Shown here: positions 1-47,788 of the stretch, in pieces
How positions within the stretch are numbered: position 1 is the stretch's first letter
Layout: each line of letters begins with the position of its first letter
NCBI GenBank assembly: GCA_947571135.1
Contig: CANOWY010000009.1
Location: forward strand, 1 to 47,788
Direction: 5' to 3'
DNA: 47,788 bases
Source of the DNA: an uncultured Mycoplasmatota bacterium
Lineage (GTDB): Bacteria; Bacillota_I; Bacilli_A; RF39; UBA660
Translations under genes and position numbers: made by a program
The notes under the pieces: model-generated
Seen by the model: only the letters and a program-made list of their open reading frames with translations
Database searches by the model: none
Told to the model about the DNA's origin: nothing

Positions 1-10
1 CTTTTTTCAT
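1..10 (-). CDS. 5' end of a gene running off the left edge
   Basis: Only the start codon and two lysine codons (Met-Lys-Lys) are inside the window. An ATG is preceded by a strong Shine-Dalgarno sequence (GGAGGAAAGA) and by a near-consensus promoter further upstream, so a real gene very probably starts here. The Met-Lys-Lys opening suggests an exported or membrane protein, but nothing more can be said. Confidence 0.6.
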
Positions 11-35
11 TCTTTCCTCCATCTATCTTATCTAC

Positions 36-64
36 ATTATAAATTATTTTCTCTTTATTTTCAA
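36..64 (-). promoter_or_regulatory. Promoter of the left-edge gene
   Basis: On the minus strand a -35 TTGAAA and a perfect -10 TATAAT are separated by 17 bp and lie about 25 bp upstream of the start codon of the truncated left-edge gene. This fits a housekeeping sigma-A promoter. Confidence 0.65.
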
Positions 65-70
65 TCATCA

Positions 71-97
71 AAAAAAGAAAACCAATCGATTTTCTTT
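71..97 (-). terminator. Rho-independent terminator
   Basis: An 8-bp stem (AAAGAAAA / TTTTCTTT) with an 8-base loop is followed by a run of T on the minus strand. It overlaps the stop codon of the low-complexity membrane protein gene and separates it from the left-edge gene. Confidence 0.55.
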
Positions 98-1904
98 AAT
101 TACAAGTATATCCAAGTCCTGATAGGAATGCTCTTAAAATGTTAATATTATTTGGTAGTTTTCCATTTAAATCTTTATTCATCTCTTCTAAAGTTTTATT
201 AGATTTTAAAATAATACTTTTTCCATTTTCATTAAATGTTTCTTGTCCAATAATATTATGTATTCCTACTGTATTATCATAACTATTTACTATACTAGTG
301 TAATCATTTAAAGTATTAAATTTAAATTCTGCTTTTCTAGTTGCATTAAAGAAATTATCATTTGCATCTACTCCTATTTTATAGGAATCTACAAAAGTAG
401 CAGAAATGTCTTCTAAAGTTTCTTCTTTTTTTACACAGGTTAAATATTTTGCTGGTGCTGTTCTTGAAATGGTTACTTTTGCTTTTACAGTATTTTGATT
501 ATTATATTCATCACTTACAATAATTTCTACTTCATGTTCCCCGATATTTTTAGTAATATTGGTTACATCTCCAACAAATTCATAAGAACATTTAGAAGCA
601 TCGATACATTGCTCAATAAAATCAGAAGCATTCAACGTAGAATTTGGTAACAGGGTTAAGTCATTTGTAATCACTTCTGGTTTAGTTGTATCATCTACAA
701 TTATTGTTCCTTCTGTTGTTGTTTTTCCACAAGTCGCTGTATATTTATATGTACTTACCTTGTTAATATCGACATTTTCTAAATTTAAGGCACAGTCTTC
801 TGCTTTAAAGCCTTGAAGTGTTACATAATCCTCTACTCTATAAGACAAAATGCTTCCCAATTCTAATTTTACTTCTTTTGTAGTAAATGTATTTGTTGTT
901 TTATTTTTGGCTAATGCAAGAAAATAATATACGCCAAAACCTATTGCTGCAATTAAAATAAGAAGTAAAATGACAATAACTAATTTAGAATTTCCTTTTC
1001 TATCTTTTTTCTTTTTATTGTTTTCAAATACAGGTGGAACTGGCACGGCATTAAAGTCATCTATTGATGGTTGTTGTGGTGTTTCTTCTACTTTGGCACT
1101 TTCTGGAGTTGCTAGATTCACAGGTTCTTCTGGAGTATCTAATGCTTCTGGTTGTGCAATGGTTTGATTCATTTCTACTGGAACGGAGTCTACTACTTCT
1201 TTTATTGGTTCTTCTGCTAAAGTATCAATTGTTTCTATCACTGGTTCACTGTTTATTTCAGTATTCATTGAATTTGCTGGCTCTGTATTTTCTACTAGTG
1301 TTTCTTCTACTTTGGTACTTTCTGGAGTTACCAGATTCACTGGCTCTTCTGGAATACTTTCTATTTTAATTTCGGTATTTGTCAAATCATTTACTACTGT
1401 TGGTGTAGGAATTGCTTGCGGTATAGGTGCAATGGTCTCATTTGATGCTATTGCATTTTCTTCTACCGAATTTATTGGTACAGTTGAAATGGTGTTATTT
1501 GTATTTACGTTAGTACTCATTGATGGATCTACTACCGCTTCTCCAGTTTCAACTGGATTTATAATTTCTTTTGGTTGTTCTGCTATTGGAGCCAATGTTT
1601 CTACTGTTGTTGCTACTGGTTCTACTGTTCCATTTAAAATAGAATCTAAGGTTGGTTTTACAGGTGTTACAGTGTCTATTGGTACAGTATTCTCTACTGT
1701 TTCTTTTATTATTTCTGGTTTTGAATCTGCATTTACTAAACTATCGTTTTCTCCATTTCCATGATTTGGGAAAACTGTATTATGATTTACTTCCACTGTT
1801 GTATTGTTTAAATTTACACCTACGTTTGGATTGGTCGTTGGATTTTCCATACTCCCTATTGTATTTCCATTCATTCCATTTGTATTATTTTGTTGATTAT
1901 CCAT
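96..1904 (-). CDS. Membrane protein with long low-complexity arm and Ig-like ectodomain
   Basis: I do not recognise a named family. The 602-residue product has about 295 N-terminal residues of low-complexity sequence rich in Thr, Val, Pro, Glu and Asn. A basic KKKKDRK stretch, one transmembrane helix (about 307-327) and an ectodomain of about 270 residues follow. Residues of roughly 403-481 look like an Ig-like/HYR-type beta domain (it starts DDTTKPEV and contains EVEIIVSDEYNN). With no signal peptide, the long arm is predicted to lie in the cytoplasm, unless it is exported in an unusual way. The arm contains a duplicated 16-residue block (EEPVNL.TPES.KVEET). I chose the ATG at 1904 because an AAGGGG Shine-Dalgarno lies just upstream; an in-frame ATG at 1925 would add seven residues but lacks such a site. 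It has its own promoter and terminator. Confidence 0.85.
   Translation of the reverse strand: MDNQQNNTNGMNGNTIGSMENPTTNPNVGVNLNNTTVEVNHNTVFPNHGNGENDSLVNADSKPEIIKETVENTVPIDTVTPVKPTLDSILNGTVEPVATTVETLAPIAEQPKEIINPVETGEAVVDPSMSTNVNTNNTISTVPINSVEENAIASNETIAPIPQAIPTPTVVNDLTNTEIKIESIPEEPVNLVTPESTKVEETLVENTEPANSMNTEINSEPVIETIDTLAEEPIKEVVDSVPVEMNQTIAQPEALDTPEEPVNLATPESAKVEETPQQPSIDDFNAVPVPPVFENNKKKKDRKGNSKLVIVILLLILIAAIGFGVYYFLALAKNKTTNTFTTKEVKLELGSILSYRVEDYVTLQGFKAEDCALNLENVDINKVSTYKYTATCGKTTTEGTIIVDDTTKPEVITNDLTLLPNSTLNASDFIEQCIDASKCSYEFVGDVTNITKNIGEHEVEIIVSDEYNNQNTVKAKVTISRTAPAKYLTCVKKEETLEDISATFVDSYKIGVDANDNFFNATRKAEFKFNTLNDYTSIVNSYDNTVGIHNIIGQETFNENGKSIILKSNKTLEEMNKDLNGKLPNNINILRAFLSGLGYTCN
1081..1352. 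repeat. Pair of 53-bp direct repeats inside a coding region
   Basis: Bases 1081-1133 and 1300-1352 match at 48 of 53 positions by hand comparison. They encode the duplicated EEPVNL.TPES.KVEET block of the low-complexity arm. Most differences fall in third codon positions, so this looks like an old intragenic duplication kept in frame. Confidence 0.75.
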
Positions 1905-1933
1905 GATATCAATCCCCTTTATCATATATCATA

Positions 1934-1961
1934 ATTATACTATATTCTCATAAAAAGGCAA
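1934..1961 (-). promoter_or_regulatory. Promoter of the low-complexity membrane protein gene
   Basis: TTGCCT, a 16-bp spacer and a perfect TATAAT on the minus strand end about 30 bp before the chosen start codon. The promoter lies directly after the terminator of the upstream gene. Confidence 0.5.
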
Positions 1962-1964
1962 GAA

Positions 1965-1996
1965 AAAAGAAAAATGTAGGTTTACACTTTTCTTTT
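1965..1996 (-). terminator. Terminator of the glucosaminidase-like gene
   Basis: Two 14-base arms (1965-1978 and 1983-1996) pair at 13 of 14 positions around a 4-base loop. On the minus strand the stem is followed by a T-rich tract, just after the glucosaminidase-like gene. Confidence 0.65.
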
Positions 1997-2005
1997 ACAT
2001 CAACA

Positions 2006-2722
2006 TTAACTATTTTTTATTTTTTTCATATAGTATCTAACTTTTGATGCCCAAGTCGAACTTTCCGCATATTTTTTCCCTATTGACTCTGGCGTTTTCA
2101 ATCCTTTTTTGTAATAATTATTGGATAAATTTTTAAAGAAAGCCTCAATACCTGCACTTAAAGAACTAAATTTTGCATAAGAACTTCCTCCACAAGTATT
2201 TTTTCCTTTCATTCCTCCAACATTATTACATTTTCTTGTAAGATAACTACAAGTTCCTGATGAACAACCAGTTTCTAGTAAAACGATTGACACCGCAAGA
2301 TAAGGATCGACGCCATATTTAATTGATGACTTAGCAAATACCATACCATATCCTTTTAATGTTGATTTTAGATTTTTGTCTAATTTTTTGGCCAACTGTT
2401 CCAACGTCATGCCATCATAGACAATCTTTTTGTTTGTTTTTGTTGTTTTTGTAGACTTACTTTCCGTTTTTTTTGTTTCTGTTTTTTCCTTTGTTGTTTC
2501 TTTCGTTTCAGTCTTGTCATTTATCGCTAGTAATTCACTAGCATTTTCACTACTTAGTAACGTATTGTTACTAATACTACTTACCAACATATTTTTGGTT
2601 GGAAGAACAGCAAAACTATCTTCCCTACTTTTTGTTCCATCTAACGTTTTTACAGTGCAGATGTTTACAAGAAGAATCGTGGTTATGGCCATTGCGGCCT
2701 TAACCGACGGTAATTTTTTCAT
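2006..2722 (-). CDS. Exported glucosaminidase/lysozyme-like protein
   Basis: The 238-residue protein has an N-terminal hydrophobic export segment (about 8-24), a Lys/Thr/Glu-rich linker (about 70-105) and a C-terminal domain like the mannosyl-glycoprotein endo-beta-N-acetylglucosaminidase family. Key features are VSIVLLETGCSSG, with the glutamate where the family has its catalytic acid, then NNVGGMKG, and AGIEAFFKNLSNNYYKKGL. It is predicted to cleave peptidoglycan glycan strands outside the membrane. Cysteines around the active region (GCSSGTC, RKCNN, NTCGG) suggest disulfides. The ATG has a GAGGT Shine-Dalgarno and a consensus-like promoter. The family call is sound; the exact bond cut is not known. 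Confidence 0.8.
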   Translation of the reverse strand: MKKLPSVKAAMAITTILLVNICTVKTLDGTKSREDSFAVLPTKNMLVSSISNNTLLSSENASELLAINDKTETKETTKEKTETKKTESKSTKTTKTNKKIVYDGMTLEQLAKKLDKNLKSTLKGYGMVFAKSSIKYGVDPYLAVSIVLLETGCSSGTCSYLTRKCNNVGGMKGKNTCGGSSYAKFSSLSAGIEAFFKNLSNNYYKKGLKTPESIGKKYAESSTWASKVRYYMKKIKNS

Positions 2723-2759
2723 TTTTACTCTACCTCTTTTTTTTTGCGGAACGGTTTCT

Positions 2760-2788
2760 ATACTATCATATTCTTAAATGTGTGTCAA
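2760..2788 (-). promoter_or_regulatory. Promoter of the glucosaminidase-like gene
   Basis: A perfect TTGACA and a TAGTAT are separated by 17 bp on the minus strand, about 40 bp upstream of the start codon. The arrangement is that of a sigma-A promoter. Confidence 0.65.
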
Positions 2789-2814
2789 ATTGTGGGCGGT
2801 TAAAAAATGCTACC

Positions 2815-2838
2815 AAATACTGGATAGATCCTGTATTT
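2815..2838 (-). terminator. Probable terminator after spmB
   Basis: A stem of AAATAC with GGAT pairing to ATCC with GTATTT (one internal mismatch) lies about 20 bp beyond the spmB stop codon. A T6 run follows on the minus strand after a short gap, so it probably ends the dacB-spmA-spmB operon. Confidence 0.4.
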
Positions 2839-2857
2839 AAGCCAAAAAAATCAACTT

Positions 2858-3376
2858 TTAAAAAATTAAACTTACGACTATAAAACTAGCAATAATTCCA
2901 ATGAAATCTGCAAATAAACCAGTTGATAATGCATGTCTTGTCTTGTTTATTTTTATACTTCCAAAATATAAGGCTAGTACATAAATCGTCGTATCTGTAC
3001 ACCCTTGAATGGTTGATGCAAGCCTTCCAACAAAAGAGTCTGGTCCAAAATTCGCAAAAATATCATTCATAATTGCCAAAGAGGCTGTTCCAGATATGGG
3101 ACGTACAAAAGCCATAGGTAAAATGTTTAATGGTAAATTTATTTTTGTTAAAATAGGAGAAATTACACTAAACATAGTTTCTAAAAGATGGCTATTTAAA
3201 AAGATATTTATCGCAAATACCATAGCAATTATAGATGGGAAAATGTGAAATACAGTAATTAACCCTTCTTTTGCTCCTTCTAAAAAGGTATCGTAAATCA
3301 TAACTTTTTTCTTAAAGGCATAAAAAACCACGAATAATACAAATAAAGGGATAATTAATTTAGATATGGTGCTCAT
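2858..3376 (-). CDS. spmB: Spore maturation protein B
   Basis: The 172-residue polytopic membrane protein belongs to the nucleoside-recognition/Gate family, close in length to Bacillus SpmB (about 178). The motifs MAFVRPISGTASLAIMND and STIQGCTDTTIYVLALYFG are typical of SpmB. In Bacillus, SpmA and SpmB are needed for normal dehydration of the spore core. It is the third gene of an operon with the same order as Bacillus dacB-spmA-spmB, and its start overlaps the spmA stop in an ATGA, so the two are translationally coupled. Confidence 0.93.
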   Translation of the reverse strand: MSTISKLIIPLFVLFVVFYAFKKKVMIYDTFLEGAKEGLITVFHIFPSIIAMVFAINIFLNSHLLETMFSVISPILTKINLPLNILPMAFVRPISGTASLAIMNDIFANFGPDSFVGRLASTIQGCTDTTIYVLALYFGSIKINKTRHALSTGLFADFIGIIASFIVVSLIF

Positions 3377-3954
3377 TTTACTTTCCTCTTTCTTCTAATA
3401 TAATCTAATGTAAGTCCGGCAATACTAGCGCAAACAGTTGCTAAAATAGCAGTAATGATTATTTCTTCTGGGTTGGCACTTTTATGCATCATACGAAGGG
3501 CAATGACAGTTGTAGGTACAATCGTAACTCCACTTGTATTTAATACTAGAAATGTAATCATCGCATCACTGGCTTCGTCTTTTTTCTTGTTTTCTTCTTG
3601 CATACTCTCCATGGCTTTTAATCCAAAAGGTGTAGCAGCACTCCCAAGACCTAGAGCATTTGCACAAATATTCGATGTAATATATCCTAAAGCCTTTGAA
3701 TCTTTTTTTAATGATGGGAAAAGTTTACTTAATACTGGTTTTACAAAGTTTCCCATTTTAGTAAGCATGCCGCTTTTTTCAGCAATTTTCATAATTCCAG
3801 ACCATAGTACAATAATAGGGAGTAAATCCATAACCATACCTACTCCATTTGTAGCACTATTTAAAATAGTATCATTTAAGTCACTTACACTTCCAAAAAA
3901 AATGGTAAAAATAATTCCTACTATAATAAAAAAACCCCATATTTTGTTAATCAT
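3373..3954 (-). CDS. spmA: Spore maturation protein A
   Basis: The 193-residue membrane protein has the SpmA pattern of several hydrophobic segments with ITSNICANALGLGSAATPFG, MITFLVLNTSGVTIVPTTVI and a basic C-terminus (YIRRKRKVK). Bacillus SpmA is 196 residues. It acts with SpmB during spore core dehydration, apparently at the level of cortex or forespore membrane. Its start overlaps the end of dacB by 8 bp. The identification rests on motifs and on operon order, which agree. Confidence 0.93.
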   Translation of the reverse strand: MINKIWGFFIIVGIIFTIFFGSVSDLNDTILNSATNGVGMVMDLLPIIVLWSGIMKIAEKSGMLTKMGNFVKPVLSKLFPSLKKDSKALGYITSNICANALGLGSAATPFGLKAMESMQEENKKKDEASDAMITFLVLNTSGVTIVPTTVIALRMMHKSANPEEIIITAILATVCASIAGLTLDYIRRKRKVK

Positions 3955-5038
3955 GTTTAAACCATCCTAAAATTTTTTGGAATATATTTTGTTTCTTTGA
4001 TTCTTCTTGCTCTTTTTTTTCTACATAAATATTCTCTTCTCTTACCATCTTATCCCCTAATTTTATTTTTACCTTTCCTACAATATCTCCAGTTTTATAA
4101 TCGTTTAATTTTTCTAGTCTAAAATCAAGAGAAATACTTTCTTTTTCTTTCTCTTTTACCATTAAATAAATATCTTTTTCTATATATAAAGTATCGTTTT
4201 TGTAAAAAGTTTCATTTTCAACAGTAAAGTTATTCTTATCTACTACTTTTACACTATCATATTCTCGAAATAAAGTTTCATAAAGGTATTTATGATCATC
4301 CCAATCATCTGGATCATTTAAGGAAACAACGGTGATATTTTTATTGTCTTTTGAAGCCGTGGAAACAAGGGTACGTCTTGCTTTCTCCGTAAATCCAGTT
4401 TTTCCTCCCGTTGTGTATTCATATAAACTTAACATTTTATTCTTATTCGACCAAGAATAGGTTTTTCTATCACTTTTCGCTACATAATTTTTAGTACTTA
4501 CAATCTCTTTATATGTATTATTTTGCATGGCATAACTAGATAAAATCGCCATGTCATAGGCAGTCGATGTATTTCCGTTTCCTTCATTGTTTTCCAGTCC
4601 ATGTGGATTTATAAATTTGGTATTGTTCATACCAATTTCTCTTGCTTTTTGGTTCATTAACAGAACAAACTTATCAACATCACCTCCTACAAATTCAGCG
4701 ATGGCAAGCGCTGCATCGTTGCCACTACGCATCATAAGACCATATAATAAATCTTTTAATTTCATTGTTTCTCCCACTTCAATATAAATAGCACTACCGA
4801 ATGCTTTTAAAATTGTATTTGTGGCAGTAACATCACTATTTGTATCGGCGAGTTCTAGAGCCACTACAGCCGTCATAATTTTTGTAATACTTGCAATTAA
4901 ATGTTCACTGTTCGCATCTTTTTCATATAAAATACGATTGGTATCCATATCCATAGCGATAATATTTCTTGCCGAAAGAGCATTTACCTTTAAGGGAATA
5001 CAACTTAAAAACAATAACAACACTATAAATTTTTTCAT
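3947..5038 (-). CDS. dacB: D-alanyl-D-alanine carboxypeptidase, sporulation type (DacB/DacF-like)
   Basis: This is a 363-residue low-molecular-weight penicillin-binding protein that trims the terminal D-Ala of peptidoglycan stem peptides. It has a signal peptide, the SxxK motif SITK (Ser50, Lys53), SGN (105-107) and KTG (213-215), then a C-terminal beta domain and an amphipathic tail. Upstream position in a dacB-spmA-spmB operon points to the sporulation-type enzyme that controls cortex cross-linking; DacF is the alternative. I chose the ATG at 5038, which follows TAGTGATG and directly precedes the signal peptide (MKKFIVLLL). A longer reading from 5074 would run into the upstream terminator. 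Confidence 0.9.
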   Translation of the reverse strand: MKKFIVLLLFLSCIPLKVNALSARNIIAMDMDTNRILYEKDANSEHLIASITKIMTAVVALELADTNSDVTATNTILKAFGSAIYIEVGETMKLKDLLYGLMMRSGNDAALAIAEFVGGDVDKFVLLMNQKAREIGMNNTKFINPHGLENNEGNGNTSTAYDMAILSSYAMQNNTYKEIVSTKNYVAKSDRKTYSWSNKNKMLSLYEYTTGGKTGFTEKARRTLVSTASKDNKNITVVSLNDPDDWDDHKYLYETLFREYDSVKVVDKNNFTVENETFYKNDTLYIEKDIYLMVKEKEKESISLDFRLEKLNDYKTGDIVGKVKIKLGDKMVREENIYVEKKEQEESKKQNIFQKILGWFKHD

Positions 5039-5053
5039 AAGCATCACTACAAA

Positions 5054-5061
5054 ATTGTATG
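5054..5061 (-). promoter_or_regulatory. Sigma-E-like -10 element before dacB
   Basis: The minus strand reads CATACAAT between the upstream terminator and the dacB start. This equals the -10 consensus of the mother-cell sigma-E of Bacillus, which drives dacB there. I cannot find a matching -35 (it would fall inside the terminator stem), so the assignment is tentative. Confidence 0.3.
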
Positions 5062-5064
5062 AAA

Positions 5065-5087
5065 AAAAGGACATTTTTAGTCCTTTT
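5065..5087 (-). terminator. Terminator of the lipoprotein gene
   Basis: An 8-bp perfect stem (AAAAGGAC / GTCCTTTT) with a 7-base loop is followed by further T on the minus strand. It ends transcription from the upstream lipoprotein gene before dacB. Confidence 0.7.
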
Positions 5088-5173
5088 GAAAATTGAATAT
5101 AAAATTTAGGTATAAATCTGGCTTTACCTTTGGCTTTTTAATTTTCCAAAGAAAAGAAGAGTCCCCGCTCTCC

Positions 5174-5719
5174 TTAATCATTTGTGTAGTTATAAATTCC
5201 ATGAATTTTTTCAAGCGTTTCTGTACTTATATTTTCTAAAGTCCATTTGCCATCTTTTTTTATTACTGTAAAGTCTATGGTGTATTCGATCGTTTTGGTT
5301 GTTTTTTTCATTTGTTCTAATTTGTAATCTAGAAATTTATCTTTATCATAATTTCCATCTTCATCTATGAATTCACGACGATTGTTATTTTGGTATTCTT
5401 CTGCTTCTTTTTGAGCATTATATAAATCATACACCGTTATTTTTGTAGTTACGGTTGCCTCATCCCCATTATACATTTCATTCGTGATTTTATAACTCAA
5501 ATCTTTATATTGTTTTGTCATAACTTCTTTGTATTTCTCTCCTTGTTCTTCACTCAAATTTTCTTCTTTTATAATATCTTCTAGTCCTGTTAATACTTTT
5601 TCATCTTGATTATTGTATTTAGTCAAATACTCTTTTACAGCATCACTTGCTTTATCAGTTTGACAAGCGCATCCTACTACCATAGATAAAGTTACTAAAA
5701 AAATAATTATTTTTTTCAT
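5174..5719 (-). CDS. Small lipoprotein of unknown function
   Basis: The 181-residue protein starts with a lipoprotein signal peptide and lipobox (MVVGC, Cys17), so it should be anchored in the outer face of the membrane. The mature part is charged and helical, then shows a beta pattern at the end (TIEYTIDFTVIKKDGKWTL) like the small NTF2-like or DUF4878-type lipoproteins of Firmicutes. That resemblance is weak. It is divergent from trpS and has a terminator downstream. Confidence 0.75.
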   Translation of the reverse strand: MKKIIIFLVTLSMVVGCACQTDKASDAVKEYLTKYNNQDEKVLTGLEDIIKEENLSEEQGEKYKEVMTKQYKDLSYKITNEMYNGDEATVTTKITVYDLYNAQKEAEEYQNNNRREFIDEDGNYDKDKFLDYKLEQMKKTTKTIEYTIDFTVIKKDGKWTLENISTETLEKIHGIYNYTND

Positions 5720-5809
5720 AATTGCCTTCTTTCTTTATTTATTTTTATTTTTCTCTAAATGTATTCAAATTATACTTCTTATGATAAAATAAAGCCTAGG
5801 TGATGAAAT

Positions 5810-6793
5810 ATGAAACGATTATTAACTGGTTTACAGCCAAGTGGAGATTTAACTTTAGGTAGCCTTATTGGCGGAATTAAACAAAGTGTTGCTTATCAAA
5901 AAGAATATGATTCTTTTATCTTTGTTCCTGATTTACATGCTATTACGGTACCACAAGATCCAACACTTTTAAAGATGCGCATTAAAAAAAATGTAGCATT
6001 ATATTTAGCCTGCGGGATTGATCCTGAAAAAAATACAATTTACTTACAATCTGAAAATTTATACCATACTAATCTTTCTTGGATTTTAGAATGTCACACT
6101 TATATGGGAGAAGCAAATAGAATGACACAGTTTAAAGATAAAAGTAAAAACCGCGAAAATGTGAGTGTTGGTTTATTTACTTACCCCATTTTAATGGCTG
6201 CCGATATTCTTTTATATGATGCCGATTTTGTTCCTGTTGGCATCGATCAAAAACAACATGTGGAACTTGCGCGTGATATTGCTCACCGTTTTAATAAAAA
6301 ATATGGAGATACTTTTGTAATGCCAGAGCCTTTGATTCCTAAGGTTGGTGCCAAAATTATGGATTTACAAAATCCTACGAAAAAGATGAGTAAATCAGAT
6401 GAAGATACAAAAGGAATTTTGTTTCTTTTAGATGAAGAAGAAGTGTTACGAAAAAAAATTATGGCTGCAGTTACAGATAGTGATAATAAAGTTTATTATG
6501 ATGTTGAAGCAAAACCTGGTATTTCAAACTTGCTTACGATTTACTCTTGTTTAAGTAACATGGAAATAAAAGAAGTAGAAGAAAAGTTTAAGGATTCTAA
6601 CTATGGAAATCTTAAAAAAGAAGTAGCAGATTTGGTAGTAGAAACTTTTACTAATATTCAAAAAAAATACCAAGAATATATGAGTTCTGGTATTGTAGAT
6701 GAAGTTCTAAATCAAGGAAAAATGAAAGTACAAGAAATTGCTAAACAAAAATTTGAAGAAGTTACAAAAAAATTAGGATTAGGTAGATACTAA
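5810..6793 (+). CDS. trpS: Tryptophanyl-tRNA synthetase
   Basis: This class I aminoacyl-tRNA synthetase of 327 residues charges tRNA-Trp. It has the N-terminal TGLQPSGDLTLGSLIGG with the HIGH-equivalent TLGS, the GIDQKQHVELARDIAHRFN region, and KMSKS about residue 195. Its length is normal for the family. The start has an AGGTGATG Shine-Dalgarno. I saw no T-box in the short leader. Its 3' end overlaps the convergent gene by 4 bp. Confidence 0.97.
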   Translation: MKRLLTGLQPSGDLTLGSLIGGIKQSVAYQKEYDSFIFVPDLHAITVPQDPTLLKMRIKKNVALYLACGIDPEKNTIYLQSENLYHTNLSWILECHTYMGEANRMTQFKDKSKNRENVSVGLFTYPILMAADILLYDADFVPVGIDQKQHVELARDIAHRFNKKYGDTFVMPEPLIPKVGAKIMDLQNPTKKMSKSDEDTKGILFLLDEEEVLRKKIMAAVTDSDNKVYYDVEAKPGISNLLTIYSCLSNMEIKEVEEKFKDSNYGNLKKEVADLVVETFTNIQKKYQEYMSSGIVDEVLNQGKMKVQEIAKQKFEEVTKKLGLGRY

Positions 6794-7431
6794 CGACTAT
6801 TGTTATACGAGAGTTTAATGAAATCATAAACTCTTTTTAAATTGTTATCATATTCCTTCTGTAAAGAATTCGTCATATCTTTGTAAATACATTCTATATC
6901 TTCATTATTTTTATTGAACCATTCGCAGTATAAGTATTTAAGTTTACTCAGATTTTTTTCTTGATATAAGGTATCAATTTCGCACTTTATAAGTTTTTTT
7001 ATTTTACTTTCTTGACGTAAAGCCGTACTTACGGGATATTTTTCTAATTTTTCATAAGATAAAGCACTTTCTTTCATGGTAAACATAACTTCACTTAGAT
7101 TTATTTCATCTGAAAGTAATAATCTACTTCTACTAATTACTAAACCTTCGTCGTTTAATTCAAGTGCTAAAGCATTTTTACTATCACTAATCAAAAAAGT
7201 ATTTTCTAAAGAATGATTCGATTTAACAATTGTTTTGTTTTTTATTTGCTCTACTAAAGTAGTTTCGTATTTTATTTTATATTGTAAGTTATCTAGTAAA
7301 CAGATATTACTTGTTCGAAATATAGGGATTTTTTTTATAAATTCTACTTGGTCACTTTCTTCCCATTCATAGAAAGAAAATAATTCATCATCAGATGTGA
7401 AATTTAGAAGAACGTCGTAATAATAATACAT
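6790..7431 (-). CDS. Uncharacterised protein, possibly YjbA/UPF0736-like
   Basis: The 213-residue soluble protein opens MYYYYDVLLNF, followed by FYEWEESDQVEFIKKIPIFR. This recalls the N-terminal pattern of the Bacillus YjbA/UPF0736 (DUF3603) family, whose gene is also a trpS neighbour in Bacillus. It is shorter than YjbA, so the link is a guess. The rest is helical with a charged C-terminus; there is no membrane segment and no catalytic motif that I recognise. Its first 41 bases overlap the end of a small membrane-protein gene, so the pair are co-transcribed. Confidence 0.75.
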   Translation of the reverse strand: MYYYYDVLLNFTSDDELFSFYEWEESDQVEFIKKIPIFRTSNICLLDNLQYKIKYETTLVEQIKNKTIVKSNHSLENTFLISDSKNALALELNDEGLVISRSRLLLSDEINLSEVMFTMKESALSYEKLEKYPVSTALRQESKIKKLIKCEIDTLYQEKNLSKLKYLYCEWFNKNNEDIECIYKDMTNSLQKEYDNNLKRVYDFIKLSYNNSR

Positions 7432-7627
7432 TTTTTATGCTCCTTTCAAAAGATAAAACAATAATACAAATTCCCATCACAAACAACAAACATTCTACTC
7501 TTTTACTAATAAATTTAACAAAATCAAAAAAACTATACCCCATTGTCATTAAATTTGTATATAAAAGAATAAACATAAACCCAATACTTGCTAAAATTGT
7601 TCCAAAAATGGCACTTAATACATTCAT
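7391..7627 (-). CDS. Small two-helix membrane protein
   Basis: This 78-residue protein has two hydrophobic helices (about 5-27 and 45-62) joined by a loop and ends in a basic tail (RSSKFHI). An AGGTGA Shine-Dalgarno precedes the ATG. It overlaps the following 213-residue gene and seems to form a two-gene unit with it, divergent from uppP. I do not recognise a family. Confidence 0.6.
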   Translation of the reverse strand: MNVLSAIFGTILASIGFMFILLYTNLMTMGYSFFDFVKFISKRVECLLFVMGICIIVLSFERSIKNVLLLRRSSKFHI

Positions 7628-7692
7628 ACATTCACCTATTTAATTTTATTTCTTATTTTGTGAATTTATTATATAATTAAGTAGGTGATCAT

Positions 7693-8502
7693 ATGAAATA
7701 TATAATTTACATTCTACTTGGGATTTTACAAGGGTTTACAGAACCTTTACCTATTTCTTCTAGTGGACATTTGTTTTTATTTAAAAATATTTTTAATACA
7801 GACATGCTCCAAGATTTGAATTTTGAGATATTTGTAAATTTTGGTTCGTTTTTAGCCATATTATTTATTTTTCTACCAGACATTTTGAAACTTATAAAGT
7901 CTTTCTTCACTTATATTTTTAATAAGAAAAAAAGAGAGATTGTAAAAAATGATTTTAAGTATTGTATGCTAATTCTTGTAGGAAGTATTCCAGTGGGCAT
8001 TATAGGTGCTTTGTTTAAAGATAATATTGAGCAGGCTTTAAATATAAAATTACTAGGAGTAGCCTTCTTAATTACTGCTATTTCTTTATTTCTAGTTAAA
8101 AACGTAAATGGAGACAAAGAAGATAAAGATATTACTTATAAAGACGCTATCGTAATTGGCCTTTTACAAATGGTAGCATTATGTCCTGGAATTAGTCGTA
8201 GTGGTATTGTGCTAGTGGGTTGTTTGCTTTGTAAATTGAAAAAAGACTCTGCCCTGAAATATACATTTATGCTTTACTTCCCTGTTAGTGTTGCTTCTAT
8301 GGGACTTGGGATGTTAGATTTTCTAGAGAATCCGGCAAGCAGTAGTTTGCTTCCATGTTATGTAGTGGGTATGATTTTTGCTGGAATTGTGACTTACTTT
8401 TCTTATAAGTGGTTATCGAATTTAGTAAAAAAAGGAAAATTGTGGAAGTTTTCTATCTACTGTGTATGTTTGGCGTTGTTTATCTTTATTTATTTTAGAT
8501 AA
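7693..8502 (+). CDS. uppP: Undecaprenyl-diphosphatase (BacA/UppP family)
   Basis: The 269-residue polytopic membrane enzyme dephosphorylates undecaprenyl diphosphate, recycling the lipid carrier for peptidoglycan and other wall polymers, and can give bacitracin resistance. Both family signatures are present: QGFTEPLPISSSGH near the start (usually TEFLPISSTGH) and CPGISRSG near residue 176. The catalytic Glu, His and Arg positions are retained. The length is usual. The start has an AGGTGATC Shine-Dalgarno and a strong terminator follows. Confidence 0.96.
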   Translation: MKYIIYILLGILQGFTEPLPISSSGHLFLFKNIFNTDMLQDLNFEIFVNFGSFLAILFIFLPDILKLIKSFFTYIFNKKKREIVKNDFKYCMLILVGSIPVGIIGALFKDNIEQALNIKLLGVAFLITAISLFLVKNVNGDKEDKDITYKDAIVIGLLQMVALCPGISRSGIVLVGCLLCKLKKDSALKYTFMLYFPVSVASMGLGMLDFLENPASSSLLPCYVVGMIFAGIVTYFSYKWLSNLVKKGKLWKFSIYCVCLALFIFIYFR

Positions 8503-8508
8503 CTTAAA

Positions 8509-8537
8509 AAAGGAATTACTTGGATAGTAGTTCCTTT
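8509..8537 (+). terminator. Terminator of uppP
   Basis: Two 12-base arms, AAAGGAATTACT and AGTAGTTCCTTT, pair with one G-U and a 5-base loop, seven bases after the uppP stop, then a T-rich tract. It is probably bidirectional, also serving the small convergent gene. Confidence 0.75.
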
Positions 8538-8571
8538 CATTTTAGTAATTTTTATTTTCTTATAATTGCAA

Positions 8572-8712
8572 CTATTTTTTTAAATTATTTAAAGATATGG
8601 TGATCTCCTCTCTACTATTTATATTTTTTAATTTAAATTCCTTTTTCTTTATATTATCTGTCTCGTATTTTATTACTGTTTGTATTGTTTCTAATACGTC
8701 TTTTTTATCCAT
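8572..8712 (-). CDS. Small 46-residue protein gene
   Basis: A short frame encodes a 46-residue charged, helical protein that starts MDKKDVLETIQTVIKYE and ends SLNNLKK. It is supported by one of the best ribosome-binding sites in the window (AGGAGGGTGAA directly before the ATG), a clean stop and a flanking bidirectional terminator. It lies between uppP and rmuC and matches no family I know. Confidence 0.6.
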   Translation of the reverse strand: MDKKDVLETIQTVIKYETDNIKKKEFKLKNINSREEITISLNNLKK

Positions 8713-8738
8713 TTCACCCTCCTGATTTTTTATTTCAT

Positions 8739-8777
8739 TTTATACAAATTGGGACTATAATTCCTAATTTGTATAAA
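8739..8777. repeat. Imperfect inverted repeat between rmuC and the small gene
   Basis: The arms contain TTTATACAAATT and AATTTGTATAAA with GGGA/TCC extensions around a short AT loop. It ends two bases before the rmuC stop codon. There is no clean T-run on the minus strand, so it may be a weak terminator or an operator for the 46-residue gene. Confidence 0.5.
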
Positions 8778-8778
8778 T

Positions 8779-9858
8779 TTATTCTTTACTATTATAATGA
8801 TTTTCTAATTGTTCAACATCAACGCTATTAATGGAATTAAATCTTTTGGTGATTTTATCTGTGGTGACATTAATTTCTTTTACATCTTTTGTGACAGTAT
8901 CAATACTACGTGATAATTTATCCCAACGTTCTTTATAACGAGCAAATTCAAAAGAAAGTTTATTTAATTCTTCATGAATTACTTTGGCATATTTATCTCT
9001 TTCCATATTTTTTAAAATCATACCAATTGTTGTTAAAGTGCTCATTAAGGTGGTAGGGCTTGTAATCCAAACACGTTTGTTATAGGCTTCTTTTATTAAT
9101 TCAGAGTGATAGGCATTAAGTTCTGCAAATATGGCTTCGGCTGGCAAAAATAAAATGGCTTCATTTGCTGTTTCTCCAGGCACAATATATTTGCTACTGA
9201 TAGTATCAATATGTTTTCTTACATCCATTTTAAATTGTTTGCATGCTATCTCTCTTTCTTCTTTGGACAAAGTTCTATCTGTCATTCTTTGGTAATTTTC
9301 TAAAGGAAATTTCGAATCAATACAAATTGTTCCTAATGGGTTTGGGGCATAAAGTATTGCATCTGCAATAAATCCATTAGATAGTTTTGCTTGAATTTCA
9401 TAAATTCCTTTTGTATTTTCTCCAAAGACACTCGTTAAAATGTAATTTAAATTTACTTCTCCAAAAATACCACGTGTTTTTTTATCCGTTAAGACACTTT
9501 GTAAAGACACGATTTCTGTAGATAAACCATCTATTTTCTTTTGTGCTTCATCAATTTTAGTCAATCTTTCTAGGATACTTGTAAATGTCTTATTTGATTT
9601 TTGAAAATTGTCATCTAATCTTTCATTTACTTTCTCATTCATATAATTGATTTTATTTTGCATTTGTTCATTTAAATGTTCGAAATCTTTACGTAAATCT
9701 TTTGCAAAATCAATCTTAAATTCTCCTATTTCTTTTGTAATATTCGTTTCAAAACGCCCTAATCTTTCTGTTGTATCATTGGTGTCTTTTCCTTTTACAA
9801 GTAAAATAATTAATAAAAAGACAATAAAAATTAATAATCCTAAAATAACATATACCAT
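8779..9858 (-). CDS. rmuC: RmuC-family DNA recombination protein
   Basis: The 359-residue protein has an N-terminal membrane helix (about 3-22), a coiled-coil region (about 30-125) and the RmuC domain. Recognisable parts are RGIFGEVNLNYIL, ICIDSKFPLENYQRM, FLPAEAIFAELNAY and WITSPTTLMSTLTTIGMIL. RmuC limits inversions and other rearrangements at short repeats and contains a restriction-endonuclease-like fold. It is probably membrane tethered. It follows the VTT-protein gene by 10 bp and is likely in one operon with it. Confidence 0.92.
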   Translation of the reverse strand: MVYVILGLLIFIVFLLIILLVKGKDTNDTTERLGRFETNITKEIGEFKIDFAKDLRKDFEHLNEQMQNKINYMNEKVNERLDDNFQKSNKTFTSILERLTKIDEAQKKIDGLSTEIVSLQSVLTDKKTRGIFGEVNLNYILTSVFGENTKGIYEIQAKLSNGFIADAILYAPNPLGTICIDSKFPLENYQRMTDRTLSKEEREIACKQFKMDVRKHIDTISSKYIVPGETANEAILFLPAEAIFAELNAYHSELIKEAYNKRVWITSPTTLMSTLTTIGMILKNMERDKYAKVIHEELNKLSFEFARYKERWDKLSRSIDTVTKDVKEINVTTDKITKRFNSINSVDVEQLENHYNSKE

Positions 9859-9868
9859 TACAACCTCA

Positions 9869-10453
9869 CTAATCTAATTCAAATTTTTTATTTATAATTT
9901 TACTTATGACAAAAGCGATACCTACTAGTACTACGACTTTGATTAAGGCTATAGGGTGTGTTAGACTTTGAACTAAACTTGTTCCTACAAATCCCCAAAA
10001 CAAAACTAAGAATACTTTTCCAATACAAAGAGCAATTAAAAATTTTTTTAAATGCATTGTAGATAATCCTGCTGCAATGTTTACCATAAATGCAGGGGTA
10101 AAAGGAACGGCAATAATAGCCGTTAATTGTTCCAATTTTACTTTATTTACCACATTCATAACTTTTGTTAGTTTCTTACTATCTTTTACTTTTTTATCAA
10201 ACCAATTCTTAATTTTTTTTCGAAATATGAAGAAAGACATTAAACACCCTAAAACCGTAAAAAACCAGGATATGAAAAAACCAACGATATTTCCAAATAC
10301 TAAAAAATTAATTGTAATAAAAACAAATAAAGGAAGTATGGGAACTATGGATTCAATTAAAATACAAAAACAGCCTAATAATGGCCCATAAATTCCGATA
10401 CTGTTTAAAAAAGTATTGATTAAATTATCTAAATTTGTAATAAATTCCATCAT
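9869..10453 (-). CDS. VTT-domain (DedA/TVP38-like) membrane protein
   Basis: The 194-residue polytopic protein has four to five hydrophobic segments and the VTT-domain pattern (LGCFCILIESIVPILPLFVF, then AVPFTPAFMVNIAAGLSTM). Members are proposed to be flippases or transporters of lipid carriers such as undecaprenyl phosphate or phosphatidylethanolamine; the substrate here is unknown. The first gene of a unit with rmuC, it has an extended -10 element just upstream. Confidence 0.85.
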   Translation of the reverse strand: MMEFITNLDNLINTFLNSIGIYGPLLGCFCILIESIVPILPLFVFITINFLVFGNIVGFFISWFFTVLGCLMSFFIFRKKIKNWFDKKVKDSKKLTKVMNVVNKVKLEQLTAIIAVPFTPAFMVNIAAGLSTMHLKKFLIALCIGKVFLVLFWGFVGTSLVQSLTHPIALIKVVVLVGIAFVISKIINKKFELD

Positions 10454-10470
10454 ATTCTATCACTTCTAAT

Positions 10471-10479
10471 ATTATACCA
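10471..10479 (-). promoter_or_regulatory. Extended -10 promoter of the VTT-protein/rmuC unit
   Basis: The minus strand reads TGGTATAAT, a TGN extension with a perfect -10, about 18 bp before the start codon. No good -35 is visible, as is usual for extended -10 promoters. Confidence 0.45.
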
Positions 10480-10526
10480 CTAATTACAAAGTTTTATTTC
10501 TCCAATCTGATTTTTCAATGTTAAAT

Positions 10527-11366
10527 TTATGGCAAGTTTTTTCTTTCTAAATATTTTATTCTTTTTCTTTTTAATTCTTCTTTTTGAAGTATTGATTCTT
10601 CTTGCAAAGGCATTTTTTCTATAACTCCATTCATAACTAACCATAAATCATCTAGGATTCTTTTCTTTTCTAACTGATCTATTAAATCCCCATCTTTTAT
10701 TTCTAAATGAATTTTTTTGTCGCATTTAATTCTTAAAATGTCATTGTATTCATATCTAGGATGATTTTCTAAATTATGATTAATAAATTTGCGGATTATA
10801 TTACAAATATTTGCCACATCAAGTTCATCTATAACATGTCCACTTTTTCGATAATAATATCCAAGTTGTCTTTGAATCCGCAAAGAATTATACTCTTCAT
10901 TATCAAAAATATACACTATAGAACTTTTATCATCAATAGCAGGGCGAATTGTCATTCTTCTTACACTATTCTTCTCAATATATTCGTTAGCGTAATCATT
11001 AAAATCACTAACCTTTATTTGTTGTATCCAACGATCCAGATTATCAAATGCTTCTAAAGACTTTGACGTAAAATAAATATTTAACTTTTCTTCTTTACTA
11101 TTTTGTAGTTTGATTCCTAAATATTCTTCACTCTTTCGATTTGGCTTGAATGTATTATAACCAACATAAGTTAAGCGTTTTCTCTTTGTTTTTTCTTCTG
11201 AGCATTCGTAGAAAAAATTATTTAGAACCTTTTTATAAATATCTACTACAGATTGGTTTTCTACTTTTTTAATAGGTGCCTCTTCTAATTTACCATTTAT
11301 TGTTATGAAAAAACGATAAGTTTTTGAATTGTTTCCGACTAAAATAGTCATATCTTTTTTTTCCAT
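10527..11366 (-). CDS. Uncharacterised soluble protein
   Basis: The 279-residue protein has no signal peptide or membrane helix. It is rich in charged residues, has an alternating beta/alpha pattern and ends in a basic helical tail (KEELKRKRIKYLERK). I do not recognise a family or active site. The start is well defined by GGGAGG before the ATG and by a strong promoter, so expression is likely. It is transcribed in the same direction as the VTT-protein gene, 73 bp upstream of it. Confidence 0.75.
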   Translation of the reverse strand: MEKKDMTILVGNNSKTYRFFITINGKLEEAPIKKVENQSVVDIYKKVLNNFFYECSEEKTKRKRLTYVGYNTFKPNRKSEEYLGIKLQNSKEEKLNIYFTSKSLEAFDNLDRWIQQIKVSDFNDYANEYIEKNSVRRMTIRPAIDDKSSIVYIFDNEEYNSLRIQRQLGYYYRKSGHVIDELDVANICNIIRKFINHNLENHPRYEYNDILRIKCDKKIHLEIKDGDLIDQLEKKRILDDLWLVMNGVIEKMPLQEESILQKEELKRKRIKYLERKNLP

Positions 11367-11398
11367 GCAAAAACCTCCCTAACGTATTTTGTATTTTT

Positions 11399-11427
11399 AT
11401 TGTAATATAGTTTTTAGTATACGTCAA
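11399..11427 (-). promoter_or_regulatory. Promoter of the uncharacterised 279-residue protein
   Basis: TTGACG, a 17-bp spacer and TACAAT on the minus strand lie about 33 bp upstream of the start codon. Each box differs from consensus at one position. Confidence 0.65.
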
Positions 11428-11445
11428 TTTTCTGGAGGTGTTTTT

Positions 11446-11721
11446 TTAACTTTCTAAAGTTTCACTATTTTTTGTAACTTGGGTGACATCATATCCATAG
11501 AATTCTAAAATACTTACTACTTTACGACTATGAATTCCTTTTAAACACATAATGTAGTATTTTTTGTTTTTATTTAACAATTCTTTATAATGCAATAGTA
11601 ACTTTTGATAGGGTATATTTGTGCATCCTGGATAAGGATTTTTTTTAAAGGTAAGTTCATCTGATACATCAATTAGGGTTCCCATACTTGGATTATAGAC
11701 ATTTAAATCTATTCTTTTCAT
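11446..11721 (-). CDS. Single-domain rhodanese-like protein
   Basis: This 91-residue protein has the rhodanese fold pattern: LIDVSDELTFKKNPYPGCTNIPY (the CH2A-like region), followed by the active-site loop CLKGIHSRKVV with the catalytic Cys, then ILEFYGYDVTQV. Such proteins carry sulfane sulfur on the cysteine. I chose the ATG at 11721, with GGTGA five bases upstream, over a GTG four codons earlier. The family call is good; the sulfur acceptor is unknown. Confidence 0.85.
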   Translation of the reverse strand: MKRIDLNVYNPSMGTLIDVSDELTFKKNPYPGCTNIPYQKLLLHYKELLNKNKKYYIMCLKGIHSRKVVSILEFYGYDVTQVTKNSETLES

Positions 11722-11753
11722 TTCCTTCACCACTATATTATATGTGAGAAATA

Positions 11754-11785
11754 AAAAAAGCAGAGGGTTAGTAACTAATCTTCTG
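11754..11785 (-). terminator. Hairpin with T-run
   Basis: The minus strand forms an 11-bp stem, CAGAAGATTAG with CTAACCCTCTG (two G-U pairs), followed by C and seven T. A second terminator lies about 135 bp upstream, so this one would end a transcript starting between them or back up virD4 termination. Confidence 0.55.
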
Positions 11786-11919
11786 TTATCATTAATTCAT
11801 TATTAAAAATAATTAACTTCTTCAGAGTTTATAATGTTTCATCCAATATTGAAACTTTTATATTTTTATTTATAAGTATATAATTCATTGCTTCACTCTT
11901 TATTGTTATTAGTAAAAAT
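11786..11919 (-). other. Intergenic stretch between two terminators
   Basis: This AT-rich interval lies between the virD4 terminator and the next hairpin. It holds only a 19-codon frame (starting at 11888, MNYILINKNIKV) with weak start signals, which may be a gene remnant. No promoter or other structure is convincing. Confidence 0.3.
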
Positions 11920-11953
11920 TAAACCTAGAAAAAACTGAAATTTCCTAGGTTTA
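11920..11953 (-). terminator. Terminator at the end of the secretion locus
   Basis: A 9-bp perfect stem (TAAACCTAG / CTAGGTTTA) with a 16-base loop is followed by AATTTTT on the minus strand. It lies just after the virD4 stop and closes the 25-kb locus. Confidence 0.6.
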
Positions 11954-11965
11954 TAAAATTCTTTT

Positions 11966-14245
11966 TTATTCGTCTCCAAAGAAATCATCAAAGAATTCAT
12001 CGTCTGTAATAATATTATCATTTACTATAACACTATCTACATCAATATTAATTTTCGGTTTATCTGGAAGTTTATCCTCTTCTTTTTTTACATTTTTTTG
12101 TTTCTTTTCTTTTTCAGGAGTTGTAATTTCATCTACTTTAGGAGCATAAGATTCCTCTTTCTTAATTTCCTTTATTTCTTCTTTTGTGTCTTCTAATTTT
12201 GGGGCTTCTTTTTTCTCCATTTCGGCTTTTTGTCGTGCCTCTTCTTCATCTAATTCTTTTAGTTTTTTATCAATATCGGCAATCATTCTATCAATATCTT
12301 CATTTGACATAGGTGCATCTTTTAAAAACGGATTTGGTGCTTTAAATGGATCCATTCCCATTCCATTCATATCTTTCATAAATGGATTTGGATTTCCAAA
12401 TGGTGGCATATTATTATTCATACCAGTCATACTTGGCATATTTCCCATACCAGGCATTCCGCTAGGGTTGCCAAAACCTGGCATTCCAGGAAGTCCCATA
12501 CCTGGTGTGTTTTGATTTTTATCTAAATTTTCCAGCATGGCTTTTCTTTTCTCTTCTGATACATACTTTTTAACATCAAATAAAGATATTTCTCTTGCTT
12601 CACGAACAGGTAGTACTGCTTTTTTACGATTAATTCCCCAATCCATTTTAAAATCTGGTTCTAATTTTGTTTTAAATGGATATTTTCTTAAACGAATAAT
12701 AATTGCTTCAAACAGTTTTAATTTTTGTAAATCTGTTACTGTAACTAAAGGTGTTGAAGCCGTTTTTTCTTTTTCTTTTGATTTTACTTCTCCACACATC
12801 TTACTAATTTCTTCTAAAGCCGCCATTTCGGTACTAATTAAGTAAACCCAGTTACCGCAGTTTCCTTTGATAACTTCTGCTACTTCTTTTCCATATACAT
12901 CATTTAATTGGGCAAAGTTTTGAATGATAAAGGTAAATCTTATATCACGGCTACGTGCTGCAGAAACCATAGAATCTACGTCTTTTAAAGGTGGCATGTT
13001 CGCAAACTCATCTAAGATAAAGTTTGTTCTATATTGTAATTTTCCCCCATTTTCTTTGGCAACATCAATTAAAGTTTCATAACACTGCTTGATAAAAATC
13101 GTAAGCAAACTATGATAGGTGGTTTTCTCATCATGAATAATCATGAATACGGCTGTTTTTTCGCGTCCAATATCGCGCATATCAAAGTCACTGTAAGATA
13201 GCATTTCACTTAAGATTTCACGAGAAGCAAAGGTACGAACCTTTTGACGGAACGTAGAAGTTATACCTCCTGCTGTATCTTTAGGAGCATTAATCGTACC
13301 AGAGGCAAAGATATAGGCACTAGAATCTTGGCCCTTTAAATTAAAGTATTCTTTAATATACGTACTTGCTGCAAAACGCTCTTCTCCCACACTACTCATA
13401 TAGTTTATAGAGTTCATGTTGACTTCTTCTTCCTTAGCATCCATAAATAAGCCTAGTGCAAGACCTGAGAAATAATCCGCAGCACTGTTTTCCCAAAATG
13501 GTTCACTTTTGTTATTAGGATCTCTTATGATATTTAAGGCAACGTCATCTAAAAGTTCTGTAGACTTATCTACATTGCCACTTTTATAGTTTTGATAAGG
13601 AAGGGTTAGTGGATTCCAAGCATTTCCGTTTTTTGGATCACGAAAATTTAAAACAATAATTTTATATCCTTGTTCTCTTAAGTATTCGGCACTATACTCA
13701 TAAATTTCACCTTTAGGGTCCGTAATAATCATACTTTCGCCTTTTTTAGCAAGTAAATTTACCATTGGCTTAACGATAGTTTGTGTTTTACCTGAACCAG
13801 TTGAACCAATTACTAAATTATGGTATTCTCCATTGTCTACCCAAATATCTTTCCCATTGTTAATTAAAGGAATTCCAGCGGCATCGACTTTTCGATCACT
13901 TGCAAAAACATGTTCAATATTTTTATCTTCTTGGATTTCTTTGTCTTTACTCCATCTAGAATAACCTTTTTCTTCTTTTTCTTTTAAATCTAATCCTATT
14001 CCTTTTCCTCTTTCAAAAATATAAGATGAAACGGAAGTGAATATTATGACAAGGGCAGTAAAAAACATTATCATGGTTAAGATTAAATTATCTCCAGTAA
14101 AAGCAGGGAATGGATTTAATCCAAAGAATTCCCCTTCTTCAAAAAAAGCAGTAAAATTTAATACAGCGATAGCACACAAATATAATAAAAATAGACAAAA
14201 AATGATAAACATGACAAAGTCTTTCGGCGCTACTTTAAATTTCAT
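11966..14245 (-). CDS. virD4: VirD4/TraG-type coupling ATPase
   Basis: The 759-residue protein is a type IV secretion coupling ATPase. Two transmembrane helices (about 11-33 and 53-76) are followed by a RecA-like motor with Walker A GSTGSGKT (147-154), the family signature MIITDPKGE (172-180), Walker B ILDEF (410-414) and RSRDIRFTFIIQNFAQL (431-447). In conjugation such proteins bring relaxase-DNA or protein substrates to the channel. The C-terminal 170 residues are unusual: a Pro/Gly/Met/Asn-rich stretch, then a Lys/Glu-rich tail ending in an acidic cluster. This might bind substrate. It has a GGAGG Shine-Dalgarno and its own promoter, and is the last gene of the locus. Confidence 0.93.
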   Translation of the reverse strand: MKFKVAPKDFVMFIIFCLFLLYLCAIAVLNFTAFFEEGEFFGLNPFPAFTGDNLILTMIMFFTALVIIFTSVSSYIFERGKGIGLDLKEKEEKGYSRWSKDKEIQEDKNIEHVFASDRKVDAAGIPLINNGKDIWVDNGEYHNLVIGSTGSGKTQTIVKPMVNLLAKKGESMIITDPKGEIYEYSAEYLREQGYKIIVLNFRDPKNGNAWNPLTLPYQNYKSGNVDKSTELLDDVALNIIRDPNNKSEPFWENSAADYFSGLALGLFMDAKEEEVNMNSINYMSSVGEERFAASTYIKEYFNLKGQDSSAYIFASGTINAPKDTAGGITSTFRQKVRTFASREILSEMLSYSDFDMRDIGREKTAVFMIIHDEKTTYHSLLTIFIKQCYETLIDVAKENGGKLQYRTNFILDEFANMPPLKDVDSMVSAARSRDIRFTFIIQNFAQLNDVYGKEVAEVIKGNCGNWVYLISTEMAALEEISKMCGEVKSKEKEKTASTPLVTVTDLQKLKLFEAIIIRLRKYPFKTKLEPDFKMDWGINRKKAVLPVREAREISLFDVKKYVSEEKRKAMLENLDKNQNTPGMGLPGMPGFGNPSGMPGMGNMPSMTGMNNNMPPFGNPNPFMKDMNGMGMDPFKAPNPFLKDAPMSNEDIDRMIADIDKKLKELDEEEARQKAEMEKKEAPKLEDTKEEIKEIKKEESYAPKVDEITTPEKEKKQKNVKKEEDKLPDKPKINIDVDSVIVNDNIITDDEFFDDFFGDE

Positions 14246-14272
14246 AATACATTCCTCCGTTTTTTCTTTCTT

Positions 14273-14301
14273 ATTTTACTATACTATTATTTTTTTAGCA
14301 A
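14273..14301 (-). promoter_or_regulatory. Promoter of virD4
   Basis: TTGCTA, a 17-bp spacer and TAAAAT on the minus strand end 27 bp before the virD4 start codon. It would let the coupling ATPase be made separately from the upstream operon. Confidence 0.55.
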
Positions 14302-14307
14302 TTTATT

Positions 14308-15087
14308 TTATTTTGATTCTACGATATTTTCAAAATTATTTTTAGTAAGTTTATAAATATAATTTGTTGGTATTCCCACTTCACTAAAGTATCCTTTTAA
14401 TAGTACTAAATAATCTTCTTTATTATTCATTACATTAATAATACCTTTGATTCGATAAGCAGGGACTTCATAATTTTCATTTTGTTTAAAAATTTCTAAA
14501 TGAAGAACTGATGATTTATTATTTACAACACTAATAACAATTACAAAAAGTTTGTCATCATCCGTTTCTTCATTTACATTTGAGGCTAGTATTATTTTTT
14601 CTTTTTTTTCATTTTTATTAAAATCATATTCTAATACTTCATTCTGTTCTAATTGTGAATAAGAATCTATTTTATTTTCTTTTAAATGTTTGTCCAAAAG
14701 ACTCAACTCTTCCTTCGTCATTTTACGGGTTTCAAAATCTTGTACTTTTAATTCTAAACTATTGCTCCCTGCTATAAAACTATCCCCTATATTTTGCCAA
14801 TTATTATTTAAATCAAAAAAGTTCCATTTATTAATATATTTTAATTTATAAGTACCTATATTTTGATTTTCTTTATATACAATAAAATTTTTAGTAGTAT
14901 CTATTTCTTCATTGGGAGTATCTTTGCAACTACTTTTATTACAAGTATATGAAGAAATATTCGAAAGTAATAAATATCCATTTTTTTCTTCTCTACTTAA
15001 TATGAGTAGTATAACCACTCCAAAAGTTATAAGTATAAAAATCACCCAAAATGCTGGTATTTTTAACAATTCTTTTATTTTAAGCAT
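14308..15087 (-). CDS. Single-pass membrane protein of unknown function
   Basis: The 259-residue protein has one N-terminal transmembrane helix (about 12-31) and an exported domain with two Cys close together (YTCNKSSCKD) and a mostly beta and charged pattern. No family is recognised. Its place between the wall hydrolase and virD4 genes, 13 bp after the hydrolase stop, makes it a likely accessory part of the secretion channel (comparable in position to VirB8 or TraM-like proteins, but I see no clear similarity). Confidence 0.7.
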   Translation of the reverse strand: MLKIKELLKIPAFWVIFILITFGVVILLILSREEKNGYLLLSNISSYTCNKSSCKDTPNEEIDTTKNFIVYKENQNIGTYKLKYINKWNFFDLNNNWQNIGDSFIAGSNSLELKVQDFETRKMTKEELSLLDKHLKENKIDSYSQLEQNEVLEYDFNKNEKKEKIILASNVNEETDDDKLFVIVISVVNNKSSVLHLEIFKQNENYEVPAYRIKGIINVMNNKEDYLVLLKGYFSEVGIPTNYIYKLTKNNFENIVESK

Positions 15088-15100
15088 AGTCTTCTCCTTT

Positions 15101-17380
15101 TTAATATCTATAAACTACAAAACCATCTAAATCATTTGCACTATACGTATTAACTTTACCATTTCCAGGATCATAAACTGTAAAATTAGTTCCCGAAATA
15201 GATTTTAAAACCACAAAATGACCATTTAAATGTCGTTCATTCGTAAAATGTAAAATAATACTTATATTACTACCCATATTATTTCGTACTATATTTATTT
15301 TACTTTCAGCAGTACCACTTATATTTCTTTCATATTTTACATATTTAAAGGTAGGAGCAAAATAGTTAATAGCACTCGCAGTCCAATATATATTTGCACC
15401 TTTAAATCCTCCTGTTGCATTCATTCGTTGCACTAACGTTCCTGGATTAAAGGCTGCTACGTTATTAATTTGAACGCCTGAACAAGAGATAGCAATTGCA
15501 ACAGATGTTACTGCACATCCAGAACTACTTATCGTTTGTTTAGAGTTTCCTAATTTTATATTTCCCCATCTAGAATCACCTTGTCTATAAATTGTACAAG
15601 CACCACTACCTGGTTCTCCAATGTTTGCAGAAGGTTCACAAATATCGGCATCTAAACCAAATATTTTTTTTCGCGCACTCACCATTGATTGTGCTTGAAA
15701 TAATAAATAAGCCTGCTTATCTTCATCTGTTGTTGGGACACAATCTCCACCACCTGCTGTTGTACAAGTTTTACCTGGCGCACATGCATTTCTCACACGC
15801 TCTGGAATATTGTTTCCATAAATAGCACTCGCATAAACGCAGCCGCCTGTACCCCAACTTCCAGGATTATACCAATAATCTCCTAAATAAGCATATTTTC
15901 CCATTAAGTCTGTTAATGAGCCAAATTTGGAGATAAAACTTAAGAAACCTGCTACACCTTCTGATAAACTACTATATGAGATACAGGCATCATATCCACC
16001 AGTATTAGTGCAACCAAGTCCCCAATAATTATTTTTAGAAGCCCCTGGAGAATAACCTTCTACATCTGCACGAACAAATACAAGTTCTGGATTAATTCCA
16101 TTAGAAGTAGCCATATCATATATCATTCCAGCGTTTGCTGCTAAAGTTTTTGCTCCTCCCCCATGGCTATTACCATAGTTTTCAGCCCACTTAATAAATT
16201 CTTCACGAGATAAAGAAGTACTCGTCATTGAAATAGGACTACATTCTCCATCAATGCCTCCATATTCTTCACTAAATGCACTGTCTATTGTATAATACTC
16301 TATATCTCTTCCATAATAGGTTTCTAATATTCTATATAAATCATATTGTGAATCCATTTTTTCTAGTAGATACTTTGCACCATACAAACTCATAGATTCT
16401 AATTTTTTTGTTGACTTTACATGTAACTTAGGGATGTTTACTCTTTTTTGCTTTTCCAAATTGTCTACCCAATCAGCTGGTATTAATTGCTGTTTTTCTT
16501 TGTTCACATTCATCATATGATAAAAATAAATACTTTTGTATTGTTCATCATTTTCCATTCGTTTGCTTACATAACTAAATATATCATATTTAGCAGAAAT
16601 GGCAGTGCCATTTCTAGCAATAATTAGTCCTTTAGATAGTCTAACTGCGTTTGTAATCTCTGTATATTTTTCTTCGCTTCCATCTAACTCTGTAAAACTT
16701 TGGGCTTGTTCGTTATAATTTTTTAATACTACACAATTATTTGGAAGTTCTGCAATTAATCTGCTTCTAGCAGCCACTGCCATTGCTTGATACACTATCT
16801 CATTATCTATATCTTTCGCTTTAACATTATCTGTCCATATTACTCCCGCGACATAGGTATCATAATCATATTCTTTATATGTATATCTTTCACCATATTC
16901 ATCATCTTCTTCATCTAAATCTGTAACTAAAGCAGCATCCGTTATAGGAGTATAACCTGGTTCTTTTTTTTGCCTTGCTTTAGTATAACTTTCATTCTCC
17001 CAAGTTAAATAAACTTTTCCACAAGATGGGGCTTTTGTATATATATTTGGTCTTGGAATTCCAACTCCAAATATATCGAAATCAAAACAATATATCAAAA
17101 TTTGTACAAATACCACTATTGCGAGAATTATAACTACGATTGCTAATACTTTCTTGACAAATAATTTTGAAAGATTTTTTTTCTTTGTATTTGCTTTTTT
17201 TACATTTATTGGACTTTCAAAATTTTCAGAATTAGAAAAATCCAGTTCAGGGACTGGTTCATCTTCATTTATTATATCTTCTTCATTAGAATCGTATTTT
17301 TCTAGAGACTCTTGTTCTAAAGGTAGTTCTACTAATTCTAATTGTTCTTCTTGTAATTCCTCTTCCTCATTGAAGTCCAT
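15101..17380 (-). CDS. Membrane-anchored wall hydrolase: SpoIID-like, glucosaminidase-like and C39-like domains
   Basis: The 759-residue protein has an acidic cytoplasmic segment (1-67), a transmembrane helix (about 77-98) and three exported domains. Residues of about 169-272 match the SpoIID/LytB lytic transglycosylase pattern (YVAGVIWTDNV, YQAMAVAARSRL, AQSFTEL, AVRLSKGLIIARNGTAISA). The canonical catalytic Glu of the PSEMP-like loop appears to be Asp. Residues 400-540 resemble a glucosaminidase/lysozyme domain. Residues 595-757 look like a C39-type papain-fold peptidase with Cys622 (SSGCAVTSV), His721 (NGHFVVLK) and Asp737. It would act like VirB1/Orf14 proteins, opening peptidoglycan for the channel. 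The ATG chosen follows AGGTGAG. Confidence 0.88.
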   Translation of the reverse strand: MDFNEEEELQEEQLELVELPLEQESLEKYDSNEEDIINEDEPVPELDFSNSENFESPINVKKANTKKKNLSKLFVKKVLAIVVIILAIVVFVQILIYCFDFDIFGVGIPRPNIYTKAPSCGKVYLTWENESYTKARQKKEPGYTPITDAALVTDLDEEDDEYGERYTYKEYDYDTYVAGVIWTDNVKAKDIDNEIVYQAMAVAARSRLIAELPNNCVVLKNYNEQAQSFTELDGSEEKYTEITNAVRLSKGLIIARNGTAISAKYDIFSYVSKRMENDEQYKSIYFYHMMNVNKEKQQLIPADWVDNLEKQKRVNIPKLHVKSTKKLESMSLYGAKYLLEKMDSQYDLYRILETYYGRDIEYYTIDSAFSEEYGGIDGECSPISMTSTSLSREEFIKWAENYGNSHGGGAKTLAANAGMIYDMATSNGINPELVFVRADVEGYSPGASKNNYWGLGCTNTGGYDACISYSSLSEGVAGFLSFISKFGSLTDLMGKYAYLGDYWYNPGSWGTGGCVYASAIYGNNIPERVRNACAPGKTCTTAGGGDCVPTTDEDKQAYLLFQAQSMVSARKKIFGLDADICEPSANIGEPGSGACTIYRQGDSRWGNIKLGNSKQTISSSGCAVTSVAIAISCSGVQINNVAAFNPGTLVQRMNATGGFKGANIYWTASAINYFAPTFKYVKYERNISGTAESKINIVRNNMGSNISIILHFTNERHLNGHFVVLKSISGTNFTVYDPGNGKVNTYSANDLDGFVVYRY

Positions 17381-17403
17381 AAAACTCACCTACTTTACTT
17401 CTG

Positions 17404-19188
17404 TTATAGTCCTCCACCAGATCCAAATGAATCTAACTCTGCTTGCGTAACTATAACATTAATACGCATTCTTCTATTACCACAAATAAATAGTCCTTCC
17501 CCTTGGTTGTAATATTTAATGCTTTCTGCTTCGGCATCATTTAAATCAATTAATTTTCCTAAATCTTCTGTTGCTTGTTTACGAAGACCCATAATTAAGT
17601 AATAAGCAGCGTTATCAAATATGGCTTTACCATGTACCAATACATTCGGTGCTGCAAAGTCTGTTGGTTGTTGTGTAATAATAATCGTACCTGTATTGTA
17701 TTTACGACTACGTCTTTGTATTTGGGCTAGGAATTCTGCTCCAAGTTCATTACGTGTAGAAAGAAGTACATGTGCTTCGTCTACACACATTACGGTATCA
17801 ATTTCTTTATCTAAACACAAGCCCCATGCATACTTTAAAATATTAAAGAATAAAGCATTTTTAATGTTTTCATCACTGTTCATAAGTTCACGAATATTGA
17901 ATACTATAAAGTCACTTTCAATACTTAAAGTTGTATGTCCAGTAAAATAGTATTTTAATTCTTTTACAAGTGGACGAACCTTTAACTCTAAGCGTTCCAT
18001 AACATCTTTTTCGTGTGTTTTATCTGGCATGGATAAAATTCTGCCTTTAATGGTTGCATAAACATCATCAAATGTTGGATAATCATTTGCTGTTAATTTT
18101 GTAAAATCAGTATCATAATCAATTTTATAGCGTTTATAAGTGTCTTGTACTACTTCACTAAACATTGTTAACACATCTTCTTCAATAGATGGTGAATAAT
18201 ACTTCATAAAGGCTTTTAATTGTTGTAATGTTCTTGTAAGAACAGTATAACCAAGACCAGACTCAATTTCTTCTTCATCAGCATCCACAACGATTTCAAG
18301 TGGATTAATCATTCCAAATTGCCCACCTTTGCCTAAATCTAGGAAGTCTCCACCAATATTTCTTGTCATTTCCGCAAGTTCTCCTTCAGGATCGATACAT
18401 ACTACTTTATACCCATTACGTAAATGACCTCTAATTAATAATTTTGCGGCTGTTGATTTACCACTACCACTCGTACCTAAAATAATCATATTGGCATTGT
18501 TACGATTGTTTTCTTTTTTTATCTTATATAAAAATTGATTAAATAAAACAACTCCTCCTGAAAAATCTACACCAAATAAAATACTGTTCCCTGGATCTTT
18601 AATACTATCAAAGATAAACGGATACATGGCAGCAACAGTAACCGACGGAATTGGTGTTCCAACACGATTTTCCACATCTTGTTTTGGAAAAATTGGCAAA
18701 ATGGATTTTAATACCTTTTCTTGTTCAAACATCAAAGGTATTCCACGCATTCCCATGCCTTCCAAGAAATTACGTACTTGCATTTTTTTCATTTCTAATT
18801 CTTCTTTGTTATCAGCAGAAATAAATAAATGCATCTGGAAATCAAAGATTCTTGCTTGCGTTGCAGCGAGCATTTGTATGAATTGTTCTAAAGATTCATA
18901 ATCCTGACGAATTCTTTCTTGAAAAGTTTTATCATTTTCCGTTTGATATCTTTGTTTTAAATCAGCAATTTCTTTATTTAACATTTTTTGTAAAGTTGAA
19001 AAAGCAATGGGAATATGTTTAATGGCAACTTTAACACCAGAGATATTAGTAATATTGGCAAGGTACCCTTCTGAAATATATTTAGGATACGATACAATAG
19101 TCAAAATCGTACAATATTTGCCACTCATCATCATTTCTGTTGGTTTAAATTCTATCCCCTTAGGGGCTAATTGGGCTTTTATATTCAT
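17404..19188 (-). CDS. virB4: VirB4/TraE-type ATPase, main (C-terminal) part
   Basis: This 594-residue protein is the ATPase portion of VirB4, which energises type IV secretion channel and pilus assembly at the cytoplasmic face. It has Walker A GTSGSGKS (238-245), CIDPEGE (264-270), Walker B VMCVDEAH (466-473) and RRSRKYNTGTIIITQQPTDF (492-511). The N-terminal 200 residues have the helical pattern that normally follows the first VirB4 domain. That first domain is encoded by the preceding gene, whose stop overlaps this start in ATGA. VirB4 is one polypeptide of about 800 residues in most systems, so the split is notable. Confidence 0.93.
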   Translation of the reverse strand: MNIKAQLAPKGIEFKPTEMMMSGKYCTILTIVSYPKYISEGYLANITNISGVKVAIKHIPIAFSTLQKMLNKEIADLKQRYQTENDKTFQERIRQDYESLEQFIQMLAATQARIFDFQMHLFISADNKEELEMKKMQVRNFLEGMGMRGIPLMFEQEKVLKSILPIFPKQDVENRVGTPIPSVTVAAMYPFIFDSIKDPGNSILFGVDFSGGVVLFNQFLYKIKKENNRNNANMIILGTSGSGKSTAAKLLIRGHLRNGYKVVCIDPEGELAEMTRNIGGDFLDLGKGGQFGMINPLEIVVDADEEEIESGLGYTVLTRTLQQLKAFMKYYSPSIEEDVLTMFSEVVQDTYKRYKIDYDTDFTKLTANDYPTFDDVYATIKGRILSMPDKTHEKDVMERLELKVRPLVKELKYYFTGHTTLSIESDFIVFNIRELMNSDENIKNALFFNILKYAWGLCLDKEIDTVMCVDEAHVLLSTRNELGAEFLAQIQRRSRKYNTGTIIITQQPTDFAAPNVLVHGKAIFDNAAYYLIMGLRKQATEDLGKLIDLNDAEAESIKYYNQGEGLFICGNRRMRINVIVTQAELDSFGSGGGL

Positions 19189-19745
19189 TCTGGCATCACC
19201 GTTCCTAACGTAGTGGCTTGTCCACCATTAAAGAAATTATCAATAAGCATTCTTAAATCATTGTTTGACACTTGTGTTGAATTTAATCCACATGTTCCTA
19301 AGTTACTAATTAAGTTATGAATACGTTTTTGTACTATTTCTAACTTCTTTTCTTTAAATAAAATAAAGTATTCTGTATCAACCACATTATATTCTGCACT
19401 CATAAACATATTGGCTTTATTGATATCTTGCATAATTAACTTACGAATAGCAGAACTACTTGCATTGTTGTAAAGAATTTGTAATTGACTTAAATGAACA
19501 TTAATATCTACTGGTCGATCTGCTACAATTAACCAAAACTCATAATCCATTGTATTATAAAAGTTCCTTAAATTATAAATGACATTATTTTGAGTGTCTT
19601 GATCTAAGATAAATATATTTTTAGGGGCTACTTTTACTCCTGTTACATATTCACCTGTTTCTAATTGAATCATTCCATTCATAATTTGTTTGATTGGTAT
19701 CCAATCTTCTGTATATTTACTTCCTATATTTTTATTCTTTGTCAT
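19185..19745 (-). CDS. N-terminal domain of VirB4 as a separate protein
   Basis: The 186-residue protein matches the extreme N-terminus of Gram-positive VirB4/TraE proteins: a short lead, then DWIPIKQIMNGMIQLETGEY, KVAPKNIFILD and a region of about 100 residues ending TTLGTVMPE. It has no ATPase motif. The stop TGA overlaps the ATG of the next gene; the frames differ, so readthrough of the stop would end after one codon. I chose the ATG at 19745 (MTKNKNIGSKY); a start at 19787 would extend the overlap with the PrgI gene. The two parts presumably assemble into a functional VirB4. Confidence 0.8.
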   Translation of the reverse strand: MTKNKNIGSKYTEDWIPIKQIMNGMIQLETGEYVTGVKVAPKNIFILDQDTQNNVIYNLRNFYNTMDYEFWLIVADRPVDINVHLSQLQILYNNASSSAIRKLIMQDINKANMFMSAEYNVVDTEYFILFKEKKLEIVQKRIHNLISNLGTCGLNSTQVSNNDLRMLIDNFFNGGQATTLGTVMPE

Positions 19746-20046
19746 CGTTAATACACCAGCCTTTCCAATATAACCTTTTTCTACCAAAGATAAATAAAAT
19801 AATATTTGTCAATAACTGTAACACATTATGATAATTTGGAACCGGCATTACTAGAAATGCTGATACCAGTGCTGGAGATAAGATAAGTAATAAAGAACCC
19901 ATTTCCACTTTATCATTAAATAAGAACAATAAAGTTAAAGTGATTGTACATCCTATCCCAAATATAATTAAATCTACAAAAGTAAAAAATCCTAATATTA
20001 ACATTGATTTTTTAGAATTGGCTGGTATTAAATAATTATGATTCAT
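19732..20046 (-). CDS. PrgI-family membrane protein
   Basis: The 104-residue protein has two hydrophobic helices (about 14-42 and 49-67) and the PrgI/TcpE-type ending, a conserved Pro-x-x-Asn-x-x-x-x-Leu segment followed by FIFGRKRLYWKGW. PrgI proteins sit beside VirB4 in Gram-positive type IV systems and are thought to play a VirB3-like role at the membrane. Its gene overlaps the VirB4 N-terminal gene, and an AGGAGG Shine-Dalgarno precedes it. Confidence 0.85.
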   Translation of the reverse strand: MNHNYLIPANSKKSMLILGFFTFVDLIIFGIGCTITLTLLFLFNDKVEMGSLLLILSPALVSAFLVMPVPNYHNVLQLLTNIILFIFGRKRLYWKGWCINDDKE

Positions 20047-20069
20047 CCCTTTTTTATCCTCCTATTCTA

Positions 20070-20648
20070 TTATCTTCCTTTATTATAATCGATTTCTGAT
20101 AAATAAGGAAGTATGACTGTTCTTCTTCTGGCAATTTCAAGTTTTAACTTTATAATATGGCCATAATTTGGAAATTCTGCGAAATCATGATAACCACAAC
20201 TTTCTATTGCCTTCAAGTGCATATTAGAGACCAGAACTTTTCTAAGTTCAATTAAAATATAATATATTTCTTGAAATTCTTCATTATATGGTGCAATTTT
20301 TGTAACTCTTTTTTTTATGATTTCTTCATATTTATCATGTAACTTTTGAAGTTGCATCGCATAATTTAACAAATTATTCATTTCTAACATAGTTCCAGTT
20401 GTGCTATTTTGTAATGTTTCTCTAATTAATTCTTTTAATAATGACAATGTATAAATATTATTTTGAAAATTAATAATTGCCCATTTATCTGAAAGAGTAC
20501 CTTTCATTATCCTATTTTCAAGTTGCTCTTCTAAATTGTCTACTAAAGAAGTAATTTCTTTATATATTTCTTCTTCATTACTAAAAGTAATAGAATTACC
20601 TGTTGCCCAATCAACAACAGATGATTTTATTTTGGAAAATAGGCTCAT
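20070..20648 (-). CDS. Helical accessory protein of the secretion locus
   Basis: The 192-residue protein has no signal peptide or membrane helix and is almost entirely helical with heptad-like spacing. It contains paired positively charged stretches (EEIIKKRVTKIAP, EIARRRTVILPYLSEI). I do not recognise a family. It lies between the VirB6-like and PrgI genes with short gaps and a GAGGTGAT Shine-Dalgarno. It is therefore probably a cytoplasmic factor binding the membrane channel, although this is inference from position. Confidence 0.7.
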   Translation of the reverse strand: MSLFSKIKSSVVDWATGNSITFSNEEEIYKEITSLVDNLEEQLENRIMKGTLSDKWAIINFQNNIYTLSLLKELIRETLQNSTTGTMLEMNNLLNYAMQLQKLHDKYEEIIKKRVTKIAPYNEEFQEIYYILIELRKVLVSNMHLKAIESCGYHDFAEFPNYGHIIKLKLEIARRRTVILPYLSEIDYNKGR

Positions 20649-20662
20649 AAATCACCTCTATT

Positions 20663-21802
20663 TTATTTTTTTTCGCCCTCTTTTTGTATAAATTCTGCAT
20701 ATTCTCTTGCTGTTTTGTTTTTATTCTTTTCAAATTCAGAATGATTTTCCATATATCGGAATTCTTTTTTCATATCACTAACTAAAGTTTTTAGTGCTGA
20801 TGTAGTCATTGCCATTGGATTTTGACCATTCCAAGAAGCATCCCAACCATCATTTGTTAAATCTTTAATTCCAGATAATAAATTAGCATTTTGACGTCTA
20901 AATGTCTCGAATGATGTAACTAATTCTGCATATTCGGCATTTCTTGGATTACTCAAATCTCCTAATTTTTCATTTATTTCTTTCATTACTTCATAAGCTT
21001 TTGCATTTTTTAATTTGTCAATTTGGTCTGCTCTATCTTTTAATGCAACACTATAATCGGCATCGTTTCCATAATCTTCTCTTTTGATAGCAGCCATGTT
21101 TAACGCCTCAATTTGTTGATCATATACTTTTGCTTGTGTACTTTTCTTTAAAGCCAAATCTTCTAATTTCTTTTTATAGTCAAATCCTTGTTGATAAACT
21201 TCTAATGTTTTCTTTAAAGCATCTGAACTAGCATTTAATCCTGCCCATTTACCTATTCCACTAATAACATCATCTAAATGGGCTGCTGGTGTAAGAATTT
21301 TATTGCTTGCACGATATGCTTCTCTTTTACTTCTTGCAGTAATGGCATTTGCAGCACCTTCACCTGCTGCTTTTGCAACATCTCCAAATTTTTTTGCAGA
21401 AAAACCACCTTTTCCACTACGTATTCCTCCGCTAACGAGCCCTCCTGCAGCAGTAAATGGCGTATATAAAAAATTTTTCCCAATTGTTACAACTCCACTA
21501 CCAAATGCACTGCCAAATGCTTTGGCCCTATTTCCAAAGCCTTGACCTTTTGTATTATGAAATTTATTATATCCACCATAAATATTATCACAAATATTAT
21601 TTAAACCATGAGTCACATTTCTTGTAAGTGCAGTGGCTCCACCACCTAGCATTGCTGCAAGTCCAAATGCACCATTAGCAGCAAGTTTTCCACCAATTCC
21701 AAGTTTAATATTTCCAGAATCAAGTCCTAAAACATCTCCAATTAATTTTGGTGCTTGTTTAGCAAAAGCAAATATTCCTAAAATGACTATTACTTTATCC
21801 AT
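20663..21802 (-). CDS. C-terminal part of a VirB6/TrbL-like protein, separate gene
   Basis: The 379-residue protein begins with a hydrophobic helix and the motif FAFAKQAPKLIGDVLGLDSG, which in Gram-positive VirB6/TrbL-like proteins follows the last transmembrane helix. A long Gly/Ala-rich, basic and then helical charged region follows. It looks like the cytoplasmic or channel-lining tail of VirB6 made as its own polypeptide. Its start overlaps the end of the membrane part by 13 bp, with AGGAGG eight bases before the ATG, so it is translated independently. Confidence 0.75.
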   Translation of the reverse strand: MDKVIVILGIFAFAKQAPKLIGDVLGLDSGNIKLGIGGKLAANGAFGLAAMLGGGATALTRNVTHGLNNICDNIYGGYNKFHNTKGQGFGNRAKAFGSAFGSGVVTIGKNFLYTPFTAAGGLVSGGIRSGKGGFSAKKFGDVAKAAGEGAANAITARSKREAYRASNKILTPAAHLDDVISGIGKWAGLNASSDALKKTLEVYQQGFDYKKKLEDLALKKSTQAKVYDQQIEALNMAAIKREDYGNDADYSVALKDRADQIDKLKNAKAYEVMKEINEKLGDLSNPRNAEYAELVTSFETFRRQNANLLSGIKDLTNDGWDASWNGQNPMAMTTSALKTLVSDMKKEFRYMENHSEFEKNKNKTAREYAEFIQKEGEKK

Positions 21803-22776
21803 AATACATATCCTCCTAAATACTCACTTATATTTTTTAACTGTAAAAAATCTCCTTCAAATATTCCTACACACAAAGCACCAACTAGCATAATAATAAA
21901 GATTCTTATAAAAACTTCCATATAAGTTGCAATGGTTGCTTTTACCCAATTATCAAATACTGATTTCTTTTCTGGTATAATCCTTAATAGAATAGGAACA
22001 GGTGCAATAATTTGATAAAATGCTAGTTTAACGACTCTAACACCTAAATCAAGACAAAAGGATAATACAACATATACCAAAAATAAGCCACAAACCGCAC
22101 TAACCATAGGGATATAGAATGAATTCCCCTGTTCTTCGTGGATTGGCTCAGCAAAATAGGTTATTTTCATAAAGTTTTTAATATGGCCTTGCCGTATAAC
22201 TTCTTTTAATTGCCCCCAAGTTACTGAACCTTCACCATCTGATTCCAACCAATCTTTTACATCATCTACAATACTATTTTCGCTATCACCCTCTTCAGGT
22301 GGTCTTAAATGTCCTACTACATCATCATCCATATCTATAAATGCTAATAAAACTTGAAGCGCAATATTATTTCCTGTATTCGCTATGTCTTGTGTATTAT
22401 CATTAAATAAAATATTCCCTATTATATTTTCTTCTATAATAATGCTTTGTAAATCACGTGCATAACTAAATATTACTGGAACAATTCCTAAAAGAACAAT
22501 CGATATAATAACATTAGTTACAATTTTTCCTGTATCTTTAGATAAATTATCAGGATTAATTAAAGATTTTAATAATGAATATGCTACAACAAAAAGCATA
22601 AAAACGCCAATAATTACATAAACTCTATCCATCATTTCTGAAAAAAAACTCTCTTTAATAATTTCTGCTCCTGCCAGTTTAGCATACAATGAAAATAAAA
22701 GGCTTAGAAGCCAATATATAATACCGTCAATAATCAAAAAAAGACCAGTTAAACCATATTCCAGTGCTTTTAACAT
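21790..22776 (-). CDS. VirB6/TrbL-like polytopic channel protein
   Basis: The 328-residue protein has about six hydrophobic segments and an exported loop (about 115-225) that is acidic in the middle. The opening LKALEYGLTGLFLIIDGIIY and the KLAFYQIIAPVPILLRIIPE motif with FDNWVKATIATYMEVFIRI match VirB6/TrbL-like proteins of Gram-positive type IV systems. It would form the inner-membrane channel. It lacks the usual long C-terminal region, which is encoded by the next gene. GGGAG precedes the ATG. Confidence 0.82.
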   Translation of the reverse strand: MLKALEYGLTGLFLIIDGIIYWLLSLLFSLYAKLAGAEIIKESFFSEMMDRVYVIIGVFMLFVVAYSLLKSLINPDNLSKDTGKIVTNVIISIVLLGIVPVIFSYARDLQSIIIEENIIGNILFNDNTQDIANTGNNIALQVLLAFIDMDDDVVGHLRPPEEGDSENSIVDDVKDWLESDGEGSVTWGQLKEVIRQGHIKNFMKITYFAEPIHEEQGNSFYIPMVSAVCGLFLVYVVLSFCLDLGVRVVKLAFYQIIAPVPILLRIIPEKKSVFDNWVKATIATYMEVFIRIFIIMLVGALCVGIFEGDFLQLKNISEYLGGYVLWIK

Positions 22777-22794
22777 AATTTTTACTCCCTTTCT

Positions 22795-23226
22795 TTACCA
22801 TCCACAAGTAGTTGAATTGATGCCAGTAATACTTAGTATATAATCAATAATTGTTGGTAATAAAAAGATAATGGCTCCAATAATTAGCCTTTTTAACAGT
22901 TTATTTGCCGCTGTTTTTAACTCTTCAGTTTTTTGAGCAGACATTGCTTTTATAAAATCAACAACTGCCAATGCAATTATAATAATTGGTACAGCAAATT
23001 TTACAAGTTGCATGATTTGTTTTAAAAACTCTCCAAACCTTCCAGCACATAAAACGTTATCCGTTTCAAATTTTTTTGTAATAATTGTGCTAAACATTGT
23101 ACTATCTTGTATATTAATATTATTGTTTGAAAAATTAATTTTAAAATTTTCTTTAGCATCAACATTTAATATGATAATGCTGCAAGCGAAAATTATAAAA
23201 ATAATTTTTTTTATATTTTTTTTCAT
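22795..23226 (-). CDS. VirB2/TrbC-like pilin-type protein, third copy
   Basis: The 143-residue protein has a signal peptide, a short exported segment with one Cys and two hydrophobic helices separated by a charged turn. The core (VPIIIIALAVVDFIKAMSAQ, then IGAIIFLLPTIIDYIL) is shared with two other genes of this locus. It belongs with the VirB2/TrbC-like, Mbov_0395-type pilin proteins. I chose the ATG at 23226 behind GGGTGATTTTT; a TTG five codons earlier lacks a site. It lies 18 bp before the VirB6-like gene. Confidence 0.8.
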   Translation of the reverse strand: MKKNIKKIIFIIFACSIIILNVDAKENFKINFSNNNINIQDSTMFSTIITKKFETDNVLCAGRFGEFLKQIMQLVKFAVPIIIIALAVVDFIKAMSAQKTEELKTAANKLLKRLIIGAIIFLLPTIIDYILSITGINSTTCGW

Positions 23227-23331
23227 AAAAATCACCCACAAAAAGCCTTCTTGTTTAATCTTAATTTATTATATCAATATTTTTAAGAGAATACTAGCAA
23301 AAATCAAAAAAGTGATTAAAACCTACTAATT

Positions 23332-24474
23332 TTAATCACAATTATTTGGCTCAAAAATACATACTCGACAGTCATTATAATAGTTTGCACCGCCACTTAT
23401 TATACTTTTAAAAACAAAATTAACTATGGTTGGTATAATAAAGATTGCAATTCCAGCAATAATTCTAATCACTAACGAACTTGCTGCCTTTTGAAGAGAA
23501 TCACCATTAGATGACATTACTGCTTTTGAAAAATCAATTACACCTAATGTTATTAATAAAATTGGAACTAAAATTTTAACTATTAAAAGTAAATTGCCAA
23601 AAAACTTTAATGTATTTTTTACACCACTTATATTGCACATTTCTTCTAAATTGATATTGCCCTTATTTATTGTACTAGAAACTTCCTTACATTCAATATT
23701 TGCATTTTGTGGAAATTTACATCCTTCTGAGCAAAAATACTCAACATTTTCTTGATTTTCTTTACTAGAGCCACAAATAAATTGATACATTGCTGGATCA
23801 TAAGTTTGTATATCGGTAATATTTCCAAGGTAGTCATAATTAGCCATTTTTATTTTTTTAGTTTGTATATTATAGTAAAAATCTTGACAAGTTTCGGTTA
23901 TTGGATACGAAGTAACTTCTTTTGTTCCATCCGGAAAAGTTATATACACTTCTCCATTATCTTCTTCACGACTTACATCTATTTTTTTATCTGAATTTTC
24001 ACTTAAATAAAAACAATTAAATTTCGGCTTTTCAACATTTGTTTGATTATTTAAACATTTTCCTGTACAAGAACTTTCATTTGCTTTTAATGTATAATGA
24101 AATTTTGTTCTATCACTCGCTGAAAAATCATTTACAAAGTTAACTACGGTTTTTCTATCAGATTCAGTTTCAATGTATTTAGGACAATCTAAATTTCCAT
24201 TACTATCCATAAAATTATACTTTTTTAATGTTGCATCACTTGCTTCCGTAATCAGCCCAATATTTGAATCGATATTCCCACTATCATTTGTTGCAGCCCT
24301 ATCAATTAAAATATAATAACCTCCATTATAAGAACAATACAAAGAAAGAGTATTATCATTTGCTGTCCCATTATCATTTATAGTTATTCCGTTTTTAGAT
24401 GTACTTGCGTAAATATTAGGAATTAAAATAACTATAAGGTATAATACAAAAACTAAATAATTTATTTTCTTCAA
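23332..24474 (-). CDS. Cys-rich ectodomain fused to a VirB2-like two-helix module
   Basis: The roughly 380-residue protein has a signal peptide, about 260 exported residues rich in Cys (for example SSCTGKCLNNQTN and CSEGCKFPQNANIEC) and a C-terminal two-helix module (VPILLITLGVIDFSKAVMSS, then IAGIAIFIIPTIVNFVF) like the two small pilin-type proteins of the locus. After it comes a Cys-rich tail (CRVCIFEPNNC). It may be a minor pilin or tip adhesin held by the pilin module. I prefer a TTG start at 24474, five bases after AGGTGAT, over the GTG inside that site. Confidence 0.8.
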   Translation of the reverse strand: MKKINYLVFVLYLIVILIPNIYASTSKNGITINDNGTANDNTLSLYCSYNGGYYILIDRAATNDSGNIDSNIGLITEASDATLKKYNFMDSNGNLDCPKYIETESDRKTVVNFVNDFSASDRTKFHYTLKANESSCTGKCLNNQTNVEKPKFNCFYLSENSDKKIDVSREEDNGEVYITFPDGTKEVTSYPITETCQDFYYNIQTKKIKMANYDYLGNITDIQTYDPAMYQFICGSSKENQENVEYFCSEGCKFPQNANIECKEVSSTINKGNINLEEMCNISGVKNTLKFFGNLLLIVKILVPILLITLGVIDFSKAVMSSNGDSLQKAASSLVIRIIAGIAIFIIPTIVNFVFKSIISGGANYYNDCRVCIFEPNNCD

Positions 24475-24499
24475 TTTAATCACCTAATTTACTATTAAC

Positions 24500-24508
24500 A
24501 GTATACCA
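24500..24508 (-). promoter_or_regulatory. Extended -10 promoter for the downstream half of the locus
   Basis: TGGTATACT on the minus strand lies about 25 bp before the TTG start and after a terminator. It is a TGN-extended -10 with no strong -35. It would start transcription of the VirB2-like/VirB6-like to VirB4 genes. Confidence 0.45.
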
Positions 24509-24574
24509 ATTTTTTTCAATCATTACTAGTCTTAACATAAGTTAATAAAAATCTTTCTAGGAAAAATAAATAAA

Positions 24575-24594
24575 AAATAGAATTTTTTCTATTT
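24575..24594 (-). terminator. Internal terminator of the secretion locus
   Basis: An 8-bp perfect stem (AAATAGAA / TTCTATTT) with a 4-base loop is followed by a T-rich tract on the minus strand, shortly after the 129-residue gene. It divides the locus into separate units. Confidence 0.6.
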
Positions 24595-24627
24595 ATTTTA
24601 ATCTATTATACTATGGCATACTGAATA

Positions 24628-25017
24628 CTATCTGCTTCTCATATCACCATAATCTTCATCATAATCCATTGATTTCCTAGAAATTATTTGTTCAAATTTT
24701 TCTATTTTAGACATTTCCATAATAGTTTTTAATTGAGCACAATCAACGATATACTTATTCGAAATGCCTTCTGCAAGACTCGTAATTCCAAATAATGCAG
24801 CCATTATTATACTATATTTTATAATTTCGTCTAGACTATAAACATTGCTTTTCTTAAATAAATCTTCTAATACTTCTGTATACATTGGATATGTTAAAAA
24901 AGTACTCACAATTCCAGAATTACGGATTATTTTTACCCACTTTAATCTTTTTTTTCTAGCCATCAATATATTTCTTTGCTTTTCAAAAGTCATATTTCTA
25001 ATTTTTTTTATTTTCAT
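24628..25017 (-). CDS. Small membrane protein of the secretion locus
   Basis: The 129-residue protein has a strongly basic N-terminus (RKKRLKWVKIIRNSG), one or two hydrophobic segments (about 34-46 and 65-82) and an acidic/basic tail. No family is recognised. It is a separate transcription unit with a consensus -35 promoter and a terminator. The basic start predicts a cytoplasmic N-terminus. Its function may be unrelated to secretion despite its place inside the locus. Confidence 0.65.
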   Translation of the reverse strand: MKIKKIRNMTFEKQRNILMARKKRLKWVKIIRNSGIVSTFLTYPMYTEVLEDLFKKSNVYSLDEIIKYSIIMAALFGITSLAEGISNKYIVDCAQLKTIMEMSKIEKFEQIISRKSMDYDEDYGDMRSR

Positions 25018-25049
25018 AATTCTTTTTCCTTTCCCCTGAATTGCTATTT

Positions 25050-25078
25050 ATGTTAGTATATTCTGTTACAAATGTCAA
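25050..25078 (-). promoter_or_regulatory. Promoter of the 129-residue membrane protein gene
   Basis: A perfect TTGACA, a 17-bp spacer and TAACAT lie about 30 bp before the start codon on the minus strand. Confidence 0.55.
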
Positions 25079-25120
25079 TTTTTAATTGTTATTTAAAAAT
25101 ACAGTCAAAAATATTGCTTT

Positions 25121-26236
25121 TTATCTAATTATGTATGGATTATCTTTTGTACCATCTCCACTTGCAAATAAAACATCGCTACTTAAGGCAACTACAAAAC
25201 GATTTTGAGCAGTAGTATTTGCATAATCAGATATTATTTGACCTCGTCCATTAACATAAAACACATCATAAGTTGATTTTGTATCTGCAGTCATTGTCCA
25301 CCATTTAAATTTGTTATCAGCCAAGTAATTATAATTTTGACATTCTTCACTAATAGTTTCTTGACATAATCCATCTAGGCTAGCATTCATATAATCATAT
25401 ACTGGCAAAAGACCAATCATTTGCTTTTCAATTTTTTCATTGCATTCTAAACTTCCACTTTTATCTGTACTTTCTTCTAATCTTTTTCCAACACATAAAT
25501 CAAATTGTGCCAAATAATGTGAATAACTACTTAAAGTTGTATCATAAAAACTTTTGATATTCGAAAAAGAACGACTTAATAAAAAACTATTTATTCCTTT
25601 TCTTGAATCTTTTTCTGTATTATAACGATTATCCCAATCTCCGTTAATATCTGCTTTGTCAGTACTTACAATCATTTCAATATTTCCTGACTTATTTATT
25701 TTTATTAGACGCCATAATCTATCTGCAAATGAAACAAAATTATTTGGATTTTGTCCTCTAAAAACAAATTCATTATTTAGTTCATATAGTCCTTCATACG
25801 TTTGAGAAAGTTTATTATTTTTTTTAATTACATCAACGAATTTTTCTGTTTTAAACTTATTACATGTTAAATATGTCTGATATTTATAAGCATTATCTAT
25901 ATAATCTACCATTATATTAGCAGTACATGAAGAATCTTTCACATATTTTTTTAATTCTTTAATGTATTTATTTTCTATTAAAGTGTCTGTACTTATTATA
26001 ACAGTGGGTTTTGTATCATTTGGAAGTTCATCTGGATGTTCTGAAAGATACTTTAAACTCGCCTTTTCCAATTTTTCTTCTAATTGTTCATAAGTAATTC
26101 TAGAGCCAACTATTTTCACAACTATTGCTACTGTTATTATAATTAATAACATAATCAATGCTATACTTCCAAATAGCATGACTTTTTGTTTATTACTTGA
26201 ATATATATTTTTTAAATGCTCTAATTTCTGTTTCAT
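25121..26236 (-). CDS. Membrane-anchored surface protein with WRLIKI-type domain
   Basis: The 371-residue protein has one N-terminal transmembrane helix (about 19-41) and a long exported part. The segment YELNNEFVFRGQNPNNFVSF followed by RLWRLIKINKSGNIEMIVS resembles a domain seen in many surface proteins of uncultured Bacilli, close to DUF6273-type domains. The end reads GDGTKDNPYIIR, also common there. Cysteines occur in pairs. It lies just after the VirB2-like pilin, so it may be a pseudopilin-like or surface component of the machine, but no function is shown by the sequence. Confidence 0.75.
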   Translation of the reverse strand: MKQKLEHLKNIYSSNKQKVMLFGSIALIMLLIIITVAIVVKIVGSRITYEQLEEKLEKASLKYLSEHPDELPNDTKPTVIISTDTLIENKYIKELKKYVKDSSCTANIMVDYIDNAYKYQTYLTCNKFKTEKFVDVIKKNNKLSQTYEGLYELNNEFVFRGQNPNNFVSFADRLWRLIKINKSGNIEMIVSTDKADINGDWDNRYNTEKDSRKGINSFLLSRSFSNIKSFYDTTLSSYSHYLAQFDLCVGKRLEESTDKSGSLECNEKIEKQMIGLLPVYDYMNASLDGLCQETISEECQNYNYLADNKFKWWTMTADTKSTYDVFYVNGRGQIISDYANTTAQNRFVVALSSDVLFASGDGTKDNPYIIR

Positions 26237-26271
26237 TTGTTATCACCATACAAAAATCATATCATAGAGAC

Positions 26272-26296
26272 AAAAAAAAAGCAATTTACATTGCTT
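26272..26296 (-). terminator. Terminator of the VirB2-like pilin gene
   Basis: A 6-bp stem (AAGCAA / TTGCTT) with a 6-base loop is followed by nine T on the minus strand. It overlaps the pilin stop codon. Confidence 0.75.
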
Positions 26297-26687
26297 AATC
26301 ATTTCCCCATAATTCATCTGCGGCAGTACATCCAGTGTTTGGATTCGTAATACATGCTTTACAGACCTCAAAATCATCCTGAGCACCCTCACTAAATCCA
26401 CCTATAACTGTCATAATAAAACTAATAATTGTTGGGAGCAAGAAAATAACCACAGCAGCAATCGCTCTTCTGACTAAAGCACCCGTTGCTTTTTTAATTT
26501 CATCTTCTTTACTTGCAATAACTGCTTTTCCTAAATCAATCATACCAAATATGATTAATAATAATGGAATGACAATTTTAAATACTAATAATACCCAACC
26601 TACAAGTTGCCAAATATTTGCTGTTGCAGCACAAAAACCATCTGCTTGACCAACTTCCATTGTTAAAAATAAATTTGCTAAGTTCAT
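26295..26687 (-). CDS. VirB2/TrbC-like pilin, probable major subunit
   Basis: The 130-residue protein has a short lead, then two hydrophobic helices (about 27-48 and 73-96) around the charged turn KAVIASKEDEIKKATGALVR, and a Cys-containing tail (CKACITNPNTGC). The core VIPLLLIIFGMIDLGKAV ... FLLPTIISF is shared with two other genes here and with Mbov_0395-type pilin-like conjugal proteins. It should be the main subunit of the type IV secretion pilus or channel lining. It is the only one of the three with its own consensus promoter and strong terminator, fitting high expression. Confidence 0.83.
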   Translation of the reverse strand: MNLANLFLTMEVGQADGFCAATANIWQLVGWVLLVFKIVIPLLLIIFGMIDLGKAVIASKEDEIKKATGALVRRAIAAVVIFLLPTIISFIMTVIGGFSEGAQDDFEVCKACITNPNTGCTAADELWGND

Positions 26688-26723
26688 AATTTATACCTCT
26701 CTCTTTTTTTATTATCTAGATTA

Positions 26724-26752
26724 ATTTTATACATTATTTATCCTATTGTCAA
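26724..26752 (-). promoter_or_regulatory. Strong promoter of the VirB2-like pilin
   Basis: A perfect TTGACA, a 17-bp spacer and TAAAAT on the minus strand lie 37 bp upstream of the pilin start. The -35 sits inside one arm of an inverted repeat, which suggests control by a DNA-binding protein. Confidence 0.7.
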
Positions 26753-26785
26753 GTTTTACGCTTATAAAAGTGTAAACTTTGACAA
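26746..26785. repeat. Inverted repeat over the pilin promoter -35
   Basis: Two 14-base arms (26746-26759, TTGTCAAGTTTTAC, and 26772-26785, GTAAACTTTGACAA) pair at 12 of 14 positions with a 12-base spacer. There is no T-run, so it is not a typical terminator. It covers the -35 of the pilin promoter and could be an operator. Confidence 0.55.
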
Positions 26786-26798
26786 TTATCATTTTTAC

Positions 26799-27794
26799 TT
26801 ATCCTTTAAAAATATTAAATAATTTGCTATTTTTTGGTTCTTCTCCACTGGAATCTTCAAAACGAGCAAAACCTAATTTAATTAAAAATTCTTCTAACAC
26901 TTTTTGATAATCTAACTTATCATCTAAATATGGAATATTATAAAATACTTTACTGCGTGATTCATACTCAAAGTCCTTAATATCGCGTTGATTTAAAATA
27001 CTTCTATTTAAAACAATCTTTTTGTCTTTTAATTTTTCAAAAGCACGTTTATCTTTACGAATAAGTTTATTTAGTTTAATTAATCCTGGTTCAATTAAAT
27101 AAATAACCTCTGAACAAGATGAAATGCTTCCTCGATCATTTAAATCAACAAGTATCACTTCTGCTTCACTATTCATCGCAATAAATGCGGGTAAATCAAG
27201 ACTTGAGGTTGTCTTTAAAGTCTTATCATTAAAGTAAATAAAGTCGTGTTCATCTACTTCTACAGCAATAACATTATATTTAGTTGCTAGTTGCTTTTTT
27301 AATAAATATGTTAAAGTAGTAGATCCTGCATGATTTGTTACATTTTTAATTCCAATAACACGTAAGCCTAGTTTATTATAATCTCCGCCTTCATCCCCAG
27401 AAGATGTTACATTATTTAATTGATGATATTGCGCAACATCTTTATATGTATTTGGATTGTTGATTAAAAACTTAATAGCATCTACATTACGTGTAAAATT
27501 ATAAATTCCCATTGAAATTAATCCAGATAAATATTTTGGAGAGTTGACAATTTCGGAATCATCTAAAAGAATAATAATATTACTAACATCCATTCTTACA
27601 GAAAGACTCTGTAAAGTTTCAATATCTTGGTAATTTTTTAATGCCGTGATATCTAGAATCATTTTATTAAAGTAAAAGTTAGTAAATTGATTCACTAAAT
27701 CTTCTACTTCAAATTCTCCATTTATATTTTTTATAATATCAATATCGAGTGTTGCTAATAATGACTGGTATTTATTTGATACAATAACATTCAC
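26799..27794 (-). CDS. TadZ/CpaE-like protein with degenerate P-loop
   Basis: The 331-residue protein has an N-terminal receiver-like domain (about 1-120, ILLDD near 75-79) and a ParA/MinD-like domain, the layout of TadZ/CpaE proteins that place Tad pili. The P-loop reads NVTNHAGSTT (151-160), lacking the lysine of the deviant Walker motif, so ATP hydrolysis is doubtful; this is seen in several TadZ lineages. VEVDEHDF and EVILVDLND follow as the later motifs. The start is GTG, nine bases after AGGAGG. It ends the Tad part of the locus. Confidence 0.8.
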   Translation of the reverse strand: MNVIVSNKYQSLLATLDIDIIKNINGEFEVEDLVNQFTNFYFNKMILDITALKNYQDIETLQSLSVRMDVSNIIILLDDSEIVNSPKYLSGLISMGIYNFTRNVDAIKFLINNPNTYKDVAQYHQLNNVTSSGDEGGDYNKLGLRVIGIKNVTNHAGSTTLTYLLKKQLATKYNVIAVEVDEHDFIYFNDKTLKTTSSLDLPAFIAMNSEAEVILVDLNDRGSISSCSEVIYLIEPGLIKLNKLIRKDKRAFEKLKDKKIVLNRSILNQRDIKDFEYESRSKVFYNIPYLDDKLDYQKVLEEFLIKLGFARFEDSSGEEPKNSKLFNIFKG

Positions 27795-27797
27795 TTT

Positions 27798-28286
27798 TTA
27801 TTCCTCCTTTGCTATTAAGTTATCTGCAGGGATTACAACATCTCCTGTAGAACCGTTTACATCAAATTTAAATATATCTCCTAAAACTGGTAAATTAAAG
27901 TAGAAAAATATATTGACTCTATAATACACTTTCCCTCTGTTATTTACAGAAGGGGCTTTTATTTTACTAACACAATAATAATACTTTTTACTATTACTCG
28001 TTACTAATTCCGCAGTACTTCTATTTAAATCTCCCACTCCATAACTTCCTACTTCACAGGACTTGGTTACTCTATAATTCGTACTTTTTAAATAATTGTT
28101 GATAATTTCAATAGCACCATTTGCTCCATCTGTTAACCCTTCTCTTTTTTCAATAATGGATAATATTTCATTTTTTACTTTAAATGCTTTTGTATAATTC
28201 AGTGATAATGCTAGAAAAGCAACAAATATTAGCATAAATATAATGATTAATTGGGTAAGCCAAGTACCACCTATTGCTTCTCTCAT
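27798..28286 (-). CDS. TadE-like pseudopilin 2
   Basis: The 162-residue protein begins MREAIGGTWLTQLIIIFMLIF, a hydrophobic helix near the N-terminus, followed by a soluble domain with two Cys. This resembles the TadE/TadF minor pilins of Tad systems. It is a paralogue of the gene just upstream (both start MREAIGGTW and share NY/NHxKAFxVKN). Its start codon overlaps the upstream stop by one base with GGGGTGA before it. It probably primes or caps the Flp fibre. Confidence 0.8.
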   Translation of the reverse strand: MREAIGGTWLTQLIIIFMLIFVAFLALSLNYTKAFKVKNEILSIIEKREGLTDGANGAIEIINNYLKSTNYRVTKSCEVGSYGVGDLNRSTAELVTSNSKKYYYCVSKIKAPSVNNRGKVYYRVNIFFYFNLPVLGDIFKFDVNGSTGDVVIPADNLIAKEE

Positions 28287-28765
28287 TACTTCACCCCTTT
28301 AGAATGACTCATAATTTTCGTATCTCCAGAAACTCTAAATTCGAATATACTTCTAAATATTGGTAAATCGAGTTGATAAAATACAACTACTCTATAATAA
28401 TTCATAATAGGAATTTCTCCATAACGATCTGGAACATTTCCTCTGGCTGCTTGTGCTTTAAGGCAAAAAGATGAATTTCTACTATCAATTTTTCCGTCTC
28501 TATTATACCCAGTATAACCATCTGGACATTTTCCTGTAGTTCTATACGATGTTTCTTTTAAGTATTCGACAATTTGTCTTATTGCAGGATCACTATCTGG
28601 ATTACTTAAATTTACGCCTTCTTCTCTTTCAATGGCTTTTACAATCGTATTTTTTACATTAAATGCCTTGGAATGGTTAATTGATAAACACATATAACCT
28701 GTGAAAAGCAAGATAAAAAAGATAACGATTTGAAAAATCCAAGTACCACCTATTGCTTCTCTCAA
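28286..28765 (-). CDS. TadE-like pseudopilin 1
   Basis: The 159-residue protein has an N-terminal helix (MREAIGGTWIFQIVIFFILL) and a soluble domain of pseudopilin type with Cys residues. It is clearly related to the following gene (conserved N-terminal helix and KAFNVKN). The start codon is TTG, nine bases after GAGGTGAT, supported by alignment with its paralogue. It belongs to the Tad set and follows the two Flp-like pilin genes. Confidence 0.8.
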   Translation of the reverse strand: MREAIGGTWIFQIVIFFILLFTGYMCLSINHSKAFNVKNTIVKAIEREEGVNLSNPDSDPAIRQIVEYLKETSYRTTGKCPDGYTGYNRDGKIDSRNSSFCLKAQAARGNVPDRYGEIPIMNYYRVVVFYQLDLPIFRSIFEFRVSGDTKIMSHSKGVK

Positions 28766-28780
28766 CTTACATCACCTCAT

Positions 28781-29020
28781 TTAACCTTTCCAAGGGCATT
28801 TAAATTCTGTCCCCTCTTGACGGCCATTTTTATAGTATTTGCATGTTACAAGTCCTTCGCTTAAAGTTCTTTTGTCACATACAGCATCACTACATTTATT
28901 GGTTGCAATAAATGTATTTTTTATATTAGGCCATAAAATTGCAAAGAAAAAGACCGATAGGATTGCTACCGCTACAACAATTACAACCGTTATATTTAAC
29001 TCTCCTGTGGCCTGTTTCAT
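28781..29020 (-). CDS. Flp-like pilin 2
   Basis: The 79-residue protein has a short hydrophilic lead MKQATGELN, a hydrophobic helix (about 10-31) and a Cys-rich tail. The size and layout match Flp/Tad pilins, but the classical Flp cleavage motif (Gly followed by Glu-Tyr) is not evident; TGELN is the only Gly-Glu. It is a near paralogue of the upstream pilin. Confidence 0.75.
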   Translation of the reverse strand: MKQATGELNITVVIVVAVAILSVFFFAILWPNIKNTFIATNKCSDAVCDKRTLSEGLVTCKYYKNGRQEGTEFKCPWKG

Positions 29021-29044
29021 AGTTTTCTAACTCCTTATTTTTTA

Positions 29045-29284
29045 TTAGTCCGTATCGTTATTATTTGGACAAGTAACTTCTTGAGCATTATTGTTTTCAT
29101 CCCAATAAGTACATTTACAAGTTTTTCCTGTACATTTACAATCTGTTACAGATGAACATTTTGTACTATTTAAGATGTTTGTTTTAATACTTGGCCAAAC
29201 AAACGCATAGAAGAATGCGGCTACTGCTGCTATTGCTACTACGGTTACAACCGTCATATTTAGTTCTCCAGTTGCTTCTTTCAT
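29045..29284 (-). CDS. Flp-like pilin 1
   Basis: The 79-residue protein has the same design as its neighbour: MKEATGELNMTVV, a hydrophobic helix, then a tail with several Cys (KCSSVTDCKCTGKTCKC). These cysteines may form disulfides that stabilise the fibre. A GAGGAGG Shine-Dalgarno and a consensus-like promoter of its own precede it, so it is probably the major Flp subunit. Confidence 0.78.
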   Translation of the reverse strand: MKEATGELNMTVVTVVAIAAVAAFFYAFVWPSIKTNILNSTKCSSVTDCKCTGKTCKCTYWDENNNAQEVTCPNNNDTD

Positions 29285-29313
29285 TTAATAAATACCTCCT
29301 CTATTATATTTTT

Positions 29314-29342
29314 ATTATAACTTTTTTTTCCTATAATATCAA
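29314..29342 (-). promoter_or_regulatory. Promoter of the Flp-like pilins
   Basis: TTGATA, a 17-bp spacer and a perfect TATAAT on the minus strand lie about 30 bp before the first pilin gene. This is one of the best promoters in the window, matching strong expression of a fibre subunit. Confidence 0.7.
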
Positions 29343-29357
29343 TATTTTATACTATTA

Positions 29358-30146
29358 TTACATTCCCATTAACATTAAAACTGCGAATATTAATAGAACC
29401 ATAACTCCTAGACCAGTTGCAATTAGCATACTCATTGTCTTAGATTCCATTTTTTCTAAGCGCTCTTTATATCTTGTATCCCTTGCTTTTTGTTGTAAGT
29501 TAGATATTGTTTTTGAGAATGCTAATAACTGATCTTGTTTATGCTCTTGTCTTCCTAAACTCAAGCGATATAAAAGACGCATCATACGCATTGAATCTCT
29601 TACAGGATATTGTCTTGCAAAATTTACATATGGATCAATTTTATCATTACCAGCGTTAATTTCATTAATCAATTCTTGTAAGCCTTCTCTAAAGATTGGA
29701 GGAGCGTCATTAATCGATTTTCCTATGGCAACTGGTACCGTATAATGTTGAATTAGTATTTCTAAACTCTTTAAATAATGTGGTAACATAGAATTGATTT
29801 CATGTAAATGAGATTTGTAATATTTTCTAATATTAAAGTAATCTAATTTAAATATTAAGTATCCACCTAAGCAGCAAAATAGAAATGTAACATAATTAAG
29901 TTTAGATATAAAGCAAAATACTAGAACAACTATCGTAACTAATCCATTTCGTATTCTTTTGTTAAATAGAATGTCTCCATTAACTCCTTCTCCATATTTT
30001 GCCTTTACATAAAAGTCCCAATCGTCTTCTTTTAATTTTCTAAAATAAACTTCATTATCTGCAATAAAACGATTAGCACTAATTCTACCTGTATAATTCA
30101 TGACATAAAGGAAAATAACTCCGACTATTAATATTTCGATTGACAT
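29358..30146 (-). CDS. tadC: TadC-like membrane assembly protein
   Basis: The 262-residue protein has N-terminal helices, a helical T2SSF-type cytoplasmic domain (about 95-215) and a C-terminal hydrophobic segment (MLIATGLGVMVLLIFAVLML). It should pair with the TadB-like protein to form the membrane platform of the Tad secretion machine. Its start lies one base after the TadB-like stop. The T2SSF assignment is based on layout and order rather than on one strong motif. Confidence 0.8.
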   Translation of the reverse strand: MSIEILIVGVIFLYVMNYTGRISANRFIADNEVYFRKLKEDDWDFYVKAKYGEGVNGDILFNKRIRNGLVTIVVLVFCFISKLNYVTFLFCCLGGYLIFKLDYFNIRKYYKSHLHEINSMLPHYLKSLEILIQHYTVPVAIGKSINDAPPIFREGLQELINEINAGNDKIDPYVNFARQYPVRDSMRMMRLLYRLSLGRQEHKQDQLLAFSKTISNLQQKARDTRYKERLEKMESKTMSMLIATGLGVMVLLIFAVLMLMGM

Positions 30147-30147
30147 A

Positions 30148-31041
30148 TTATTCTACCCCCACATCTTGATTATAGTATTTTTCTCCACTTAATAAGAAAT
30201 AACAATTGATGATAATGATGGCATGTAATATCATTTTGACATACCAAATATCTAATAATTCGATATAACTATCTGTTCCTAATAAAAACTGCATAGCCAT
30301 TACAAGTAAAAATAGGGCTAAACCAAATGTAATAAAACGTTTGTGAAAGTTTTTACGATCGGCTTGATCACGATATACTCCTTCTACTAGGGCGTCAATA
30401 TCTTGTGACATATTTTCAAGGGCTTCTCCTGAATCTTTTGCTCCTTCTTTGGTGATTTGTAAAAATAATTGATTCATATTTTTTACCATATAGAAAGGAT
30501 ATTTTTCATTAAAGAAATCGATAGATTCATCAATTGTACCATTTTGATAAGACATCTCAATCATAGTTCTAACATCTTGTAGAACCGGATCTTCTAAAAT
30601 TCCTGAATCTCTGACTCCTTCTAAAGATTTAACAAAACTTTGTGTCGTTGTAAATTCCATAATAACATTTGTTGTATATATTTGAATTTGCTCAAATATA
30701 AACTCACTATATATTTTTTGATATCTTAAGTAGGCCAAATAAGGAATAAAAGCCACTGCAATTAAAGCATAAACAATCGCAATTACTATATTATAAAAGT
30801 ATAAATAAGAAATGCCTCCTGCTACACCTGCAAACATAATAATTTGACTTGTGTATTGACGAACTGTAAATTCTTGCCCTAAGGACTTTACTTTTTCTTT
30901 TACTTCCTTATAACTATAAGGAGCAAATTTTTCGTATGTATCTTTTACTTGTGTAACAAAGAAACGATAGACGTTTTCTCCATTATTCTGACGGTAAGAT
31001 ACAACATAGATTCCTATAATCCATAATAGAATTAATTCCAT
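30148..31041 (-). CDS. tadB: TadB-like membrane assembly protein
   Basis: The 297-residue protein has N-terminal helices, a T2SSF-type cytoplasmic helical domain (about 120-230) with KEGAKDSGEALENMSQDIDA, and two C-terminal hydrophobic segments. It is the usual partner of TadC and follows the CpaF ATPase gene. In Tad systems TadB and TadC form the inner-membrane platform through which the ATPase drives fibre assembly. Confidence 0.83.
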   Translation of the reverse strand: MELILLWIIGIYVVSYRQNNGENVYRFFVTQVKDTYEKFAPYSYKEVKEKVKSLGQEFTVRQYTSQIIMFAGVAGGISYLYFYNIVIAIVYALIAVAFIPYLAYLRYQKIYSEFIFEQIQIYTTNVIMEFTTTQSFVKSLEGVRDSGILEDPVLQDVRTMIEMSYQNGTIDESIDFFNEKYPFYMVKNMNQLFLQITKEGAKDSGEALENMSQDIDALVEGVYRDQADRKNFHKRFITFGLALFLLVMAMQFLLGTDSYIELLDIWYVKMILHAIIIINCYFLLSGEKYYNQDVGVE

Positions 31042-31058
31042 ATAATATCCCTACTTTC

Positions 31059-32192
31059 TTATATAGTATCTACTGCAGTTTGATTTAAGGTTGTAGTAGC
31101 ACCATTTGGAAGAGCACTTACCTTATTTGTAGTGTTTTCCGTTCTAAAAATTGTTTCTGGTAAGATTACTCCTTGAATAGATAAATAATCTCTTAAATGT
31201 TGGGTTGGATTATTTAAAGACATTTTTCCATCCATTGATTTTTGAAATATGGTATTCACTTGTGCTTCGTTGTTATCATCTACATAAAATTCACAAATTT
31301 CCATAATTTCTCTTTGGAATCTACCAAGTTCCTTGCTCATATATCCTTTTACATATACACCAATTTGAATATATCGATGGATAGTCGTTAAAAACTGCTC
31401 CACATCTTGATTTGTTTCTAATAAACTATACATACGCATTGGTATACTTGACGCTTTATCTGAGTGGATTGTCGATAAAATATGATGTCCAGAAGAAATC
31501 GAGTTACGAACCGCAAGTACTGCTTCCGCACTACGAACTTCTGATAATAAAATCCATATTGGATTTTGACGCATACAAGTTACTAAAACATCAGAATATG
31601 AAGCAATATTGTTTGTTTTCATTGCTACAATGTCACGGTGTGGGAAAATACGATCTAAGTGAAGTTCTAGGGTATCTTCAATACTAATTATTTTTTCATC
31701 TTCTTTTGTAGTGCTTGCAAGATATTTTACAAGTTCTGTTTTCCCTGAACCAGTTTCTCCACTTACTATTATATTCGCATGTCCTTGTACGCACTGTAAA
31801 AGAAAATCAAGTAAATCTTCTGAAACATATTTTTCATTTATCAACTTTTCTTTGTTCAAGCGAATTTTAGCAGGAGTTTTACGTATTAAACAAGCAATTC
31901 CATTTGTTGCTATTGAATCGTGAACAAAATTTAAACGAAGTTCAGTAGATTCAGCATCTAGAAAAGGGTGTGCCATATTAAAGGTTTTTCCCATTACATT
32001 TGAACATTGAAATGCCAATTTTTCCATTAAAGCATTATTAATTTCTGGTCTTTCTACTTTATATACACCTCGAGAAAGAGTTTTTAACCAGACTTGTCCA
32101 CCATTACTATAAGATATATCGGTAACATCATCTACTCTTAAAAACTCTTCTATTGGTCCAAAATCTAATTGTGAAAATATTGCATCATTCAT
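31059..32192 (-). CDS. cpaF: CpaF/TadA-type secretion ATPase
   Basis: This is a 377-residue hexameric ATPase of the VirB11/CpaF family. Walker A GETGSGKT (145-152), Asp box SIEDTLEL (170-177), Walker B WILLSEVR (213-220) and His box GHHILSTIHSDKASS (235-249) are all present. It powers Tad fibre assembly at the cytoplasmic membrane. Because VirB11 of type IV secretion is in the same family and none is seen elsewhere in the locus, one ATPase could serve both machines; this is inference. Confidence 0.93.
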   Translation of the reverse strand: MNDAIFSQLDFGPIEEFLRVDDVTDISYSNGGQVWLKTLSRGVYKVERPEINNALMEKLAFQCSNVMGKTFNMAHPFLDAESTELRLNFVHDSIATNGIACLIRKTPAKIRLNKEKLINEKYVSEDLLDFLLQCVQGHANIIVSGETGSGKTELVKYLASTTKEDEKIISIEDTLELHLDRIFPHRDIVAMKTNNIASYSDVLVTCMRQNPIWILLSEVRSAEAVLAVRNSISSGHHILSTIHSDKASSIPMRMYSLLETNQDVEQFLTTIHRYIQIGVYVKGYMSKELGRFQREIMEICEFYVDDNNEAQVNTIFQKSMDGKMSLNNPTQHLRDYLSIQGVILPETIFRTENTTNKVSALPNGATTTLNQTAVDTI

Positions 32193-32234
32193 ATGTAGAC
32201 ACCCTCTTTCGTATTCTTTTGTTTTTTTTATTCT

Positions 32235-33074
32235 TTATTGATTATTGTCATTGTTGTTTGTATTTGCGTTATTTTGATTATCTGTAGTTGTATTTTGTGG
32301 TACAACAGCACTTTTTGATAGAACAAAGTTTCTTAAATAATCACTTGAAACTCTTTTTTCACCAGGATTGGCACTATAAGAACCATTTCTTGGTACTGGA
32401 ACAATTTCAATAGAAGAACCACTAATATATCCTGTTTTCATTAATAATTCGTACATGTCATTCGGAACTGCAAATAATAGTTCAGAAGGTGTACGACTTT
32501 CTACTGTAGTTTCAAACACATGATTTCCTTGACTATCTTTAACTGCAAGAACTTCAATACTTTCAATAAATTTACCAAATATAACTTTATCTGTTTCATC
32601 AATTGCTTTTAAATATAAATCGATGTAGTTTCCTGGATATATTGAGTTACCATAAGTTGAATGTAAATCTACATTTAAACTAAACACTGTATATCCATCT
32701 GGAATATCCGCAAAAGCACTATCAGGCATTTCATCAGATGTCAATATTTGTGATTTATAAAACATACTATTGGCTGGAATTGTTGTTCCAAATGATACAT
32801 AGTTGTTAATTAATTCTTGAGCATTTGTAATTAAATTTGCACTACTTTTTACAACGCTACTTGAAACCTCCATATATCCAATCATGTCGCTTGTAATTAA
32901 TGTACGACTAGATAATTCCTCTTTGGCATAAGGAACAGTCACTGGTGTTGTTGCTTGTTTTACACGGTAATTATACCCAATATATAATACCAATATCGCA
33001 AGCAATACTCCTAAAATTGTTACAGTGTTTTTGTTTGCTAAAAATCTTTTAACTGTTGTTAATACATTTCCCAT
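32235..33074 (-). CDS. cpaB: CpaB/RcpC-type SAF-domain protein
   Basis: The 279-residue protein has one N-terminal membrane helix (about 16-32) followed by the SAF domain (KEELSSRTLITSDMIGYMEV) and the RcpC/CpaB-type domain. The end is low complexity (Asn/Gln rich). CpaB is a Tad component, usually periplasmic or wall-associated, and possibly interacts with wall sugars. It lies directly upstream of the CpaF gene. AGGAGG precedes the start. Confidence 0.87.
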   Translation of the reverse strand: MGNVLTTVKRFLANKNTVTILGVLLAILVLYIGYNYRVKQATTPVTVPYAKEELSSRTLITSDMIGYMEVSSSVVKSSANLITNAQELINNYVSFGTTIPANSMFYKSQILTSDEMPDSAFADIPDGYTVFSLNVDLHSTYGNSIYPGNYIDLYLKAIDETDKVIFGKFIESIEVLAVKDSQGNHVFETTVESRTPSELLFAVPNDMYELLMKTGYISGSSIEIVPVPRNGSYSANPGEKRVSSDYLRNFVLSKSAVVPQNTTTDNQNNANTNNNDNNQ

Positions 33075-33101
33075 TTTTCATTCCTCCTAATTTTTATTAA
33101 C

Positions 33102-33509
33102 CTATTCTTGCCCTGTAAGTTCAAGAATAGCATCTATTTTATTTACAATATCAAATGATGTTGAATCGCCTGCTACAATAAAACTTCTTGTTTTACTTGC
33201 AACCCGCACGCTTACTTTAGGTGGCGCTTCATACAAATCATAAAATGATATTTCATAAGTATTTAAACTTACATTCTCAGCGAATCTTCTTAAAAAAGAT
33301 TCGATAAATTTTTCACGGTCAATTTTTAATTCCCCATATTCACGAAAATATCCATAATTTACAGCATCAATCATGGCTGCTTCTGTTACTTCTTTTACTA
33401 AATAGTAATCTTCTGTATTTTGAGTAGTTATATTTGAAATGAGCATCATAATAACGACTACAAAAACACCTAATAAAATTAACCAATAACCCCAGTATGT
33501 TTCTTTCAC
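33102..33509 (-). CDS. TadF/pseudopilin-like small protein
   Basis: The 135-residue protein has a hydrophobic N-terminal helix (about 7-27) and a soluble domain (EVTEAAMIDAVNYGYFREYG, then KVSVRVASKTRSFIV) as found in minor pseudopilins of Tad systems. The start codon is GTG, eight bases after GGGGTGA. It lies between the large surface protein gene and cpaB, and probably belongs to the fibre initiation complex. Confidence 0.7.
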   Translation of the reverse strand: MKETYWGYWLILLGVFVVVIMMLISNITTQNTEDYYLVKEVTEAAMIDAVNYGYFREYGELKIDREKFIESFLRRFAENVSLNTYEISFYDLYEAPPKVSVRVASKTRSFIVAGDSTSFDIVNKIDAILELTGQE

Positions 33510-33526
33510 TGGCTAATTCACCCCTT

Positions 33527-36199
33527 CTATTTCCAAGCCGGTCCTACATTGTCGCCAATGCTTGCCCATTGTGTCCAACTACCATTACGTTTGATTTGTT
33601 TAAAGAAACCATTTTTTTCTCCACTATCTAAGAAAGCACTTGTTCCATAAGCATTCTTTATACTTCCAACATCATGATAATTCAAATCTTCTGCAACATA
33701 AGTTCCTGTTTGTTTATTGTAATCACGGATTCTTTTTTGATCATCGGGTCCCATACGATATGTATATTGAGCATTAATATAAACATTTTGACCATTTGAT
33801 TCTATTTCATTTAAAGTGGTCTGCCCTTTTTCATTTGTCCAATTTGCACCTTTTTGACGGTCATTCGGATTCGTATCATCTCCGATTACTTGATAGAAGA
33901 AAGCATCTCCATCTCCATCAAAGATACAGTTCGTACAGAATACATCACATTCTGGACACTTTTGATCTGGAATATAACATCCTTCTCCTACACATTCGTA
34001 GTCACAGTCATCACAATCGACTACATATACACACACGTATTCAATACCTGCTCCTACACTCTTTCCTAAAGCATTGGCAACAGTGTCTAATCTACCATTA
34101 CGACATCCATCAAAATCGTTGTATTGTCCTAAATTAGAGAAATTTAATGTCCATTTATATACACCTGTTTTCGTATTTAATGCGACTGGAAATACAGCAC
34201 CTAAATACGAATAATTATATTTAAGAGAACTTGGATCAGATACAGTATCAATGGTTCCATGTGGATAATTGGTTTGGAAAGATTGAACATTTGCATATTC
34301 TGCAGATCCTTCTACTTCTATTTTACGATAATATAAGTGTGTATTAAATGTAGAAATCTTTTCTGCTTTTGTTCTTGTATTCGTAGTATTACACTCATCT
34401 TTATCACAGTAAACATAATTTACATTCTCTAACTGAGCACCCATATTTACATCGTATTCTTTATTCGGTAATTTTTCTTGATTATGATATTTTGCATCTT
34501 CGCTAGTAAATTGACCTCCACCAGAAACTAAGGTGTAATTAATATCTGTATTGTATTGCTCTTTATAATCAAAATCCACTTTTGTATCTAAGCATAATGT
34601 ATTTACCCATTTATAACAGTTTTCCATATGTGTAATCTTTGTTTCAATTTGTGTAACAAGATTTTTCATTTCGTCTTCTTTTGCCTTCTTGTTTTCTTCC
34701 CATTTAGGTTCTTCATGACTAGAACATTGAGAAGTTCCCCAAGAAGGACTTGTTGCTGTATCAGTACCATTTGTTATTTTACAAACACCTTTACCACCAA
34801 ATTTACTATTATCGCAATCAGTGGTTGTATAACTTGTATAACTTTCTTGTCTATAGAATTCTGATTCCTGTTTTCCATTACAAGTTATTGTCTTTGTTTT
34901 ATTTCTACCGTTTGCTAGTGCTTTGGCCGCTTCATACTCGCTTTTGGCTTTTATTAACTTTTGTTGTAAATCTACGATTTCTTGCATAAATCTATCTATA
35001 TCAATTTGTGGATTATCGGAATCTCCTTTTGGATTTGTAGCATAACAAGTTCTTTTTGCTTCTACTAACGTATTATGAAGACTAAAGTATCTGCCACTTT
35101 CTGTATATTGTGCTCCTGGCATTGTCATTTTATAGTCTTCTTTACAATAAACAGCACAATATGGATTATTATCTAATCCTTGCCCCACCATTTTGTAAGT
35201 ATTTCCAGCCTCATCTTTTCCATTCAAAATACAGTATTGAACATCTTTTGGGGCTGTTATTTTAATTTGTTTATCGCTAGGATCGTCACAAAATGTTGGA
35301 ATTTGAAAATCTGTTTTTTCCGTACATTTATTAGGTTTATCATCTTCTTCATCACAATACTCTTTATAATAAGCACTACCTGTATTTTCTAATTTCCCAG
35401 AAAAAGATTGCGTTACTTTTCCACCTTGCACATTTCCTCCTGTATTTCCTCCAGTGGCACCTGAAGATGAATCATTAATATGTAAAATATAAATATCTTG
35501 GTTGTCCTCTGAATAACATCTCATTGCTTGTCCACCACTATTTACGGCACCATTTGATGTTCCTGGATAACTAACTGTGAAACTGTAAGAACAAGCCCCT
35601 TGTGCAACCGTTACAGTTAATGTACTCCCGCTATATTGAATGCTTGAACAGCCAGCCCCGCAAGTAAATGTAATATCACTTGCTTGCATTGTTGTAGTAA
35701 CCGTATAAGTTACAACATTACCATTTTCACCCGATTTTGTTACAGAAATACTACCACCATTTTGTGCTTCTTCTAATAATTTATTAGCATTACTATTGTT
35801 ATTTCCGATTCCAGTTGTATAATCACGTAAAGCCGCTGTTTTTTCACTATCTGTATATCCACTAGCGCCTAAAATTCCTGCCACAATAGCATCAGCGTTT
35901 TCACAAGTATATTGAGTTTTTTCCCATTTTCCATCTAATGTTTTATTTAAATCGCCACAATATCCCTTATAAGACTGTCCATTGTAATCAATTTCAATAT
36001 CGTAATCTTTATGACATTGGTTTTCAACATGGTCTCCGTTAGCATCAGTACCTGTATATTTGATATCACAGTTAGTAGTAGACTCTACTCCATCTTCGCC
36101 AAGAACTACCCCACCAATAGCAGCCTTTACATTTGTGATATTTATTGCAAATATACTAATAAAAATAATTACAAAATACTTTATTTTTCCTTTCATCAT
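33527..36199 (-). CDS. Large Cys-rich secreted protein, probable adhesin or fibre tip
   Basis: The 890-residue protein has a signal peptide (about 1-26) and no evident C-terminal anchor or LPXTG motif. It is rich in Cys, often in clusters (CDDCDYECVGEGC, CPECDVFCTNC), and contains two coiled-coil-like segments (about 403-432 and 500-532). No family is recognised. As the first large gene of the Tad operon it may be the tip protein or adhesin displayed by the fibre. Disulfides would suit an exported protein, and a thioredoxin-like gene lies just beyond the locus. Confidence 0.82.
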   Translation of the reverse strand: MMKGKIKYFVIIFISIFAINITNVKAAIGGVVLGEDGVESTTNCDIKYTGTDANGDHVENQCHKDYDIEIDYNGQSYKGYCGDLNKTLDGKWEKTQYTCENADAIVAGILGASGYTDSEKTAALRDYTTGIGNNNSNANKLLEEAQNGGSISVTKSGENGNVVTYTVTTTMQASDITFTCGAGCSSIQYSGSTLTVTVAQGACSYSFTVSYPGTSNGAVNSGGQAMRCYSEDNQDIYILHINDSSSGATGGNTGGNVQGGKVTQSFSGKLENTGSAYYKEYCDEEDDKPNKCTEKTDFQIPTFCDDPSDKQIKITAPKDVQYCILNGKDEAGNTYKMVGQGLDNNPYCAVYCKEDYKMTMPGAQYTESGRYFSLHNTLVEAKRTCYATNPKGDSDNPQIDIDRFMQEIVDLQQKLIKAKSEYEAAKALANGRNKTKTITCNGKQESEFYRQESYTSYTTTDCDNSKFGGKGVCKITNGTDTATSPSWGTSQCSSHEEPKWEENKKAKEDEMKNLVTQIETKITHMENCYKWVNTLCLDTKVDFDYKEQYNTDINYTLVSGGGQFTSEDAKYHNQEKLPNKEYDVNMGAQLENVNYVYCDKDECNTTNTRTKAEKISTFNTHLYYRKIEVEGSAEYANVQSFQTNYPHGTIDTVSDPSSLKYNYSYLGAVFPVALNTKTGVYKWTLNFSNLGQYNDFDGCRNGRLDTVANALGKSVGAGIEYVCVYVVDCDDCDYECVGEGCYIPDQKCPECDVFCTNCIFDGDGDAFFYQVIGDDTNPNDRQKGANWTNEKGQTTLNEIESNGQNVYINAQYTYRMGPDDQKRIRDYNKQTGTYVAEDLNYHDVGSIKNAYGTSAFLDSGEKNGFFKQIKRNGSWTQWASIGDNVGPAWK

Positions 36200-36954
36200 A
36201 ATACTCTACTCCTTTTCTTTTTTATCAGAATCACAGTAGTAGCAACCCCCATTACTACAACAATAACTATACAACTATATACTATTACTTTGTTATCATT
36301 ATAAAATTCTTTTAATTTTTCTATAAAACTCTTGTTTTGATTTTCCTTTTGTTCTTCTTCTTTTTTTTTCTCTTGTTCATATTCCTTTATTTTTTGATTA
36401 AATTCAACAAAAGAAATATTTTCTGAAGATATAAATTCCTGACAATAATAAAAATCTCGATTATCTATACATTGAGGTCGTTCAGAAAAATTGTTAAACA
36501 TGGGTGTTGTGAATGAAAACTCATAAAACTTTTCACCAATACAAGAATACTTATTAGAATATACTTCCACTGTGTAATTTATAAGTTTGCTTTTATTTCT
36601 AGTCTGAAAAGTCACTATTCCATCTTGAGTATCCTTATAATAATATGTTTTTTCATCAGTATCAAAGTCATTTCGTACTTTAACATAAATATCATCTGTA
36701 ATATTTAAAATAGATATATTGAAACCTTTTACATATTTATCTACTTCTGGAAAAGTTCCATCAGGATTTGCATTATCTACATCATAACTTTTACCAGCAT
36801 ATATATCTACTACTTCATAGTTTGCTTTTACATTTGCCACTATATTGTTTATCTCTACTTGTTCTTCATAACTACAAGAACTTGCTGCACTTACTAAATT
36901 TGGAACCAATAATATAATCGCTAGTAAAAACAATTTTTTAAAATTTGTTTTCAT
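36196..36954 (-). CDS. Type I membrane protein with exported domain and coiled stalk
   Basis: The 252-residue protein has a signal peptide (about 1-23), an exported domain of about 160 residues with paired Cys, a charged coiled-coil stalk (about 185-215), a transmembrane helix (about 223-245) and a basic KKKRSR tail. No family is recognised. It is the first gene of the locus and overlaps the next start by 4 bp, so both are translated from the same message. It may anchor the large secreted neighbour. Confidence 0.8.
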   Translation of the reverse strand: MKTNFKKLFLLAIILLVPNLVSAASSCSYEEQVEINNIVANVKANYEVVDIYAGKSYDVDNANPDGTFPEVDKYVKGFNISILNITDDIYVKVRNDFDTDEKTYYYKDTQDGIVTFQTRNKSKLINYTVEVYSNKYSCIGEKFYEFSFTTPMFNNFSERPQCIDNRDFYYCQEFISSENISFVEFNQKIKEYEQEKKKEEEQKENQNKSFIEKLKEFYNDNKVIVYSCIVIVVVMGVATTVILIKKKRSRVL

Positions 36955-36985
36955 CTAATCCACCCAACCTAAATAATCTGCAATT

Positions 36986-37014
36986 ATTGTAACATAGAGT
37001 TCTTTTAAATACAA
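36986..37014 (-). promoter_or_regulatory. Main promoter of the Tad/T4SS locus
   Basis: TTGTAT, a 17-bp spacer and TACAAT on the minus strand lie about 32 bp before the first gene. The start codon has the GGGTGGATT-type site. This is the likely start of the long operon. Confidence 0.6.
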
Positions 37015-37145
37015 GTGCTTATTTTAAAAGGATTTTGACAGATATTTCGATTAATATATTTGTATTTTTTTGAAAATAATATTGGGTGTTTTCTTCCTAC
37101 TTGATTCCTTATCTTTTACTTTTTGTACTTTCTTTTTTAGAAAAA

Positions 37146-37174
37146 TTGCCAATAATCACAAATTGTGATATATT
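37146..37174 (+). promoter_or_regulatory. Promoter with a palindrome in the spacer
   Basis: TTGCCA and TATATT on the plus strand are separated by exactly 17 bp. The spacer contains most of a perfect 15-bp palindrome, ATCACAA-A-TTGTGAT (37155-37169). The transcript would have a very short leader before the thioredoxin-like gene. A protein binding the palindrome would block or shape RNA polymerase binding. Confidence 0.5.
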
Positions 37175-37190
37175 TTAAATGGTGAATAAA

Positions 37191-37637
37191 ATGAAAAATA
37201 AAAATATATTTCTTGGGGTAATCATTATATTACTTATTGTACTTGGATCATCTTTGATTTATACTCTCGCTTTTAAAAATATGGGTAAAGATTCTAATTT
37301 AATTAGTCTTTCTGTATCTGAATTAGAAGCAAAAATAAACAATAAGGATACTTTTATTTTAGTAATAACCCAAACTGGTTGTAGCCACTGCGAACAATAT
37401 ATCCCTGAATTAAATCGGACTTTAAAAAAGAATAACTTAACTGCCTACAAATTGAATATAACAGAACTTAATAAGGAAGATTCTTCTCTTCTTTCTCATT
37501 ATATAAACTTTTCTGGTACTCCAACGACTATCTTTTTTCATGATGGTTTTGAATCTACTACATTAAATAGAATTGTTGGCTATGCTTCTCAAACCAAAAT
37601 TACAGAAAGACTAAAATCTTTGGGGTACATTGATTAA
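37191..37637 (+). CDS. Membrane-anchored thioredoxin-like protein
   Basis: The 148-residue protein has one N-terminal transmembrane helix (about 7-29) and a thioredoxin fold on the outside. It has the active-site motif CSHC within TQTGCSHCEQYIPEL, and a cis-Pro loop GTPTT. It would catalyse thiol-disulfide exchange on exported proteins. Its place just across from the Tad/T4SS locus, which encodes several Cys-rich exported proteins, suggests a role in their folding. I chose the ATG at 37191, since GGTGA precedes it and the nearer upstream ATG would overlap the predicted transcript start. Confidence 0.85.
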   Translation: MKNKNIFLGVIIILLIVLGSSLIYTLAFKNMGKDSNLISLSVSELEAKINNKDTFILVITQTGCSHCEQYIPELNRTLKKNNLTAYKLNITELNKEDSSLLSHYINFSGTPTTIFFHDGFESTTLNRIVGYASQTKITERLKSLGYID

Positions 37638-37638
37638 T

Positions 37639-38355
37639 ATGGAAAAAATAAAACAGTTTTCAAAAGGTCTATTGTTTAGTATAGGGTTATTTTTATTGTA
37701 TTATCTTATATGTCCTAATTTATTTGCTATTATTTTAAAAAGAGGATTATTAAGTGATAATTTTTGGGTTTACAATATTGCTTATTTAGGGATTTATTTG
37801 TTTACTTTTTTAATTCTCTTAGCCATTGTTCATCGAGATATTTTTAAACAATTTAAAGAGTTTATAAAAGAACCTAAAAAATTTTTAAATAAAGGGTTTT
37901 CTTATTGGGCTTATGGATTAATTGTAATGTTCATTTCCAATTTAATTGTTTCCTCTTTAGTAGGAAATATTGCTGTAAATGAACAAACAACGAGAGAAGT
38001 TCTTATGTCTTCTCCACTATATGCAATTCCAACCATTATCTTTTTTGGACCCTTTTTAGAAGAATTAGTATTCCGCTATGGTTTTCGAAAGGCTTTTCAT
38101 AAAAAGATTCCTTATGCTTTATTTTCTGCTATCGTTTTTGGGGGATTACATGTAATGACTGCAATTGATGAATTTACTATTGCAAATCTTTTATCCCACA
38201 TTAGTGAATTTTTATTTATCATACCTTATGGTTCTCTTGGTTTCTTTTTTGCAAAAGCCTACTATGAAACCAATAATATTTTCTCTTCCGTTATTCCTCA
38301 CATGCTTCATAATACCATTTCGGTCGCTTTAATATTAATAACTACTCTTTTATAG
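37639..38355 (+). CDS. CPBP-family intramembrane metalloprotease
   Basis: The 238-residue membrane protein has about seven hydrophobic segments and the three CPBP/Abi motifs: EELVFRYGFRKAF (EExxxR), FSAIVFGGLHVMT and IPHMLHNTIS with the metal-binding His. Members cleave membrane-bound substrates. Its ATG overlaps no other gene but is separated from the thioredoxin-like stop by one base. Which substrate it cuts is unknown; pilin processing is a tempting idea but unproven. Confidence 0.88.
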   Translation: MEKIKQFSKGLLFSIGLFLLYYLICPNLFAIILKRGLLSDNFWVYNIAYLGIYLFTFLILLAIVHRDIFKQFKEFIKEPKKFLNKGFSYWAYGLIVMFISNLIVSSLVGNIAVNEQTTREVLMSSPLYAIPTIIFFGPFLEELVFRYGFRKAFHKKIPYALFSAIVFGGLHVMTAIDEFTIANLLSHISEFLFIIPYGSLGFFFAKAYYETNNIFSSVIPHMLHNTISVALILITTLL

Positions 38356-38364
38356 GTGATTTTT

Positions 38365-39255
38365 ATGAAAGAAGACATTGTTATAGATGAAAAAGAACAA
38401 AACATAAAAAAGAAATCTTTTTGGAAGAAATTACTTTTATTTTTTCTTTTTCTTTGTGTTCTGTTTTATCTTTATATTCGCTTTATAGAGCCCAGTATGC
38501 TTGTAGTTCATGAATATGCTATTATAGATAATCATCTTCCAAGTTCTTTTCATGGTATGAAAATTGTCCACTTTTCTGACATTTTATATGGTACTACTAT
38601 GAACGAGAAAAATTTAGAAAAAGTGGTCCAAAACATAAACAATTTAAATCCAGATATTGTTCTTTTTACTGGAGATTCATTTAATTCTAATCTCATTCTT
38701 AATGATATAAATAAACAAAATTTGAAAAATATTCTCTCTAAAATAAAAGCAACCTATCGAAAATATGCTATTATAGGGGATAATGATTACATAGATAAAA
38801 ATGCCTTTATGGATATTTGGGAAAGTGTGGACTTTATTGTACTTAACAATACTTATGATGTGTTTTATTACAAAGGACCTGATCCTTTAGTATTCATAGG
38901 TACAAATTCTCTACTTGAAAAAGAAAATGACATTTCTCTTGCTAATCGTTTAGAAGAAGAGATTAAGGATGCCTATAAAATATGGTTAAATCATGAACCT
39001 AGTATTATAGATGAACTTTATAAAACGTCTATCAGTCCTAATCTTATTTTTGCTGGTCATCATTTAAGTGGACTGATAAATATGCCTATAATAGGTTATT
39101 TATTAAAACAAGAAGGAATTAAGTCATATACGGGAACGTATTTTCAAAATGAAAGTACTCAAATGTATGTATCAAGTGGGCTTGGAACCTACAAATATAA
39201 TATACGATTTTTAAATCCCCCTTCCATCAATTTATATCGCTTATATCAATACTAA
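38365..39255 (+). CDS. Metallophosphoesterase-like protein with degenerate active site
   Basis: The 296-residue protein has an N-terminal membrane helix (about 24-41) followed by the YkuE-type calcineurin-like fold. The blocks are recognisable but altered: VHFSDILYGT (family DxH is here DxL), LFTGDSFNS (GD kept), IIGDNDYID (family GNHD), LNHEP and FAGHHLSGL (family GHTHGG). Several metal ligands are therefore lost, so it is probably inactive or has changed its activity. An AGGTGAT site precedes the chosen ATG. It is the third gene of the unit. Confidence 0.8.
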   Translation: MKEDIVIDEKEQNIKKKSFWKKLLLFFLFLCVLFYLYIRFIEPSMLVVHEYAIIDNHLPSSFHGMKIVHFSDILYGTTMNEKNLEKVVQNINNLNPDIVLFTGDSFNSNLILNDINKQNLKNILSKIKATYRKYAIIGDNDYIDKNAFMDIWESVDFIVLNNTYDVFYYKGPDPLVFIGTNSLLEKENDISLANRLEEEIKDAYKIWLNHEPSIIDELYKTSISPNLIFAGHHLSGLINMPIIGYLLKQEGIKSYTGTYFQNESTQMYVSSGLGTYKYNIRFLNPPSINLYRLYQY

Positions 39256-39272
39256 TTGTTTTTTTAAAATAA

Positions 39273-39290
39273 AAAGACCAAAAGGCCTTT
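39273..39290 (-). terminator. Terminator of the spore coat gene
   Basis: A 7-bp stem (AAAGGCC / GGTCTTT with one G-U) and a TTTT loop are followed by a T-rich tract on the minus strand. It overlaps the stop codon of the coat gene. Confidence 0.6.
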
Positions 39291-39729
39291 ATACACAATC
39301 TACAAATGTATCTGTTAAACAACGAATTGCACAAACACAATCTAGACTAATTGTAAAAAATGAACTTGTTGCAATATATGGATTTAGACTTGTTGTATCT
39401 GGATTATCAGCAAGAACACGACAAGTACAGCAATTTCCATCTACTTTTTCTACTCTAAATACATTAGAACAAGTGGCGGTTGCTTCTGTACAAGTTGCAG
39501 TAGAGTCTTTAGTAATTGGCATACTCCATGGTGTTCCATTTCCACAACAAGTATAAAGCATTATGGGTCTAGTATTACAAATAAGACAATTAGGTCCTCC
39601 ACCAAGCATTGGTCTATCGCAAGAGTCTAAACAACTATCTGGACAAGCATTTTGTTGGAGAACTAAAATAACATTTAGGATTTCAGCAATGCAACTTGCG
39701 TTTTCGTCTGTTTTATCTTTATTACACAT
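39289..39729 (-). CDS. cotZ: CotY/CotZ-family spore coat protein
   Basis: The 146-residue protein has the CotZ/CotY/ExsY design. An N-terminal region opens with CIAEILNVILVLQQNACPDSCLDSC, the middle contains a FRVEKVDGNCCTCRVL-type block, and the end is LDCVCAIRCL (as LDCFCAINCL in Bacillus CotZ). These Cys-rich proteins self-assemble into the crust/outer layer of spores. AAAGGGG precedes the ATG, and the upstream promoter looks like a mother-cell sigma-K promoter. Confidence 0.9.
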   Translation of the reverse strand: MCNKDKTDENASCIAEILNVILVLQQNACPDSCLDSCDRPMLGGGPNCLICNTRPIMLYTCCGNGTPWSMPITKDSTATCTEATATCSNVFRVEKVDGNCCTCRVLADNPDTTSLNPYIATSSFFTISLDCVCAIRCLTDTFVDCV

Positions 39730-39761
39730 ATCATTTTTCCCCTTTCTTGTATTCTCATTAA

Positions 39762-39788
39762 TAATTTATGACAATATTAGAAAATAGT
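39762..39788 (-). promoter_or_regulatory. Putative sigma-K promoter of the coat gene
   Basis: The minus strand has AC at the -35 position, 16 bp, then CATAAATTA, matching the sigma-K consensus AC-16/17-CATAnnnTA of late mother-cell genes. The -35 consensus is very short, so the match could be chance, but it sits where expected. Confidence 0.45.
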
Positions 39789-39851
39789 TCTTATATTCAA
39801 AAAGGTTTTACAAATTCTTAATTTGTTGTATAATTTTATTAGGTGATAAGA

Positions 39852-40169
39852 ATGGATACATGGATCCAATATGTAATTATATTAGCAGTATTAGTAGTTA
39901 TTTCATTAGTTGTAATTAAATTGATGAAAAGAGACTTTAGTGTAGAAGCCAATAAATTAATCAATTATCTTGGTGGCAAAGAAAATATTGTAAATGCTGA
40001 ATGCAATATGTCGCGTTTTAAAGTCCTTTTAAAAGATGTTACAATAGTTGATAAAGATGCGATTCAAAAATTAGGGGCTAAAGGAATTGTTGAAATTGAT
40101 AATCAACTGAAAATTATTTTTGGCAAAGATGCTAGACAATTAAAAAAATATATTGATGATATTTTGTAG
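39852..40169 (+). CDS. Membrane-tethered orphan PTS EIIB domain
   Basis: The 105-residue protein has one N-terminal membrane helix (about 6-24) and a domain matching the glucose-family PTS EIIB domain: YLGGKENIVNAECNMSRFKV, LGAKGIVEI and IIFGKDARQLKKYI. The phosphorylatable Cys (in AECNMSR) is kept. There is no EIIC or EIIA next to it. It may be a phosphoryl-relay regulator. An AGGTGAT site precedes the ATG. Confidence 0.85.
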   Translation: MDTWIQYVIILAVLVVISLVVIKLMKRDFSVEANKLINYLGGKENIVNAECNMSRFKVLLKDVTIVDKDAIQKLGAKGIVEIDNQLKIIFGKDARQLKKYIDDIL

Positions 40170-40190
40170 TGTATTTTTACACTTTTTTTA
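40168..40190 (+). terminator. Terminator of the EIIB-like gene
   Basis: A 6-bp stem AGTGTA/TACACT with a 4-base loop is followed by seven T. The stem starts at the end of the EIIB-like gene. Confidence 0.7.
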
Positions 40191-40467
40191 TGTCTATGAT
40201 TACATCTAAAGGAATTGTTTCTCCAGATAAAGTTAAAAGGGCATTTTGTGTTTCTCCTACCACATCTACTTCTTTTATTTCATTTCTTGTCGTTATTTTT
40301 ACCCTTGTTTTGTATACATGAGTTTTAGAGTTAAATATTTCTTGAATTTCTTTTCGATCAACTCTACTTTCTCTTGTTCCCTCTTCTGTACTTTTAAAAA
40401 CTTCTTTATTGTTATGTAATGTTTTTTCTATGGGAACTGCATAAACACTTGGTAATTTTTTATTCAT
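40177..40467 (-). CDS. Small uncharacterised protein
   Basis: The 96-residue soluble protein has a charged first half and a beta-rich second half (THVYKTRVKITTRNEIKEVD, then LLTLSGETIPLDVI). AGGTG precedes the ATG. No family is recognised. It is convergent with the EIIB-like gene and divergent from the SEDS gene. Confidence 0.6.
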   Translation of the reverse strand: MNKKLPSVYAVPIEKTLHNNKEVFKSTEEGTRESRVDRKEIQEIFNSKTHVYKTRVKITTRNEIKEVDVVGETQNALLTLSGETIPLDVIIDIKKV

Positions 40468-40525
40468 TATAGAACACCTCGTTACATTTTATGATTTTTT
40501 GTTTATTTTGTTGCATACTAAAAAT

Positions 40526-41632
40526 ATGAAAAAGTTTATAGATAAATACAATCTGTTATTTTTTATTCCGCTAGTACTCATTATGGTGGCTAGTTTCTTT
40601 TGTATGTACGAAGTACGGTTTATTAAGAATATTTATGTTGGTCATTTAATGAAACAAATTTTATGGTTTGGTATTGGCTTTCTTCTTATTTTCTTATTGC
40701 AAAAAATCAAAGTAAAGTTTTTATTTCATTATAGTTTTCTTTTTTACTTACTTGGAAATATTTTATTGTTACTTGTTTTATTTATTGGAAAAGAGACAAA
40801 TGGAGCGAGGGCTTGGTTTTCTTTTAAATTTTTTAATTTTCAACCTAGTGAATTTATGAAAGTTGCTCTTCTTCTTTATTTATCAAAAGTAACAAATGAC
40901 TTTAAAATGAAAGAAAAAAGAAGAGAATTTTTCTATATTTTAAAATGTATCTTTATTGTCTTAGTGCCAAGCATTTTAGTATTTTTAGAACCGGATACAG
41001 GGGCTATTATTATGTATTTGTTTCTTTTAGTCTCTGTTCTATTGGTTTCTGATATCAAAAAACGTTGGTTTATTATTGCTTTTATTCTTTTAGTAGGTGG
41101 TGGAATTGGATTTATTTATCTTTATCAATATAGACAAGATGTCCTTATACATTATATAGGCACTAGTCTATTTTATCGAATGGATCGTATCATAAATTTT
41201 GGAGAAGGAAGCGGCATGCAGTTGAATAATGCTTTAGCAACCATTGGAAATGCTGGAATATTAGGACATGGAATTCAAAAAGACTTATTATATGTTCCTG
41301 AATTTCCTACTGATTTCATTTTTACACTTTTTTTGTCTATGAGCGGATTCGTAGGTGGTATTGTTCTTTTATTCGCTTACTTTTTATTAAATATCTTTTT
41401 TATTCAAAAATTTTTCTCTGTGAAACAAAAAGAATATAAATGCTTTATTCATGGATTTTTATTTCTATTTTTATTTCAACAAGTACAAAATATTTTAATG
41501 AATATAGGAATACTTCCAATTATGGGAATTCCTCTTCCGTTTTTATCTTATGGTGGTTCTAATATGATTGTTTACTTTATTTTGATAGGAATTATTTTAA
41601 ATCTTACCAAAAAAAAGTCTCTTTCAATTTAA
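40526..41632 (+). CDS. SEDS-family protein (RodA/FtsW-type)
   Basis: The 368-residue protein has about ten hydrophobic segments and SEDS motifs: FNFQPSEFMKVALLLYLSK, EPDTGAIIMYLFLLV and PIMGIPLPFLSYGGSNM. SEDS proteins are peptidoglycan glycosyltransferases that work with a class B PBP in elongation (RodA), division (FtsW) or cortex synthesis (SpoVE). Motifs do not settle which. I saw no ribosome-binding site before the ATG, so the start is uncertain; a leaderless message is possible. Confidence 0.88.
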   Translation: MKKFIDKYNLLFFIPLVLIMVASFFCMYEVRFIKNIYVGHLMKQILWFGIGFLLIFLLQKIKVKFLFHYSFLFYLLGNILLLLVLFIGKETNGARAWFSFKFFNFQPSEFMKVALLLYLSKVTNDFKMKEKRREFFYILKCIFIVLVPSILVFLEPDTGAIIMYLFLLVSVLLVSDIKKRWFIIAFILLVGGGIGFIYLYQYRQDVLIHYIGTSLFYRMDRIINFGEGSGMQLNNALATIGNAGILGHGIQKDLLYVPEFPTDFIFTLFLSMSGFVGGIVLLFAYFLLNIFFIQKFFSVKQKEYKCFIHGFLFLFLFQQVQNILMNIGILPIMGIPLPFLSYGGSNMIVYFILIGIILNLTKKKSLSI

Positions 41633-41641
41633 AAGACTTTT
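41613..41641 (+). terminator. Terminator of the SEDS gene
   Basis: Two 8-base arms (AAAAGTCT and AGACTTTT) with a loop of about 13 bases begin within the last codons of the gene. Confidence 0.55.
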
Positions 41642-41937
41642 CATTTCCGCTTGGGAAGTTCTATAAATTCCTTTACTTCTGCAATATTTTTTCTTTATTT
41701 AACAATTTGGTATAATTTCCACCTTTTCTTATACTTTCATTTATCAAATTAAAAAGATAAATACCATTACAAATATTCCTATATTTTTCTAAATTATTGT
41801 TCATTTCAAAATCAATATATTGATTTTGAATTTGAAGTAGTATATCAACAACTATTTTGTTAACAAAACAAAATAATTTTAAATACTAAATCGTTCTTTG
41901 CTGTATAAAATTTTTGCATATATTCTCTTTTATTCAT
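41641..41937 (-). pseudogene. Remnant of an Rpn/PD-(D/E)XK nuclease-type gene
   Basis: Several frames of the minus strand carry pieces in the right order of an Rpn-like (PD-(D/E)XK nuclease family transposase) protein. These are an N-terminal KNDLVFKII block, then VDILLQIQNQYIDFEMNN in another frame (a catalytic-type segment), YLFNLINESIRKGGNYTKL and IAEVKEFIELPKRK in yet another. A stop, at least two frameshifts and an internal deletion separate them. The parts are shorter than the family. Confidence 0.55.
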
Positions 41938-42336
41938 GCTTATCTTTTTTCTTTACGTCTATTGAAATTTACATTAAACTTAAGATAGGCACTTTCTAGT
42001 GTTTGCCATCAATTTACAATGCCATTTATTAAGGTGGTGTTTTTCATCTTTCTACCAACAAAAAATTTAATTTCATCTTCTAGTTAAACAAAATTAGAAA
42101 TAAGTCAAAAGGAAAATAAGAAATTCTTTTTTTGGTATCTAGTGTCCCACTTTCTCATTTTCATAATTTAGTGGCAAACACAACCTGTTTTGTGCCTCGT
42201 GAATTACACTATAATACAAGTAAAAAACAAATGCGAATTATGAATTTGCAAAATTTTTCTAGACAAAAAAAGAAAATCTGTCTATAAAAATTTCCTTTTT
42301 TCACTAAGCAGATTTTCTCTATTTTATAAAATTTTT
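41938..42336. other. AT-rich intergenic stretch, probably decayed DNA
   Basis: I find no open gene. There are scattered short frames and a 10-base inverted repeat (42271-42280 with 42309-42318, AGAAAATCTG/CAGATTTTCT) near the small frameshifted gene. The base composition matches the surroundings. It may be the rest of a degraded mobile or toxin-type gene. Confidence 0.4.
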
Positions 42337-42554
42337 TTATCTTCCATAAGGAAAATAATAATTATAAGAATAATTTCCATAAGGCCCTGGACCCATAGGT
42401 GGATAAGGTCTATAAGGGGCAACATTATAAATTGGTCTTGGACGAGTAAGACCTACAGCAGCACCTCCAACCAAAGCACCTGTTAAAAATGGAAAAAAAA
42501 TTGACGATCTCCATTATTATTCATTGGTCTGAAATTATAGGGGTTTTGATTCAT
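42337..42554 (-). pseudogene. Small Gly/Pro/Tyr-rich protein, frameshifted at a T8 run
   Basis: An AGGAGGAC site six bases upstream marks the start. The first frame reads MNQNPYNFRPMNNNGDRQFF and meets a stop just after a run of eight T (A8 on the plus strand, 42493-42500). A ninth T would give one continuous 72-residue protein going on with PFLTGALVGGAAVGLTRPRP and a Pro/Tyr-rich tail. So this is either an assembly or sequencing error, a phase-variable gene or a fresh pseudogene. Confidence 0.65.
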
Positions 42555-42600
42555 AAAAAAGTCCTCCTCTCATTTTAGTTTATGAGAAAGGAAAAATTTG

Positions 42601-43827
42601 TTATTTATAAACGCCTAGATAATATTTCTTCTTTCCTTTTTTGATAATAATTATTTTATTTTCAATGGAATCATTCTTTGTAATTATTTTATCTAAGTCT
42701 GTTTCTTTTCTATTATTAATAGAAATAGCACCGCTACTAATCATTTCACGGGCTTCACGTTTACTTGTACAAATAGAATTTTCTACTAGTAAATCAAGTA
42801 AAGAAGTATCTTGAGGGATTTCAAATTTGGGAATATCTTTTAAGCAAACAATAATATCATCTGTTGGAAGTTTGGTAATATCTTCACTAAATAAAGATTC
42901 ACTCATTTGTTTAGCACGTTCATACTCTTCTTCACCATGTAAGAATACAATAACCTCACGAGCAAGTGCTTTATGTGCTTTTCTAAGTTCAGGATTGGTT
43001 TTATTACTAGCCTCTAAAGCCTCAATTTCTTCACGTGTTAAGAAAGTAAATACTTTTAAGTAATCAATTACTTTTTCATCATCTGCATTAATTAAGTATT
43101 GGTAAATTTCATAACTTGATGTTTTATTTTTATCAAGCCACAAAGCATTTCCTTCACTTTTTCCAAATTTATTGCCATATTTATCAGTAACAAGTGGCAT
43201 AGTAAAGGCATACGCTTCCCCACCAACTTTCTTTTTGATTAAATCGACACCTGCTGTTATATTTCCCCATTGGTCACTGCCCGCTACTTGTAATGTACAG
43301 TTCTTTGCTTCAAAAAGATGTAAGAAATCAAGTGCTTGCATAATCATATACGAGAATTCTGTATAGGTTATTCCTGTTTCTAATCTTCTTCTAATAATAT
43401 CTTTATCAAGCATATAATTGATATTAAAATATTTTCCATAATCTCTTAAGAAATCGATAAAATTAATATCTTTTGACCAATCATAATTATTTACAACTTC
43501 AAATCCAAACAATTCTTTTGCTTGTTTTGTAAGTCCTTTTATATTGTGTTCAATTTCTTCGATGGATTTCATTTCACGTTCACTAGTAGGACGAGGATCT
43601 CCAATTCTACCTGTTGCTCCACCAATTAAAAGGATAGGATTATGCCCTGCTTCTTTTAGACGTTTTGAAATCAAAAAACTAGATAAATGTCCTAAATGCA
43701 TTGAATCTGCTGTAGGATCTGTGCCGATATAGAAAGTCATTCCTCCCTTATTTAGTTTTTCTTCTAAAAGAGGAGACGTAATATCTTTAATTAATCCTCT
43801 CCATTTTAAATCTTCAAAAATTGTCAT
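42601..43827 (-). CDS. tyrS: Tyrosyl-tRNA synthetase
   Basis: The 408-residue class I synthetase charges tRNA-Tyr. It has the signature PTADSMHLGHLSSF (HIGH type), KFGKSEGNA (KMSKS type, about 232-236), and a C-terminal S4-like RNA-binding domain (about 340-408). It shares an ATGA overlap with the upstream CYTH gene and is controlled by the T-box in front of that gene. Confidence 0.97.
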   Translation of the reverse strand: MTIFEDLKWRGLIKDITSPLLEEKLNKGGMTFYIGTDPTADSMHLGHLSSFLISKRLKEAGHNPILLIGGATGRIGDPRPTSEREMKSIEEIEHNIKGLTKQAKELFGFEVVNNYDWSKDINFIDFLRDYGKYFNINYMLDKDIIRRRLETGITYTEFSYMIMQALDFLHLFEAKNCTLQVAGSDQWGNITAGVDLIKKKVGGEAYAFTMPLVTDKYGNKFGKSEGNALWLDKNKTSSYEIYQYLINADDEKVIDYLKVFTFLTREEIEALEASNKTNPELRKAHKALAREVIVFLHGEEEYERAKQMSESLFSEDITKLPTDDIIVCLKDIPKFEIPQDTSLLDLLVENSICTSKREAREMISSGAISINNRKETDLDKIITKNDSIENKIIIIKKGKKKYYLGVYK

Positions 43828-44369
43828 TTTCTCTCACTCTCCAATTCTAAATGTTCTATTTTCGGTAGATCTATCCCATAACTTTTATAAATCGCTTCTA
43901 CATCTTTTGTTACAATCTCTTCTTTAGAAAATCCTAAAAATTCTACCGTTTTTAATACCTCTTCTTCATTGCTTCCTTCTATTTCTATATAATCTGGAAT
44001 TTGTGGCCAAGAATCAATATCGATTTCAACGTTATGTAAGTAATAACAAATCCTTTTATTTTCTTGAAATGCTTTTGGCTCATAACCTAGTTCCTTTAAA
44101 ATAGAGGCTGTTTTTTCAAAATCATCTACTATAATTTCAAGTTCTTTGGTTCCATCTATTTGGTTAGATGTAATATCTTTTATTGTTAAAGTGGTTTCTA
44201 TTCCATTTGTTCTTAAACGTATCCACTTATTAGGTAAAACAGGTTTAAAGTCATAAACATATCGTTTTTGTAATTGTTCCCATTTAAACTCTGCATTTAA
44301 TTCTTCTAATTTTTTTACAATCTCCTGTTTATTTATATTTAATATTCTTCCTTCATATTCAGTATTCAT
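43824..44369 (-). CDS. CYTH-domain protein
   Basis: The 181-residue protein has the CYTH (class IV adenylate cyclase/thiamine triphosphatase) fold: an opening EYEGRIL (family ExExK, here with Arg), RLRTNGIETTLTIKD, the charged strand pattern KELEIIVDDFE and CYYLHNVEIDIDSWPQIPDYIEIEG. It would act on triphosphates with metal ions. It lies between the T-box and tyrS. AAAGGAGGAG precedes the start. Confidence 0.87.
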   Translation of the reverse strand: MNTEYEGRILNINKQEIVKKLEELNAEFKWEQLQKRYVYDFKPVLPNKWIRLRTNGIETTLTIKDITSNQIDGTKELEIIVDDFEKTASILKELGYEPKAFQENKRICYYLHNVEIDIDSWPQIPDYIEIEGSNEEEVLKTVEFLGFSKEEIVTKDVEAIYKSYGIDLPKIEHLELESERK

Positions 44370-44388
44370 AAATTCTCCTCCTTTAAAT

Positions 44389-44632
44389 AAAAAACACGAC
44401 GAAATTCTTCCTAAGGACGAATTTGCCGTGGTACCACCTTAATTCATGAAATATTCATGCACTTTTAACTATAATGCGTCACCATACATTAATTCAAAAT
44501 GGGTAATTCATCTATTTTTACTTGATTCATTTTCACCTAACATGAATTCTCTTTTTTCCATAAAAATAACTACTAAACATTTATCACTATTAATGTTTTT
44601 CTATTTATACTTTATCATAGTTCGTTTTCGAC
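44389..44632 (-). promoter_or_regulatory. T-box riboswitch for the CYTH-tyrS operon
   Basis: The minus strand has the T-box core AAGGTGGTACCACGG (44426-44440), and an overlapping terminator whose stem pairs CACGGCAAATTC with GAATTTCGTCGTG and ends in T6. A few hundred bases of leader contain stem-I-like hairpins. Uncharged tRNA-Tyr should stabilise the antiterminator and switch the operon on. I could not place the specifier codon with certainty. Confidence 0.9.
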
Positions 44633-44643
44633 TGCAATCTTTT

Positions 44644-45123
44644 TTATAAACGAATTCCATCTGTACTTGTTTCGTAAAGCCAATTTTTTAAATTAGTTTC
44701 TTTTCCGATTTCGTAATATTTTATAAGGTTTTCAAGAAAAGTACTTTGATTTTCATTTGCAATTGTAATACTTCCACAACCATTATCAATCATAATTTTA
44801 TTTTCCAATAGCATAGCAACTCTTTTATTTCCATCTAAAAACATTTGTCGTCTCATAATCCATAACATAACTTCAATAGTAATTTCTGTCTTACTTTTTT
44901 CTTTTTGATTCCATAGTTCATCTAATTCTTCTTTAATTTGTGTTTCAATAGGAAAATTAGGTTGTCATTTTGTTCCACCTTTATTTAATAGAGTTGTATG
45001 TAAAAGACCCAGATTTGGAATTAATCGTTCTGATATAAGTCTATGGATTTCACATAATACTTTGTAGTCTGTTTCTCGTTCTTTTAATTCTAATATAAAT
45101 TCCCAAGTTCCTATTTCTTCATT
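44644..45123 (-). pseudogene. Fic-domain protein pseudogene
   Basis: The frame encodes the C-terminal two thirds of a Fic/DOC protein, including the active-site motif region FLDGNKRVAMLLENKIMI (family HxFxxGNGR). A TGA stop at 44965-44967 interrupts it (GGTK-stop-QPNFPIE), where TGG would give Trp. The N-terminal part is missing, since an in-frame stop lies before it. The leading His of the motif is Met here. Fic proteins transfer AMP to targets, often as toxins. Confidence 0.75.
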
Positions 45124-45173
45124 TTACTCTATTTTTAGGCAAATGAAAACTACAAAATGGGGCAATAGTAAAT

Positions 45174-45203
45174 AAAAAAGACTAAGCCGTTTTTTTCTTA
45201 GTC
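45174..45203 (-). terminator. Terminator of the YtxH-type operon
   Basis: A 7-bp perfect stem (GACTAAG / CTTAGTC) with a 10-base loop is followed by six T on the minus strand; it overlaps the stop codon of the YtxH-like gene. Confidence 0.75.
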
Positions 45204-45643
45204 GTTTGTGGTTTCTTTTTTGTAAGTACTTCTTTTGTATCTGTACTTTCTAATTTATCAATGGCATTTTGTAAAATAGTAATTGTTTTTTCTTTGATAT
45301 CACTGGCTGCTTTTTCAATTACTGGGGCACTTTTTTCTTTAGCAGCCTCCATTAACTCATCCGCTTTTTTAAGTAATGCTTGCCCACGTTCTTTAATCAT
45401 TTCTACTGCTGTTTCTTTATTTAGATTTTCTAAATCTTTTTTTAATTCTTTTACTTTTTGGTCGAATTTGTTTTTTAATTCTTCTTTGTCTATATTTTTA
45501 ATATCGTTTGCTACTTTTTTTGTTTTTTCCTTAAGGTCTTTTCTTGTTTCACTCCCCTTTTTAGGGGCAAATAATAATCCTAATCCTGCTCCAATCGCTG
45601 CACCTGCAACAAATTTTCCCATTCCCTTTTTACTCATTTTCAT
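45182..45643 (-). CDS. YtxH-domain protein
   Basis: The 153-residue protein begins with the YtxH motif FVAGAAIGAGLGLLFAPKKGSETRK, a Gly-rich hydrophobic segment followed by a long charged amphipathic helix region and a Lys-rich tail. Family members are stress or envelope-associated proteins of unknown role. The start overlaps the upstream stop in ATGA; a second ATG two codons later is an alternative. Confidence 0.85.
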   Translation of the reverse strand: MKMSKKGMGKFVAGAAIGAGLGLLFAPKKGSETRKDLKEKTKKVANDIKNIDKEELKNKFDQKVKELKKDLENLNKETAVEMIKERGQALLKKADELMEAAKEKSAPVIEKAASDIKEKTITILQNAIDKLESTDTKEVLTKKKPQTTKKKTA

Positions 45644-45933
45644 TCACTCGCTTTCTTCTTTTTTTTATTTTTCTTACTAAACAATAACTTGTTAAATACA
45701 GAAGCAATTGTATCTACTACTTTGTCAGTAGCAAACGCAATTTTATCTGTTGTATAGTCAATGATATGGAAGAAACCATTTAAAGTTTGTACCTTATCAT
45801 TTACATCTTCTACCACTTTTTCTACTTTATCTAATGTTATTATTAACTTTATACCTAATATTATGCCTATAATTAAGAAAATAATTAGTAAAAAATAAAT
45901 TACAATTGGCAAAAAATCTAATAAAAAACTCAT
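45640..45933 (-). CDS. Small membrane protein, DUF948-like
   Basis: The 97-residue protein has one membrane helix (about 5-32), then a helical region (LDKVEKVVEDVNDKVQTLNG) typical of DUF948-type proteins, and a Lys-rich tail. DUF948 and YtxH genes are commonly adjacent. It overlaps the upstream stop by one base and the downstream start by 4 bp, so the whole set is coupled. Confidence 0.8.
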   Translation of the reverse strand: MSFLLDFLPIVIYFLLIIFLIIGIILGIKLIITLDKVEKVVEDVNDKVQTLNGFFHIIDYTTDKIAFATDKVVDTIASVFNKLLFSKKNKKKKKASE

Positions 45934-46934
45934 TATTCTTCATCCTCTCTACTATCATACATAGAATCAATTAAGTCAAATAAATCGTTTTCTAAAGTGT
46001 CTTCTTCAAATCTTTGCTCTTCACTCTTCTTTGATTCCTTATCTAATACTTCTAAATCATTATCTGTATCTATGCCTTGCTCTATTTCGTTATAACGACT
46101 TCTTTCTTTTACTTCTTCCTCTTCCTCGTTAAAACGTCTACTGCGTGATTCATTAGGTGCACTTATTATTTCTTCTGGTTCTTCTGTTCTTACTCTTAGG
46201 TGTTTTTCGTTACGAGTTTCTCGACTAGCACTTCTTCTTTCATAGGGTATATCAATTTTTTCGTCTACCGTTTCGCCAAGTAAATCATCAATACTCCTAT
46301 TATCTCTATTATAAAAATCTTCTCTTGGCGTTTCAAATGATTTTTCTATATCTTCTTCTAAAGTCCCGAAGGCTTTTTTTCTAATTTCATCTACATCAAA
46401 TTTTTTCTTGTTTTTGTCTTCTTTCACCGTAATAATATCTTCTTTTTTATAGTTTTTGTCTAAAACACCATATACAGGTGAAATTACAGGAGATGGATGA
46501 AACGATTTCTTTTCTTTTGTTGTTTCTTCTGTATTTCCTCTTTTTGCTAACTCTTTTCGCGTTTGTTTTGGTTTCTTATCATATTCAAATGTAATAGGCT
46601 TTACACGAGTTTGATTTTCTTTTGGAGTGATTACTGATTCTTTTTTTTCTTCTTTTTCAATCGGAGGTTTATAACTAGTTTTAAATTCTTCTTCATCAAA
46701 ATCAGGAAATTTAAAAGTATTTTCTGCTTTAAATAAATCTCTTTCACTCTCTTCATTTAAAAAAGGATCTATTTCTTTTGGCTCTTCTTTTTTTATTTCA
46801 GACTTTTTTTCCACACTATCTTCTTTAATAATATTGACTGGCTTACTTTCAGGAATCTCTCTAGTTTCACGAACTGGTAGTTCTATTTCTTCTTCTTCAA
46901 ATAAGGCATTTTTTAATTTATTAAATAATCCCAT
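45933..46934 (-). CDS. Acidic disordered cytoplasmic protein
   Basis: The 333-residue protein starts MGLFNKLKNALFEEEEIELP and is mostly charged, with long runs of Glu, Lys and Arg and few hydrophobic residues. A short conserved-looking block (PSPVISPVYGVLDKNYKKED) is embedded. It is probably intrinsically disordered, and the amphipathic start may touch the membrane. I do not recognise a function. The ATG at 46934 has GAGGTGA upstream; an in-frame GTG lies four codons earlier. Confidence 0.75.
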   Translation of the reverse strand: MGLFNKLKNALFEEEEIELPVRETREIPESKPVNIIKEDSVEKKSEIKKEEPKEIDPFLNEESERDLFKAENTFKFPDFDEEEFKTSYKPPIEKEEKKESVITPKENQTRVKPITFEYDKKPKQTRKELAKRGNTEETTKEKKSFHPSPVISPVYGVLDKNYKKEDIITVKEDKNKKKFDVDEIRKKAFGTLEEDIEKSFETPREDFYNRDNRSIDDLLGETVDEKIDIPYERRSASRETRNEKHLRVRTEEPEEIISAPNESRSRRFNEEEEEVKERSRYNEIEQGIDTDNDLEVLDKESKKSEEQRFEEDTLENDLFDLIDSMYDSREDEE

Positions 46935-46949
46935 TTTCTTCTTCACCTC

Positions 46950-47591
46950 TTAATTAATCAAATCTGTATCGGGTATATCATTTATCGAAGCGTCTTCGTC
47001 ATTGTATCTGGTTAAACTATTATTATCATAACTAGCCGTTTCAAAAATGTTGTATTCATTTTCGTTATAATTTAAAATGTCTTCCCCAATCATATTTTCA
47101 ATAATTTTATCATTATAGGAGATAGAACTTAATAAAGAAATCGCGTAACTAAGCATCTCTTTGATGTCCTTATTATTTACTATCACTTCTATTTTAGCAT
47201 AATTATACATAATTTCAATTAAATATTTATCTTTTTCGCGCAAATTTATTTCAAGATATCCAAAATAATCTCCATGGACTATTTTTTCTGAATGGTACGC
47301 TGTTTTACTAACTTGGTAGTTATCTTTTACTTTATTATAATAACTAATTAAATCTATATATAAATACATATTGTATTTTTCACTTTTTAAAGTGACGTTA
47401 CTATTTAAATCTTCTAAAATAATAAGACCTTTGGGTAAGTAGTAACTATACCCTTTAGAAGATTGATTTTTAAATGTGATTTTATTATCACTTAAACCTG
47501 ATGCAATAATTTCTTCATAACTACTATTATTGATATTTACACATCCCGTTAAACAAAAAGCAAATAGCATAAACAGTAATACTTTTTTCAT
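46950..47591 (-). CDS. Lipoprotein of unknown function
   Basis: The 213-residue protein has a lipoprotein signal peptide and lipobox (LTGC, Cys17). The mature part is a mixed beta/alpha domain with many Tyr and Asn and an acidic tail. No family is recognised. It is the first gene of the operon with the disordered, DUF948-like and YtxH-like proteins, the next gene starting 15 bases after its stop. Confidence 0.75.
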   Translation of the reverse strand: MKKVLLFMLFAFCLTGCVNINNSSYEEIIASGLSDNKITFKNQSSKGYSYYLPKGLIILEDLNSNVTLKSEKYNMYLYIDLISYYNKVKDNYQVSKTAYHSEKIVHGDYFGYLEINLREKDKYLIEIMYNYAKIEVIVNNKDIKEMLSYAISLLSSISYNDKIIENMIGEDILNYNENEYNIFETASYDNNSLTRYNDEDASINDIPDTDLIN

Positions 47592-47624
47592 AGGTTTCCT
47601 CCCTATCGTATTTTTTATTATAAC

Positions 47625-47652
47625 AAAAAACTCACTATTTTGAAATAGTAAG
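47625..47652 (-). terminator. Terminator upstream of the lipoprotein gene
   Basis: A 10-base stem (CTTACTATTT / AAATAGTGAG with one G-U) and a 2-base loop are followed by six T on the minus strand, ending a gene that comes from the right edge. Confidence 0.65.
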
Positions 47653-47672
47653 TTTGAAAGTGTTTTACTTTA

Positions 47673-47788
47673 TTAATCAAATGTAGGAAGAACATTGATT
47701 ACTATCTTTGGTACCTTTACTTTTAAAAGAACTCCCCACTTTGACAGTTCATCGTAAAAAAATCAATTTAAGATAGATAAAATCTAGT
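47673..47788 (-). CDS. 3' end of a gene running in from the right edge, possibly frameshifted
   Basis: The minus strand can encode a C-terminus reading YDELSKWGVLLKVKVPKI and ending NVLPTFD before TAA, with a terminator close behind. Upstream of it the frame is closed unless the T7 run near 47756-47762 is changed by one base. So the gene is either truncated, frameshifted or not real. Confidence 0.3.

Follow-up and report, generated by a model that had tools for sequence, protein, structure and literature searches.

The locus analysed here lies in a stretch of 47,788 nucleotides (the window, in full) from an uncultured Mycoplasmatota bacterium, and raises the question of whether three neighbouring genes encode pilins made from one module and, if so, which machine these pilins serve. 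The genes, here called pilA, pilB and pilC, are flanked upstream by a Tad cluster and downstream by genes for VirB6, PrgI, a two-ORF VirB4, a cell-wall protein and VirD4. We consider it probable that they encode the pilins of a chromosomal, relaxase-less monoderm T4SS fixed in one small-genome gut Bacilli family, a plain pilin being the main subunit and minor ones serving for display. The features of the locus are as follows.

26799..33074, minus strand: Tad cluster with TadZ, TadF/E-like, two Flp-like, TadC, TadB, TadA ATPase and CpaB genes; conserved order
26295..26687, minus strand: pilA, 130 aa; consists of a pilin core, signal peptide absent; candidate main pilin
25121..26236, minus strand: p25121, 371 aa, predicted membrane-anchored; between pilA and pilB, conserved in congeners by synteny
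23332..24483, minus strand: pilB, 383 aa as listed; signal peptide, Cys-rich ectodomain, pilin core, Cys tail
22795..23241, minus strand: pilC, 148 aa as listed; signal peptide, about 40 residues, then pilin core
21790..22776, minus strand: VirB6-like polytopic protein, first part, by congener alignment; between the pilins and PrgI
20663..21802, minus strand: VirB6-like protein, second part, by congener alignment; an ORF of its own in this genome
19732..20046, minus strand: PrgI (VirB3-like), PF12666 at E 0.0058; position conserved
17404..19787, minus strand: VirB4 in two ORFs, N part 19185-19787 and ATPase part 17404-19188; AAA_10, TraG P-loop
15101..17389, minus strand: VirB1-like cell-wall protein, Peptidase_C39_2 at 2.2e-6
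11966..14245, minus strand: VirD4-type coupling protein, T4SS-DNA_transf at 3.2e-56

A two-helix core common to three proteins

All three ORFs were confirmed on the minus strand at the positions listed, and the two-helix core that the preliminary description of this DNA had seen in them was borne out by local alignment, with scores of 189 for pilA-pilB (shuffled mean 56, Z 11.4), 138 for pilA-pilC (Z 9.8) and 140 for pilB-pilC (Z 10.1). The null consisted of 500 shuffles preserving hydropathy blocks; shuffled means lay between 45 and 56, and 0/500 shuffles matched any of the three pairwise scores. When the own genome was searched with pilA, pilB (2.4e-19) and pilC (1.4e-11) were the only matches, and pilA orthologues at 57-95% identity occur in nearly all congeners. 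The core is composed of a helix, a lysine-rich loop and a second helix, modelled by AF2 for pilA as a helical hairpin with a mean pLDDT of 80, and its loop and helix residues are strongly conserved, beyond what hydrophobicity entails. Judged by sequence, pilA, pilB and pilC are genuine paralogues that share a single membrane hairpin as their building block.

Outside the core the three proteins differ. Sec-like signal peptides are found in pilB and pilC; in pilC the signal peptide is followed by a short stretch of 40 residues ahead of the core, and pilA has neither. The large exported Cys-rich part, earlier put at about 260 residues and ascribed to one gene, was recovered in pilB as about 255 residues between signal peptide and core, and the protein holds 14 Cys in total. 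PilA has a Cys ahead of helix 1 and a C-x2-C-x(7)-C tail, and a tail of the form C-x2-C-x(5-7)-C past helix 2 is common to pilA and pilB. On inspection by eye, no prepilin-peptidase (Flp-type cleavage) motif was seen in any of the three. The listed GTG start of pilB at 24483 falls inside a Shine-Dalgarno-like AGGTGA, and the true start is probably TTG 24474; for pilC it is likely ATG 23226, and the protein would therefore be about 143 aa long.

Family assignment, gene order and distribution

A profile built from 66 cores (profile A1) matches the cores of pilB and pilC at 1.1e-30 and 5.2e-28, respectively. The preliminary description had named the VirB2/TrbC and Mbov_0395 families as the ones to compare. 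The comparison upheld a T4SS-pilin assignment through PF18895 (T4SS_pilin), with NF045849 ('Mbov_0395 family pilin-like conjugal transfer protein') matched by a minority of the cores, but not through PF04956 (TrbC/VirB2), which is missing from the 25 families listed, of 27 matched, for these cores and gave no match to pilA, pilB or pilC up to E 1. PF18895 matches 41/66 cores at E<=0.01 (best 1.1e-7), every other Pfam family being found in at most 7/66, and about four of the 66 pass 7e-6, the E-value estimated for its gathering score. For single members the match is weak (pilA 2.9e-4, pilC 0.024, pilB none). NF045849 is the commonest NCBIfam family, with 15/66 cores and a best value of 3.6e-5; pilA of the window is not among them. 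Matches to VirB6-like conjugation proteins were obtained for some of the cores as well, and a VirB2-VirB6 relation of that kind is described for CedA1/CedA (PMC9905601). Together with the paralogy, the PF18895 and NF045849 matches argue for reading the proteins as parts of a T4SS pilus; that most Pfam matches lie below the gathering score argues against it. Structure searches, which are uninformative for a hairpin, returned no T4SS pilin and no informative match (Foldseek with pilA and pilB models against PDB and with pilB also against viral structures; VIA-align with pilA), and a PDB profile search with the core gave chance hits only, to rhodopsin and others.

The order TadZ-pilA-p25121-pilB-pilC-VirB6-PrgI-VirB4N-VirB4C is conserved in 15/15 of the congener loci whose sequence runs through it without a break, the VirB6-like protein being a single protein of 670-740 aa in most congeners and two ORFs in this genome. 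Across the family, the pilin array continues unbroken as far as VirB6 in 43 of 80 loci; these arrays hold 2-7 pilins each, and 37/43 include at least one of at least 200 aa. Both this succession of pilins and VirB6 in 43 complete loci and the congener order through PrgI and VirB4 speak for a T4SS pilus. In the Tad cluster, Pfam matches were obtained for T2SSE (2.9e-26), RcpC (3.1e-6) and CbiA (0.018), the remaining Tad names being based on order, size and sequence pattern. The pilins could instead be accessory pilins or platform parts of this adjacent Tad pilus, as pilA comes next after TadZ or TadC in many loci, and a Tad role is made possible by ten loci in which TadC directly precedes the first pilin and no T4SS gene was found downstream (5/10 end at a contig end). 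VirB6, however, follows every one of the 43 complete arrays, 14 of which have no Tad gene upstream within the fetched stretch, and at profile level the proteins resemble T4SS pilins and membrane proteins of conjugation rather than Flp/TadE. We judge an assignment to the Tad pilus to be quite improbable.

Conjugation-type VirB4 and VirD4 ATPases are both present in the locus. Relaxases were searched for through one family, PF03432, which was found neither in the locus nor elsewhere in the own genome; among the same-genus genomes listed (own included) 5/22 have it, on contigs other than that of the locus. That PF03432 is missing from genome and locus and occurs in few congeners counts in favour of a T4SS without relaxase. 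An integrative element inserted at the locus, with pilins of the ordinary conjugation kind, would explain the conjugation-type VirB4, VirD4, PrgI and VirB6, and the nearest named families are indeed Mollicutes ICE proteins. Such an origin seems to us highly improbable, given the missing PF03432 relaxase, a single copy with conserved order throughout the whole family, and the plasmid comparison, in which none of 72,556 plasmids matched pilA and plasmid VirB4 proteins were <60% identical to that of the locus (about 27-29% among the best matches).

Profile A1 detects 176/193 family genomes at 1e-5. In a class sample at 1e-7 it was found in 36/38 family members and in 0/258 genomes outside the family, and in a phylum sample at 1e-6 it matched 13/344 genomes, all of them family members, and none of about 330 outside. 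The profile is silent outside the family and is therefore specific rather than a detector of helical hairpins. VirB4 occurs in 166/193 family genomes, nearly always as a single copy and, among the matches listed, mostly at about 70-85% identity. Pilin presence tracks VirB4 (160 genomes with both, 16 with pilins only, 6 with VirB4 only, 11 with neither; Fisher p 3.7e-7, OR 18), and this co-occurrence with a single-copy VirB4 is a further argument for a T4SS pilus. Against it count the 16 pilin-positive genomes without a VirB4 match, which include G126, 96% complete and with eight enzyme fusions. The hosts are uncultured Bacilli/'Tenericutes' represented by incomplete MAGs, with Ca. Ventrenecus and Ca. 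Coprovivens among the members; by their record titles, the sources include material from rabbit, chicken, mouse and ruminants.

Exchanged ectodomains and enzyme fusions

In the genome of the window only pilB carries an ectodomain, whereas most congeners have one of similar size on pilC too; the pattern of one ectodomain in three pilins is therefore particular to this genome. Two congeners have a short pilB. Core types A, B and C, set by sequence motif before the tree was built, form three separate clades in the genus (18, 19 and 20 tips; support 0.92, 0.83 and 1.0). One ectodomain type sits on eight C and five B cores, another on nine B and one C, and a third on one of each. Because homologous ectodomains occur on both, the outer domains have been swapped between pilB- and pilC-type cores, the swapping evidently occurring at the ectodomain/core boundary. 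This sharing of ectodomain types by B and C cores, along with the arrays of 2-7 pilins, likewise favours a T4SS pilus. Orthologous ectodomains are 28-42% alike, compared with 41-57% for the cores. The AF2 model of pilB combines a beta-rich ectodomain with a long hairpin (mean pLDDT 78, pTM 0.37). A tandem repeat in this ectodomain (C50-C100-C139xxxC143 vs C157-C199-C251xxxC255) is suggestive and was not supported by hhalign.

In other genera of the family the core forms the N-terminus of larger proteins, many of which bear a cell-wall enzyme domain; we collected 67 such ORFs in 15 genomes, a number that is not a frequency because the loci were selected for long frames. C-terminal matches, counted out of 70, were to Peptidase_C39_2 (10), CHAP (6), NlpC/P60 (4) and the metallo-beta-lactamase fold (4), followed by VanY (3), glucosaminidase (3), M23 (2), phage lysozyme (2), GDSL and others, and the sequences display, for example, the HxH of M23 and the YkuD-type SHGC. 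Where PADLOC matched the enzyme parts (LmuA, PDC-M48B and others), we put this down to hydrolase folds held in common, and an SGNH scan with a loose motif was too unspecific for use. These fusions, the three core clades and the ectodomain swaps lend strong support to the one-module origin that had been proposed for the three window genes.

The fusions are scattered over the genome, and for roughly half of them another gene on the same strand lies no more than 50 nt downstream; in 27/34 cases this gene scores as lipoprotein or membrane-anchored. Private immunity proteins would be the simple explanation for such neighbours. We rejected it, as C39, CHAP and VanY fusions all have one and the same lipoprotein family downstream, which therefore looks like a general partner. 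It is possible, and we propose it only tentatively, that the VirB2-like hairpin acts as a T4SS export-and-display tag, by which entire families of extracellular enzymes, mostly peptidoglycan-active and made as pilin fusions, would be built into the pilus and either shown to neighbouring cells or injected at them, with the window pilins as the simple end of this arrangement.

The fusion of the core to unrelated enzymes at scattered sites also suits a plainer explanation, namely that it is a generic two-helix membrane anchor and that surface proteins held in the membrane, never polymerising, are all that pilB, pilC and the enzyme fusions amount to; G126, which retains its eight fusions without a detectable VirB4, points the same way. 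Against it stand residue conservation in loop and helices exceeding hydrophobicity, assignment of the cores to T4SS pilin families, tight synteny with VirB6 and co-occurrence with VirB4, and we think this explanation unlikely.

A proposed pilus and its relatives

Returning to the T4SS pilus, we propose the following working. By the positive-inside rule the loop of the hairpin would be cytoplasmic and both termini outside (N-out/C-out). PilA, which lacks a signal peptide and shows the highest conservation, probably serves as main subunit, and pilB and pilC would be rarer, minor pilins exported by Sec, with their N-terminal part outside the cell; the division into major, minor and tip or adhesin pilins, already offered in the preliminary description, is one that we too infer. 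At the membrane, a short pilus or conduit would be built from the pilins by VirB6, PrgI and VirB4, with an N-terminal ectodomain or C-terminal enzyme pointing outward from the tube. In solved conjugative pili the positive inter-helix loop faces the lumen and the termini are adjacent, being joined in cyclic H-pilin (PMC12037004), an architecture which an outward ectodomain would fit. A disulfide between the conserved Cys residues that flank the hairpin, ahead of helix 1 and past helix 2, could hold the termini together, as cyclisation does elsewhere. At the pilus tip or surface, the ectodomains may be binding domains exchanged between subunits over evolution. The joining of one hairpin, throughout the family, to varying outer domains or to enzymes of the cell wall suggests a pilus displaying exchangeable tools outside the cell.

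Our literature search, which covered few subscription journals, found no paper describing this system, and according to a 2025 review Gram-positive T4SSs lack VirB2 pilins, Patescibacteria excepted (PMC12857230). The closest parallel is provided by the VirB2-like pilin arrays of Patescibacteria, which are likewise small-genome monoderms with a chromosomal T4SS of monoderm class, mostly without relaxase; their arrays are divergent and include PF18895, and type IV pili and ComEC are also present (PMC12102498). Ca. S. epibionticum cannot grow on its host bacterium without the pilin array (PMC10633639). Unlike these, the window system occurs in Bacilli, adjoins a Tad cluster and has VirD4. The main difference lies in the fused parts, as pilins of its family bear long ectodomains or enzymes of the cell wall, a feature that the text consulted does not describe for Patescibacteria. 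With Mollicutes ICEs the locus shares, by family names, the relative order of the pilin-like, VirB6-like and VirB4 proteins (Mbov_0395/Mbov_0396/Mbov_0397), in addition to the NF045849 matches of 15/66 cores, but it is chromosomal and fixed, with no relaxase inside, a split VirB4 and several ectodomain pilins. The archaeal Ced/Ted systems (CedA1/TedC) are also domesticated T4SSs with VirB2-, VirB6- and VirB4-like parts and pilins with or without signal peptide; no ectodomains are mentioned for their pili in the excerpts of PMC9905601, and DNA import is a function shown for the archaeal systems. Bartonella Trw resembles the window system in its multiple, sequence-variable VirB2/VirB5 copies, for which surface binding is proposed (reviewed in PMC12857230); there, however, plain paralogues vary in a Gram-negative envelope, whereas here domains of 260 residues are swapped.

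If our reading is right, this family, which occurs in the guts of many animals, would be a second monoderm lineage with a fixed T4SS, its pilins bearing exchangeable domains, and the T4SS pilin would become a display scaffold; it would also offer a comparative handle on the role of relaxase-less T4SSs in small-genome bacteria. As a separate observation, ComEC is present here as well.

Split genes of the secretion apparatus

Two components of the secretion apparatus are each encoded in the window by two open reading frames:
17404-19787: VirB4, two ORFs overlapping at ATGA
20663-22776: VirB6-like protein, two overlapping ORFs

Because VirB4 occurs as two ORFs (parts of ~185-215 aa and 594-604 aa) in every family locus in which both parts were seen, we conclude that the split is fixed in the family, and a frameshift is ruled out as its cause. 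Two overlapping ORFs also encode the VirB6-like protein in two congeners (L043, L044); in the remaining congeners it is a single ORF of ~670-740 aa.

Pilin genes in other contexts

In ten loci (L276, L281, L284, L286, L287, L292, L295, L296, L300, L302) TadC is directly followed by a pilA-like gene, downstream of which no T4SS gene was recognised, half of these loci stopping at the contig end. Eight pilin-enzyme fusions are carried (L156, L157, L165, L173, L176) by a single genome, G126, which is 96% complete and in which no VirB4 match was found. Directly 3' of pilin-enzyme fusions lie genes for lipoproteins or membrane-anchored proteins (L138:3534-4175, L139:3735-4385, L163:3348-3983, L172:3651-4244 and others), whose families, most of them lacking a Pfam name, are common to different enzyme types.

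Ectodomains and Cys-rich surface proteins

The window contains the following features:
23638-24474: ectodomain of the pilin paralogue pilB
25121-26236: membrane-anchored protein p25121
33527-36199 and 33102-33509 (a pair, the exported protein listed first): exported protein of 890 aa with 33 Cys, and the neighbouring DUF5411 protein
37179-37637, plus strand: thioredoxin-like membrane-anchored protein containing CSHC, near the Cys-rich surface genes

The Cys pattern of the pilB ectodomain (C50-C100-C139xxxC143 and C157-C199-C251xxxC255) suggests that a single domain may be present in two copies; hhalign gave no support for such a repeat. Single ectodomains from other genera, members of alignment A3, match Amidase_3, VgrG3-like C-terminal, VWA or Paramecium surface antigen domains, and other genera (L061, L062, L063, L243) also hold extra copies of the p25121 family beyond the pilin cluster. 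The thioredoxin-like protein is possibly a disulfide partner. The 890-aa protein had no Pfam match, its DUF5411 neighbour was matched strongly (2e-56), and both adjoin the Tad cluster in relatives as well.
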